This document shows positions 1-64,000 of a stretch of DNA of 64,000 nt, one piece after another (position 1 is the first letter of the stretch; each line of letters opens with the position of its first letter). The notes below the pieces were generated by a model. The model saw nothing but the letters and a program-made list of their open reading frames with translations, did not search any database and was not told where the DNA came from. This DNA comes from Aurelia coerulea (lineage: Eukaryota > Cnidaria > Scyphozoa > Semaeostomeae > Ulmaridae): positions 18,433,501 to 18,497,500 of the forward strand of contig CM076943.1 in the NCBI GenBank assembly GCA_039566865.1, given 5' to 3'. A program made the translations under genes and the position numbers.

Positions 1-3000
1 CTTCCCCATACCCAAGGCCTAAGGATCGAACACGTGCTCTTGTTAGTCGCGTTGGGCTCCCTGTGATCTCCTCCAGCGCACTGGTCTTTGATACATCTTT
101 CAAGAAAACGTCTTCTAGTTCAGTGTTACCGTTCAGCGTATTTTTTGTGTCTGATTCAATATTTCTTTTTCGAGGCGAGTAACTCGAAGTCATACCAACT
201 TCATTCATAAGATCATTGTTTATCAAATCTAGTTTTTCTAATCCAAACGATCGCAATCTTCTGCGAGTTAATCGGGGGATATCAGGGTCCGATCTCTGAT
301 TCGTAAAATGGTGCGACTTTCTTCGGTTCCTACGGGAAAGCGCACTCCTATGCTCATCCATCATCATTAACTGCGTGCGTCCGCGGGTTAATCTTTGCGG
401 ACACGCGATAAGATCGTCAATAACAGTATGTGGAAATGCAGGGCTAGGAGCGTCTGAAATTTTCTTTGTCTTTCGGGGTGAAGAGTTCAGTCCATTTAAA
501 TCATTAGGCCTGTCTTCTTTCATTCTGTCAATGCCTGATAGTTCGTTTAACAACACAACTGGGTTTTTCGATGAATCCATAAATCTATCAAAGAAATTTC
601 GATCATTTAAATAAGTTTCATCTCGTCTTTCGATATCGAATGATAATCTGCGAGACAATGCCGGGACTGGTCCGTCCTTTGTTTCTGTACAGCTTGATTC
701 AATTTTGGGTAGCGTGGTGGTGTCGTTATTCGGCGAATCATTTTCCTTTTGAGAGAACGAAGACTCAGAACAATGGCCGTTTACAATAGTATGATTCGCA
801 CTAATAGTAGTTGTCGTTTGAAAATCATCTGTAATTTCTTCGTTAAAACTACCCTCTGCAGTGCCAGTTTCATCGTCCTTTAAAGCTTGTTGTTCAAAAC
901 ACAACTGGAGCGCGTTTACGAGTGGTGATTCCGCAGCCGGTGTATCTACGAGTGGTGATTCCGCAGCCGTTGTGTCTACGAGTGGCGATTCCGCAGCCGG
1001 TGTGTCTACGAGTGGCGATTCCGCAGCCGGTTTGTCTATGAATGACGATTCCGCAGCCGGTGTGTCTACGAGTGGTGATTCCGCAGCCGGTGTGTCTACG
1101 TGTGACGATTCCGCAGCCGGTGTGTCTACGTGTGACGATTCCGCAGCCGGTGTGTCTACGAGTGGTGATTCCGCAGCCGGTGTGTCTACGAGTGACGATT
1201 CCGCAGCCGGTGTATCTACGAGTGGTGATTCCGCAGCCGGTGTGTCTACGAATGGCGATTCCGCAGCCGGTTTGTCTATGAATGACGATTCCGCAGCCGG
1301 TGCGTCTACGAGTGGTGATTCCGCAGCCGGTGTGTCTACGTGTGACGATTCCGCAGCCGGTGTGTCTACGAGTGGCGATTCCGCAGCCGGTTTGTCTACC
1401 GGTGGCGATTCCGCGACCGGTGTAGTCGCCTGTGACGTTGACGGAAGCTCCGGTTCGGGTTCTGTTGATAATGACACTGAAGCTGGTTTCAAGTCTACAT
1501 TCTCACGAATAATGTCTTCGTGATCTCGAGTCGTTTCAGTAACATTCCTTATCGAAGTGTCGGTCTCTGGAGCTCCGGTTTCAATAGTTGTCAAGTCCTT
1601 AACCTCAGGCTCTGAGCAAACTTTAGACGTTAAGTCTTGGTGTTTCATATCTTCAATATTTTCCTGAGCACACTTTTTGATACCAGATGAAGTGTCAGTC
1701 TCTAAGACTGCAGTTTCTGTACTAAGCGTGTCTTTGGCATTAGGCTGTACGCAAACCTCAGAGCTCGAGTTTTGGTTGCTACACTTTTCCCTATTTTCTA
1801 GACAACGATTCTCCATAACACTTAAATCGTTTCGAGATTCCTTCTCTATATTAAACGCAGCCTGGGTTGCATTTTCTGGCTCTGAAGATGATGTTAAACA
1901 GTCTACTTTTTCGGAACGCAGCTCATCCTCTTTGTTATCATTTTCTACCTGGTCAGTTTCCAGGTCAACCTTGCAATCTGGATTAATACTGCAATTCGCG
2001 TCAACCTTGCAATCTGGATTAATACTGCAATTCGCGTCAACCTTGCAATCTGGATTAATACTGCAATTCGCGTCAACCTTGCAATCTGAATTAATACTGC
2101 GATTCGCATCAACCTTGCAATCTGGATTATCGTTGGAATCTGTGCCAACCTTAAAATCCGGGTCAACCTTGCCATTTGGAATATCAGCTGCCGGACTGGA
2201 TTCGTCAATGTTCGTCTCCAGATTTTTATCAATAAGTAAGTCGCTATTGTTTAAAACATCAGTTGAAACCTGTTCAATAACTTCGGACTGCTCGAGCAGT
2301 TTTGTAACAACAGATGAATAACTAAGACTGTCACCTGGCGTGTCTGAACAATGGACATTAGCTGTCTCTTGAGTATCAACAGCTATTGAGTCCTGTTTAT
2401 CGAAACCAACATTCGTTCTAGAGTCCCTGTTTTCAGTGAACTCATTTGGCTTCTGATTTCTATGTTCCTGTCCTTGGGAGATACTGCTATCCGCTTCGCA
2501 TAAATCTAAGTTTATAGATCGATCACAGCTTCTCGTGATACGACGCGGAGGTCTCCTACTAACTCCTTTATGTGAATCATTTAAACCCAAACGCTTCTTT
2601 ACTTCATTATGTACATTTAAGCATTTGACAGTGTCATCTTCAGCATGTCCAATTGAAGAACGCAAATCCGTGTTCCCCAATCTAGAAATTATATCCTCCT
2701 TGACTGGTAGCTCTACGTCTAAAGTGCCTTTAATATCCCGTGGACTTGATCTCAAAACACGCTTAACGGCGCTGCTTTGTCCTTTGTTGCCTTTAGGACC
2801 TCGCTTTGGCGTTCGACAACTTTTCTCTGAGGCTACACAATTTAAAGTGTCAACTTTCCAGGAGCTTTTAGTCTCAATCTTTGGAGATTCAGATGGAGCA
2901 TTAATAAAATTACTTTGTCCATCACCAAAATCAATAGTTTGTTTCTGCACAACTTTGATTGTATCCTTGCATTTTGTATTGTCAGCATTCTGAATGGAAT

Positions 3001-3622
3001 CAGTATTTGCAATAGTCTCAGTGGAGCTTTCAGCTTTGTTTTGCGGGCAAAGATTTGACTTGCTGGCCATTTCTTTGGCATCCTCCATCAAATTCTTCTT
3101 GATACCATTCAAAGTTAAAAGCTTTTCCAAAGTATTTCCCTGATCATTCATAGCATTCCCAGGCGGTTGTTGATCAGGGACTTTCATCGTAATCACCTCC
3201 GTTACATCTACGCTCTCGTTTCCATCTCCACATGAAACAGTGTTACTACTACTAGCTTCAGTGTGAGGCTGAACAGCAGCTACGTCACCAGTGTAACTCG
3301 TGTAGCTACAGCTAGGTTCACTGTTAAGCCCAACAGTACCCCCGTCAGTGAAGCAAGCACCCGATGAACTTGTTTCATCTTCTGCAGTCCCTTCTTCACC
3401 AAGATGATCTGCATACGGGGGTCCATACATAGAATACGAAGGGAATTTTGTAAACCTCATTAATTCATTTCCCGATGCAATTTTATTGAATTCTTCTTCT
3501 GATAAAGTTGATTGTTCTGATTCCAGAATATCATTTTGTTTATTAAAGACGTCTTGAGATGCTTTGTGCACTTCTTTCTTCACTCTTTCGCGACGAATAA
3601 TTAAGTAACACAAATTGCGCAA
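1..3622 (-). CDS. JADE: JADE large C-terminal exon, continues past the left edge
   Basis: A CCTTGCAG acceptor at 3630-3623 opens a frame with no stop over more than 1,200 codons to base 1. It starts [20 protein letters not shown], which aligns with the RNLCYMVTRRER segment of JADE. The rest is acidic, Ser/Thr-rich and probably disordered, with basic islands ([31 protein letters not shown]) likely to be nuclear localisation or DNA/histone contacts. Near the edge the motif RLTRxRxRSxGL occurs twice ([12 protein letters not shown] and [12 protein letters not shown]), with a weaker RLTRGR copy upstream. Two minisatellites are translated in frame. Plus-strand frames here (for example 861-1523) are antisense shadows. 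Confidence 0.9.
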   Translation of the reverse strand, partial: MRNLCYLIIRRERVKKEVHKASQDVFNKQNDILESEQSTLSEEEFNKIASGNELMRFTKFPSYSMYGPPYADHLGEEGTAEDETSSSGACFTDGGTVGLNSEPSCSYTSYTGDVAAVQPHTEASSSNTVSCGDGNESVDVTEVITMKVPDQQPPGNAMNDQGNTLEKLLTLNGIKKNLMEDAKEMASKSNLCPQNKAESSTETIANTDSIQNADNTKCKDTIKVVQKQTIDFGDGQSNFINAPSESPKIETKSSWKVDTLNCVASEKSCRTPKRGPKGNKGQSSAVKRVLRSSPRDIKGTLDVELPVKEDIISRLGNTDLRSSIGHAEDDTVKCLNVHNEVKKRLGLNDSHKGVSRRPPRRITRSCDRSINLDLCEADSSISQGQEHRNQKPNEFTENRDSRTNVGFDKQDSIAVDTQETANVHCSDTPGDSLSYSSVVTKLLEQSEVIEQVSTDVLNNSDLLIDKNLETNIDESSPAADIPNGKVDPDFKVGTDSNDNPDCKVDANRSINSDCKVDANCSINPDCKVDANCSINPDCKVDANCSINPDCKVDLETDQVENDNKEDELRSEKVDCLTSSSEPENATQAAFNIEKESRNDLSVMENRCLENREKCSNQNSSSEVCVQPNAKDTLSTETAVLETDTSSGIKKCAQENIEDMKHQDLTSKVCSEPEVKDLTTIETGAPETDTSIRNVTETTRDHEDIIRENVDLKPASVSLSTEPEPELPSTSQATTPVAESPPVDKPAAESPLVDTPAAESSHVDTPAAESPLVDAPAAESSFIDKPAAESPFVDTPAAESPLVDTPAAESSLVDTPAAESPLVDTPAAESSHVDTPAAESSHVDTPAAESPLVDTPAAESSFIDKPAAESPLVDTPAAESPLVDTTAAESPLVDTPAAESPLVNALQLCFEQQALKDDETGTAEGSFNEEITDDFQTTTTISANHTIVNGHCSESSFSQKENDSPNNDTTTLPKIESSCTETKDGPVPALSRRLSFDIERRDETYLNDRNFFDRFMDSSKNPVVLLNELSGIDRMKEDRPNDLNGLNSSPRKTKKISDAPSPAFPHTVIDDLIACPQRLTRGRTQLMMMDEHRSALSRRNRRKSHHFTNQRSDPDIPRLTRRRLRSFGLEKLDLINNDLMNEVGMTSSYSPRKRNIESDTKNTLNGNTELEDVFLKDVSKTSALEEITGSPTRLTRARVRSLGLGYGE

Positions 3623-6600
3623 CTGCAAGGAAATAAAGAGATCATTTTACATGCATGAAAGTACCCTGAAGGCATATTCCAACTGCACGATGAACAGTAT
3701 TAAAAACAATCCTTGCATAAATATTTCGTTGCAAAATTTACAATATATTGTAACAACTTCTCTTTCCTCATCGCCAATTTTTACGAGCGATGAAAGATGC
3801 TAAAGCGGTCATGAAGTCTGCCGCAGAAGGTTTCTGGACAAATTGTTTAGCACACGTACTCGAGACATATTCTTTTATAATATTTTTTGCAAACACACCG
3901 TTTGACCCCGCAATTCCTAAAATCCGAAAAATTTTTCCAATTGTTTTCGAAAGAAAGAAAGAAAAATAAATAAAGTAAAAGAAATGAAAATGAAATGACA
4001 GGAATCACAAAGGATGCTGAGATGTATACAATCAAAATGAAAAAATAATCTCAAGAATCGGAGTTGTGAGAGCGGACGAATTGGATTTTGAAGTTTGCCT
4101 AAAATGAGTGTTCATTGTCATTTCAATAAGAAATTTGAGAACTGGCAGAACTGCTGATGCAATAAACCTTCAAAAATTGTTTTTCTTGGCTCTGAAAGGG
4201 CCGATTATAATAATCCACCTTTTCAAGATAAGAGGCGCGAAAGCCGAAGTATTTTGTTGTTTGAGATTTTGCATTTTAAAGGCTAAAATCTTATTCTGCG
4301 TACAAAGTTTAGTGTTGAGAAAAATTTTCAAATTCATATCTGCCTTTATTTCGAAATTATGGTAATATAAAGAATTTGAATTCATAAAGGTTTCGACCGT
4401 GAAATCGAAGTTTGGAAAAAAGTTGTCCAAAGTTTTGATTTCACGGTCAAAGCCCTTATGACTTTAAATTCTTAGAATTGTCATAATTTGGAAATAAAGA
4501 CATCTATGAATGTGAAAATTTGCTTTCGTGCTAAACATTGTTAGCAGAACAAGATTTTAGCCTCAAAAATGCAAAATCTCAAACAGCAAAATACTTCCGC
4601 TTTCGCACCTCTTATCCTGAAAAGGTGGATTCTTCCTTCATTTTCATTGCCAACCATTGTTCTTTCGAATAAGCTATAGCTGATTAATGTTAAGAACTTT
4701 TATGTTTCGACAGTTATTCCATTATTTTGCCATTTAGGATTCATGCGCATCAGTCAAACCATTTAATCTCCTTTTCATCATTCTTTTCTCTGGCCTTCTC
4801 CCAGTTCTCTGTTTGTTTATATACACAGAGTGTCCCAAAAAATTGTGCCCCGTTTGCCTAAAGATTGCGACAAAACGGCAAAAGATTCTCGCAAAACTTT
4901 TGCATGATGCGACACCGCAGGCGGACGGATATAAGGGGGTCTGGGGGCGGAGCCCCCAGAAATTTTTTTGGACCACACCCTTTTAAGCATGGGAAACGCC
5001 CATTTTACCATGGGAAACACCCTTACAATATCTTCTGTGGTATATCATTTATGGACTGAATTAGGTTTTTTTGCCCGTTAAATATGAAGGTCATATATCA
5101 AGCTCTTTTAAAAATGAACAGCAAGATTAATTTTGTTACTTCTACATCTAAATCTATCAGTGATGCAACCACCCCTTTACTTCAATAAAATATATTTCGA
5201 ATAGCCTACCAGAGCCTGCCCCCCCCCCTAGTGTTCTCGTCTAGATTCAACAATATAACAAACCTTTCTCAGCTTGTATGACTTCGTAAAATGCGGGGGC
5301 TTACTGAATCATTGTAAATTAAAAAGTAAAACAAGTTATGCTTACTTCACTGGTCGTAAACCATTGGCCCTGGACGTTTGGGTCGCTGGAAACTGTATTA
5401 TTACAGCAGCCGATTCTAACAACGATGGCCTAAGGCCTATCATCAGCAGCGGTGGTGCTGTGGGTTTCCATCTCTAACAGCTCTTGCAAGTTTTCTCGAA
5501 TAAAATGCAATCCTTCCTTCCTCTCCTTATCTTCTAAGTTTTTATTTACAATGATGCTGTGTATGTTTTGAAGAAACGGGAAACCTTTGCTGCGAACATC
5601 CATTTCTTCGAACTTTGACTTTTGACTTTGACCGCCCACTATTTGGTTTTGTAGTCTTAGAACAATTGCACAAGTCAACTGGAATTTCTATTGGAAACTT
5701 GAAGAACAATTGCATAGGTCAACTTTCATTTCTATTGGATACTTGAACAACAATTGCTTAGGTCAACTTGAATTTCTATTGGATTCTTAAGCAACAATTG
5801 CATAGGTCAACTTGAAATTCTATTGGATAGTTTAACTTGAGCATAAGTCAACTCGGCTTCTCATTCGTTACTTCAAATCCCACCTATGCTCGCGCCCAAA
5901 CTTTCAGAAGGACTATGCTGGCCAGTAGAATATACCGACTTGTATTCGAAACAAAAACAAAATATTTCAACGCGTAGGCGGGAGCTTAGTCATAGACGAT
6001 GACATATAAATGAAATCAAATGCACACAAAGAGATACGCTCTTACGCACACAATTCAATGATGATGGATGCAAACAATAAAACGAAATAAAATCTTTCAA
6101 TGGAAATAATATACTGAATGAGGTTTGCAATACCGAATTGAAGTTTCTGAGAATCTGACTTATGCTTGCGCATAAGTTGCTATAGTCTGGATCCGCCCCT
6201 GTGCTCTTTAGATATTCAATTAAAGTTTGCAACCATCCCCGTAAAAATCCGTTAAGAAATGATGGAGCTATGACCTTCAAAAGACCAAATTTGCTTGATG
6301 ACTGAAAGCAGCGGTCGGCCATTTTGTCGTACTATTTTGCAGTGATAAGTATCTTCACGTGAAGTAAGAAATAATTTCTGTGAGGTCAGGAATAGTGTAA
6401 CTCTCCGAGGATCATCGGAATTTTCACGAGAGCTATGAAATTGGAGGTTGCTGTGTCATTTTCAATCCATGAAGCTATTTATCGCTGCAAAATAGTACAA
6501 CAAAATGGCCGACCGCTGTTTTCAGTCATTAGGCACATTTGGTCTCCTGAAGGTCATAGCTCCATCATTCTTCAACGGATTTTTATGGGGATGGTCGCAA

Positions 6601-9600
6601 ACTTTAATTGGGCATCTGAAGAGCACCCTCATGCAAAAGTTTTGCGAGAATCTTTTGCCATTTTGTCGCAATCTGCAGACAAACAGGGCACAATTTTTTG
6701 GGACACCCTGTATATCAAATGTGATTTCACTTCATACCTGGTGAGCCAGAAAAAAGTTCCCACTTTCAAAAATTAGTAGCACCACCAGTTCTTCATGGAT
6801 TTGAATGATTCAAATTCTAGTTAAAAGTCAAAAGATCAAAGTATTTTTGTGATTTTTCTCGTCTTCTTACCAACACTGCAAATATACTGTAGGTAAATTC
6901 AACTTTACAAAAATGTCATAGTTGCAAAATGACTAAAATGGGCCTGAAACACTTGATCAACTCGTCAGGACTCTGCTCCCACAGAACAATACGTACGGGC
7001 GTTTCACCTCTCTCGAGGGTAATAAGACAGATTCTCAAACAGATACTAAAGATTTTTAATCCCATGGCATTAAATGTGCAGACGATATCTCTCACCCATG
7101 AGAAATTACATTTTCTCTGTTGTTCTGAGCGAGGAGTCCTTGATTTGATCACGTACTTTAGGCCTTTTTCAATCATTTTGCAACCACAAAGTTTTTGTAA
7201 ACTTGATTTTATCAATTTTTCCAGTGCTCATAAGAAGGCGAGAAAAATCACAAAAATACTTCTATCTTTTGGCTGTCAAGCAAATATTGATTCTTTCAAA
7301 TCCATCCAGTACCCTTGATACTATGAATTTGCAAAAGTGGGAACTCTTTTCTGGTTCACCCGGTAGTTGAAATTCTTCCCTCAAAGTCCAAAATTTGTCT
7401 GCTGATTTCCAGATCATCTCCTCTATAAGTTCCAAATCTTCAAATCGGCTTAAAAGATGGGTGTAAACTTCTATGACCTAATTCTTTTGATCGAAAAGCT
7501 TGTAAGAAACTTCAGCTACTTGTCTACCGTTCGACTTTTCAGAAAAGAAATCTTGAATATCTTTCGAAATTACAATGTATCTTATATTTCTATTCATTTG
7601 AGGATGTGCCGTCATCAAATTTCTAAATCGTAAACCAGAACAGTGAGAGACTTTTGCTTCATACCATATCGGAAAAAATCCATTATTAAACTATTATGGT
7701 TTTCTTGAAAAGTATTTCATGTTTCGTGCAAAGTTTAGAAGCTACGATGGATTTAAATTTTTTTCAAAATTTGTTTTGAATTCCAGGCCTTTTCGTAAAG
7801 AAATTTCCACAAGGGCGTCCTATCGCCCTTGTAGTTAAGCTTAGGAGGGCGATCGCCCCCTTAAAATAGTCTCGTGTTTTTACTTGTTTTTACTGATAAG
7901 CAATCAAAGCTTCCAAGGTCTTGTTCTTGCAACTTGGACTGTTTCCTTTATGTTCACTTCACCAGAGAGAAAAGAGTCCACTCGAACAGACTACACATTT
8001 TTTCATGCAAAGTTACAAGAAGATTTTATTCCATTTGTTTGCAATGTTCTTCTTTGTTGCTCCATTATTTTTCGTAAGTTAGCAAAAGGTCACAGTAGTT
8101 AAGCCAGCCACTTTCCTGTTGTTCCCTTGATTGAGTGTGAAGCCCCAGTCAAGATAAATAAAGATTCCACAAAAGTCATTAACAGATTAGAGAAGGCGAT
8201 TAGAGTAGTGGATGTAAGCCCTTGAAACAAAACAACCAAGTATCCATTAAAATTTCGTCAGAAAACTTTACTCAAACTTGTAGCAGGCCTGATCTACAGA
8301 GCAGAGAAGGGCTGCAGAATGTTAAACTGGAGAACGATTTTGTAAGAAAGTTAAGATAACTCTGAGTACTATTCATTTTATTGACAGACCCTGATCTCAA
8401 AGAAAGATTTAGTTAAACTGGGAACCTCGATCACGATGAAGAAGAGGGTCGGTACATATATATCGCAAATACTGCAAAGAAATTTTTAAAGACCACTGAT
8501 TTTGCTCTTCATTTTGCAGTTCTTTCAAGTTTCTTGTTAAAATCATTTTGCTAAAGACAAATCGAGAAACATTGACATTTTAGAGTTCGTTTGGGTTCTC
8601 TTCACCTTATTTGCTACACTAGTGGTTAGCCTTCACAACGGGTTGCTTTTGTAAAGAAGTCGAAGAGCTATTACTGAAGGAACAAGTTTAAATCAAGACG
8701 GCTTCGTTCCAAAAGTCTTTTGTAAACGAAATCCTGTTGGAGCTTCGGCAGCTTCGGGCGAAATACGTTTTTGCGAGGGCAGTCAATAGCCCACGTAAAA
8801 TATTTTGCGAGGGCGCTGGCGAGGGCGAGGGCGATCGCCCGCGTAAAACGAAAAGGCCTGCGAAAAAAAAAACCATTTTGGGGCATTATTCCAAATTGAA
8901 AGAGGTCAATCGTTCCATACGTTTTCCTTAAAGGGGTTCCGTCATCAAAATGTAAACAAAACGACGATTTTTGCAGTTTTTTAAAGGTGATATCACACAG
9001 GATTTTCGTATATTTTTCAAAATGAAAGTTGCTGTTTGGGCATTAATCCTTGTACTTCACTAAGGCACAAACCAAACATTCATATCTTCTACGATTGCTC
9101 GGATATAAGTGGATTTTTAACGGTCACTTTTTTGTGGCTTGGGTGAAGCCACCAAACAAATTGCAGAGAACAATGTATGAACAATGGATAATCCCCGACA
9201 CGTGCGAGTTTACGGATTTGTTTACTGTTTGACGACTGAGCCCCTTTAAGAAATGGTTTAACGGAAAATGTTTTCTCGATTCTGAGGCGCAAACTACTTG
9301 TGGATTCATCAACAAAAAAATCCTAGGCATGATCTGATTCAATTCAAAATTAAGCTAGTTAGGTGTAGTGTAATTGTATAGGATTGGTTGATGAATGAAA
9401 TTGAAACTGAAACTTGATTGTTTTTACTAACCCGGTACACGAGTACTTTCCCTTATAAAAAGTCTTGGTTGGCAAATGATTGAGGAATTGATTGGTTCCG
9501 AGACCAAAGTCATGGTGTTTAAGGCATTAAATGGTCTTGCTCCTCAATATTTGACCGAACTTTTCTCGAAAAACTCGCAGGGCTCCCTTCACACCCTCCG

Positions 9601-11096
9601 AAATACTTCTACTGACCTAAAGATACCATTAGTGAAAAGTGGAAATGGTCAAAGATGTTTTTCATTCAGAGGATGGATGTTTTTCATTCAGAGGGGTAAA
9701 ATATTGGAACAGCCTCTCAGCTGAGTCAAAGCAAGCCGTAAAACTCAACAGTTTAAAACAACTATTTAGGAAATGTTTCTTTTTTGCACTTAATTTTCTT
9801 CTGTAAATTCGAACAATTTTGTATTTTAGATTTTCATTTTTAAATCATATATTGTAATTATTTTAATAGTAGGTATATTCCATGAATTGTAAGATTTTTG
9901 ACGGAGGGCCCCTTGTAAATCAGCCTTTGCTGAAAGGTTACCCTCCTATAAATAAATGAAATGAAAAAATGAAATGAAATGAAATGAAAACGAGGAGGGT
10001 AGTACCGCAATATGGTCATGAAAGTGACACTATGTGGTCTGGAACTAGACTTATGACATTTAGTCCCTTGTTTCCCTGCGTTCTTTGATTTGCAGATATC
10101 ACTTGCTCAGTAGGGACTCATTTCATTACTCTTATATAGTGTAGCCACTTTAGGCCAATATGGTGTGGATCCATATTGACCAATCAAATTGCCAGAATTT
10201 AGTTTTCAACCAATAAGGAGGCGCTATTTAGACTGTTGTTGTTGTTGCGTACAAAAAACGGTTGATTCGGGAAAGCGTTCTCGTAGCTGCGATCGATCTA
10301 TTTTGTTTCTACAGAGGAAGATTACTGCTTGAAAAGTATGTATTTTGGGATGAGTAGGTTCCTAAAACATTATTCTTTGTACTACAAGTTTGCTTTTCAA
10401 TGTTGAAGCTCTTTAAACCAGAATTTGAAGCGATTTTGTTGAGTGTACGAGAACTCCCGCTAGTTTAGGCCATTTTGACACAAGGGGCCCATTTTATAAG
10501 AGTAATGAAATGAGTCCCTTATTGAGCAAGTGATATCTGCAAATCAAAGAACGCAGGGAAACAAGGGACGAAATGTCATAAGTCTAGTCTGGAACAGCTG
10601 TCATTTTTAGTTTGAATACGAAACAATGTTTAGCATAACCATCACACCACAACCCCGAACAGGCCAAAAGAGGCATCCACAACAAAAACTGATTTGGAGA
10701 GTCTTTCCTAGCATGATCTTAAATGCTTCATGTGAACGCAGTGCCATCTTCCAAAATTAAAGATGCAAGTCAAAATAGGTTACCTTTCTTTTCAAAACCC
10801 AGTATCCAAATAATTTCGATGTAATATCTTTCGTCAAACGCAATTCTCTCGCTGATTTCTTCACGCTTACTAATTTGAAGAATTTCTCTTGTAACTTCTG
10901 TAACCTAAAATAAAAGAGAAAATCCAATGGCTGTAGATTAAAATTCAATTCAATTCAATTCAAGTCAATTTCTTTTGTAAAATACAAAAACCAATGTAAC
11001 TCACACTAATATCAAAAAAGTTTATTTTGCACCACACAATAAAAAAAGCTTATCTGGCTTGCACTGCTAGCAAAATAATATAATAATAATTATAAT

Positions 11097-11133
<37 letters not shown>

Positions 11134-14100
11134 TAAATTGAACTAAAAGCACCATCAAAAAACAACAGAAAATCAAATATATGAAAAACACACTGTTATT
11201 TGTCAAAAACGTTTCGATACAAATAATAATAATAATAATAATAATTACTTTTTTTAAGGTTGGCATAGTGTATAGCACTAGGCTAATTAATGCCAACCAT
11301 TATCAATAAATACCAAAATTTGACCTAAATGTAACCTAAATTTACAATAAAATCTTTACATAATCTACAGTTGCATGAAATATTCCAAAACTTAATTTCT
11401 CTTTTAAAATACTCTACAGATCGGGACTCTTTTATATACAATGGCAAATCTCGCCAGAGATTCTGCCCCAGAAAACTCACAGTTTCTAACCCATAGGCGG
11501 TAGTCCTAGGTTTGCGTGCATAGATGTTGCTCGTAACCCTTAAGTTGTTAATGTATTTCTCTCTCTGCGAAAATTTCTTTCATAAAACAAGGATTTAGAT
11601 TCATCCTTGTTCGGTAAATTTCAGTGACAACAACGGAAAGTATGATCAAACAAGTATTAGTTTTTAGAAGTATTTACTTGCGATATTAGATTTGATACCT
11701 TCAAATTATGGTTTTCCTTATGTCTATTGCTAATAGCTTTCGCGTTAGAGATTCATTTCTCGCTTTTCCAAGGGTGGTCTTAACCTTATGGCCATAGCTG
11801 TGGACTGAATGCCCTCCACTACCTTTTTCCCAGAAGCAATAGTCTTCGTGGAGTTTCGATATTTTGCAAACAAATCATAAAAATGAATTGTGCATTGATT
11901 GATATAAAATCCAGTTGAGTAGCACAATTTTTGGGTCAAACCCCTTGTCGGCAGAACCACTGCAATTTCCGAGAATTTCTATAGATTTCATTGTGACATC
12001 ATAGCAAATTGGCGCCGAAATTGAAAAAACCACATCAAAATTTGGAATCTACATGGAAAGTTGAATTAAATGAGCTCCACCAAAGTAAAATAGGCAGAGT
12101 GGTAGGGTTCCATATCGTTAGGCCAAGAAACATTGTTGACAAAAATGTGGTCTTAATTTTTTGGCAACGACTGTGTATCCCAGTCAATTATAACGAGATC
12201 ATAATGTACCAGTAAAACATTGAAGGAACTATCATATTACGTTATCAGATTTATTTTTGTCAGTCACATCCTGGGCTTGGAATAATATGAGAACTTGAAT
12301 GTCGATCAGCAGCAACACAAATTTGTGTGAGCCAATTTCATTTAATTTTTCATTAAATTTCATTCAGGGACCGTCACCTTTCCGCAGGAGCTGTTATTCA
12401 AGGGGCCATCCAATAAAAACATCAATTACAATACATATAAATACTTTAACTAAAAACCAATTATCACTAAGAGCATATTTCTAAAAATCTGTTGTTGCAC
12501 AGCATCTACTATAGAATGAAATTTTCAACCCTGTGCAGCCTTAAAGGGAGTACAAAGACCAGCAGCCTTTGCCATCGTTTGTCTTTTGTTTTTGTGAACT
12601 TAATACAGTCAGTTATCCTGGAAGCTGTGCATAGCAAGTCGACGACTTCGAGAAAAGCATGCTGGTCTTTGTACTCCCTTAGAACTGTCAAGAGAGGATG
12701 CCTTCTTAGACTCAGCTGAAAGGCCATACCACAGCTGTTTTCCCCCAAAAGAAAAACAGTTTTGCCCATTTGCTGATGTTAATTTTGGTAACTCCAAGTC
12801 AGGCTCTCAAATCTGATCTCCCAATCAATCAAATTGCTTTGTAAAGACTAAAGTTCTTAAACTTGTCACTTACTCTTGGAGCCTCTGGTTTTCAACATTA
12901 TCTCCAACTCTTGGTTTTGATTTCTCTGATGGCTGAGGTACACAGTGTCTCTTGCAATACGACTGCAAAAGGAAAACGTTTTAAAATTGTCAGTTAAGTG
13001 AGGAAACACATCTGCGAGTAATTAATGACCATAAAACTCAAGAATATTGACCAGCAAGCCAACATAGGGTTCAAATCTTTTAAAAGGTCGGTGTAAAATT
13101 CTATTACAGTTTTCATTGAATTAAATGACTTGAAAGGTTCTCAGGGTATGATTTAAATATTTCCAAACTTTACCATGAATTTTTTCAAAAATAATTAAAT
13201 TGCCGCCATATTGATAAAAATCAAGATATCAAAAAATTTCCATGGCAGATTTACATCAAAGTACCATAAATTCCTCTCAAGCCATTCAATTCAAAGAAAA
13301 ATGTCAAATGATTTTACACCCACCTTTTTAAAGATTTGAAATATTTGATTCCTATGCTCAGCAAGCCTGCCAAATGCAACCTTATTGGTTTAAAACGACT
13401 TTATCACTTATGAGAAGCAAAATAACTGATGGACGCATGTCACAGTCAGCAGCACTTGTGTCGCACATCACCATTTCTAGCAACCCTAGAAATTTTCAAT
13501 ATCCTTGGTTATCACAAAATCCAATCGAAGGTGAAGTGCAGGTGAAGTTGCGTTTTTCAGCGCCAAGCGCTGGGATCACAGAAATAGAGCAGACCTAATC
13601 GAGTCCGCGACCCCTGTCATGACGCTCAAGTGATGGGGTCCTACCGGGTATCGAACCCACGCCGCTTGACTGTTCTGGCTGCAAAGTCAAAGGCAGGGCT
13701 TGAAAATGGCAGCGGCGCTGCCAGGAAATTTTCGACGAAAATAGTTCGCAGGAAATTTGTCACTTTTTCGCAGGAAATTTCTGACACATTCTGGCATATT
13801 CCTCATTATCAAGTTATTTTCTAGCTCTATATTCCTTTTCTTTGCAACAAAATTTTTGCGATAGTTTTTGTTTGAATGACGTCTTGCCATCTAGAAAACA
13901 AAAGTTATTGAAAATGGTTTATACCACCGTTTATTCAAAGGGCTTAGCCATCTTTTGAGTTGCTACATAGGCTTTTCAAGCTATGATTTCTAACGAGATC
14001 TATAGAAATTTCGAATCCGTTATTTTTCATTTGCAGTGAAATATTCAAGAATCCTTTTTCCAGTCAACATTTTGCGAAAACCTAACGCAAGAGGTGGACT

Positions 14101-17100
14101 TGAAGTCATCTGGGGAATTTTTTTCGTATGAAAAACGATCGATATCTGTTCCTTATTCAAAAATCGTGCTACCATGCAAAATTTGGAATTCGGCTTTGTT
14201 ACGTCTTTCAAAACATGGACGGGAGAAGGGGGAAAGATTCCATGAAATGACTCAATCACCATATTTTAGGACTGGTTTTTCAGAGGGCAGTCTTAAGCTA
14301 ATCAAGCAATATCTCAAAAATAGCTTAGCCTCTCAGCTACATGCTGATACCTTATTTATGTTAATAGCATTTGCTTTCAAAAACCTAGACGTGATCCCGC
14401 TTGCGAATCTTATTTCTGGGTCAACCAGTGCCCCTTTCTCAAAAGACACTTTGTGGGAAACTCAACTCTCGGATCGCCAGAAGCATTCAGAAACTGAAGT
14501 ACTGGAAAAGCAACAATTAAGAAGCATTTTCATTGTAACATACTTCCACTCTGTGTTCTACTTTGTTCCATGCATATAAACAGAGGCGTAGTTTTATAAA
14601 ATTGGCTATGATGTATTCACGATGGTGCAGGAGATCCTAACCAATAAATACAACATCAATTTGAAGAGCCCTTATGAAACCGAAACTTTCAGTACTCAAA
14701 ATCTGTTAGAATCAACAAACTTTTCTTCTTATGAACATCATTTGTAAGGGTGAAATCAATCACAAACTGAAAGTCTGAAATTCATTTCCATTAACCTTTC
14801 CAATCTGCATTTACTGAATGACGGTCAATGTGAATGTTCCTCTGCCACGTAAATCGGGTTGAGATGGCATCAATGAAAGCAGATTTTAAAGGAAACAATA
14901 GGCTCAATGTGTAAGAAGATCCAACGAAACTGTTTCCTCTTGATAATATGTTATGAACTAAACATTTGGCAATAATTGAGGCCTTTCATCATTCATGCTT
15001 TGAACCCCTGATAGGAAGTATCATTGCATTGATAAAAAAACCTTTTTAGATCATCAAAACACAAAATAAAGTTTTTATACATGTAATCGAGTCTTTGATG
15101 AGATCTCCAAATGGAAAGCAACCATGAAACCCAAAGCAAATCTAGTAGTAGACCATGCTGTTCCATTCAATGTAAATAATCTCCTTGTTTTCAAATAATG
15201 TTTCAACTCGATGGGCTGTTTTCCAAGTTAGGATGCACGCTCATTCTGGAAAAAATTCAGGGATGCTGCTTGTACCAGTGAAATATCATAAAGAGAAACC
15301 TTGTGACTATGGAAATATCTTATAATCCTACTTGCAGGAAATTTCAGCTAGATTTCGCAGGAAATTCTGATTTTTGAATTTTGCTGCCAGGAAGAAAGAC
15401 CTTTTTTCCAGCCCTGGTCAAAGGATTACACCACTGCGCCACAACACCTTCAAAACAACACCTTCAATTTATGACTATCTATTTTACTTATGAACATGTG
15501 AAGACCGGGCTAGGTATCTTTTCTTCAATCAATTTCTTTGATTTTAGCACAATAGAGAAAAATGAATCCTCTGATTTTGAGGCAGCCAATAATTTTGACT
15601 TTCTTGCTCCATAAATCAGCAACTACTGATTTGATTTACTCATACTCGGTGTCAACCTTAAAGTTAAGTCTCTTCGATATCAAAAATCTTGGAAACAGAA
15701 ATATTAGATTTATGGCTGCTCCGCACCAGCCATCCAAACAGCGCTAAGTTTTTGGGACACATATTATTTACAAACTTAGTTGAAGAAAAAATAACGCTGA
15801 AATCAACCATTCCTTTCAATAATCATTGGTAGTTTTGTCATAATGTGATTTCGTTATGAGCATCTGCAATGAAGTTTCTACTTCAGAACAATTTCAAGTA
15901 AGTTAACAGCGCATATATGGGCAAAAGGCATAGATATTTTGCTCCTAACTTACCACAATGAATGTCTTTTTTCGATTCCTTCGTACAGAATCAATGTGTT
16001 TGCGATTGGTCAGAGGCGTATACATGTATCAAAATTGATCCCATTCCTGGGCCTATTTCAGGTTTTTATGAAACCCGTGTTCTGTTAAGTAGTTTATACG
16101 ATACATGTGGAACGGTGAGACTGATTTCAATAAAACAATTATTGATATCCAAGACAGCCCCTCCCTTACACAAAAAATATTTCCAAGCAGACTTGTACGA
16201 TTCATTGCAACAAACAAATTGGTAAACGCTCCAGATTATTATCTCATCCGGAATGTGAACTCTGAAGTCATCAGTCAAATGTTTTGTTTTTGACATGCCC
16301 CCCTCCTCCCGAACACCAGTGCTTTCAGTGATGGGGTGACCATGCATAACTAATGGAAAATGAAATGAAGTCATAATTTTGTTGACAGATTTAGCGATGA
16401 ACAGCACCGTCATGCATTTCTCACTGGACCATACCAGACATCCAGGGGAGGAAGGTTCCAAACAACAGTTACATTAACTCACAATGTGTTGGACATCGTC
16501 TTTATCTTGCATCATAACCGTTTTCATTTCCAGCCCTTCTTTTACCGCACATGTAACATGGTATGCTACCACGCATCGCTTTACCTAAAACGAGAAAATG
16601 TCCGTTATTGCGCAATTTCTCATCAAGCACAGAGCGGCTGTAGCCACATAAGATGATTGCATAGATTGTCTAGTGTCCTCCAAGAGGACAGCTTTGCGCC
16701 TTGTCGTTGCCAATTCAGGCTAAACGGCCTTCTGAATATTGTATCATTACACACGAGTATATTACAGTATACCGACTTTCTCGAGACTTTCAACCAAACA
16801 ATGGTAGGGGTAAGAATGATACAAGATAATGTTATACCGGGTGACCAAAAAATTTCAGGAGCTAGATTGCACACAATTTCCAAAAAGCAAATGTTATGAA
16901 CAAAAACAAGGTATTAGCATGTAGTTGAGGGGCTCAGCTATCTTCTGACATGTTGTTTGGTCAGTTTAAGTTATGACTACCCTCTGAAAAACCATCTTCA
17001 AAAGATAGTAATTCAGTCATTTCTCGAACTACCCCCTCCTTTTCCAGTCTATATCTTAGCACAGTCGATAATGGACTATCAATACTGATGTACTGTCAGT

Positions 17101-19638
17101 TACTTTTTACGATCTCAGCAGTCAAATCCCTGTCAGTGTTCACAAAGATGTTATACCGGGTGTCCCAAAATGATGTATTATTGTTTGATTGCTTATATAT
17201 CGATAACCAGTCAACCGATTTTCAAAAACTTTATTTCATCTGATTGCCGAAAGGCTAAATTGCATTCGAGGATGTTGGTTGTGCTTTTACACCGATATTT
17301 TCATGTCGAAAAGAAGACCGACAAACCTGCTCAAAGTCAACCCTTATATGGTATGAAAAGGAAACGGCTGACTTTTCCAGTCAACATTTTACATGTGATA
17401 CGAAAGGCTGAACTTACAGTTACATATCGTTCAGGCAATACGAATTCACTTAATACTGAATTCAGAGAATATGAATGCGAGTTCAGCCTTTTGTATCACA
17501 TCTAAAATGTTTACTCGAAAAGTAGGCCGTTTCTTTTCCATGCCATCTAAGGCTTAAATTTGAGCAAATTTCTCAATGCCTTTCAGACATGAAAACATCG
17601 GCGTAAAACCACAACCAACATCTTCGAATACAATTTAGCCTGTCGACTATCAAATAAAACAAAGTGCTTGAAAATCGGTGCATTGGTTATGGACATACAG
17701 GCAATCAAACGATAATACATCATTTTGGGACACCCGGTAAATCGCCAATTTCTTACACAATAAGATAACCATCCATTCATAAAGTATACTTACGGAGCAC
17801 TGAATACAAGCGCCAATTTTCTCTCGACAAAGAAGACAGCATAAGTTTTTGCGACTCGCCTATGAAGAAACGATTATCAAATCAAGAATAACATCACGAT
17901 ATGACCATGCTCTTGCTGGTGTGAATAAATTGCATCATTTGCTCCTTCGTACTGGGTGTCTAAAAATACTGTATCCAAGTTTGAATTATTCGGATATCAA
18001 GAATTTTCGTCAGATCATTCCAAAATTATTTTTTTTTTTTCTAATACATTCTGCTAAAAATTTACAATACATATTTACTTAATTACTATACTTACTAACT
18101 ACTCTACTCTACTACAAGGACAAGACCACAGGGAGCAATAACTATGTCTACCATTATTTTTTTTCTAACCCCAGCCCCCAATGGCTGAATTGAATTTTGT
18201 TATTTTTCTTTTAATCGTCGGCAACTTGGTTGAAGCGCAATATACCATTAGATTTAGACTTTCCTCTCAGGCTCAACCCAGAGCTTCCATAATTCAGATC
18301 TTAGCCTAATCAAGGTTCTTCCTTAAATCCACGGTCTAAATTTCAGGACGACATTAAAATTAAAATTGTTTGAGCATCCAGCACTCTGTCGCATCTTTCA
18401 TCTTTCCTTTCAGTGCCAATCAACTCGTTAAAATTGTCGATAATGCTTGATTAACATTTTTACCCATGGTTCTTGCAAGCAGAGGCCAAACCCTGCGGTT
18501 TTACAAGCACACATTAACGGAAATGAAATCAACAACTACCGAAGAATTCAACAACAATCACAATAACGACTTTAGCAACGTCCAAATTTCTCGACGTCAA
18601 TTCAAAAGCCTTGTTTAATTTTTCGAATCTCTGATATCGTCTTTAATACAATTCTTGCTAATCAAAACATAAGATCCTTTTGGATGATTACAAAGTCCGT
18701 CCTGAGCTAAGCAAGCATAAGAAAATCTGAATATCGAGTTCTTCATAACCCCAAATGATCGTTGTGATGCTGTTTTTAGCTACAGTCAGAGGGATGAATG
18801 CTGCTGCTAAAGTCGCCTTCAATAGCAAATCAAGCGCCTTGTAAAACGACAAGAATCGCCCGAAAAGCAATATTTTGATCTTTATGTCAAACGAAGATGA
18901 TACGCAACAAATCAAAAATCATTACCCCTAGTTGGCTTGGTTCGTGCATGAAACTATTGGTGCATCGTCTAAAATTAGATGTCATGTGAGATTAACGATA
19001 ACCCAAAATTACTTATGCAGAACTCTGCAGAACGTTTCTATTCGCGGGCATCTAATTTGAGACAAGCAGTCACGAAAATAACATCTGTGCAGAATCGTAT
19101 GCATGAAGATGTTTTGGTTCAGTGTGATCATGTGCCTTCCCTCAGTGAATGGCGCCATTGTTTGATGGGATTCTGCACCTTTCCTCTCAACTTCACCTGC
19201 GACGTTTGCATATTTGCATCTGTAGCTGTGCAGGAGGGGGTCCTTCTACCTTCGGTGAGGCTGCGAATGCTAGCCTCTGTGCAGGCCGCCGGTTACATCA
19301 TCCTCTAAAGTTGACTTATTTGCATAATGAGTACTATCAACAAGTGGCTAATGATGCGTTCGTTCTAGAAAACGATTGTTTTAACGTAATTAAGCTGCTA
19401 ATGAAGTCAAGAACGTGCCAATTCTGGGTAAATTTGTTGCTGTGCCAGGGTAAACATCATGGTGATTTATCCATCTTATGGTGTCAAATCCGTCTAACAT
19501 GAAACATGCCGACGTCAAAATTTTCTATCTGATCGCGGGAAACTTCTGTCTTGTGTGCGCTATCTGTGCGCTTTCTTTATTTCAGTGCCAATTAGCAGAG
19601 GTAAAACGTTAATCAATTGCTTTAACGAGCGTGACGGA

Positions 19639-19669
<31 letters not shown>

Positions 19670-22600
19670 ACTTTCTTTCTTTCTGACTGACCCGGAGCCC
19701 CCTCTTAGATTACAAAGTTGGACTTTGTAATCAAAAACGTCAAATTCGTTGAATCCATGAGTCGCAACATCTGATAATTCTAAATCATTAATCAGGAAGC
19801 AAGCATACCGGTATTTTATCAACGGTCATCTTCTCCACATTATCCGTGTCTTCGATCTTCACTTCCGGCACCCACCACGCACAAATCACGTGTATCCATT
19901 CAAACGAGCCCCTGCAAAAATCACATCATTATCATTGTCTTGCATCTGCTAACCGGACTCTGATTTCTGAAATTGGGGTTTGGTTAACATTAAGGACTCC
20001 ATGGGTTGAAAAAAAAGCGGACGACGGCACCAATAGTCCCAGAAACTTTTTTTAGGTCTACAAAAAGAAGATAAAGCGAGAAGAAGGGGGAATTAATGAT
20101 TCGATTTTGTGTGAAAATCTAAAATTTCTCTTTGCATTTCAAACTAAGTCTTTAGAAATTGGATAGATGTTTGGTAAATTTAGTCTGTCTTCACACTACA
20201 ACAATATTGTTTATAATTTGGCAAGTAGTCAGTCGCAAAGTCAACAAAATTCGCTAAACATCCTTTACAACTGAGATTGAGGATTGCTGACCAATCTTCA
20301 AAATCAGTCCTACGTATCTCTATTATGACCTGCCAAAAAGTGGATTCTTGTTTGGAGCACTCTGCTGTCACAGAAAGCTTTTTCAACGACTTTTCGGTCC
20401 AAGAAATCAAAATATTTTTTCCACCCCTGAAGGACCTATTTATATAAATGGGGTTGCTCTCTCATCAATTTGTTTATCTACAGAGAGGGCCCTCATTAGA
20501 AAATTCTGCGTACAAATGCGTTTCGTCCAGTTATTGTTCTTATTTTCTATATTTGCATGGTATATTTCATTCAATCATCGTTATTTGCATATACCATTGC
20601 ACGCTTGCACGTAATTGAATATAGAATTTGTTTGCAGCTGAATATAAAATGAGAAACTGAACTGAACCAAACGATCATGTGTAACATAATATCTATCTTG
20701 CAAATAAACTATCTGGTAAAGAAAACACTTTTACTTTACACAATATAAAATCAAACATGAAATATATGAAAGTGAGCTTTTACTCACATCTTTTTACTTC
20801 ATCGTCAAAACTGAATCATAAAAAGTACAATTAAGAAATTGGTATACTCGCTATCTAATCTAAGAACGCTAATCATAAACAATTTGAGAATTATCATGTT
20901 TAACTTAGCGCCAAAGTGGAACTATCCTTTATTAGTTTCGTTCATGGGCATCAGAAGTCGAAGGACCACATTCGGCTGCTGCCTGTTAAATTCTTGTTCA
21001 TCCTGAAACGTTTAATCTTCTAAGCTCTACGCTATATGCCATTTTCAAAGTTACTTCATGTGTTGAATTCCTTGTTTGAAATAAAATGGTAGATACTCAA
21101 CGTCATTAGCTACCTATTCCTAAGAAACGACAGCTTAATCGTGGTTTATAAAATACAATTAACGTTGTTCGTACTTGATACCAATCACATTCACGAAACT
21201 GTGCTCAGTTCATCTGGAGTGTCCTTCTGCCGCGTGGCCTAAAAGTGCCCTCGCTTCCTTACCCTACAAAATTTTGCAGCAAGGACGCGTCTAGGACAGG
21301 GTTGAAAGACACTGTGGATAAACACAGTTGTACAAACTACGTTGAATGTTTTTCATAACCCACGATTCAGTTTCAGATCATATATTTCAAATTCCTCTAC
21401 ATACAATTCAACAATATCAACTGTAAAAGCAAAAGCTAAACTACGACGAGAGTATAACACATCATAGAAAACTAATATATCTACGGGGTGCTTCAAAATA
21501 AACTATGCACGTTTAGCAGGCCACAATAAATCGTACACTGGACCAATTTTGAAGATTTATGACTTAATCTTTAGCAGAAAGCCTGAACTAGATACTGGGA
21601 TTTTTTGGAAATTTTTTCACTTTCAGTTTTTAGAGCTAGAAGCGAGTTTCCTAAGGTTTTAGTTTTCGAAAACACTGAAAACGATCAAAAAATATCGATC
21701 ATGTTTTCTAAAGAATCAACATGAATGGACTTGTTCGTGGTGATTTGCGATTTAGAAATCGACCAATTGTAATCTGCTGTACGAGAGTTCGTATTACACC
21801 CCCAAATCTCCCTGAACATGTTTTCTCTTTGTTCATTCATGTTGAATCTTTTAAAATTTGATCGACGTTTTTTGATCGTTTTCAATGTTTTCGAAAACGA
21901 ATATTTTAAGAAACTCGCTTCTAGCTCTAAAAACTGAATGCGGAAAAATTTGCAAAAACCCTAGAATCTAATTCAGGCTTTCTGCTAAAGATTAAGTCAT
22001 AAATCTTCAAAATCGGTCCAGTGTACGATTTGTTGTGGCCTGCCAAACGTGCATAGTTTATTTTGGCGCACCCGGTATGCTGAAAATCAATACACTTTAC
22101 AATTAATAGCGATACAATAAAATGAAGAGCATGCAGGGAATTACTTAAAGGAGGAGCCCCCTCAATGGGTGAACTAATCGAGGAGGGAGCCAGCCCCCCC
22201 CCCAACCTAAAAGTCTATTGATCGCGTTTTGAATAAATTTCAATATTCTAAGGAACAGGTTGCATTTTATTAATTTATTGTAAACTTGAACAAAGCATCA
22301 GGAAAGTTCGGACGAGTTTAATAAGTAACGTTTCATTTTTTAACGAAATTCCTGATGGGGCATTTCAGAGTTCAGGAGGTAGTGCATTACATAGTTTGGC
22401 AACAAGACAACGTAATCATTGTAGACCATATTGAAGGCTTTTTGATCAAATATAAATCTCTTCGACTGATTTGTTAGGGCCCTAAGAAAGTAGGCAACTC
22501 ACTTGATTCTCTTCATTGCACCTCCTCTGTTTGGACAAATAATACAAGGTGGTGATAATACTCCTCTCGAACAGGGTCTACAAAGCCATGTTCCAGTTGG

Positions 22601-25600
22601 TATGTCAGGTATTCCATAGCAAGCCTGAAGATAAACGAAAGAAACGTTTGAAAATTATGTCTATTATAGCATAGAGCTACCAACATCCTCTGACATATCA
22701 TCTTCACCTAAAGTGTCACAGAAGGCTGTCATACCGGTGTCCCAAAAAATCCACCCACCAGGAGTGACCTCGTGGAACAATTCACAAAGTCTAACATTGA
22801 CACGGATACCTTGTTTCTTAGTAGATCAAGGAGTCGTAGTGCAGTAAATTAGGAAAAATCGTATTTCAGAAAGGCCTACAAGGTGGGCTTAAGTAATAAG
22901 TAAACAAACGCAGCTTCTGCCGATTTGGATGTTTCAAAATGAAACAGTTTTTTATGCATATAAGTGCTTCTCAATGGAAAGGGATCTCATCTCTATTTTG
23001 TTGGAAGAGACAAACTGAGAGATTACCCGATGCTAAGTGTTTTCGCATGCTCTTGAAGAAAAATCCGCCATGAACGATTCATCAGTCATATCTCTCTATC
23101 TTGAAAGTCAACTTTGTTGTTGACCAAGACTCGTAAGGATAAGACTTGATTTTGTTACGGTCTTTGGCTAATTCATCGGTGGTACTATACAGCATCTGTT
23201 GTTCATGAACATGGGGCAGACACATTTCTTAACCCTATCCAGATTGGGCTTTTTGAGCTACTAGAAGACTGGGGGGGGCTCATTCAGCCCCCCTCTCTAA
23301 AATCGCCATTCCTTCACATACGAAGACGAAACTCAGCACGCAGGTAGCCGTGCTTACGATTTATCATTTTTCACAAAAACATTTCTAAAAATAGATATGA
23401 CGTCATAATTATTCAAGACCAACTGGCACGTGTTCACGAAAAAAATGAAAAAATCAACTTTTTTTTAAATCTCTATAATTTTCTAAGATTGATTCATGAA
23501 ACCAAATTATGCCAATCAAAGCATTGTTAGAAGGTGAAAATATACTTATAAAGTGAAAAATTTGATTTTCGCAAATCCAAGATGGCGGACAGAGAGATTA
23601 AAATTCTTGTTTTTCCGAAAAATGACAAATGCAGCCATAATAGAGAATTTCTCCATATATTACAATGAAAACTACTTCAATGATAAGTGTTCGTTGCATA
23701 CTTCATTTTTCCTTTTGAAACTTTTGTTTTGATTATTGCAAAAAATGCTGACATCAGCATTTTTTCCCAGTAGGACTCAAAGGAGTTGGAAGGAAGGGGA
23801 AAGGGGGAAATAGGGAGTTGAGGATAGTAATTTGGTGTAATTTTGATAATATCTTGACAAACTAAACATTTTCAAGTAAAAAAAACTCTCACTATAAAAC
23901 AGATTCTCAAGATATGCATGAAAACTGATCGTTAGTAGTACTATGTGAGGATACCCCCCGGGAATCTTATACCGTTTGCGACCAATGGTGCACAAAATTC
24001 AAACAAAATTACATAGCTTAGGTGGAAACAACCCTGTTGAATAGCTTTAATCTATTTATTGCCGATGTAAAACATTTGGGGTCGAAATATCCTTGCAGAA
24101 AGACCGCTAACTAATTTTTGCCATTTTCTTAAAGATGACGTCATTGATGAGGTCACGTGACATATAATTGGTCTATTGTTCCTGGAAAAAATTAAAGAGA
24201 CCTTATAAATTATAAGTATAGAAAGTAAAAAGGATACTATCAAAGAATTATGAGGTGATCTAGAATTACATCCATAAGCAGCTTACCTAAAAGTTGGCCC
24301 CGACCACTCTGAAAAAAACAGCCACCCCCCACCCCCCTGAATTTTTTTTTCAAAATTTCACACAAAATCACACTTCAAAAGGATAGAAACTAAAAGTCAA
24401 AAAACCATTTCCTGGTTCGTTGAACCAATTTGGAGTAGTGCTCAGTTAAGTATGTAGGGGGGGGGCTGAATGAGCCCCCCAGTCTGGATAGGGTTAAGGA
24501 AAGAGTGATGGGGCAGTTGTTTTGTTTGCAATGGCGAGTAGATCCCTTTGCAAGAATATTTCTTCTCCAACGGCCATGCCATACAATAAATTTTGCATTG
24601 TTCCTAAGTAATAAAAATCAGAAGAAAATAAAAGGGTACCTGATGAACACATATATTGCAAGCGTCACAAAATACAATCTCGTTATTTTCCTCTGTATCC
24701 GGCTGCAAAGAAGTATGGATAATACATAAATACGTAATTACAAAAACCACATACTGTCTTGCGACTACAGTATATTGACAAAGTATGCTTGAATCATATA
24801 AAATACTGGGTGACCCAAAACACTGCAAAAGTTTTCAAAAAGCACCAAAATTTGAATATGTTACTGATCGTTAAAAGGCCTTTTAGAGCATTTGTCACAA
24901 AGGCTAAATCTATTTGAGAGATGTTCAAAAGAATGAAATTTGGATTTGAATTAGTGGGAATTGTTCCAAGACTTACCGCTCTTTGAAATCGAAAATCCAA
25001 AAGAGCTGATCATGAAATACAAACTTTACCTCACAACGTCACTTCGTTTTTGTGGCTTTTCATCATGTAGGACTCAAAATTCATATCAAAACAACGAGAT
25101 ATAACTTTTTGTTTCAAAATAAGATGTTTTTTAAAAAGAGCTGCACAAAATTTTGCTTGCTGAGCCATGAAAATTAATGTAGTCCTTGACAAAACCAAAT
25201 TAAAAGAAAATTGAACATCAAGAACGTAACCAAATATAAGAGATTATTCAAAAGTTAATATTCTTTTGGATCAAATTATAGTCAATCAGTTACATTTTCA
25301 AAATGCTACCAGTAACACTGTGACGAAAAACTTTTACATAGCTGACTAATTACATAATTGTTTCTGTCTGTATTTTCAACCAAATGATATCAACTCCTCA
25401 GCACGATATCAACGAGACCAAAAGCTAGCTATCTTTGTGAAGTTTTCGAAACAACATTAAAAACTGATACCATGTAATGTAAACGCAGATACCTTAGCTG
25501 CTGACTTAGTAAAATAAAAAATAAGCACTTTCTAAAGCTAGGAATGTACAATAAGAATATGCTGCCTCAAAACTCTCTGTATCGAAATTCATAAAACTGC

Positions 25601-28600
25601 TTCGAAACTAAATTCTCCTTTCATGCAGAATATTTTCAAACAAAAACATACAACAAGATCAGCAAGGAATCCAATGAATTAATTCACCACAGACCAAATA
25701 CAGTTACTTTCGGTTTAGGGTCAAAAAGTCTCTTATCGCTAGGAGCACGAATTTGGAATACTCACCCAATAAAATCAAACCAGCCAAAATAATCAAACGT
25801 TTAGGAGACTAATAAAACAATGGGATGGGCCAACTTGCAGTTGTTTTTCTTATAGCTAGCAAGCAAATTATGCGTATTATATAAATTGCTAGGAGTTTAA
25901 AGGGGCTCCGTCGCCAAACTATAAACAAATCCGTAATCTCACACGTTTCACCAATTATCCATTGTTCATCCATTGTTTTCTGCAGTTTGTTTGGTGGCTT
26001 CACCCAAGCCACTAAAAAGTGACCGTTACAATCCACTTATATCCGAGCAATCGTAGAAGGAACGAATGTTTGGTTTGTTCCTTAGTGAAGTTCAATGATT
26101 TATGTCCAAAGAGCGACTTTCATTTTGAAAAAAATATGAAAATCCTGTGTGATATCACCTTTAAAAAAACCGCAAAAATCATCGTTTTGTTTACATTTTG
26201 GCGACGGAGCCCCTTTAAATATCCGATCTAGATTACTTTCCATTGAAAGCCAGAAACGGATTGAATCAAGAGAACTTACCGATAAGCATACGTCACAAAT
26301 GGTAGTTTCATCGTATTCAATACTGAGTCCTTTCTTTGTCGCTACAGCGTGAGCCATGTTTTCAAAACACTGAAAAGATGGGAAACTAATAGAGGAAAGT
26401 ATTCAAGAAATCATCTGAGAAATACTCATGCTCCAGCTGTGCCTCTGAAATACCTGATGGCATGAAAAATGTGATTGCACTCGCTAATTCTATGGAGTTA
26501 AAATCTGTAGAAGATATCCTCAATGACAATGTATTTGCTAGCATTTTCCTGCATCAGGGAGAAAAAGTCATGGCTTTTAAGTTCAGCTTATACATTCCCT
26601 TTCAGCATAAATTTGTGAACTATATGCTATTCTAATATATCATAGTGAAGATGTACAGCACCTACGGTTGGGGGGGGGGGTTTAACCGTTAAGGAAAAAC
26701 AAAAAAGAAAGTGTAGCAATACCTTTCTTTCAAAATACGTCATCACCTTCTCCATCATACTTTCGTCAATGCTACCTGAAAAGAAATTTGCAAATTTCAG
26801 CAAATGATAACAATCAAGTTAGTTTTATGAATTAGCTTGCTTGGCCAGAGCGTAAAACCTTTTGGATTGTTTCAATAGCATTTTGAACACAAAAATTTAG
26901 TTGATTATAGATGTGGCCAAATTTGCCAATATTCTTCAAGGAATATCTGAGACTATACTTGTCCAACAGAATGCATTCCCATTTGGCAATCCCAACGATA
27001 ATAGTGCAAAAAATCTTCAAATTAGAAAGCAAACGTTTTGCTTCAAAGCATTTATGCATGGGGTGGCAAAACAGAAAAAGCATTGTTTAATGCATAAAAT
27101 CTAAGAAGTTTGTTGAACAATGTCTACTTTTACTAATACTATGACGTCAAACGCATTAAGTACTGCACAATGCGTTTTGAAATGTTATGCCAGTTTTTTC
27201 TATCATGTGTCAGTGCCAATACTTTGGTTGATCAAGAAAGATCTACTTTGATGTTCATATCTTGCCGTATGGTTTGCATCCAGGTTGTCTTTGGTCTTCC
27301 TTGTGGCCTTTCACTTTTCTGAGATATTCTTCACGGGTTCTTCTGTTTTGGGAAGCAGTCGCATCAGATATCTCAGCTATTTCAGTCTTTTTGCCTCTAT
27401 CATTTCACTCCATGGTTCGCATTTCGATTTGGCGCAGAGCTCACTTTTTGCAATAATTCTTTGCCACTTAATTCCAAGAATCTTTCTTAGATCTCTACCT
27501 TAAATGTCTGTCTTTGATGTCTATGTCTGCTGTTGCGAAGGAACAACTGCCACTAAAAATTCTAGTGACTCATGTGGTTCTACTTCATCCTACCAATGCA
27601 AATTCAGGAAATCTGATCGTCAAACGACTTACCCTTCTTGCCTGAATTCCTCATGATTTGCAGCCATTTCACATCTAAATCATCCAGATCATAAAGGCAT
27701 CCAGCTGTTTTATCACTTGTGTGAAGAAGCTCTGGGCTGTCATAGGAAATTCTTGCCTGTGGCCTAAATGAAAGACGGAAACAATATAACAAAATTACGA
27801 CTACTATATTTCGTAAGGAACTTGGTACTGTAGTATATACTACATAAAAGGTACTTGGAGAAAAACGGATGCAAAAAACAGACACATTTTTCAGCACAAT
27901 GAGGCCTTTCAAACTTACGTTATCATCAGAGTGTGACTAACTGTGTCATCGTAAGGATGCATGTTGCTTGTAGGGCTGATGGTTCATAAGGCAAAGCAAA
28001 TATAATGTATTCTGGGTAAATGCTTTGCCCCTTTAAAATGCGAGATTAAACTATATGTATTTTATTCCATTGAGCTTAGAAGAACTAGCAAGCACGATCT
28101 AACTGGATTTTAACAGAATTCCACAATTGTAGTCCAATACACCGCATGCTCCCCCTATGCAAGAGCAATGTGTTTCTTAGCAGCACGAATGAAAAATTGA
28201 GTGGCTGATAATAAAAGTTCTTGCGTTTAAAACACCAAAATTCAATTTTACAACCAACTGATTTCATCTTTGAAAAATGCCTTTATCCCTTTCATACCCA
28301 ATGGAAATTCCAGAAAGGTCATTAAATTAGAAAGCAATGAATACACGTTGCTGGATCTTCTCGCTGGAGTTTCGGATCTACTGCGACAATTTGCTGATAT
28401 CACCAGTCTTTCAAACGATTTTCTAATGCACCTTTTATTATATGGTGACCAAGACCTGTCTAATGACCTGAATAGAAATATACTCGAACTTACTATACGA
28501 TTCATCCACAATACTGGTCGGTTTGACTAAGATCATATCAAGTTTCAGTCACATGTCATGCAACCACCAAGTGCCCACCAATTGCCTTAAGTAAATTTTC

Positions 28601-31600
28601 TTTTTGTTTGTAATTTCTGTCTCACATTAGATGTCAGGTCCAAATTAAAATTTACATTTTTGGACAATTACAGCCCCGACCAGACATCTAATGTTAGACA
28701 GGCCACAATCGTCATTTTTCTTTTTATTGTTTGTAGCATCTATGTAAAATTGTATGCAGTTTAGCATTTTTTTTTTAACAATGCCATGGGGTAGACATAG
28801 ACTTTTGCTCCTCGTGGCATCGTCCTTGTAGTATTGTAAAGTAGTTTGTAGGTAAAGTAGTCTGTAACATGTATTGTAAATTTTTAATTGAATATAAGAA
28901 AAAAATATATATATGTTGAGCTTCCTTGTAATAACATACTTGTAAGCAGGAGAGGAAGGTAGGGGCAGATTGCACAAGGTTCGCTGAAAGTTAGAGTGTT
29001 TGAACACAGTATTACACTCCATTCTGTTCTGAAAATCCCAGTAGAACAGAGTTTACAATGTCTTTACCAATTTCCATCAATTTCTTTAATATTTCATTCA
29101 TGAAATGCTGCTCTTTGCGATCTCTCTGGAGACTTGCAAGTTCAAGAGCTAAAGGTTTCAGATGCCTCAGACCCCTACCGTTTTCAGAAGAGCATTACAA
29201 AATATGACAAAAATCTCTTGGAAGTCTACCGAAAACAAATGACCAAGTGGTGGGTTATTTAAAAAAAATAAATTGAAGTCTGGAAAATATATCGGTTTTT
29301 GGCAGAACGACACCAAAAAAGAATGGGATCTTAGCTCCTGCTAACTCTACTGTTTTCAGAAGGCATCATAAAGAATATGACTAAAGAAGGCAACTGTATC
29401 TAATTGCTATGTATCAACTGGTTCTTTCAACATTGTATCAACATGAATTGCCAGTAATTAGCGACGTATTTAAGGAATACAGTGTGATGGCATGTTTAAT
29501 TCAAAACACTAAAAACTTACATGGAAAAAGCATCATATCTCTTTTCGTGCACTTGACCCTCCTTTTCTCTACGAAAGAAATTTTGAAATTTTAAACGAAT
29601 ACGCTTACATATCTTTTAAGACTATCTTCCCCAACAAATCAAATTTAATATCTGATCTTAACCCTTTAAAGTGCAGTGTCCCATTTTGAGTCTTTTCCAT
29701 GAAACTTCAATTTTTGTCATACTGGGACTGAAAATGGGACACCCCGCTCTAGCAGGGTTAATATATTCAAAACTCGAGAGGCGCAGTTTTTCATTCATTC
29801 ATTATTATATTTCAAGTAGGCTGGAAATATTTCTAGCTATTTGAAGCTAATACAGTGAGTGTGCATATAAATTTCAATACAAGATTTTGATCTGTCCTAT
29901 CACTCACTTCTTGCTGTCTTTGCTGAGCCATAATATATCAACAATAATTTCTCTATATGTTCAGGATTCAGGAATGATTTTTCCCAGGTGCTCATGAGCA
30001 CCTGGAATTCTTAAGATGCTCTTTGTCAAGCACCGGATTTTCTTTATCACAAGGCCTGGCAAGATGACTTGCTTTTGAGCTAACCACCAAGTTTAACTTC
30101 CTTGTGCGATAATGTAGCAATTACTCCCCAAATTCATTAAAACAAGGTCAAAAACTCTAAACCGATGCATCTTCTATCAAAATTACAAGAGCTGTGAACA
30201 CTGAAAGCCCTGCTCCTTGAAAGAAGATATACAAAGACTCGCACATGAGAAATCCCAATTAAATTTTGGGGCAAATTGAATCATTCTTGAAGTTACAATA
30301 GCATTTATTGACAAAATTAATCATTTTGATCAAACTGCACTGGGTGAGTCGAAAATGTGCTGGCCTGTGCTTTCAAAGCTATTCAATTGTTAGTCCCCAG
30401 TGCTTTGAAGTGTTGTGGCTCACTCTGTGGCAGGGATGCTGGCATGGGTGTGAGGTTTGTTTCGGCATATTTGATGGGTGGGGTAGATTTTTGCATCTTG
30501 AAGGGCGTTTTGATGGGGGGGGGGGGAGGTACATGGTTCATTGAAATGGATTGATACTCAAGATCACTATCTTGTCAGACGTCAGCGCAAATTTTAAACT
30601 CAGCTGGTATCGTAACACCAAAGCAGCAGCCCTTTCCCTGTGTGTGTGAGTTTGTTTCTGGCATCTTGTTAACGTTCAATTGCAAGTGCCAGTCATAGTG
30701 CGGGCCACATGACCAAGTGTCCTTCGCTGTGGCTAGCACAAAGTAATGTGTTTATTATGATGTAGTTATTTCATTTTCTGTATCAATAGAACAAACACGT
30801 ATGAGAAGGATTCAGACAAATAACAATGTCTATCTACCTGCAAAACATTTTTGGTAGAATATCAGGATTAACAGGTACCTGAAAATTAAAGATGATTTCA
30901 ATGAAAACTAACATCATATGGCAATAACAGAAGCAATACTAAGGAAAAGGAATAGCAAACATTCTAACAAGCCATGAACAGATGCTTCTCTTGTCAAAAT
31001 TAATTGAAAATAGAAAATCATTCCTCAAATTTTCTAAAGACTGAAAAATATATTGAAATTACGGGTGCGCCAAAATAAACTGCACTTTTAGCAGGCCACG
31101 ATAAATCGTACACTGGACCAATTTTGAAGATTTATGACTTAGTCTTTAGCAGAAAGCCTGAATTAGATTCTAGGATTTTTTGCAAATTTTTCTGTATTCA
31201 GTATTTAGAGCTAGAAGCGGGTTTCTTAAAATGTTCCTTTTTGAAAACACTGAGAACAATGAAAAATGTTGATCAAATTTTGTAAAGACGCAACATGAAT
31301 GGACAAAGAGAAAAGGTTTTCAGGGTGATTTAGGGATTATAAATTGATTAGTACAAACTTTTGCACAAGCGTTATTAAAATGATTGGCCTGTTGCCAAAT
31401 TCTGTAGTAGTTACAATAGGTAAAAGGATATCATCAAACACTTTATCTTTGATTCTTTCAAATCCTGCAGCACTCAACCAGCTCAATTATCTCCATCTTC
31501 TGTTCCCAAGCTCGGCCGCTCAGTCTCACAGCAGGCAACCACGTTGATCAAATTTAATTTTAGTTTGCATATGATCAGATAAGTTCTATCAGTCACAGTG

Positions 31601-34308
31601 CACTCAGGGAGGCTCTTTGTCAGCATCATGTCAGCGTATTTTGACAAAATGTACGTAAACATGGCTGTATTTACATGGACAAACTTCCTTTAATATTTTT
31701 CAGTGGAATCAAGCTGGTCAAGATCATAAACAATCTTTTGGCAATTCAGCTCAATGAGGGTAAGTCGCTGAATAGTAAAGAATAATGATTTCATGTTATC
31801 CATGACCATGGTCCATGATTAGCCTCTGTTTTTAACACAGATACTTTCAATAGCTAAGTAGAACAGCATTGTTTGGAAACAGAGATTAATGTCCCTTGTT
31901 TTGTAAAAAAAATCGTATCAAAATAATCATAGTATATAAATGCTTCTCCAAGTTTCTAAGGGCTTCTCAAAAAAGAATTAATTTTATAGAATAAGTTTTC
32001 TCAAATTCCAGCCAAAGTTAAGGGCTATTCCACAAACAAAGAACAGCATTTCCTTGCCAATGGCAACAGCTACAGTACATCAATGGAAGAAAGGAGAAAT
32101 TTTTATCATTGATAACATAACATCCAAAAAACAGCATACCATTCACTGCAACACTGAACAAGGTGTTTTAATATCTTTAAATGTTCCTTTGGAAAGACTA
32201 TTGGAACTTAAGAAAAGGATGAAAATTAACTGCAACTGTTCATTCATTCATTCAATATTGTTTTTAGATAAACTGGCAGGATTTCTAGCTATTCATACCA
32301 ATTTATCCCCACTATACATCCTGCATCCAGGCATGCTTTCCGAGGGACAGCGAAGTGAGTTGCTTGCTCAGGCATCCAAAAGGTCACCAATCCAGATTTT
32401 TTACCTCACACAACGGAGCTTAACTTCAGTTACCTAATGGTAACTGTATAGACCGCTTGCTTTTTTATTCTGATCCTTATGTTATGCTGAAATGAATAGC
32501 TTCAAATAAACTTTACTTGCTTTTATATTTCGATATTTATGTTAGGGTATTGTATGTACAAAAATTCTCAACTTTACCTGCACTCCCTTCTCCCATTCTT
32601 GTCTCCAAGTATCAACTAACTCATAATTTCTTCCAGGAGCAAGTGTATGGTTGTCTGGCACTTTCATAGCAGTGATGAAATCAGTGCGAAACACCTACAT
32701 CAAATGAAGAACAATCATTTACATCTAGATTTAGATTCTCAAACAGATACTAAAGCTTTTCAATCACATGGCAATAAATGTGCAGATGATATCTCTCACC
32801 CATGAGAAATTGCATTTTCTCTGTTATTCTGAGCAAGGAGTCCTTTATAATTTGATCAAGAATTTTAGGCCTTTTTCAGTCATTTTGCAACCATCAAGTT
32901 TTTGTAAACTTGAATTTAACCATTTTTCCAGTGCTCGTAAGAAGAAGGCGAGAAAAATTACAAAAATATTTCAATCTTTTGGCTGTCAAGCAAATATTGA
33001 TTGATTCCAATCCATTCAGTACTCTTTATGCTATGGATTTTCAAAATTGGAAACTTTTTTCTGGCGCACGCGGTATGCTATTGGGTCCCCATTCACAAAA
33101 TTTGAATTTTCCAATATCTTAATGACTTTACTCAATTCTAAAACTTGGATAAATTCCTGATTAAACAAAAAGAAAATTGGGTGAACATCTCTATCCAAAA
33201 AAGTCACTGGACTTTGCATTCGAGAATTTCACACAATAAGAGTGCATAGCAAAGTTACAATTCAACCAAAAATTATACAAACCCGTTCAATGACCTTCAT
33301 TAATACTTTCTACCAACAAAATGATGATGATGATGTGGTCATCATAAAAAATTCATTATTTTCATTATTTCTATGTCTTCTCTGCTAAAATTATCTCAAA
33401 TTTGGTCACTGATTCTGGTCATTGTTCAATCAAGTTTCTTGTTAAAATCTTATGCTTAACCTCAAATATATCCAAAACCGGGGCCTGGCTCATACCAAAC
33501 CCTAGTATTTTCTGAAAGCCCTGACTTACAGCTTTAAGAATAACACAGGTTTTGATATGAGCCAGCCCCCAGTTATAGAGATAAAAAAGATACAGACGGG
33601 AGACAGCTTGTTGACTGAAAATTTAGAAAGATGAAAGTTGGAGGCAGTTCTGTTCAACAATGGAATTCCAACAAATCCTCAACCACCAAATTTCCTATTG
33701 CCATTTTCTGATCAATTCAGGCCAAGAACGACTTCTTAGCCTAAATAAGCAAGGCAGGTTTTTTTGGTCCAGACTCCTAAAATTTTAGAATTTTTGAGAA
33801 GCAATTTTATTCTGAAACCTGTTAATTATGAAGGTTTCAACGAATTGTCAACAACTATCATAGAATTATTATTTGATAAATTATGACAAAACGCACATTT
33901 TAAGTTCAATACAAAAATGGTTCTTTTGGCCCCAGACCCCCAAAACTTCAAATTTTTCAAAACTAATCTTTCAACTAAATCTGCTCAGTATTACGCTTCC
34001 AACAAGCCCTCAACCACTTTAATAATGTTATCTTTTGCCAAGACTTTCGCGAATGGGTGTTCAAATGGCACTTTAACCCACTGTGAAACTGGTCTTAAAA
34101 CTATCAAGGATTGTAACCTCATATTGACAACAACAGCTACCCTTGGGAAAGAGGTTGTGATGCTTTACAATGATATCTATTGAGCATGTTCAGAACGGAC
34201 GCTAGGTTCATGCCCTTGGAACAAACAAGAAAAAACCTCTACAAACCTCAGCTGGTCTTTTTGAGGCGCCATCAGCTTTGAGTTGAATTGGTGCAGGTGA
34301 TGCAGGAC
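1..34308 (-). CDS. JADE: JADE-family PHD-finger protein (3' end beyond the window; N-terminus not found)
   Basis: Gene span, exons joined on the minus strand: 34308-34247, 32694-32578, 30878-30838, 27763-27633, 26775-26723, 26369-26280, 24702-24640, 22624-22503, 19911-19809, 17859-17794, 16584-16483, 12962-12874, 10904-10784, a doubtful one near 5600-5481, and 3622 to beyond base 1. Every junction except the doubtful exon has GT/AG ends and matching phase. The order of motifs matches the JADE family: [17 protein letters not shown]-terminal motif, [10 protein letters not shown] (EPL region A), GLSIEYDE before a C4HC3 PHD finger, a CIICPNRGG zinc knuckle, an extended PHD finger ([29 protein letters not shown]), then the second EPL region ([22 protein letters not shown]). 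JADE proteins are nuclear scaffolds of HBO1 (KAT7)-ING-MEAF6 complexes that acetylate histone H4 and read the H3 tail. All visible zinc ligands are present. The C-terminal part is far longer than in vertebrate JADE proteins and is not finished here. The start codon was not found; it lies upstream of 34308. Confidence 0.93.
921..1430 (-). repeat. 30-bp coding minisatellite, about 17 units
   Basis: Seventeen head-to-tail 30-bp units lie inside the JADE last exon; on the minus strand each encodes a decapeptide of the type [10 protein letters not shown]. The unit length is a multiple of three, so copy-number change would not break the frame. Variable positions cluster in the LVDT half (LVDT, HVDT, FIDK), while PAAES is nearly invariant. 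Confidence 0.95.
1964..2143 (-). repeat. 36-bp coding minisatellite, about 5 units
   Basis: Five 36-bp units encode a dodecapeptide of the type [12 protein letters not shown] on the minus strand, in the JADE frame. The outer unit on the upstream side is diverged ([12 protein letters not shown]). It is the second in-frame expansion in the same exon. Confidence 0.93.
3623..5480. other. JADE intron: palindromic MITE and inverted-repeat scraps
   Basis: No coding sequence recognised. Positions 4215-4628 form a near-palindrome (TIR CCACCTTTTCAAGATAAGAG). A GTGTCCCAAAAAATTGTGCC end at about 4829 has its inverted partner at about 6690-6712, so 4829-6712 may be one interrupted element. Confidence 0.6.
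4215..4628. mobile_element. Palindromic MITE, about 414 bp
   Basis: The sequence from CCACCTTTTCAAGATAAGAG to CCTGAAAAGGTGG is a long imperfect inverted repeat; both arms contain AAAATCTCAAACA-type segments in opposite orientation. No open frame and no clear target duplication. Confidence 0.7.
5481..5600 (-). CDS. Doubtful JADE exon, C-terminal part of the EPL region
   Basis: The family requires a segment resembling PLLTPK...LxxLRQDLER between YWVLKRK and RNLCY. The minus frame here reads [12 protein letters not shown], then [12 protein letters not shown]. The last residues align with LRQDLER and would lead exactly into the next exon's LRNLCYL. However, the required 3' boundary (after GAG at 5481) is followed by CTGTTA, not GT, and no good in-phase acceptor is visible upstream. 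It may be a real exon with an unusual splice site or base error, a decayed copy, or a chance match. Confidence 0.35.
5661..5830. repeat. About 44-bp tandem repeat, 4 units
   Basis: Four degenerate units of AACAATTGCATAGGTCAACT followed by a TTTCTATTGGA segment, starting near 5661, 5705, 5750 and 5793. It lies directly beside the doubtful JADE exon. Confidence 0.85.
6218..6620. mobile_element. Hairpin-forming element with AATGGCCGACCGCTG arms
   Basis: The left arm near 6225-6345 and right arm near 6470-6615 are inverted copies (GCGGTCGGCCATTTTGT against ACAAAATGGCCGACCGC), with the loop near 6390. It is probably the inner part of the larger GTGTCCCAAAA-ended element reaching 6712. Confidence 0.65.
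6737..7363. mobile_element. TA-flanked palindromic MITE, 627 bp
   Basis: Ends CCTGGTGAGCCAGAAAAAAG and CTTTTCTGGTTCACCCGG are inverted, and TA lies immediately outside each end. The arms are long inverted copies. The right half recurs at 32738-33072, so the family has at least two copies here. Confidence 0.8.
8932..9245. mobile_element. 314-bp MITE in a TTAA site (copy 1)
   Basis: Bounded by TTAA on both sides (8928-8931 and 9246-9249), with ends AGGGGTTCCGTCATCAAA and a matching inverted CTGAGCCCCT. The interior matches the 25901-26214 element in inverse orientation. TTAA duplications are typical of piggyBac-type transposition; no transposase is present. Confidence 0.85.
9420..9990 (+). mobile_element. 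CR1/L2-like LINE 3' end
   Basis: The plus frame near 9476-9720 reads [17 protein letters not shown], then [20 protein letters not shown] and CFSFRG, the usual C-terminal tail of CR1/L2-clade reverse transcriptases. A short direct duplication (GATGTTTTTCATTCAGAGG, twice) at 9654-9695 breaks the final motif. The 3' UTR ends in an ATGAA microsatellite tail at 9955-9990. Truncated and non-functional. Confidence 0.8.
10046..10586. mobile_element. 541-bp Mutator-like MITE with exact 9-bp TSD
   Basis: The direct repeat GTCTGGAAC flanks the element (10037-10045 and 10587-10595). Ends TAGACTTATGACATTTAGTC and its inverse continue as arms of about 100 bp. A 9-bp duplication is typical of Mutator-like elements. 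Related ends occur near 42030 and 43585-43640. Confidence 0.85.
10784..10904 (-). CDS. JADE: JADE exon: second EPL segment
   Basis: 121 bases, TTTTAG acceptor and GTAACC donor, phase 2 in and phase 0 out: [20 protein letters not shown] and ending [10 protein letters not shown]. It aligns with LQQLEEDFYELV...FIYQYWKLKRR of vertebrate JADE. Confidence 0.92.
11090..11245. repeat. (AAT)n microsatellites
   Basis: Two AAT/ATA runs at about 11095-11135 and 11221-11245 in a JADE intron. Poly-Ile/Leu frames over them are artefacts of the repeat. Confidence 0.9.
12640..12797 (-). mobile_element. CR1/L2-like LINE stub
   Basis: The minus frame reads [18 protein letters not shown] and then [12 protein letters not shown], the same reverse-transcriptase C-terminal tail as the 9420-9990 copy. 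A 19-bp segment (GGGAGTACAAAGACCAGCA) at 12547 is repeated inverted at about 12661, suggesting a rearranged end. It lies directly downstream of the 12874 JADE exon. Confidence 0.65.
12874..12962 (-). CDS. JADE: JADE exon: last zinc ligands of the extended PHD finger
   Basis: 89 bases, TTTTGCAG acceptor and GTAAGT donor, phase 0 in and phase 2 out. It begins [18 protein letters not shown]. The YCKRHC supplies the final Cys/His pair (vertebrate FCQEHS). A charged linker follows, leading to the coiled EPL segment. Confidence 0.92.
13530..15460 (-). mobile_element. tRNA-derived SINE, split by a hAT insertion
   Basis: SINE body 13530-13693 continues at 15417-15460 after removal of the hAT element. 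The minus strand has a TGGCGCAGTGG-type box A and a GGTTCGATACC box B. It is the same family as 55254-55415 and 36568-36760. Confidence 0.75.
13694..15416. mobile_element. 1,723-bp hAT-type element with exact 8-bp TSD
   Basis: GTCAAAGG occurs directly on both sides (13686-13693 and 15417-15424). Ends CAGGGCTTGAAAA and TTTTCCAGCCCTG are inverted. Sub-terminal CAGGAAATTTC motifs repeat near both ends. An 8-bp duplication and CAGGG ends fit hAT. The longest interior frame (14094-14579, 161 residues) is not recognisable as transposase, so this is probably non-autonomous or decayed. Confidence 0.85.
16483..16584 (-). CDS. JADE: JADE exon: third part of the extended PHD finger
   Basis: 34 codons, TTTTAG acceptor and GTGAGT donor, phase 0 at both ends: [20 protein letters not shown] and then [14 protein letters not shown]. 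It matches CVTAFHVTCAFDHGLEM of vertebrate JADE. Confidence 0.94.
17156..17737. mobile_element. TA-flanked palindromic MITE, 582 bp
   Basis: TA lies on each side; ends CCGGGTGTCCCAAAATGATG and its exact inverse. The arms run almost to the centre. The right end lies 57 bp from the JADE exon at 17794-17859, close to that exon's donor. Confidence 0.88.
17794..17859 (-). CDS. JADE: JADE exon: middle of the extended PHD finger
   Basis: 22 codons, TTCATAG acceptor and GTAAGT donor, phase 0 at both ends: [20 protein letters not shown], then CS. It corresponds to PASRWALSCSLC...GTCIQCS in vertebrate JADE and carries two zinc-ligand pairs. Confidence 0.93.
18030..18180 (-). mobile_element. LINE 3' UTR fragment
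   Basis: On the minus strand it reads CATAGTTATTGCTCCCTGTG and then GTAGAGTAGAGTAGTTAG, ending in an A-rich tail. It matches the 3' UTR of the LINE copies at 28270-28900 and 34405-35082 (TAGTCTTTCGCTCC...). Confidence 0.6.
18200..19630. other. JADE intron with nothing recognised
   Basis: No coding motif, known repeat end or RNA gene recognised. The open frames here (up to 117 residues) have no family features. Confidence 0.5.
19640..19684. repeat. (CTTT)n microsatellite
   Basis: About eleven TTTC units with one TTAC interruption, roughly 125 bp downstream of the 19809 JADE donor. On the minus strand this puts an (AAAG)n tract inside the intron. Confidence 0.9.
19809..19911 (-). CDS. JADE: JADE exon: first half of the extended PHD finger
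   Basis: 103 bases between a TTTTGCAG acceptor and a GTATGC donor, phase 2 in and phase 0 out. It encodes [20 protein letters not shown] and ends [10 protein letters not shown], matching JADE GTKWVHVSCALWIPE...ITKISHIP. The WIHVICA His/Cys pair is a zinc-ligand pair. There is no Met, so it is easily missed. Confidence 0.93.
21484..22075. mobile_element. TA-flanked palindromic MITE, 592 bp
   Basis: TA on each side; ends CGGGGTGCTTCAAAATAAAC and the inverse of CCGGGTGCGCCAAAATAAAC. The arms are near-identical inverted copies of about 280 bp (GTACACTGGACCAATTTTGA and its inverse). A half copy lies at 31062-31310. Confidence 0.88.
22503..22624 (-). CDS. JADE: JADE exon: end of PHD finger 1 and zinc knuckle
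   Basis: 122 bases, CTTCAG acceptor and GTGAGT donor. The correct frame reads [18 protein letters not shown] and then [16 protein letters not shown]. It completes PHD finger 1 and supplies the CxxC zinc knuckle that links it to the extended PHD finger. A 64-residue Met-initiated frame over the same bases ([11 protein letters not shown]...) is out of phase and not real. Confidence 0.95.
23231..24497. mobile_element. 1.27-kb TIR element with G-run ends
   Basis: Ends read AACCCTATCCAGA, then ACTGGGGGGGGCTCATTCAG, with the inverse at 24450-24497 (CTGAATGAGCCCCCCAGTCT, then GGATAGGGTT). The left end carries a short insertion. No transposase frame. Confidence 0.75.
24640..24702 (-). CDS. JADE: JADE exon: core of PHD finger 1
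   Basis: 21 codons between a TTTGCAG acceptor and a GTACCC donor, phase 0 at both ends: [19 protein letters not shown], then HQ. This supplies the middle CxxC and the His ligand of the C4HC3 finger. Confidence 0.95.
25901..26214. mobile_element. 314-bp MITE in a TTAA site (copy 2)
   Basis: Exactly the same length as the 8932-9245 copy, opposite orientation, flanked by TTAA. Ends AGGGGCTCCGTCGCCAAA and TTTGGCGACGGAGCCCCT are perfect inverted repeats. It sits 66 bp from the donor of the 26280-26369 JADE exon. A partial relative is at 35395-35515. Confidence 0.88.
26280..26369 (-). CDS. JADE: JADE exon: start of PHD finger 1
   Basis: 30 codons, TTTTCAG acceptor and GTAAGT donor, phase 0 at both ends. 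It encodes [20 protein letters not shown] followed by [10 protein letters not shown]. The last CxxC pair is the first zinc-ligand pair of the PHD finger. Longer reading through the donor meets intron sequence. Confidence 0.95.
26723..26775 (-). CDS. JADE: JADE exon: helix before the PHD finger
   Basis: 53 bases encoding [17 protein letters not shown], which aligns with the LDELTLERVLEELE helix of vertebrate JADE. TTTTCAG acceptor and GTATTG donor; phase 1 in, phase 0 out. Confidence 0.88.
27230..27500 (-). pseudogene. Reverse transcriptase C-terminal remnant
   Basis: The minus strand encodes [18 protein letters not shown], the GRPKTTW signature at the end of RTE/CR1-type LINE reverse transcriptases, preceded in another frame by [19 protein letters not shown], the usual RRLRWLGHVLRL segment. 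The in-frame stop falls where Trp is expected, and a frameshift separates the two motifs. Confidence 0.7.
27633..27763 (-). CDS. JADE: JADE exon: EPL region A
   Basis: 131 bases, TTTAG acceptor and GTAAGT donor. It encodes [17 protein letters not shown] and then [18 protein letters not shown]. The latter corresponds to the GCRYDLDELDxxWLxxxN segment of the enhancer-of-polycomb-like region, which contacts other subunits of the acetyltransferase complex. Phase 2 in, phase 1 out. Confidence 0.93.
28085..28267 (-). mobile_element. LINE reverse-transcriptase tail, minus strand
   Basis: Reads [19 protein letters not shown] and then LWNSVK, resembling the RxxYFRGPxLWNSL motif at the end of CR1-like reverse transcriptases. 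It abuts the plus-strand LINE at 28270 head-to-head. Confidence 0.55.
28270..28900 (+). mobile_element. LINE 3' end, plus strand
   Basis: Frame 28270-28530 ends [20 protein letters not shown] and then FIHNTGRFD, a typical last stretch of an invertebrate non-LTR reverse transcriptase. The 3' UTR has GTAGTATTGTAAAGTAGTTT and an A/T-rich tail. It is the same family as 34405-35082. Confidence 0.75.
29658..29761. mobile_element. Short TTAA-flanked MITE, about 100 bp
   Basis: TTAA-CCCTTTAAAG at the left and AGCAGGG-TTAA at the right, with inner inverted segments GTGTCCCATTTT and AAAATGGGACAC. This is a hairpin-sized element at a TTAA site. Confidence 0.6.
30838..30878 (-). CDS. JADE: JADE short exon ([12 protein letters not shown])
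   Basis: 41 bases between a TTTTCAG acceptor and a GTAGAT donor, phase 0 in and phase 2 out. It encodes [13 protein letters not shown] plus two bases of the next codon, as JADE proteins have directly after WEKGVQ. It is too short to be found as an open reading frame on its own. Confidence 0.9.
31062..31310. mobile_element. Half copy of the 592-bp TA MITE
   Basis: Starts TA-CGGGTGCGCCAAAATAAAC and follows the left arm of the 21484-22075 element for about 240 bp, without the second arm. Confidence 0.75.
32578..32694 (-). CDS. JADE: JADE exon: N-terminal conserved motif
   Basis: 39 codons, phase 0 at both ends, between a GATGTAG acceptor and a GTAAAG donor. It encodes [20 protein letters not shown] and then [16 protein letters not shown]. 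This is the most recognisable N-terminal signature of JADE proteins and continues directly into VPVNPD of the next exon. Confidence 0.93.
32738..33072. mobile_element. Partial TA MITE related to 6737-7363
   Basis: Shares GATTCTCAAACAGATACTAA and the following sequence with 7027-7363, ending CTGGCGCACGCGG-TA. Only one arm is present. It lies just upstream of the VFRT exon of JADE. Confidence 0.75.
33478..33575. mobile_element. About 100-bp hairpin MITE
   Basis: Ends GGGGCCTGGCTCATACCAAA and TTTTGATATGAGCCAGCCCC are inverted copies around a short spacer. Confidence 0.6.
34247..34308 (-). CDS. JADE: JADE exon just upstream of the VFRT motif
   Basis: Acceptor TTTGTAG and donor GTTTGT flank 62 bases. 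Read with one base from an earlier exon, they give 20 residues ending SKRPAE. Vertebrate JADE proteins have RKPSE directly before VFRT, so the SKRPAE-VFRT join is diagnostic, although this exon is otherwise low-complexity. The preceding exon and the start codon were not identified. Confidence 0.65.
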
Positions 34309-34404
34309 CTACAAATGGTTCAAAGAACAAAGGTTTGAAACACAATGAAAACTGGTCAAACAGGGATTCTTAAAATTGATAAATCTTCTCAACAATTCTT
34401 ACTG

Positions 34405-35082
34405 TATTTTTTTTTTTTTTATTCAAATATTAAATTTTACAAGATACTTTACATTCTACTATACCTAATTCTAATTACTATACGACACTACAAGTACGAT
34501 ACCGTGGGGAGCGAAAGACTATGACTACCCCATGGCCAATATCTAAAAACACGAAACGTTAAACCGTATACAATCACACTACGAACAATTTATAAATTAA
34601 AGGATACTATACTGGATTCAGTTTCACTCCAGATGTCAGGTCAGTGTTGCGATGAATTTGTTGATGCAACGAGTGCAACTCATTTGGTGTAGATTTAGGT
34701 AAGTAAAATGCCTGACCATCTGATGTGAAACAGAATTTACAAGGAAAAGAAACACTAACGGTACGGGACTTGGTGATTGCTTAGTGCATGGCTAAATTCT
34801 CAATAGATCTTAATCAAACCGACCAGTTTCGTGGATGAAGCGTAAAGTTAATTCGAGTACATTTCTATTCAACTCATTAGAAAGGTCTTCATCACCATAC
34901 AATAAAAGCTGCGTCAAAGAATGATTTGAAAGATTGGTGATTTGTACATATGGTCGTAATAATTCAACTATTATAAACATAAAGGTGGATGCACCCCTAT
35001 GGGCATGTCTTGTGGGATGTAAGTACCTCATCCATATAAATGTACTGTATAAACCCAGAATGAAATTCACGTATACAACCAT
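34405..35082 (-). mobile_element. LINE 3' end, minus strand
   Basis: The minus frame ends LLLYGDEDLSNELNRNVLEL and then FIHETGRFD, very close to the plus copy at 28270-28530. The 3' UTR contains TAGTCTTTCGCTCCCCACGG and ends in A-rich sequence. Confidence 0.78.
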
Positions 35083-35394
35083 CTGCTAAAGTTCAACACT
35101 GCCCATCCAACATAGTATAACATCAGTTTGGTTAGTAAAAACCTATTAATCAAATCTGGTTCTGAAACTTTGTTTGCAGCCCTTTCCTCATTTTTACCAT
35201 TTTGGATCACTGTAGTCTGAACTATGGTCTAACTAAATAGAAATATCTGGTGGTCCTAAACTTTTGCAAAATAAGCAGATGCACAAACCGCATACAGTGA
35301 ATAACTTTTCAGGTGCTAAAAATGTAAACTACTGTATGAAGCACAACAATGGCAATGACTTCCCAGTTGCTGATACAACATTGGTCTTCTGTAA

Positions 35395-36110
35395 ACACCA
35401 TTGTTATAGGCACACATCCATTGTTATCGGCAGTGTGTTCGGTGGCTTCATCCAAGCTATCAAAAGTCATGGTTTAACGCCTATTTATATCCAAGCAATT
35501 GTGAGAAAACAAGGACAGGTTTTGTAAGACGAGAGCATGAGTTGATTTTGTTGACACCTGAATTCAAAGTGATCTGCGATCGCAGACAAAGGAAATTACG
35601 TCAACCAGTAATTCAAAACAAACAAAGCCGCAAAAGTTTCTCTGAAACCCAGGTAGTTAGCTTGCTTGTTGTGCATTCCAGAAGTTGTTTTAAGAGCAAA
35701 TATGAGCATAGATCAAAAGAAGAAGGATATATCTACACATCTACCTGGGGCATTTCATTTATTTGGTTCAAAAGCCGATTGGGAGGTGATTCAATTATCT
35801 TATTTTCTTGGGTGTCATTAAAATACTTACTGCTCAGCTTCTGAACCAAATAAATAAAATGCCCGAGGTAGATGTGTAGATATATTCTTCTTCTTTTGAT
35901 AAATGCTCATGATTGCTCTAGAAAAATTTCTGGAATGCACAACGATCGCGCTAGCTACCTGGGTTTCAGAGAAACTTTTGCGGCTTTGATTGATTTGAAT
36001 TACTGGTTGAGGGCATTTTCTTTGCCTGCGATCGCAAATCGCTTTGAATTCACATGTCAACAAAAGCAACTCATGCTGTTGTCTTACAAATTCTGTTCTT
36101 GTTTTGTGAG
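35395..36110. mobile_element. Fold-back element, about 0.7 kb
   Basis: Left arm 35521-35775 and right arm 35835-36110 are inverted copies (GCATGAGTTG, then CATCTACCTGGGGCATTT, against their inverses). The outer left part 35395-35515 resembles the interior of the 314-bp TTAA MITEs. Confidence 0.7.
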
Positions 36111-36567
36111 ACAAGAAAATTTGGTTTGTACCTTTTTCATAAAAATGCAGTGGGTTTGAAACCTGAAACAAGACGCAAATTGCACTGGTTACCTGGCCCT
36201 TTGTGATATTCCAAAGTTGAATGCATTTATGGCACTTGCAAACATAAATAAAACAAAAACTGCTTTAACTTTACACAAAACTATTAAGAGGCAAAGCTCA
36301 CTTTTGAATCTTGCATCGTCTTTGTGGCTTGGTAGTTCCAAACTGCAAGAACATGAATCAAAATGTTACAAATATAACGATGTAATACTGCCAACACAGT
36401 AAACTCATGTTTGCAGGTGGTTTCAAAAAACTACCCTACTAGTATTTCGTTCTCTATTACGTATCTGGTCATTTTGGCTTTATATGGAGGATTACAAGGT
36501 TCACATGGCACGCAAACTAAACAAAGTGTGCATCATCATTCAATCACTTAACATTTCTTCCATCTAC

Positions 36568-36760
36568 CAAAGGTGAAGTTGCAGTTTCTGTGTCAAGAGC
36601 TAGAATCTCAGAAGTAGAGAAGACCAAACTGAGTCTAGGACCTCTTGTCATGGCAATCAAATGGCAGGGATTATACTGGGCTGGAACCCTGTCTGACTGA
36701 CTGTTCTGATTGTAAACTCAGAATATTACACCACTTTGCCACATAATGGCCTTGTGGGTT
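36568..36760 (-). mobile_element. tRNA-derived SINE copy
   Basis: Aligns with 55254-55415 over the body (GGTGAAGTTGCAG, then AGAAGTAGAGAAGACC) and the tRNA-like head (ACACCACTTTGCCACA on the plus strand). Strongly diverged. A LINE 3' UTR scrap of the 28270 family follows at 36760-36870 on the plus strand. Confidence 0.65.
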
Positions 36761-37764
36761 GTCATGTAGTTTGCTCCTCTCTGTATCGTAATTGTAGCAT
36801 TGTAAAGTAGTTTAAGTAGTGTAATTAGTAATGTGTCATGTAAATTCTTACAGTAGCTGGAATGTAAAAAAACTATGCCATATCTTCTAATTTGTACTCA
36901 TTGCACATTAGCTGCATATGTCAATCAAGAACTTACCTTGGCTTGGCTCTTTTTCTTACTTCCTCCTCTAAAATGTTAAAGAAATAGAATACAGGAATCA
37001 ATTTGCTGTCTCATATGGGAGACCCTAACCTTCAACAAACTTTTTTTGCGTTATTCATCGGAGGTGCTTACAACAAGAAAACTTGCAATGCCAAGTTTGC
37101 TGCAGAGACTTCAAAGTTTTATATCAGTGGAAAGAAAAGCGATTTGATGTTTTGGTTGATCTTGCATCTGCCATAAGGACAATTAGTTCTTCTGATACCA
37201 TGCTTCTTTTTCCTCAATATACTGCCAACCTTAGCTCATTCAAAATTTCAATAAGGACAGAAGGTTGATAGACGGGGGTCTAAGTTGTGGAGGGGGCTCA
37301 ATGATGGTGGCCCACTTTTCAATGACCTAGCACGCTTGTTCTAACTTTTCATTTTCTCATTCCATTTTGCAATTGATTTTATGTATGAAGAAAACAATTT
37401 TGGAAAATAAAGAAATCTAGTGCATCAATCACAACATATTCCCATGGGGATCTTTGGTCCCAGACCTTGCAAATCAATGTTGATCGTCACTCAATCTTGT
37501 TCTTTCTACCACTGCTGATTCCTGATGAACTCTTACAACCTTGAACCTTCTTAGAAAATTCCAGCGATAAATTTGATACAGTGCTATTTCGTCAAAATTG
37601 CGCAAATAAGGAAATTAGCCCTAAGCCACCCCCCATACTTCAGAAAATGGTAAACAATTTTAGTGTCATTATAGATTTCCATCTGCTGAGTCAGCCAATT
37701 TGAGCATAGGTCCCAAATCTTTAAAAAGGTTGCTGTAAAATTCAGTGACCTATTTCTTTGTACT

Positions 37765-38682
37765 GTAGACAGGGCATATGGTATAACAATCTAACAAACA
37801 TGCTAACCGTTGTTTTCTCGACTGAACCTTATAGATTAGGCTATGGGCTTTCAAAATCCGTCCGGTACCTTTTTTTAAATTCCTTGTTATCACGTGATTG
37901 ATGACGTCAATTACTGACATTTTGAGAACTAATATGACTATAGCTTTTCACAGGTATGTTTGATCAGCTTCTAAATAACACAGTTGAATTCAGCTTGTTT
38001 AAAGCTTTCGAATGATATATAATTTTTTATATTTTGATGAAGTTAGAAAAATATTGATGACGTCATCAGTCATATGACGTCATAATTGACATTTTCTTAT
38101 AATCATGAAAATTAGAATGTTTTCATTGAATTTTACTAAATCGATCATGCTGGTTCCAAATCTGGCGTTGCTGAACCGTTATTGCATAAGGAAATGCTTT
38201 TTTGACACTTGTCATTTTCCCACTGTCTGAAAAATGTGGAGAAAATGACATGGCAAAAAAAGTAATTTCTAGACATAATGACAATCTACTGGCTGTGGAC
38301 TCAGAATCAGCATGATCGATTTAGCAAAATTCAGTGAAAAAATTTTAATTTTCATGATTATGAGAAAATATCAATTATGACGTCATAGGGCTGATGACGT
38401 CATCAATATTTTTCTAACTTCATCAAAATATAAAAAATTATATATCATTCGAATGCTTTAAACAAGCTGAATTCAACTGTGTTATTTAGAAGCAGATCAA
38501 ACATACCTGTGTTCTCAAAAGTCAGTAATTGACGTCATCAATCACGTGATAACAAGGAATTTAAAAAAAAGGTACCGGACAGATTTTGAAAGCCCATAGC
38601 CTAATCTATAAGGTTCAGTCGAGAAAACAACGGTTAGCATGTTTGTTAGATTGTTATGCCATATGCCCTGTCTACCATCAAA
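37765..38682. mobile_element. 918-bp near-perfect palindrome
   Basis: Starts GTAGACAGGGCATATGGTAT and ends with its inverse. The arms are each about 450 bp, match closely throughout and contain ATTGATGACGTCA-type segments, meeting near 38220. No frame of interest. Confidence 0.85.
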
Positions 38683-38734
38683 AATTGGTAGAAAAATAAA
38701 TCATGGGAAGCGCTAAAAATGTGTCCGTTAAAGT

Positions 38735-40765
38735 GCCAACTAGCCAAATACGCCAAGCAAGCAAGGGGGGATTTTGTTTTTGACCAATCAGTGCACATGT
38801 TGACATTTGTGGCTTCAACCAATTAGAATGCATCATGATGTCATGGGTTTGTCATGTCAATAGGGGAAGCTGTGGGGAAAACATTTCCCACAATATCGCT
38901 CACGCTGACAGTGGTTATCGAGCTTTATTCACCGATTTTATTAGTTTAGATCAAAGTTTCGTAAATTTTGAGACTTTCTGCCAATGCAATCTTTCGATAG
39001 ATTGTTTTCTTTAAAAGAAATCGTTTTTTTAAATAACACTTAAAATTTTCCATCTTCCTTAGGCCCTACTTCAAACCTGCCATTTTTCGCCTTCACTGCC
39101 AAGAAACTTTGAAGATTTCTGGCAGTTTTTGCAACTGTGACCGACAAATGAAAATTGTTTTGACAAAAAAGACCTAGTTGTGAGTCCTCTGGGATGGCAC
39201 GATTGTCTGTCTTACGAAAAGAAACAAAGTAAAATATGCCTGAATCCACTCACATTAGAAGCTACTACCTGAAGTGCCCATTGCATGCTGCTAACCAGAT
39301 ATTGCTTCCATGAGATGAAAATGGAAGCTGATATTTCAGAATCGCTGTCTCCAAGAAGAACGTTGTTTATTTCCACACCTCAATATCTCCTCCTTCATCT
39401 GTCTTTGTTTCATCATCACCTTCCCTATTATTACATTCATCTTCATTGCCGTTGTTGGCTTTGAAGGCTGCATGACTAGCAGTATTTGCAAGGGCACTCA
39501 TTTTAGTTGGCAGAGTTTCCAAGCAAACAGGACAAACACTTGAAGGGGATATTGGAGGGGCATTTCATTCCCTAAAAATCTTGTACGCATTTGGAAAAAT
39601 TCCATTTGTCATCAAGAAAATCTGCAAGAAATCCTCCAAATCCTTTTGTTTTCAAAAATCTTGTGCAGTTTCATGTGAGAGTGAAATGCACATAAGAAAC
39701 TGCCCACCAGCCCTGGACCTAAATTTCTTATAAGAATGAGTGGAGTGTAGATCATAAATTTACTGGATGTATACACCCAAGAGTAATGATTCAATAAATG
39801 CTACATCAAAGAGTTGAAACCTTTGCTACTGGAAATCAGGAAAAATCTCACAGTGAAATCCCTTTACTCCATAAGAATGTTTCTTAAATTATATCTACCT
39901 GTTTTATTTTCTTTCTCTCTGAGATGGGTTTTGAAAGTTTCTTGAAACATGACGTACAGATGTTCTTCATTCTTTGGTACAATTTACCGCCACTTCATCC
40001 CTCCTTTTACTTTTCAATCAATTTCACAACTTGATCATGCCCTAAGCTTTCAAATTCACCAGTATGAATTCTTAGGATATCATTGCCTGAAAAATCTCAG
40101 TGAAAGGGGTTTCCACACATTTCCAGAACTTTGGCATGTTTGTTGAATTGAGATCTCTTTCTACCAGTCACTGAGATATTTTCTCGCCAAATTTGAGCAT
40201 AAGAGAATCAAGAGAGCGCTGCTGAGGAAACTGATGAATGAAATTCACTTTACTCAAAACAAACAATCGCACCATCCCAGGGGACTCACAACTAGTTCTT
40301 TTTTGTCCAAAAAATTTTCATTTGTGGGTCACAGTTGCAAAAACTTCTAGAAATATTCTAAGTTTCTTGGCAGAAAAGGTGAAAGATTGCAGGTTTGAAG
40401 TAGGGCCTAAGGAAGATGGCATTCACATCAAGCCTCAAATTTTAGTGCTATTCAAAAAAAAACAATTTCTTTTCAAGAAAACAATCTATCGAAAAATTGC
40501 ATTGGCAGAAAGTTTCAAAATTTACTAAACTCTGATACAAACTAATAAAATCGGTGAAAAGTTTGATAACCACTCCACTGTCAGCTTGAGCGATATTGGG
40601 GGAGATGTTTTCCCCGCCACAGCTTCCCCTATTGAAGTAATGAGCCCATGACATCATGGTGCATTCTGATTGGCCAAAGCCACAAATGTCAACAAATGCG
40701 CTGATTGGTCAAAAAACTAAATTCCCTCCTGCTCACTAAGCATGCTTGGGTTGCCAACTGGCCCA
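38735..40765. mobile_element. Fold-back element, about 2 kb with 0.5-kb arms
   Basis: The left arm (38735-39250, including TTGACCAATCAGTGCA and CCTTAGGCCCTACTTC) is repeated inverted at 40370-40765. The interior of about 1.1 kb has no recognisable gene. Confidence 0.75.
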
Positions 40766-40769
40766 CCAC

Positions 40770-42150
40770 CACCAGTAACTTGTCTTTCTTTGTGGGCCTA
40801 CGCGTATTCTTTTTTATAAGAAACAGCATGTAAGAAACGGTAGGCTCAATTTTTTGAAAGTTAAGAAACAACTCTACCAGAATTTAAAAAGCTAAGAAAC
40901 TTTTGTAATTTGCAGTTTCAATTTTCTCAGAGCAATCAAAATGTTCTGACACAATGTACAGTTAAAGCAACTAATTAGACATTATTTTGAGTTCGAATTA
41001 TGTTATTTACTTGCTTTGAGATCATATTTTCATTAAGTAATTTGGAACCCCCCCCCCCCCCTCCCCTCTTCTTGACAAAGCAAAATTAACTGAACACTCC
41101 CCGCATTGAAAATACAAGAAACACGTAAGAAACTTTTGGCAGCAAAATGGCCCAAAAATTAAGAAACTGCCTACCAGCCCCGGCCTTAGTTTCTTGTAAA
41201 AAATACGTGTATTACTAATTGGCCTAAAATCGTTGACTCGCGAAGTTCATACATACATGCATCTTCCTTCGTTTCGATGAGCAGCGCAGAAAGACTGACT
41301 AGCATACTATTTGATGAGTTGTACAATATGATATTGGTGTCTAAAGTACTGTAACTGCCAGAGTTGTACCTTAACAATAGGCCTTGAAACTGCGAAAACA
41401 TGAAGCTGAATGAAGGTGTTTTTGCACGAAAGATAGTGTCGGCTTGGTTGGTTTCATTTCATCTGAATCCCATAATGCAGACATTCCTCTTCGTCCATTT
41501 ATGCATAAAAATAGCCGTTTACCCTCGTGAGAATTGCTACACATGGGTAAAATTGTTTTCAAAAGGTTAACGATCACGAAAAACTATGGATTTACATTAA
41601 AATGCTTATATGAGTGTCTACAAGGAATGATGACACATGGAGTAATGTCTCTCAAACGTACAGGCGGACCTGCAACTCTAGGCCGCAAAGCTAATTGATG
41701 ACCAAAGACAGCTCAGAAAAGTTGTTACCTTCGCAATCTGGATGCACTCTCTTGCTGGCAACGTGTTTAGAAGTCATCCCCATGAAAGCATAGATGCTTA
41801 GATAATGCCAAAGATATGAATTGACGTCTGTAGACTGCAATACGCAGTGAATTCCATCGTTAGCTTCGCCAGACGGTCATGTGAAGATTTGAGAATGGAA
41901 TCCAATCCAATCGATCGATGCAGTCATCTGCAAATGGCGCGCTCCATAATGGCGCATTTTCCTCCGCTCCTCCTTCGGCGCTCCCTGGTTCCTCCTTCTC
42001 AGGGTTGCTCTCTTGCCTACACCATAAAGACTTATGACGATGGGTCCCTTGTATCCCTCTTCTTTTTGACTTCAAGATGGCGCTTTGATCAACAGACTCA
42101 TATGATTACTCTGTAAAACCTGACCCTATCTAGACCCAAACTCCGAGCTT
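40770..42150. other. Intergenic, no gene recognised; GC-richer patch at 41930-42075
   Basis: No family match. The 41930-42075 patch has several AATGGCGC/AAGATGGCGC motifs (YY1-like) and higher GC, so it could be a promoter for a transcript on either strand, possibly the missing 5' end of JADE. This is a guess. Confidence 0.25.
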
Positions 42151-42988
42151 AGGATAGGGGTGCTCAGGCTGGGGTACAACGCATCAACCCAAAAAAGTAA
42201 TTTCTAGCAGGAAAATAGACCCAAAAAAATAATTTTTCCGACCTTACATACCCAAAAGTTATGAAGTGAGTATCTTAAATCTGCATAAAAATGCCCTAAC
42301 TGACTAGATTTCTCATAATGTGTTTGGATATTTATGTATTTTTTATTTTAGTACTGTTACTTGACTCTAATTTTGTTTGTAAATTATATTTTCCCCGAAT
42401 TTTTTACTTTCTCTCATATTTGAGACCCAAAGGAGTAAGCCAAAATTTCTTGAACCCAAAAAAATAACTGTACAAATCATTGACCCAAAAAATAATCCTT
42501 GCCTAAATTTTAGGGACCGTTCATTATTTACAGAGGGGTTGGTACTGAAGAGAAATGTTTTCTTGTCCAAAAAATCTTCTTAACCAACTCTAAAAGTGAC
42601 AGCAAAAACATCTACCCAACAATTTTCAGGTTGAAAAAATTTTGCCCAACCCCTACCTATAAACATGGTTTCAATGTCAAACGATGTAAATTATCAATTC
42701 AATACTGTAAATATTGATGACAAAGATGAACAAAGTAGACACTGAAAGTGAAATGAATAGAGTTGATGTTGATGATGATATTGATAATTTTGGACTTTAA
42801 ACATTTGGCATTAATTGGTGGGAAAATTTTGTTTTCACAACCTTGAAATTACGTGAAAAATTATTTACCCAACCTTTTTATGTTAGAAAATTTCTCTTAC
42901 CCAACCCATTTCTCTTCAGTACCAACCCCTTTATAAATAATGAACAGTCCCTTAGACCCAAAAAAGTAACCTGAGCATCCCTATCCTG
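42151..42988. mobile_element. TIR element built of degenerate GACCCAAAAAAGT repeats
   Basis: Ends AGGATAGGGGTGCTCAGGCT and AACCTGAGCATCCCTATCCT are inverted. The non-nested interior is a string of degenerate GACCCAAAAAA(G)TAA units. A second copy lies at 59338-59815. Confidence 0.8.
42511..42954. mobile_element. MITE nested in the 42151-42988 element
   Basis: Ends TAGGGACCGTTCATTATTTA, then CAGAGGGGTTGGTACTGAAG, with the inverse at 42907-42954. The sequence between the arms is mixed. Confidence 0.75.
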
Positions 42989-42999
42989 AATATACCAGA

Positions 43000-45600
43000 G
43001 TACCCCCCCCCCCCCGTGGGGATTTGGCAAAGAACAATGAGTTTCGATTTTCGAACACTCGATTCGATTGATGCAGTTGACTAGATTTGAAGGAAGTTGC
43101 TGCGGCAGGTACTTGAAGTTTTCTCTGGTATGTTTGGTCTAAAAAGCATGGACATTGCAGCATTAAAAGAATTATTTTGCGCTCACCAGGTAAACCCCTG
43201 GGGATACGGTTGCATGTTGCAGGTAAAGTGAACTGTCTTCTTCAGTTGCAGAAGAGACGTAGAAACCAGGGGGCACTTGGGGGCACTTGCCCGCCCCCCC
43301 AAGATTTTGCAATAACAGAGAAGTGCCCTTGCTATTTTCAAGAAGTCCCCTTGAAGCGTTGTGCCCCGCACCAAGTTTCAGATGCTTCCTACGTCCCTGT
43401 TCAGATGGGTACCAGATTTCGTTGATCAAAGTATCTCCTTACCGTGGTTTGTATCGCATTTCCTTTCTGAGGAGTGACAGTTTAACAGAGCCGAAGCAGT
43501 CGTTCCATCCAGATTTGATCGATCGAATGCAGAAGATAGGATCAACTTTTTAACTATTTCATCATGAGTCCATGTTGAGCAAGGTTTACTGCAGGGATAC
43601 AAGGGATACGAGGGACTCATCGTCATAAGTCTATACACCGCGCCGTTCCCTACGCGGTCAAGTTAACGCACAGGGAACCAGGCTGCATTGTAGGGGAGAC
43701 AGGGGTCAATTGTAACACTTTTTGGAAATCAGCCATGAGCCATATCGTCTAAATAATGATTAATTGCGCTCTTGGAGGAAAATGATATAGTATAGTTGCA
43801 TCCCTTGGAATAAAATAAACATTAGTAGCTGTATAGTGTAAAAGCTATTGTTGCTGAATGAAGAAAAAACACATTTTCACTGCAGATCCGAGCTCTTTTT
43901 GGCACAGTTCGGCATGCATGAAAATTTTCTCAGTATCACATTTTTGCAGCACGATTACTATGAACTGAGACCACTTCCGTGTTGTTCCCAAACGGATGAA
44001 TTTGGTACTGGCATCGGTCTTATCCATATATGCCGGCCGTGCCATAACATTATGTAGTTTCTGATATTGGTCACACTTTTGAAGACGAACATAAATAACT
44101 AAATAAATAAAACGCAACTTTAAACTATGTTCATTTTAACAAATCTAATTTCTTTCTATATATTTTGTCTTCACATAGTCTTTAGGAACAAATACATACT
44201 CTTTACGTGCAGACTTTGACTAACTGTTTCCTTAGGTCTGTACTAATGATCCATGCTAAAAAAAATATCTACAGTGATAAAAGATAAATCGTGCAATAGG
44301 CAAGGCTAATTTCGAATGGTTATAGACTTGGGCACTTTGGATCCGTACCACAATTTTGCGAGAAACCGATGGAGAAACCAAGAAACCCCGGGGGGTACTC
44401 CCATTGTGCCCTAATAGAGGGTCGAGTCAGGGTTAAAGCGGGCCAAAGCAAAACTTTTGAAAATACCCACAAATTGTACTACTGTATCTTTTCACAGAAA
44501 CCCCCAAATGGTAGTTCGTGGACCTAAAATTGGGCCATTTGATAGCATCTTGTAGTGAAATTTTCTGCAGTTTTTCAAAATTTTCTATTGTGAAACTCTG
44601 TAAAAACTGATTGAACAAAGCAAGAAAACTTCAAATAAATTGATAATTATTGCTGCAAATAACCAAATTGCCATGCGGAGGAGCCTACTGAGTCTTCCTG
44701 GGCCTACTGAAATCTTATAACTGGCCAAGAATCGGTCTTTTTCTGGACTCTGTTGTAATTTCTAGGATTAACAACGATTGTCAAAAAATCTTCGCATGCC
44801 ATAGACACGTCAGAAAACGTCCATCAAAACATGTGCAGCCTGAACACTGAACCAGTTCAACCTTGCAAATGAAGCACGTTCTTCTGCAGAAGATAACTAA
44901 AGATTGAAACACATGCACAGTTGTAGAGTGTGTAGAGTGCTAGAAGTCGATCTTTTTCAGCCCATTTCGCAACTGTGAAATCTATCTTATCGTCCAACCA
45001 GTACTTATAACAACAAGATTCTATTGAGGCTGTTTTCACGTAATGCATGCCATATATAAGAACAATTCTAGCCTGTTACAGAAAATTACAGGTTCTTTCA
45101 TGCTGTGTTTTTACTGTACTTTGAGGCTTTTTGTCCTGCTTGCGATCAAGACTTAAAAAAAACTGTAAACCTCGAAATGCAAAGTTCTACCAAGCGAGTA
45201 AAAATTGTACAGACTCTTTTTAAAAGTCTATAGCTCTCAAACAGTTGTTCATGTTCCTGTCCTGTCAGCTTAAAATACGTGTGTATATAACATATATGAA
45301 CTTAGACAAGACCACACCCACTATTTCTACTACTACAACGATTATCATCATCATATTTTGCAGTTGCCTCTGTATGCACCAGCTTCAGGCTTGACAAAAT
45401 CAATAATGTGTAAAGTTGATCATCTTAGTATCACCTCAATCAGATCCATGGACGTCCAGAATCTCTTAGGACCTCGATCTGAGCCCCTCTTAAGACCTAC
45501 CTACTAACAGAAAATTCCTTTTTCTAGTCACTTTACCAGTTGCAGTTCTACGGTGTCAGCTAACGAATATAACAGTTTTAATCGGATTTTGAGTCACTTA
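43000..45600. other. Intergenic region between the two genes
   Basis: No gene recognised. It contains a GCCCCCCCAAGATTTTGCAA repeat scrap (43240-43400), a TACAAGGGATACGAGGGACT scrap related to the 10046 element (43585-43640), and a G-rich scrap at 44388-44450. Confidence 0.5.
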
Positions 45601-45633
45601 GGGTCACCTTCCGCGAAGTTTGTTGGTTTCAAT

Positions 45634-45639
45634 TTTATT
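45634..45639 (-). terminator. AATAAA polyadenylation hexamer
   Basis: AATAAA on the minus strand begins a few bases after the TGA of the SAMD9-like gene. Its closeness to the stop would give a very short 3' UTR, so a later signal may be used instead. Confidence 0.35.
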
Positions 45640-45644
45640 TTCCA

Positions 45645-48600
45645 TCATTTCTTGCTTTTGCTGTTGCTGCTAAGCTGACGACCAAAATGAGTGCCGCCAC
45701 TTGCCTTTGTTGCATCTTCAAACTCAATTGCCTTGGCTTTTGGTCCAGCCAGAGTGAAGCAGACAATAAACCGTACCCTCTGATCCTGTCTACCTCTCCA
45801 ATTGTCATCCTCGCCATAGAAGTGCTTTGGGACACTTATCTTCAACTGGCCCTGTTCAAGAGCAATGAAAGGATATTCTTTTTTGCTGTGTGGATGACGC
45901 TTTGCAAACCGTAGTCTTCCTCTGCATTCTTGGATGTACTTCTTGCTGTCTTTGGACCAGAAATCTGACCCCAAAGCGTCATCCGTTTTCTGTCCACGTC
46001 GATTTGGCTCTGTGCCATATTGTTGCTCCAGTTCAGCATGTGAGATCAGTCTGGACATTCTTTCCGAGTCTTCGCCTTTTCTGATGAAATATTGTTGCAA
46101 GAATCTTCTATGATTCCCTTCGCATTTCTTGACACATGTCTCGACAGCATCTTCGTATTTTGGTCGATACTCCATTACCGAGCCATTAATGATCTGAAGA
46201 AAACAGATGACATATGTGAAAAAATGGCTGAAGGCATCATAGGGCAGCGCTTTTTGCCAATTTTTGGCAATGTTGAAAGCTTTCTCGAGATTGTATGACG
46301 AATGGCCTTGCACTGTAGAGAATCCGATTGCATGAACTGCATACTCGTACATCTTATACCTCATCACTAGCTTTTCTAACAACTCTTGCAACTTTGGACG
46401 ATCTGTTTCTTGTAATAAATGGATATCTCGCTTCCCTGCTTGGCTGATCATCCACGATACTTGTAGCCTTGTTAGCTCTTTCTCATTGGCTACTTTGAAA
46501 TTTTCTCTTGTGCAGATCTTGTCACAGAGATCTGCAACATTTAAAGACTGTATTGCTCTCCTCTTTGTTTTTCCAACAGTTCTCCCGAGAGTACTCAGAA
46601 GTGAAATTCGACTATCATTGGCTAATCTCATTGTATGCAAGGGATCAGGAAGTCTTGGAACAGACTGCACCATTCGCTCAATTGCATCTAAAAGATAGAA
46701 GCAATCACTGATTGCAGAGCGGAAAAAATCATCACTCATCATGAATTTAATTGCTTCTTCTACATCTGATTCCTTCCATCTAATTATCCAGTCAAAGCAG
46801 AATTGCCATACGTTCACTTCCCCATTTAATGGATTTGGAAATGTCATTGGCGGATTATCACGTGCTTTTCTAAATCTATGCAGAGCTTTCTCTGCGTATC
46901 TTTCCAAATCTTCAATGGTTTTTATTTTCTTCTTCTTGACGGCCTTCATTTCTCTCAGTAAGATATGGCCTTCTGTATCTCTGACACCACGTATCTTCTC
47001 CCTCGAAGCTTTCTTATCAACTCGAAGCCCTTCTTCGATGAGGTCGATTGCCTTTTTAAAGTCAGGTTTTTCCGAACTGTAGGCAATGAAGCGAGCTGCA
47101 TGGGAGAAGAGAGATGCATCTTTTGCTTTCTTTGCTGCACTCTCAAAAATCCGGCTTCCATTCTCTAGCTTGTCAATGAGCTGAGAAAAGTGACTTTCAC
47201 TGCTTTCCTTATTGTGGAGCAAAAGGTCATTCACTAGTTGCTTGATATTAATGTTGTCTTGATAGTAGACGAGGACTGGAGAGTCGATAAAGTCCTGTGT
47301 GATCTCATCTAGACTTCTCTTGGAATGGGCGATGACTTTTTCGGCAATTTTTCGATGCTGAAATGTATACCATTTGATGCTTCCTTTCGTAGAAGAGGAT
47401 TCCCCTTCAAGGTCCTCATCATCATCATCGCCGTCTTCCTCTTCTTGGGCAAAATTTCTTGACGCAATCCATTTTTGTTTGCTTGGTGCTTTCTTTGAGA
47501 TCATCAAGTTGAGGAGATTGTCAGAAAACTCACCGCTAATTTCGTCATACGTGGAGTCTTTCTTCTTCAAATATTTGGCTATAAGTATTGCAGGTGTCTC
47601 CCAATTGGAGTATATTTGCAAGAAGCTCACCAAAACTGCAACTTCGTACTCTGTTGAGTGATCCTCTTTGAGTATGTCCAGTGATCCATAAACAATCTCA
47701 TCCAGCTTCGTAAATTCTTCCAGCATTGCCATCATGGGAAAGTGAAATACCCTGGTGGAGCTTTTGATTCTCTCTCTGTCGTCCTTTGTACCTTGAAATC
47801 TATCACAGTAGTCCTTGAATTTCGTTTTGAACTGTAACAAATCATGATTGTTGTCTTCGAGGATGCTCCCGACTGTAAAATTACTCTTTTCATGCAGGTA
47901 GGCATCACGTAGCTTGGTCAACCCTTGAGGATAAACACATCTTACAATGATCGCTTTCTTACCCCCTGCATTTAATTTTCTAACAAGATGGTCAGAGACA
48001 AGTCTGACTACCCTTGGATTGCCATCAATCAAAACGATCGGCCACAAGTCACATGTTTCTTCAAGATTACCGATCCGATTTACTAGACTTGCAACAAATT
48101 GCTCGTCTTCTGCCTCAATGCCTGGGTTTTCACTGACAGATGCCATCTTGACGATTGCACATGGGTGCTCGCTTCGCAGATCCCACAATAATCTTCTTGC
48201 TATTGTTGTCCCCCCTGTACCTGGCGAATGGCAAATCTGTACTATTTGTGGCGTACTGAAACGATCAGGCATTTTTGATATATACTGGGAAATGCTGCGT
48301 GTGACACTTCTCGTAACATCGTGGCCAAAATGCAGACTTTCAAATGAAATTGGGTTCCCCCCTATGAAGCTCTTCAAGTGATCATTTTCGAATGCCTCGA
48401 ACTCCTCCTTCGATAGCTCAGTTGGGATACCCTCACAGTCCTGATACAATACATCTAGATACTCTGCAAAGTAGTGGTATTGCTTCTTGGGTATTGCAAC
48501 TGGGAGCTCTGCTAGACGTGTAGGCAGGAAATATTTGTCTGTCGAACCACCCAGCAGGGAATGTATCCCGATAAACAGGGACTTCAATGACAGTGCTGAA

Positions 48601-49420
48601 AATTCTGAACCAGGAAGTTCTTCAAGATCTAGTTCTGACGACAAGGACACGTAACCCATTTTGTAATTAGCGCAGGAAAATATGCTATCAATTTCTTGAA
48701 CAACCACATTGGCAATCGGGACTGAGTCATTTCTCAGACTCAAAACCAGGCAAAAAGTTGGCTTCATCTTGTCAAGCTTGGAGCAACATGCTTCTATGAT
48801 TTTATTGACCCTTGGTTTAAACTTCCTTCTCCAATCAACGATGCTTGACTTTGGCTCATCTTCTTCATCTCCTTTGTTTTGGCCATTTACAAACATCCAC
48901 TGAACCCTCTTCATGTTGATGTTGTTACAGCGATCTTGAGATGCAAGCTGGCTTGGCGTGTGTGTAACAAGTAGGCCACTTTCTGCATCATCGAATGGCG
49001 AATTTCGTAAAAATCCGTCCAAATCAGAGTCAGGATCAAAGTCAAGTACAAGTTTCCAGGAGATATTTGCAAGAGCATCTAGATAATGTCTGTCAGCAGA
49101 TGCTACTTTATCAACGACCAGAATATATTGATTGTTATCACAATCAAAGTTGTTTAACATTCGCTTGGTTTTCACCCATGTATCCCAGCTCTCTTTGTCT
49201 GCTTGTACGGCTTGCTCTGGGATTCGACGTTGCTCAATCTCATTTCTTGCTATCTTGTGCATTAATGTTTCTATTCTGTCCATCCCGTCTTGTAGGCCAT
49301 CTAGCTTCCCTCCAGTTTCTTTATTACCTTCTCGAATTTCTCTGGTTAGGTTTTCTTCCATGCGGCTAACTTCTTCGCGAAACATTTGATAATATAGGTT
49401 CTCTGGCGTCAGATCTGCAT
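45645..49420 (-). CDS. HEPN-SAMD9-like gene, exon 3: SAMD9 core
   Basis: 3,776 bases after a TTTAAACAG acceptor; it joins exon 2 in frame as TAVN-DADLTPENLYYQ and ends at TGA. The whole SAMD9-like core sits in this one exon, as in vertebrate SAMD9, whose coding region is also essentially one exon. An acidic insert (EEEDGDDDDEDLEGE) lies between the NTPase and the helical region. All plus-strand frames across it are antisense shadows. Confidence 0.93.
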
Positions 49421-52400
49421 CTGTTTAAAAAGTCAATAATATCAAAGGATGAGACTATGCAAGATCAAGAGCCTATATTGCGGACGCACGCTAGTTCTAG
49501 ACTGTAGAGGATTCACTGTATCACCTGATTTTCTTCGCCCTAAATTCATTGAACTTGCTTTTCTCTTTCTACTCACTCCCTGTTTAAAAAGTACAACCAA
49601 AAACTATGTCGAGTAAAACTTTTCTTGGCCATAGAACTACGATTATTTTCTAAATTAATCCAAACTAGAAATCATTCGAAAGAGTTTAGCGAGCGAAACT
49701 TGAGATCTTTTTAGGCAACAGTTTACTCGAAGTTGAAACAAGAAATTCTAAATCCCTGCTTCAGTTTAAAAGTAAATTGCTTGCAACATTTCGGGAGTCA
49801 AGCTGTTGACAAAACTCCGTGTGCAGTTCAGTGCTCTAAATGAACATCGCTTCAAACATGTTTTGACTGCCTCAGCCCAGCAAGGCCATATTGGCAGCAG
49901 CAGTTCCCTATTAGTTTTGTGTTGCGTTATTCTTTTCTTTCTTTTGTTGTTCCACATTGCTGAGGTAGATCACTGGCATTACTGGGAACAAGCACTGTAA
50001 TTTCTTTCTCATTTTACTCTACGAGTTTTCAAGGCTCGAATTTTCTTTTTGACGGGTAATCTGCCTTAGCTTTGTTGTTTTGTTGTCTGTTCTGTGTAAT
50101 GTATCTTAGGCTATGATCACACTGCTCCGCAGTCATTTTCATCTGTTTTCATATTGATTCGTTTTACCTGTTTACATTGCTCTGGGTTAATATGAAAACG
50201 CAACGAAAACGATGAAGCGTTGACATTGCTCCGGTCCGGATAAAAAAGAAAACGCTATGAAAACGAGACCACCGCCTCTCTTTGAAATTTGGAGTTTTGG
50301 TGCAAAGCATACACTGCAAGCATTACAATTACACTAACTTCGAGTGAGTCAGCCATGTTGAGAGAAGTTGTTCACATTGGCGCGAACTAAGCAAGTTGTT
50401 GAGTTGTAGTTGTTGTTAGCATTTTCAAAAGTATCCATATTTGCGTTCTCGGTGTTCACACTGCGTTTTTGCGTTTTCAAAAGTCTCCGTTTTCAAAGTG
50501 CGTTTTCGAAAATCTCCGTTTTCAGGGTGGAGTATTGTGAACTCAAGGCGAAAACAGATACTTTTTAATCCGTTTTCATATGAATACGGAGCAGTGTGAA
50601 CAAGGCCTTAATTTTGTCCTTTTGTTCTTTGTTTATGTATCGAAAATTAAGTGAACTGCAAGTACCATCCATAGTGAAGACCTGATGACTATATGTCGGC
50701 TTTATTTCTTTTTCACTATGGATGGTACAATGAAATGTAAGTGTAAATATTGTAGCTTTTAATCTTGATAGAAAAAAAAAGACAATTTTGCCCTCTGAAG
50801 AAGACAACAAATCTGACAAAGTGTCTGAAGAAAATTGTTGCTGCCGCAAAAGTGGACTTGATAGATAAAACATTTTCATCTCGCTTTTCAATAGACATTG
50901 ACTATTTACGTTCTAGTAATGCTGATCAAACAATCTGCAACCCATTTTCATAGCCGAAAAACATTTATCCACATTTTTTGCCACTAGAATGCTGGGTGTA
51001 ACATTTTCAAAGATTTGTCCAATTTTCTCAAATTCAAAAATTTATAACTCCGTAAGAACACAAGATAAATGAAAACTTTGAAAAGCGCATAAAAGCTCAA
51101 TTATTCAGCTTTCTAAAACTGCATAAAAACCAGTGATCTAGAGAGCTTCCAAATTTTTGAATGTCTGCCTATAGCCCACTGTGAACTGGAAAATGAATTT
51201 GTTCATAACTGGGTTGCAGCAGTTGCAACATTTTTTTTATCATTGCCAAGAATAGAACCAGCAGTTTTCAATCACATAGCCCACCAACTAATCCACTGCC
51301 CTAAATTACTGAAAGCAATGCCCAACACGAGCCCATTTCTCATTGGCTACTTACAAGTCATGTCATACGATGTTGCCCCAGGGGGTAACTTACGTTTCCA
51401 TGATACGGGGCTGTATCATTCAAAGCGTAAAACTACCACTCATAAATTCGGAAAATTTCTGAAAAGCATACCCATACATTCGGAAATGCCGACAAAGTTC
51501 ACGTATAAATGAAGTTTTACAAAAAATCATACCTAAGCATACCCTACCCATAAATCCGGAAAATATAAAAATTGTTGAAAACCATACCCAAAAATACGGA
51601 CTTCCTCATATTAAATCCGGTCTCCCTCATAAAAAGGTACGCTAAAAAATGGCACAACCCCGTACCATGGAGAACTTAAGTTACCCCCCCCCCCCGGAAT
51701 GTTTCTCTATGTTTGGGAAAATTACTGGTGCAATGATGCTTCTTGGTGGTGATGCCTAGGGTGATTCCCCAACGAGTCGATCCCTTGCCGCCACACAAGG
51801 AATTATTCTCCAATCATGTACATATCTGACTTCCTATTCAATTTTAGCCTGTCAACCAGACCCAATTTCAAAGGAATAGTGGTCTGTTCAATACAAGATG
51901 AGGGAATTTTGTATTTGCCATGCGCGAATCAGGACAGGGAGTGAAGAATATGAGAACTATGCGCCATCTTCAATTTTTCTTCTAGAATTATACGTTCATG
52001 CAGAGACCATTGGCGCAACCAAAAGTGTTGCTTTATGCCATTTTCATTCAAACGTGGATAAAAGAAATCTCTAGAAAAGTTTTGTGATAAACAATGTTCT
52101 TTTGTGATCAAAAACACAACTCAAACAAAAGGGGAACACAAAGACAGTGGAATGTCCACGGGGACTTCAGGAATTGTTATGACAGGGCAGAGGGCAGATT
52201 GCATTCAGTGATTACAGATGCATTTTCTGTTAAATCTGAAATTATTAGGTACTGGCGGATTTTACGGAAACCAAGCTTAGTTATGCTTTAAAGGTCCCTC
52301 AAAATCTCATACTGTTGTATGGTGTAATTATTTTTTGTAAAATTAGTTTTTTTTTGGTAGGAATCGCGGCCTTGTTGCGGGTGTTTCCCTCGCAGAATGC

Positions 52401-54318
52401 AGAACAGAACAGGTAAATTTTCTGCCCTTAAAAATATTCCCGGAACTAATGAAGTATACCAGGAGATAGAATAAACATTCCTTGAATCATCCTGAAAGTT
52501 TCATACTGTTACAAGGTGTAGTTTATTTTATAGAATTATTTTTAATCAAGGGGTTTTTGGTCGTGAGTTGTTTGTTGTTGGGCGTTTCCCCTTCGGAATG
52601 CAGATTGTACTGAGTGATAACAGATAAATGTTCTGCCCTTAAAAATATTTTCTGAAACTAATGAAGTATACCAGGCCAGGAGATAGCATGATCATTCCTT
52701 GAATCATCCTGAAAGTTTCGTATTGTTACATGGTGTAGTTTTTTTGTAGAATTATTTTTAATCAAGGGGTTTTTTGGTCGTGAGTTGTTTGTTGTTGGGC
52801 GTTTCCCCTTCGGAATGCAGATTGTACTGAGTGATAACAGATAAATTTTCTGCCCTTAAAAATATTTTCCGAAACTAATGAAGTATACCAGGAGATAGCA
52901 TAATCATTCCTTGAATCATCCTGAAAGTTTCGTACTGTTACATGGTGTAGTTTATTTTATAGAATTATTTTTAATCAAGGTGTTTTTTGTTGATGGGTGT
53001 TTCCCTTGCAGAATGCTGAACAGAAAAGATAAATTTTCTGCCCTTAAAAATATTTTCTGAAACTAATGAAGTATACCAGAAGATAGCATGATCATTCCTT
53101 GAATCATCCTGAAAGTTTCGTATTGTTACATTGTGTAGTTTCTTTGTATAATTATTTTTAATCAAGGGGTTTTTTGGTCGTGAGTTGTTTGTTGTTGGGC
53201 GTTTCCCCTCCGGAATGCAGATTGTACTGAGTGATAACAGATCCTTGAATCATCCTGAAAGTTTCGTACTGTTACATGGTGTAGTTTATTTTATAGAATT
53301 ATTTTTAATCAAGGTGTTTTTGGTAGGAATGGTGGCCTTGTTGATGGGTGTTTCCCTTGCAGAATGCGGAACAGAACAGATAAATTTTCTGCCCTTAAAA
53401 ATATTTTCTGAAACTAATGAAGTATACCAAGAGATAGCATTATCATTCCTTGATACATTCTTAAAATTTCATACTGTTACATGGCGTAGATTTTTTTTAT
53501 AGAATTATTTTGAATCAAGGTATTTTTTGGTCGGAAGTTGTTCGTTGGTGGCTCGGGTGTTTCTCCAACGGAATGCATATTAAAAGATAGATAACTTGGA
53601 AATATCGAGGAAATATTATCTAAATCAAGTTTTTCATTGAAATTGACTTCTGCTTTCCATCTCTGTTTATTTCTTAAACATGAATTGGGCGATAGACAAA
53701 AATTGTACGTGACATAATTTGGTTGATAGCCCATCACTATATTTTTGCTGCAGAGCGCTTTGGTCAGCGGTATACAAAATTCCCTCATCTTGTTCAATAC
53801 TAGCCTACGTGTAGACCCCTAGGATAATGGGTCTACTCGTAGGCTAGTTCAATACCGCCATTTCAAGAGGGCTGTTTTCCAAGTTTTGTGGAAAATGTAT
53901 GCGCATAATTATCTCGCAGCTCAAAATATTGTCATAAAAACAAAGAGCGAAGTATCTTAGTGCAGCAAGGTTAATCAATTGCATGATTAGACCCTTAGGT
54001 CAGAGATCAAATTTCTATGCAAGGCGGAACAAAGAGAAAAATTTCAAAGAGTTTCCTGGGTAAATGGTTTCTTTACAAATAATCAGCAAATTATTCTGAG
54101 GAATTCTCAAACGAGGTTCGAACAAGCTTTATGGTAGACTTGCTCCCAAGTCTGTTTTGTCAACTGTAATAAGTCTACCGGAAAGTTCCCTTCAATTTTG
54201 TTGACGAATTTTTTTTTGACGAAATAGACTTGGGGCAAGTCTAGCTTTATGGCGGTATTGAACAGACCACTATTTCCTTTGAAATTGGGTGTGGCTAACA
54301 GGCTAATTCAATTTACGC

Positions 54319-54413
<95 letters not shown>

Positions 54414-57400
54414 GTCATCATCATCACTATCACCATCACCATCACCATCACCATCACCACCACCACCATCACCATCACCACCACCACCACCATCAAAACC
54501 AAAACTCAATTTCACTTAAATGTACTTACCGTTGACTGCTGTGTCGAAAGAGTTTTTGTCCAGCCCCAGTGTGATGAGAGAAGTTTCCATTTCAGACAGA
54601 TATCGCTTAAACTTCACATCTGTAAACTCTGGTTTGCTTACGTGAGATACAAAATCATTCTTCATGTCTTTTAGCGATTTCATTGCGTCCAAGTAGCCAC
54701 TGTAGAGAGGATCCTTTTTCAGGACGTCTTGGGACACCTTCGTAAAACGCAAAACTTTTGTCAACAAGGTCAAGTCCCATTGATCTATGTCTCCAGTTTC
54801 AAAAATTGTCTTTTCTTTCGGAAAGTCAAAGCGAAGAATTCCTTTGTTGAAGTGAAGAAGATCGTCCGTAGAATTCTTCCAGCTGGGATGGATTCGTCTG
54901 AAAACTTGTCTAAGTGTTTCCAGACCGCAACGGTAGAGAATGATCACCAATTGAAGAAAATTGCGTCTAGAAATAAGAATAGAATAATATAATGATCATA
55001 GCTGTATTGCTCGTCTGGTTTTCACGACCCCCCTCCCCCTCTCATGATGCTGATGCTATTGATGAGTGGCTCGCACCACTGAAATCTGTACCAGATCTGT
55101 ACCCTTCTTGCTGCGAAGTAGGCCAAGGCAGGTTTTCGATACAATGGCTAAAAAGTCATCCGTACTATTTCATTCAAGCAGGACATTATCATTCAACAGT
55201 AGCTACCAAGAGCAAGAAACTTTCATGCAGCCGTAGCAGCAAAGTAAGAGGACTGAAGGTGAAGTTGCGGCTTTCAGAACCAAGCTCTTGGTTCGCAGAA
55301 GTAGAGAAGACCTAATCCTATGATGTTCGAGTGGTGGGGTTCTACCTGGGATCGAACCCCGGGTTCTGCCTGCGAAGTCAGAGGATTGCAACACTGCGCC
55401 ACACCCGGGGACCACAAGACCTTCAAAACCACTGATTCACAAAACCTACCTGCAATAGCAGTGAAATGAAAATGTAAGGCAAAGATTATCAAGGATACAA
55501 TTGAACAACTTCGTTCGTTTGGAAAAATTAGACAAAGAGGAGCCAGAGAGACCATTAATTTTGGCCAATCATGACAGTTTGAAATTACAAGAAGGGACGA
55601 GGAAAGTAAAAAATCTAAAGAATTATTCAAACTTCAAATTAAAGAACGGAAAAATTTCCTAAGGACGACAAGAGGTTCAATGCAACGATGTATCAAGAAT
55701 TCGAAAGGGGGATCATTATCATCACCATCATTACTTATTTCTACAGTAGGCGAGAATTAATCATAGCTATAAATTACATCTAATTTAAGCCTACTTTACA
55801 CTAAACAATATATAAAAAATTACAAAATAGATCGAAAGGTCTATCCTGTTAGGAACCCAAACTGCGGTGCATATATTTTGCAGAGTCTGCAGTTGCATCT
55901 GTCGCCTTTCCAGCACTTTATTTGCTTTTTAAAGATTGGAAGGGTGCTCGAGTCGTTTATCTCATGTGGTAGTACCACGGGGGGGGGGGGGGGGGTTCTT
56001 CCATAGTAAAGGTACCTGGGGATGTGCAGCGAGCAAGGGTATACTTTTTCTGACTTCTAGTCTAGCCAAGGGTATACTTTTTTGCACTTTTGGCCAGCAA
56101 CGGTCTAGCCAAGGGTATCATTTTTGACAATATTGGTCTAGCTAACAGTCATGGTATCATATTTGGCACAAATTTGACAATATTGGTCGAGGAAATGGTG
56201 AAAATTGGTCTAGCCAAGGGTACCATTTTCGTAAAAATTGGTTCAGACAATGGTCAAATTGGTCTAGCCAAGGGTACCATTTTCGTAAAAATTAGTCTAG
56301 CCAACGGTACCCTTTTGAAGATGCTCGCGGCAGACCCTTGCCCAAAATTTGGGCAAGAACCCCCCCCCCCCCCCGTAGGTAGTACCTGCCACATTATATT
56401 TCTAAAGAAGGTGTTGTTTCGATGCCAAAGGAGGTGATGGTGCGGACCTTTGGAAGCTGGGCGTCGTTACCATGTCTTAGTTTGTAACCAATGTTTCGCT
56501 GCATAAAAGTCTCCTTCATAAAACTTAGATTCAGATCGAATTTAATTATCCTTCAAATCTTCTTCATCTCTATCAAAATCTCTTTCATATTACTTGGATT
56601 CACAACCTATATTACATGAAGGGGATCCGATGATTGTTCCCCTTCCTGTAATTTAGGTAAGCTAATGTCTGGTGATAAAGACAACGATTTGTTTCGAAAA
56701 ATCTATGAAAAAGGGGGGGGGTGGGAGCCGCGGCTCTCGGGGCTCAACCCTGGGTACATCTTGCTTTAATGCAGGTGAAAGGACAAACAGATCTGCAGTG
56801 TTTCCAACGAGTCGGTCAGGGTATTCTATTTATTTGAAAATGCCCATTTTAGACCCAAATTACCCCCCCCCACCTTACCCTATATCATATGTATGCCTCG
56901 GAAGAAATAAAAAAGTCAAGAACACAGAACGAGATCCAGCAACGTAGACTGATTGCTTGAGTACTTAGTTTCCCTGTCCTCTTGAGTTGATGATGTTATT
57001 TTGGTCGCTTCAATCGACAGTCTGCACTTTACAATTTACTGACTTTACTGAGTTTAGGTAAGATCTTATATTTTGGTTTAGGTAAGGTCTGTAACTTAGC
57101 TTAGGTAAGGTTTTTGCTGCATTTTGTTTCCACGATGTATGTGCTAGCTGAGAATGAGCTAAGAAGAACAATTTTTCGCTGAATCTCTGCTGTTGAGGTC
57201 GTTGAGCAAATTTACTGCAGGGATACAAGGGAATTGGTAATCAGTCTACTAAGCAACGTTGTGGGTGATTTCAATGTAGTCTATGTAATGTAATATAGCT
57301 TTTGTTGTAGCATTAATTGACATTTTCAGGAATCACATTCAATTTGAAGCAAAGCCTCCAAATCCTACAGAACAGCCAGAAATCTAAATGGTGCTCATTT

Positions 57401-60400
57401 TGAAGCAAATATACATATGAAAAATTTTTTTGTAGGAAAAAAATTTCAGCAAGACATCTCCTTTGGTTCGGGTTTTATGATCAATTGAATATTTCAGCAA
57501 CTGTTGCAAATGTGCATTTTTTCACGAGATAGCAATTTCAACCTCAAACATATGAAAATTAAATTTCCTATCCTAACTCTGTTTGCATTTATTTATAGTA
57601 CACTATGAATGGTATGGAAATTTAAAGTTTTCAGCAATTGACAACCAACGTATTTCTAAAATGAGTATGATTTTGATCCCAAAATGTGTCTGGGGAAAGG
57701 ATTTTGGTGTTGATTTTCTGATCAACACATGTCATGCAGCTTTTCAATTTTATGGAATTGCATGTTGGACCCCTAATGCTATATTTCAAACGACCAAATG
57801 CTTTTCACTAAAATTCCTTCCTCCAGTGGGTGGCAAATTCTTTCAATCTCTGCCTAAACGCCTATATTTCCATATTTTCAGACAACATCTTGCAAAGATC
57901 TCGCAAAACTGTAGATAGCTATTCATATCATCCAAATGTGCACCTGCAGAAGTTCTGGAAAAGAGTAGCAACCAAGAACATTTTGATCTGACACAAGAAC
58001 AATACACCTTTTCAATTAACGGCCTCGTTTTGGAAATTTTTGAAAATTTCTTCCTACGAAACTTTTGAACACGAATTTGGATTCAGCAGCCAAAGTTTAG
58101 GCTAGATGCAAATTTTCAAAATATTACTGTTCGTGATTCTGATCTTATGACGATAATAAGTTTGAAATCTATTTGTTTGAAGCCTTAAGGGATTTGACCG
58201 TGAAAATTCTCAGTCATTATTTACAGTCAAATCCCTTATAAATTTTCAAATTTATTATCGTCATAAAATCAAAATTGTGAACACTGGAATTATGAAAATT
58301 AGCGACCAGACTAAAAATTTAGGTGCTGAATCTAAATCTGATGTCAGAAATTTCATATGAAGCAATCTGGAGAAATTTTGAAAATTTCCAAAAGGGTCCA
58401 AAAGGAGGCCGCTTAGTTGAAAAGGTGTATAGGCCTATCAAAATGGATGCATGCCCAAAACAGTTAAATATGGCCAACTTCAACCTTCGCAGTGGAAAGT
58501 AAAGTCTGCACGCAGGCTACCAACACAGTAGCACAATAACTTCAGGTTTTTTGACAGATTTTTCCTAATGGTGCATTGTTCACGCTTTTTCAGAAGAACT
58601 CCCTTTAGAATAGTTGAATAATGAACTAGATTTGATCCAAATAGAAATACATTTTGTGGTTGTTGTGCTAGACTGATCATATGGTTGTAGCTAGTTATGT
58701 CTCATTCAATTCCTACCCTGATCCCCCCCCCCCCCTCGTGCAGCCCAGGGGTCCATAAAATTCCTTGCTCAAATGCGGGGGGCCGGGGAAAAATGTAGGG
58801 TCAAATGCCCGGGGGCCATGAATATTTTTTGTGCAAATGCCCGGGGGTGTCCCAGGGGGATGGTCAGGGTAGGAATTGAACGAGACATTATCGCTATTGA
58901 AAACCTGCCTTGGTCTGGTTTAATAGTCTCGTTTTGAATAGCGATTACGGGACTCAACATTGTAATCAGTCTATCGTTGTGCTATAGTTGTTCAAAACAG
59001 GGGGTATGCTCATATCTGTCCAAGACCAAACTTGCATCTATTGGCATAGAATTTCTCCAAATAGATTTGCGAATGTCTGAGTTGAATTGAAATCATTTTC
59101 AAAAAGCTGTTGTCTTTAGCTCTGTCAAATAACTTTAAAATTAGAAGGACTTTTGAAAACGTCACCTAACAGGCATCTGTTGTTCTTTATTTTGAATGAC
59201 CCTGGGGAGATACAACACTTTTTTGTGACGCGTGTGGCCTACATTTGGTTGGGAAGAAAATGTACCTATAGTAGAAGGTGTTGTAGATTTATATTTCTTG
59301 TGGTAGCTCTCATTATTTCCAAAGGGCAGCTCCAGCTCCCCCCAGGGGGGCACTCTGGTATGCTTAGGATAGGGGTGCTCAGGTTCTTTTTTTGGGTCTA
59401 AGATTTGGGCAAGGGTTATTTTTTTGGGTCGATGATTTTTACAGTTATTTTTTTGGGTTCCTGAGATTCTGGTTTACTTTTTTGGGTCTAGAATATGGGA
59501 CAAATTCAAAAATTGGGGAAAAATATAATTTACAAACGAAATCAAAATCAAATAACGTTACTAAAACCAAAACCTTGAATATCCAAATACAATAAGGAGA
59601 AATCTGATCAGTTAGGGCACTTTTTTACAGATTTAAGATATTGATTTCATAACTTTTGGTAATGTAGTGTCAGAAAAACTATTTTTTGGGTCTATTTTCA
59701 TGCTAGAAATTACTTTTTTGGCTCTATTTTCATGCTAGAAATTATTTTTTTGGGTTGATCCGTTGTACCCCAGCCTGAGCACCCCTATCCTAAATATATC
59801 TGAGTACCCCCTGGGCAGCTCCCTTTGCATAGACTCCTGTGTATCCCTCCACTTTTTATACAGAATGACTACACTACTTACTGGTCGTTTGTGGGCCCTT
59901 TACTCTTCGTCTCGATTAGCTGTTTAAGTGCTACATCTGGCTCTTTGGCTTGTTCCTTCACTATAATTGTGCTGCCATCATTGGTAAAGCTTTGACTGCT
60001 TTCTACTGCAGGGGGTACGGGGGGTTTCGCCACTTTCGCTTCTAAGTTGTCGTGATTTTCTTCTCCTGTTTGAGTAGGTTGAACAGTACGATCTTCTGTT
60101 TCTGAGTTGCCTGCACAAGCTGCGTCATTCATATTTTGGCTTTCCTGGGGATGTTCCATCACTGCAGTCGGATCTGGGGCATAAGAGGTGATGGGTTCAG
60201 TGCAATCAGTGCCTTTTAGCAACCCTCCAGCAAGTCTAGCTTCACGAATGATGTCTGCGTAATTTGCGCGCAGTTCCTTTATTTGATTTTCAACAGACTC
60301 TTTATTGGCAACCACTACGTCCCTTTCATTGTTATTTGGATGTGGTGGCTTCAAATTGCAATGGTGTATCAAAAACTGCCTGAACTTCCCAAACTCTTGA

Positions 60401-60891
60401 GCAGGAAAGTTCTCCTTTTGATGCACTTTCTGCCATGCCTGTAGTAACGTGTTGAGTTTTAGTGCTGCTTCTTCTTTTCCAAGATATTGATCTTCTTCTA
60501 GGATGTCTTGAATCACAGATAGTAATTCAGATTTCAAGATGATAAACTTTGGCTTCGCTCCGGCAGTAGGCCCTGGAATTTCATTGTCTCCACTTGTCGC
60601 TGTTTCGAGCTTTTGGACGATAACTGCGGACTTTTTGTTGCTTTGTGGGGAAGGGCAACTCTTAGGGATACCAAAAGTTCTCTCCCCGAAGTCTTTCGCA
60701 TTGCAAACCTTTATGAGGAATTTCTTGAAGCCTCCAAAGTGAAAATTTGAGAACGCTTCACCAGGATGTAACTGCTCCCACTTTCGCAGTAAACAGTCAT
60801 AGTTAAACTTTAAGTAACCATTTCTTTCCTTGCCAACTTTCCTGATCAGATCCAAAATTTCCTCCTTTAGTTCATCCTTCGTTAAGCTCAT
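45645..60891 (-). CDS. HEPN-SAMD9-like STAND NTPase with duplicated N-terminal module (complete, 3 exons)
   Basis: Gene span; exons 60891-59882, 54966-54530 and 49420-45645 total 5,223 coding bases (1,740 residues plus stop). The ATG at 60891 is preceded two codons upstream by an in-frame TGA. Order of parts: two related modules (residues 8-64 and 119-179); an acidic linker; a DZIP3-type HEPN domain (about 343-470); a short helical segment; a SIR2-like region with SWKLVLDFDPDSD (about 600); a STAND P-loop CHSPGTGGTTIARRLLWDLR near 879 with a Walker-B-like WPIVLIDG near 942; a long helical/TPR-like region; and an OB-fold-like C-terminus (PFIALEQGQL...FIVCFTLAGPKA, about 1650-1720). The NTPase and OB-fold match SAMD9/SAMD9L, vertebrate interferon-induced antiviral translation inhibitors. 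No SAM domain is seen. I infer an intracellular defence sensor; the function in this animal is untested. Confidence 0.9.
50109..50606. mobile_element. PIF/Harbinger-like MITE with TTA duplication
   Basis: TTA at 50106-50108 and 50607-50609. Ends GGCTATGATCACACTGCTCC and the inverse of CGGAGCAGTGTGAACAAGGCC. The interior repeats GTTTTCAAAAGTCTCCGTTTT-type phrases. A 3-bp TTA duplication suits PIF/Harbinger. Confidence 0.75.
51380..51695. mobile_element. TIR element of degenerate CATAAATTCGGAAAAT repeats
   Basis: Ends GGGGGTAACTTACGTTTCCA, then TGATACGGGG, with the inverse at 51652-51695. The interior is a degenerate tandem array of CATACCCATAAATCCGGAAA-like units. Confidence 0.7.
51845..54305. 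mobile_element. 2,461-bp Mutator-like element carrying a satellite array, exact 9-bp TSD
   Basis: ATTCAATTT lies directly on both sides (51836-51844 and 54306-54314). Ends TAGCCTGTCAACCAGACCCA and its inverse, continuing with AGGAATAGTGGTCTGTTCAA. The right arm is interrupted by a nested inverted-repeat insert (about 53800-54250, with a TAGCCTACGTGTAGACCC hairpin). No transposase frame is seen. Confidence 0.82.
52290..53560. repeat. Satellite array, units of about 190-230 bp
   Basis: Six to seven units, each with CATCCTGAAAGTTTCGTACT, TTACATGGTGTAGTTT, GAATGCAG and TTCTGCCCTTAAAAATATTT. One unit (about 53115-53262) has an internal deletion. The array lies wholly inside the 51845-54305 element. 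Confidence 0.9.
54321..54495. repeat. (ATC)n/(ACC)n microsatellite
   Basis: About 105 bp of pure ATC, then ATC/ACC mixtures. It starts about 35 bp inside intron 2 from the HEPN-exon donor (54530). Poly-Ile and poly-Asp frames across it are artefacts. Confidence 0.95.
54530..54966 (-). CDS. HEPN-SAMD9-like gene, exon 2: DZIP3-type HEPN domain
   Basis: 437 bases between a TTATTTCTAG acceptor and a GTAAGT donor, phase 2 in and phase 1 out. It encodes LETLRQVFRRIHPSW, then IDQWDLTLLTKVLR, then a KNDFVSH motif and LSEMETSLITLGL. This is the layout of the HEPN domain of DZIP3 (TEALRxVFxxIHP, QWDLL, DITLLxxLLR, RNEVYGH, ALxxLG). HEPN domains are helical and often act as RNases or nucleotide-linked effectors. 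The usual catalytic Arg is Lys here (K439, H445). Confidence 0.88.
55254..55415 (-). mobile_element. tRNA-derived SINE, best copy
   Basis: The minus strand starts GGTCCCCGGGTGTGGCGCAG (box A) and carries GGTTCGATCCC (box B) 40 bp on, then a body with GGTCTTCTCTACTTCTGCG. It is an internal Pol III promoter-bearing SINE and not a functional tRNA, because the acceptor and anticodon stems do not close properly. Confidence 0.8.
55968..56386. mobile_element. TIR element of degenerate GGTCTAGCCAAGGGTA repeats
   Basis: Ends GGTAGTACCACGGGGG and CCCCCGTAGGTAGTACC are near-inverted. The interior is a degenerate array of TCTAGCCAAGGGTACCATTT units. Confidence 0.72.
58002..58430. mobile_element. Palindromic MITE, about 430 bp
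   Basis: Ends TACACCTTTTCAATTAACGG and the inverse of its partner at 58394-58430. A central hairpin lies at 58185-58245 (AAGGGATTTGAC and its inverse). The TIR resembles that of the 4215-4628 element. Confidence 0.72.
58697..58888. mobile_element. Small TIR element of CAAATGCCCGGGGG repeats
   Basis: Ends TGTCTCATTCAATTCCTACC and the inverse of GGTAGGAATTGAACGAGACA. The interior has three TCAAATGC(C)CGGGGG(C)C units. Confidence 0.72.
59338..59815. mobile_element. Second copy of the TIR element built of TTTTTGGGTCTA repeats
   Basis: Ends CACTCTGGTATGCTTAGGAT, then AGGGGTGCTCAGG, with the inverse at 59770-59812. The interior is a degenerate TATTTTTTTGGGTCTA array. Same family as 42151-42988, without the nested MITE. 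It ends about 65 bp before the exon 1 donor (59882). Confidence 0.8.
59882..60891 (-). CDS. HEPN-SAMD9-like gene, exon 1: start and duplicated module
   Basis: 1,010 bases from ATG to a perfect GTAAGT donor (59881-59876), phase 2 out. The two modules align as LKxE(I/L)L..I...Y...LL..W...H..E.F...(F)G.F..FLI..CN. The spacing of helix-like segments and the closing FG-F-FLI pattern recall winged-helix modules of the LOTUS/OST-HTH type, but this is a pattern guess. Residues 180-336 are a low-complexity acidic linker. Confidence 0.88.
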
Positions 60892-61010
60892 ACTTCAATC
60901 CCTTAAATCTCTAGATGCCATTCCAAATCATCAGTATTGAACATGCCATCTACATCAACGATATGCCTGCCTTCCTTCGAGTACTCCAGGCAAGACGGTT
61001 AAATCCAAAT

Positions 61011-61022
61011 GGGGTTTTCCCC
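61011..61022. promoter_or_regulatory. Palindromic Rel/NF-kappaB-like site
   Basis: GGGGTTTTCCCC is a perfect 12-bp palindrome and fits the Dorsal/Rel form GGG-W4-CCM. It lies 120 bp upstream of the SAMD9-like start codon, where a promoter or 5' UTR would be. No TATA box or transcription start was identified. Confidence 0.4.
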
Positions 61023-61604
61023 TTTGTCAGGGGGGTTCTGTATGGAAATGTTTCGTACAGAACTTTCGAGAAAAGCCGGCTAAAATCATACTTAAAATTC
61101 ATAGGTTCGTCTCCCATATGCTTTTTCTCTGTACTTTATTGGGTCGAGATTGAATTTAAGAATCTCTTGTACTTTTTCAGATTAAGAAGCCAAATATAAG
61201 GAAATCGTGGGAAAATTTTTATTTTGAATAATATGCAAGTAAACGTTATATTTCGAGCCAAGAAAGAACTCTGGTTACCAAAAGTTTTGCTGTATGCAAG
61301 AAACAACTACGTGGCAGTGGTAGAAACTACATGGATAGAAGATGAGAAACAAATTAAAACTTGAAGTTTCAGTGTGAAATTTAGTTTCTTATGAAAGAAA
61401 AAATGTGTGTACGGCGATACAGCGATGCGGCACAACTGTAAACAAAAGGTCATTCCCTCTGTTTTATGTCGTTTCTAAGAAAACTGCTGGAAAGCGACTT
61501 GTCTGCGGATAGTATAAATAGAATGGAGGACAATAGCTCTTTTGTCAGGAAAGTTTTTAGGGGGCCACTACGAGAGAGCGATCGATCAACTGCTAGACTT
61601 ATGA

Positions 61605-63249
61605 CGAGGGGTGTATCATTCCACAAAAAGGCGTACGGGATTTTTTCGGATTTAAAAATCCTTCGATTTTGGGTCCGGATTTGCGGATTTTTGCAGATTT
61701 TAAGCGGATTTTTCGGATTTTTTCGGATTTTGAATATTTCTGCCGGGACTTTTCTCTCCTTCAAAACTCTATAGAAATCGATAGAAATGGCAGTTAGCTT
61801 CATAATAAGTCCAATTGGTTGACTGTTCTGATTATCGCCAAATGCTAATCAGCCCATTTTCATTGATTCATGCAGTTCTCAGATACGAACTTATTAAAAT
61901 ATCAGTCCTATAGCAGTGTCCTAAAGACTTACAAGCACAACACAATGGAACAACTATAGAAAGCATAACAATAATACAGGGTGTTCAAAAACGCAGTCCA
62001 CCTTTATTCGAGATTCTTCAGAAAGTGATGGTATTTGAATTAATTTGACGCATACCATCTGAACCTTCCCCAGCCAAACTTCCTCCAATTGCTCTCTTAA
62101 ACTAAGCAAGACAAAAGATTGGCACTTTTGTGACTTTTCATTGAACTTAACACCGTATCAAATTAGAAATAAGTCATTGTTATATAATTGGTCATGTGAC
62201 TATGACATGCCCATATTTAGAAACAGGTCTCTTAGAAAATCACTAAAATATACATAACATCTCCATGTGATTTTAATGAAATTGATACCAATCAGTTCAT
62301 CAAGTCTACTTTTATTTGATATATAACCTTTTGTGTTTTGCTGACATCAGCAAAATTTAAGATGTTTCACGTCATACTTATGATAGCGTCATATTTATGA
62401 TCAACATATGAAATAATTAGTGTATTATGATCAAAATTGACCAATGAACGATTCAAGATCAATTTCATATAGTTTTTATCGCTAAAAATTGACTTTAAAT
62501 GTCAATAAAGCATTAGCAAATTTGTTTGGGTGTCAAGCATGACTTTGATTGGCAGTTTTTGTATCAATAGAATTCTTTTTGGCAGTTTTCATTAAGAACA
62601 ATCTGGGCGGGGGACTTTTGCCCCCCCCTCCCCATGAGAAAGTGGTGCTTGATTAACCCATGTAGAATAGCGTTAATTGAATCATTTATCTCTTGATAGA
62701 CCTTTTAGCTATCCCAAATAAGAGTCTGGATCGAGTGATATTTTTATGCACAGGTTCAATTCACGATTGAGCTACGTCAGAGTTTATTGCTAGGTCCACT
62801 GCACACTGCACGTTTCCACTTCTCATCTCTCACCTTTCTTTTCGTCAAAGAATGTTGGTACGCAAAAGTAAAAGGACTAGAACGAAAACTCGTGTTACCA
62901 AAGATGGCTGCCAGCCAGCAGCAGCAGCAACAACAGAACGTCTCCTCCACATTCACCTCTCCAAATCCACCATCATATCATCCATCTGATCTTCCTATGG
63001 TGTCTTTCCTTGATCCAAGAGATTTTAGTCCAAAAGTTCAGCTCTCTACGTGATTCAACGCTGATTTTTGCAGAGTTTGGCCATATTTCTTTGATCTGGT
63101 ACCGGATTTATTGGATTTTTCTAGGCCTGGCCGGATTTTCGGATTTTTTAGATTTTTCTGTGGATCTCTGGATTTTTGAAAGGATTTTAGTGGATTTTTG
63201 CGGATTTTTGGCATGGTGTACGAGGATTTTTGGAGTGATACACCCCTCG
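61605..63249. mobile_element. 1.6-kb TIR element with CGGATTTTT repeat arms
   Basis: Ends CGAGGGGTGTATCATTCC and GGAGTGATACACCCCTCG are inverted. Behind each end is about 150 bp of degenerate CGGATTTTT array. The interior includes a T/A-rich part and the polyQ frame listed separately. Confidence 0.75.
62904..63053 (+). CDS. Possible small coding frame with polyQ tract
   Basis: AAGATGGCTGCC (good start context, YY1-like) opens MAAS followed by seven Gln, then NVSSTFTSPNPPSYHPSDLP, ending at 63053. It looks like a first coding exon of a transcription-type protein but lies inside an inverted-repeat element and has no clear continuation. It could be a captured exon fragment or chance. No family recognised. 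Confidence 0.25.
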   Translation: MAASQQQQQQQNVSSTFTSPNPPSYHPSDLPMVSFLDPRDFSPKVQLST

Positions 63250-64000
63250 GATATTTTTGGGTCCAAATAAACTGAAAATATGTTTTCGATATTTTTGGCC
63301 ATCAAATATTGTCAAAATGATATGTCTGGGTTCTTTAGAGGCAACCCTGGCCTCAATTTGTATTGTTTCATGATCTTCTGTGTTCGTTTACAGATGTCAA
63401 GGTATAAAAGGAGCTGATATTTTTGGGTTGTGATGAAGCTAAACTGATATTTTTGGGTTTCCAGAAAATTTCTCCGACTGACCCCCCCCCCTTATGCGTA
63501 TGTGCTGAGTGTCCCCCCCTGGGCACAAACTCCTCTTCAGCTATTTGGCCATACCCAAAAAGTTAGATAAAATAGTGCAGAGCCCTATGTCGCAAAAAGT
63601 AGCCGAGTGATCTTTTGATGTAAATGTGTGGAAATATGCTTTTCTACCTCCTTTGGCATGCTGAGAAAGAGAAAAACGCTGGTGCCAATTTTTTGACCAC
63701 GTTTAAGTGTTCTTTTTCGAGTTTTTGTGCCATCATCTGCAGTTGCTGCAGAGTCATGACATCAACTCTTTGCAAATGGCTCTATTGTCTAGTAAGAGCA
63801 GAGAGAATGTGGTATTTATATGTCATAGCTCTAAGAGGCCCATGCATTGAGTATGAGAGGCCCATGCGTTGAATTTTCTTCACGCAAAGCAGTTTTTAAA
63901 GAATTGCTTTCCAAAAAATATCGTTTTAAGCATCCAATTCTTGGGTTTTACGTTCCGTATATGCTAAACATATTGTTTATAGCTCCAAACACCTTATACA
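63250..64000. other. Right-edge stretch, no gene recognised
   Basis: Contains a further scrap of the GATATTTTTGGGTT repeat type (63415-63500) and a C-run. The 82-residue frame at 63624-63872 shows no family features. Confidence 0.4.

Follow-up and report, generated by a model that had tools for sequence, protein, structure and literature searches.

The minus strand of the window, by which we mean the whole 64,000-nt stretch of Aurelia coerulea DNA analyzed here, carries a gene whose product is best read as a SAMD9-type STAND sensor with the tRNase head exchanged for a HEPN RNA-targeting head. As an explanation of the whole, one SAMD9-family STAND-type sensor with an RNA-cutting or RNA-binding HEPN head has, in our estimate, a probability of about 0.5, and a single three-exon gene with a module-HEPN-SAMD9 core architecture is near certain. 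Three stop-to-stop frames (59878-60894, 54516-54995, and 45645-49424) contribute exons 60891-59882, 54966-54530, and 49420-45645 on the minus strand, which, upon joining at GT/AG, yield 5,223 nt encoding 1,740 residues and one stop. GTAAGT is the donor at both introns and the exon phases are compatible; thus, the exon number, coordinates, consensus splice sites, phases, and single 1,740-residue frame are all as the earlier note had described them. An in-frame TGA lies two codons 5' of the ATG at 60891, and AATAAA is found within ~10 bases of the stop. At the 38-40% GC content of the region, our own arithmetic makes it unlikely that frames of 336 and 1,257 codons would stay free of stops by chance; the same applies, with less force, to the one of 145 codons. 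Exon 1 (59882..60891, minus strand) carries the ATG and codes for aa 1-336 (plus 2 nt), with a pair of winged-helix-like modules and a disordered linker; exon 2 (54530..54966, minus) encodes the HEPN domain, as judged from a Pfam match below cut-off, the predicted structure, and structural matches; and exon 3 (45645..49420, minus) encodes the SAMD9-type core and includes the stop codon. HEPN and core are joined by a helical/coiled linker (aa 484-560; 49188..49418, minus), placed by alignment and judged coiled by eye.

A protein search with exon 3 retrieved at least 18 related proteins among the ~8,000 candidates scored. P0002 (1,732 aa) is 52% identical to residues 3-1740 of the joined model in an end-to-end alignment that crosses both exon junctions without gaps over 13-14 residues on each side, and P0009 (1,728 aa) matched residues 11-1739 at 38% identity with the same domain order. 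P0006 (1,513 aa) and P0007 (1,504 aa) consist of one N-terminal module, HEPN, and the core, and, like P0009, span both junctions, with gaps in the weakly conserved linker that precedes junction 1. The continuity of these four proteins through both junctions bears out the claim of one joined protein, and the alignment of relatives around the junctions also ruled out in-frame skipping of exon 2. Both introns are ~5 kb long, as could be expected if two or three adjacent genes had been wrongly joined, but the GTAAGT donors and the adjacency of HEPN to the same core in five relatives, each with its own gene model, render this extremely improbable; we reject it on relatives and intron phases together. 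The fifth of these relatives, P0020, came from a later search that scored ~8,000 candidates; it is partial, with a single module followed by HEPN and the first part of the core. P0001 is 97% identical to the joined model and covers the core alone, whereas P0019, labeled by its source a 'Sterile al...' product, combines one N-terminal module with the core and gave no HEPN match at the HEPN position between them. The remaining core-only relatives resemble gene calls made on contigs from a single exon. P0002, P0006, P0007, P0009, and P0020 may be paralogues of one species; given their single naming style, they perhaps do not represent separate lineages. Residues 1-480 of P0002, used as query, returned P0002 alone among ~8,000 candidates and missed P0009, which has the same parts; therefore, the N-terminal half lies beyond the reach of word searches. 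Identity between the window protein and P0002 was 41% in module 1, 37% in module 2, and 53% in HEPN, and 57%, 63%, 63%, and 55% in the SIR2-like, NTPase, helical, and OB parts of the core, respectively.

Assignment of the core to the SAMD9 family, as previously proposed, is strongly supported by sequence comparison. With phmmer, exon 3 matched the solved human SAMD9 (9zjr) with an E of 1.4e-18 over residues 89-429, and a 15-sequence profile matched SAMD9 at 2e-38 in three collinear segments (SIR2-like plus P-loop, helical, and C-terminus). Collinearity with SAMD9 places a SIR2-like region at ~aa 571-800 (48468..49157, minus) and a P-loop NTPase region at ~aa 860-1100 (47568..48290, minus), both with approximate limits. 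The P-loop itself, HSPGTGGT (aa 880-887; 48207..48230, minus), has the GGT form with an upstream His that is the typical signature of the family (PMC5445408); the family's Gly replaces Lys and the His is kept. Of 22 sequences, 20 show this pattern, H.PG.GG[ST]; the exceptions are P0011 and P0020, the latter truncated. A helical region in the TPR position (46008..47570, minus) and a C-terminal domain matching the OB-fold end of SAMD9 (FTLAGPKA; 45648..45950, minus) correspond to weak profile segments of 9.9 and 15.5 bits, respectively; Pfam gave no TPR match in exon 3. Neither AlbA_2 (PF04326) nor SAM was matched by Pfam at E ≤ 1 in any of the three exons, and the same library did detect AlbA_2 in P0018 and in 7 of 12 bacterial loci. 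The nSTAND profile PF25199 was above cut-off in P0018, below it in P0002, P0009, and P0019, and not listed at E ≤ 1 for the window exon, P0006, or P0007. Weak matches to Rhabdo_ncap (E 0.0024) and to Baculo_p24 (E 0.0094) were taken as chance, as were a YwqH-like match on P0006 (E 0.0075) and a PF05168 HEPN match inside the P0019 core (E 0.054, with no stretch passing). In NCBIfam, exon 3 had a single match and P0019 two, all unrelated and below cut-off, and Rfam gave no match at gathering score.

The HEPN fold of exon 2 is supported by structure prediction: the model reached a pLDDT of 92.6 and its top four structural matches were all HEPN proteins. The 'DZIP3-type' label given to it by the earlier note did not hold equally well, since the Pfam DZIP3/hRUL138-like HEPN (PF18738) scored 21.4 bits against a gathering cut-off of 27 in exon 2 and lower in the other five proteins. 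An ORC6 match of the HEPN profile (E 0.11) was considered a chance result, and Foldseek listed nothing at E ≤ 0.001 for either predicted model. HEPN RNases act as dimers. The R-x4-6-H motif typical of them (PMC3710099), which is present in 194 of 202 pearl-oyster DZIP3-type proteins (PMC9646362), is absent from the window protein, which has K-x5-H instead (KNDFVSH, K439 to H445; 54642..54662, minus). All six HEPN-bearing proteins share K(N/D)xxxSH, with Lys in place of the catalytic Arg, and Lys, Ser, and His are invariant both in the five-sequence HEPN alignment and in the sixth protein. Because the canonical Arg is missing, nuclease activity cannot be assumed; however, the Lys-His site stays constant in an otherwise diverging domain, and we therefore judge RNA cutting by this putative K-x5-H HEPN somewhat more likely than pure binding.

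N-terminal to HEPN, module 1 (aa 1-78; 60658..60891, minus) is predicted to adopt a winged-helix fold, with elements in the order H-E-E-H-H-H-E-E and a block pLDDT of 80-92. Structural comparison matched it to diverse winged helices without a clear favorite (Rpc5 6.6, Egalitarian 6.4, cullin WHB 6.0, CSB 5.8, TDRD7 LOTUS 5.4). Module 2 (~aa 113-193; 60313..60555, minus) is a diverged copy, modeled with lower confidence and without the wing strands. Copy 1 aligned to copy 2 with a score of 96, against a mean of 24 (sd 4.4) and a maximum of 55 in 2,000 shuffles, which clearly argues for duplication beyond chance. Of the 'new duplicated module' initially described, the duplication thus stands, but a new fold is not supported, copy 1 being modeled as a winged helix; as a layout, the duplication applies to the window protein, P0002, and P0009, whereas P0006, P0007, P0020, and P0019 have a single module. 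BLAST with module 1 reached P0002, P0009, P0019, and P0020 (weakest E 0.003, in a small sequence set); the P0006/P0007 module was not reached directly and is linked via P0020 (1e-16 from P0006). On exon 1, Pfam listed DUF4784 alone (E 0.29, or 0.021 with module 1 alone), a match under cut-off that we also attribute to chance.

We further compared the protein with 12 bacterial loci retrieved by scanning the genomes of bacteria and archaea. Within their N-terminal 300-500 residues, SLFN_AlbA_2 scored above cut-off in seven and TCAD9 was listed in four (one above and three below cut-off); the sole listing for locus L010 was at chance level. In that portion, none of the 12 matched a Pfam HEPN at E ≤ 1, although a diverged HEPN could be missed there, because the window family's own HEPN scores just 2.4e-4 to 0.089. 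H.PG.GG[ST] occurs in 10 of these loci, a set fetched partly by the same pattern. In a quickly built FastTree of the core (1,006 columns; partial P0010, P0014, P0017, and P0020 left out), the window protein, P0001, and P0002 formed a clade (support 1.000) nested in a single larger one of exon-3 relatives plus P0019 (1.000), which excluded the bacterial loci, P0018, and P0021.

For SAMD9, a model has been put forward in which the C-terminal half keeps the protein inactive until a signal is sensed, after which SAMD9 opens, assembles, and cleaves tRNA-Phe through the tRNase at its N-terminus (PMC13245274, PMC12331169). In the window protein, the C-terminal helical and OB parts would similarly sense an infection signal, upon which a change of nucleotide state in the GGT-type P-loop module would drive assembly of the protein, pairing HEPN domains as dimers. 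These might cut or bind host or viral RNA, with tRNA as first suspect, so that translation would stop, and the two winged helices may bind nucleic acid or a partner to target or restrain the head. A HEPN in place of the tRNase fits the SAMD9 logic because assembly would create precisely the pairs in which HEPN RNases act. By analogy with the SAMD9 family, we infer an immune or antiviral role. In its most specific form, with the AlbA_2 tRNase exchanged for an unrelated Lys-His HEPN RNase that is targeted by one or two winged helices and arrests translation by a second chemistry, as an animal equivalent of the interchangeable nuclease heads of bacterial Avs proteins, this proposal is tentative and falls somewhat short of even odds.

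Alternatively, HEPN could be catalytically dead, forming with the winged helices an RNA-binding or dimerization head and leaving the output to the SIR2-like region or to a recruited partner. The replacement of Arg in every HEPN-bearing protein suits this explanation, as do the proposal that some HEPN domains lacking the motif are non-catalytic RNA binders (PMC3710099), the requirement of the rabbit SAMD9 tRNase module for the SIR2 region (PMC12331169), and the DEATH-superfamily adaptors of other animal SAMD9 proteins (PMC5445408), which are thought to act by recruitment. Nonetheless, Lys preserves the charge, the invariance of Lys, Ser, and His amid much domain divergence suggests a working site, and the Parep1/8 HEPN family also lacks Arg, with other basic residues discussed as possible substitutes (PMC3710099). 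On balance, we deem a dead HEPN unlikely. Less probable still is an RNA-regulatory protein acting outside immunity, for example in the germ line or in transposon control, with the winged helices as LOTUS-type RNA binders. Pfam lists LOTUS/OST-HTH (PF12872) for 1 of 10 modules (E 0.096), but a 10-module profile retrieved no LOTUS among PDB sequences at E ≤ 10; alignments of 8 or 10 modules did not establish this identity. In the structural comparison, other winged helices had equal or higher scores, and the core belongs to an antiviral family.

In humans, SAMD9 and SAMD9L are known as restriction factors and disease proteins. If the exchange of the tRNase for a HEPN head is true, the SAMD9 core, occurring in nature with another RNA-targeting head, would be shown to be a general chassis, separating its roles in sensing, switching, and assembly from that of the tRNase; it also suggests that animals, as bacteria, can swap the business end of an immune sensor. 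The window protein would offer a direct test of K-x5-H HEPN activity.

The combination of HEPN and SAMD9 in one protein appears to be new, in that it was not found in the open-licence PubMed Central literature searched, including passages of PMC12851939; HEPN on NACHT proteins of oysters and cnidarians (PMC9646362, PMC8260672) and variable N-termini of SAMD9 relatives (PMC5445408) were already known. The DZIP3/hRUL138-like NACHT proteins likewise place a HEPN head on a STAND NTPase, but this is NACHT and not SAMD9-type, and their motif is typically R-x4-6-H rather than K-x5-H. Bacterial Avs (AVAST) proteins also bear an N-terminal enzyme head on a STAND module, although from another NTPase subfamily: Avs5, reported as structurally similar to SAMD9, has nSTAND3 (PMC12931631), and PADLOC yielded no match at E ≤ 1 for the three window exons, nor any for P0002 and P0006. 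Bacterial SAMD9-like proteins have the same core with an exchangeable N-terminal head, SLFN_AlbA_2 or TCAD9 in those listed here, whereas that of the window protein is HEPN. Within animals, the 2017 family survey by Mekhedov et al. names SAM, CARD, Death, Pyrin, and FIIND heads, with 'HEPN' absent from its main text, and describes AlbA_2 as ancestral and lost in some members (PMC5445408). The tRNase head of SAMD9/SAMD9L departs from other animal STAND proteins in acting directly, with no adaptor (PMC13245274). The window protein shares with SAMD9/SAMD9L and the animal family the order of SIR2-like, GGT-type P-loop, helical, and OB parts; as already noticed, its layout differs from that of vertebrate SAMD9 in having HEPN and winged helices with no AlbA_2 or SAM match. 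The suggestion that SAM was replaced by the new module is not needed, as the survey confines SAM to vertebrates (PMC5445408). A winged-helix-like module does precede HEPN at the position of vertebrate SAM, and HEPN lies, as claimed, in the N-terminal effector position of a STAND-like protein, occupying not the place of SAM but that of AlbA_2, the known SAMD9 effector, where human SAMD9 carries its tRNase.

Comparison of repeats within the window revealed inverted copies at 42149-42492 and 59420-59793 that are 83-94% complementary to each other. This pair is a repeat element, one copy of which lies downstream of the three-exon SAMD9-like/HEPN gene and the other within its intron 1. Intron 2 harbors an array of 217- and 146-base units (52370-53501) and a (TCATCA)n array (54319-54495) that starts ~35 bases beyond the exon 2 donor and, if unstable, could disturb splicing.

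Elsewhere in the window, a reading-frame scan uncovered a long open frame on the minus strand (2-3646), for which Pfam listed only Extensin, Hexapep and LbH_EIF2B, each below the cut-off. This frame carries tandem repeats of a 14-residue and of a 16-residue sequence, along with several LTRxRxRSxGL-like motifs. A plus-strand open frame (9431-9724), with no Pfam match at E ≤ 0.1, resembles the terminal portion of a LINE reverse transcriptase.

Among related SAMD9-type proteins, P0019 has a single winged-helix module, and no HEPN match was found at its N-terminal position, which may reflect a loss, retention of the older layout or a gene model with a missing exon. In bacteria, SLFN_AlbA_2 heads were evident on the SAMD9-like proteins of seven of the 12 loci (L001-L005, L007 and L008), whose source records bear the names Latescibacteria, Bryobacteraceae, Sulfotelmatobacter, Acidovorax, Streptomyces, Bacillota and Dehalococcoidia.
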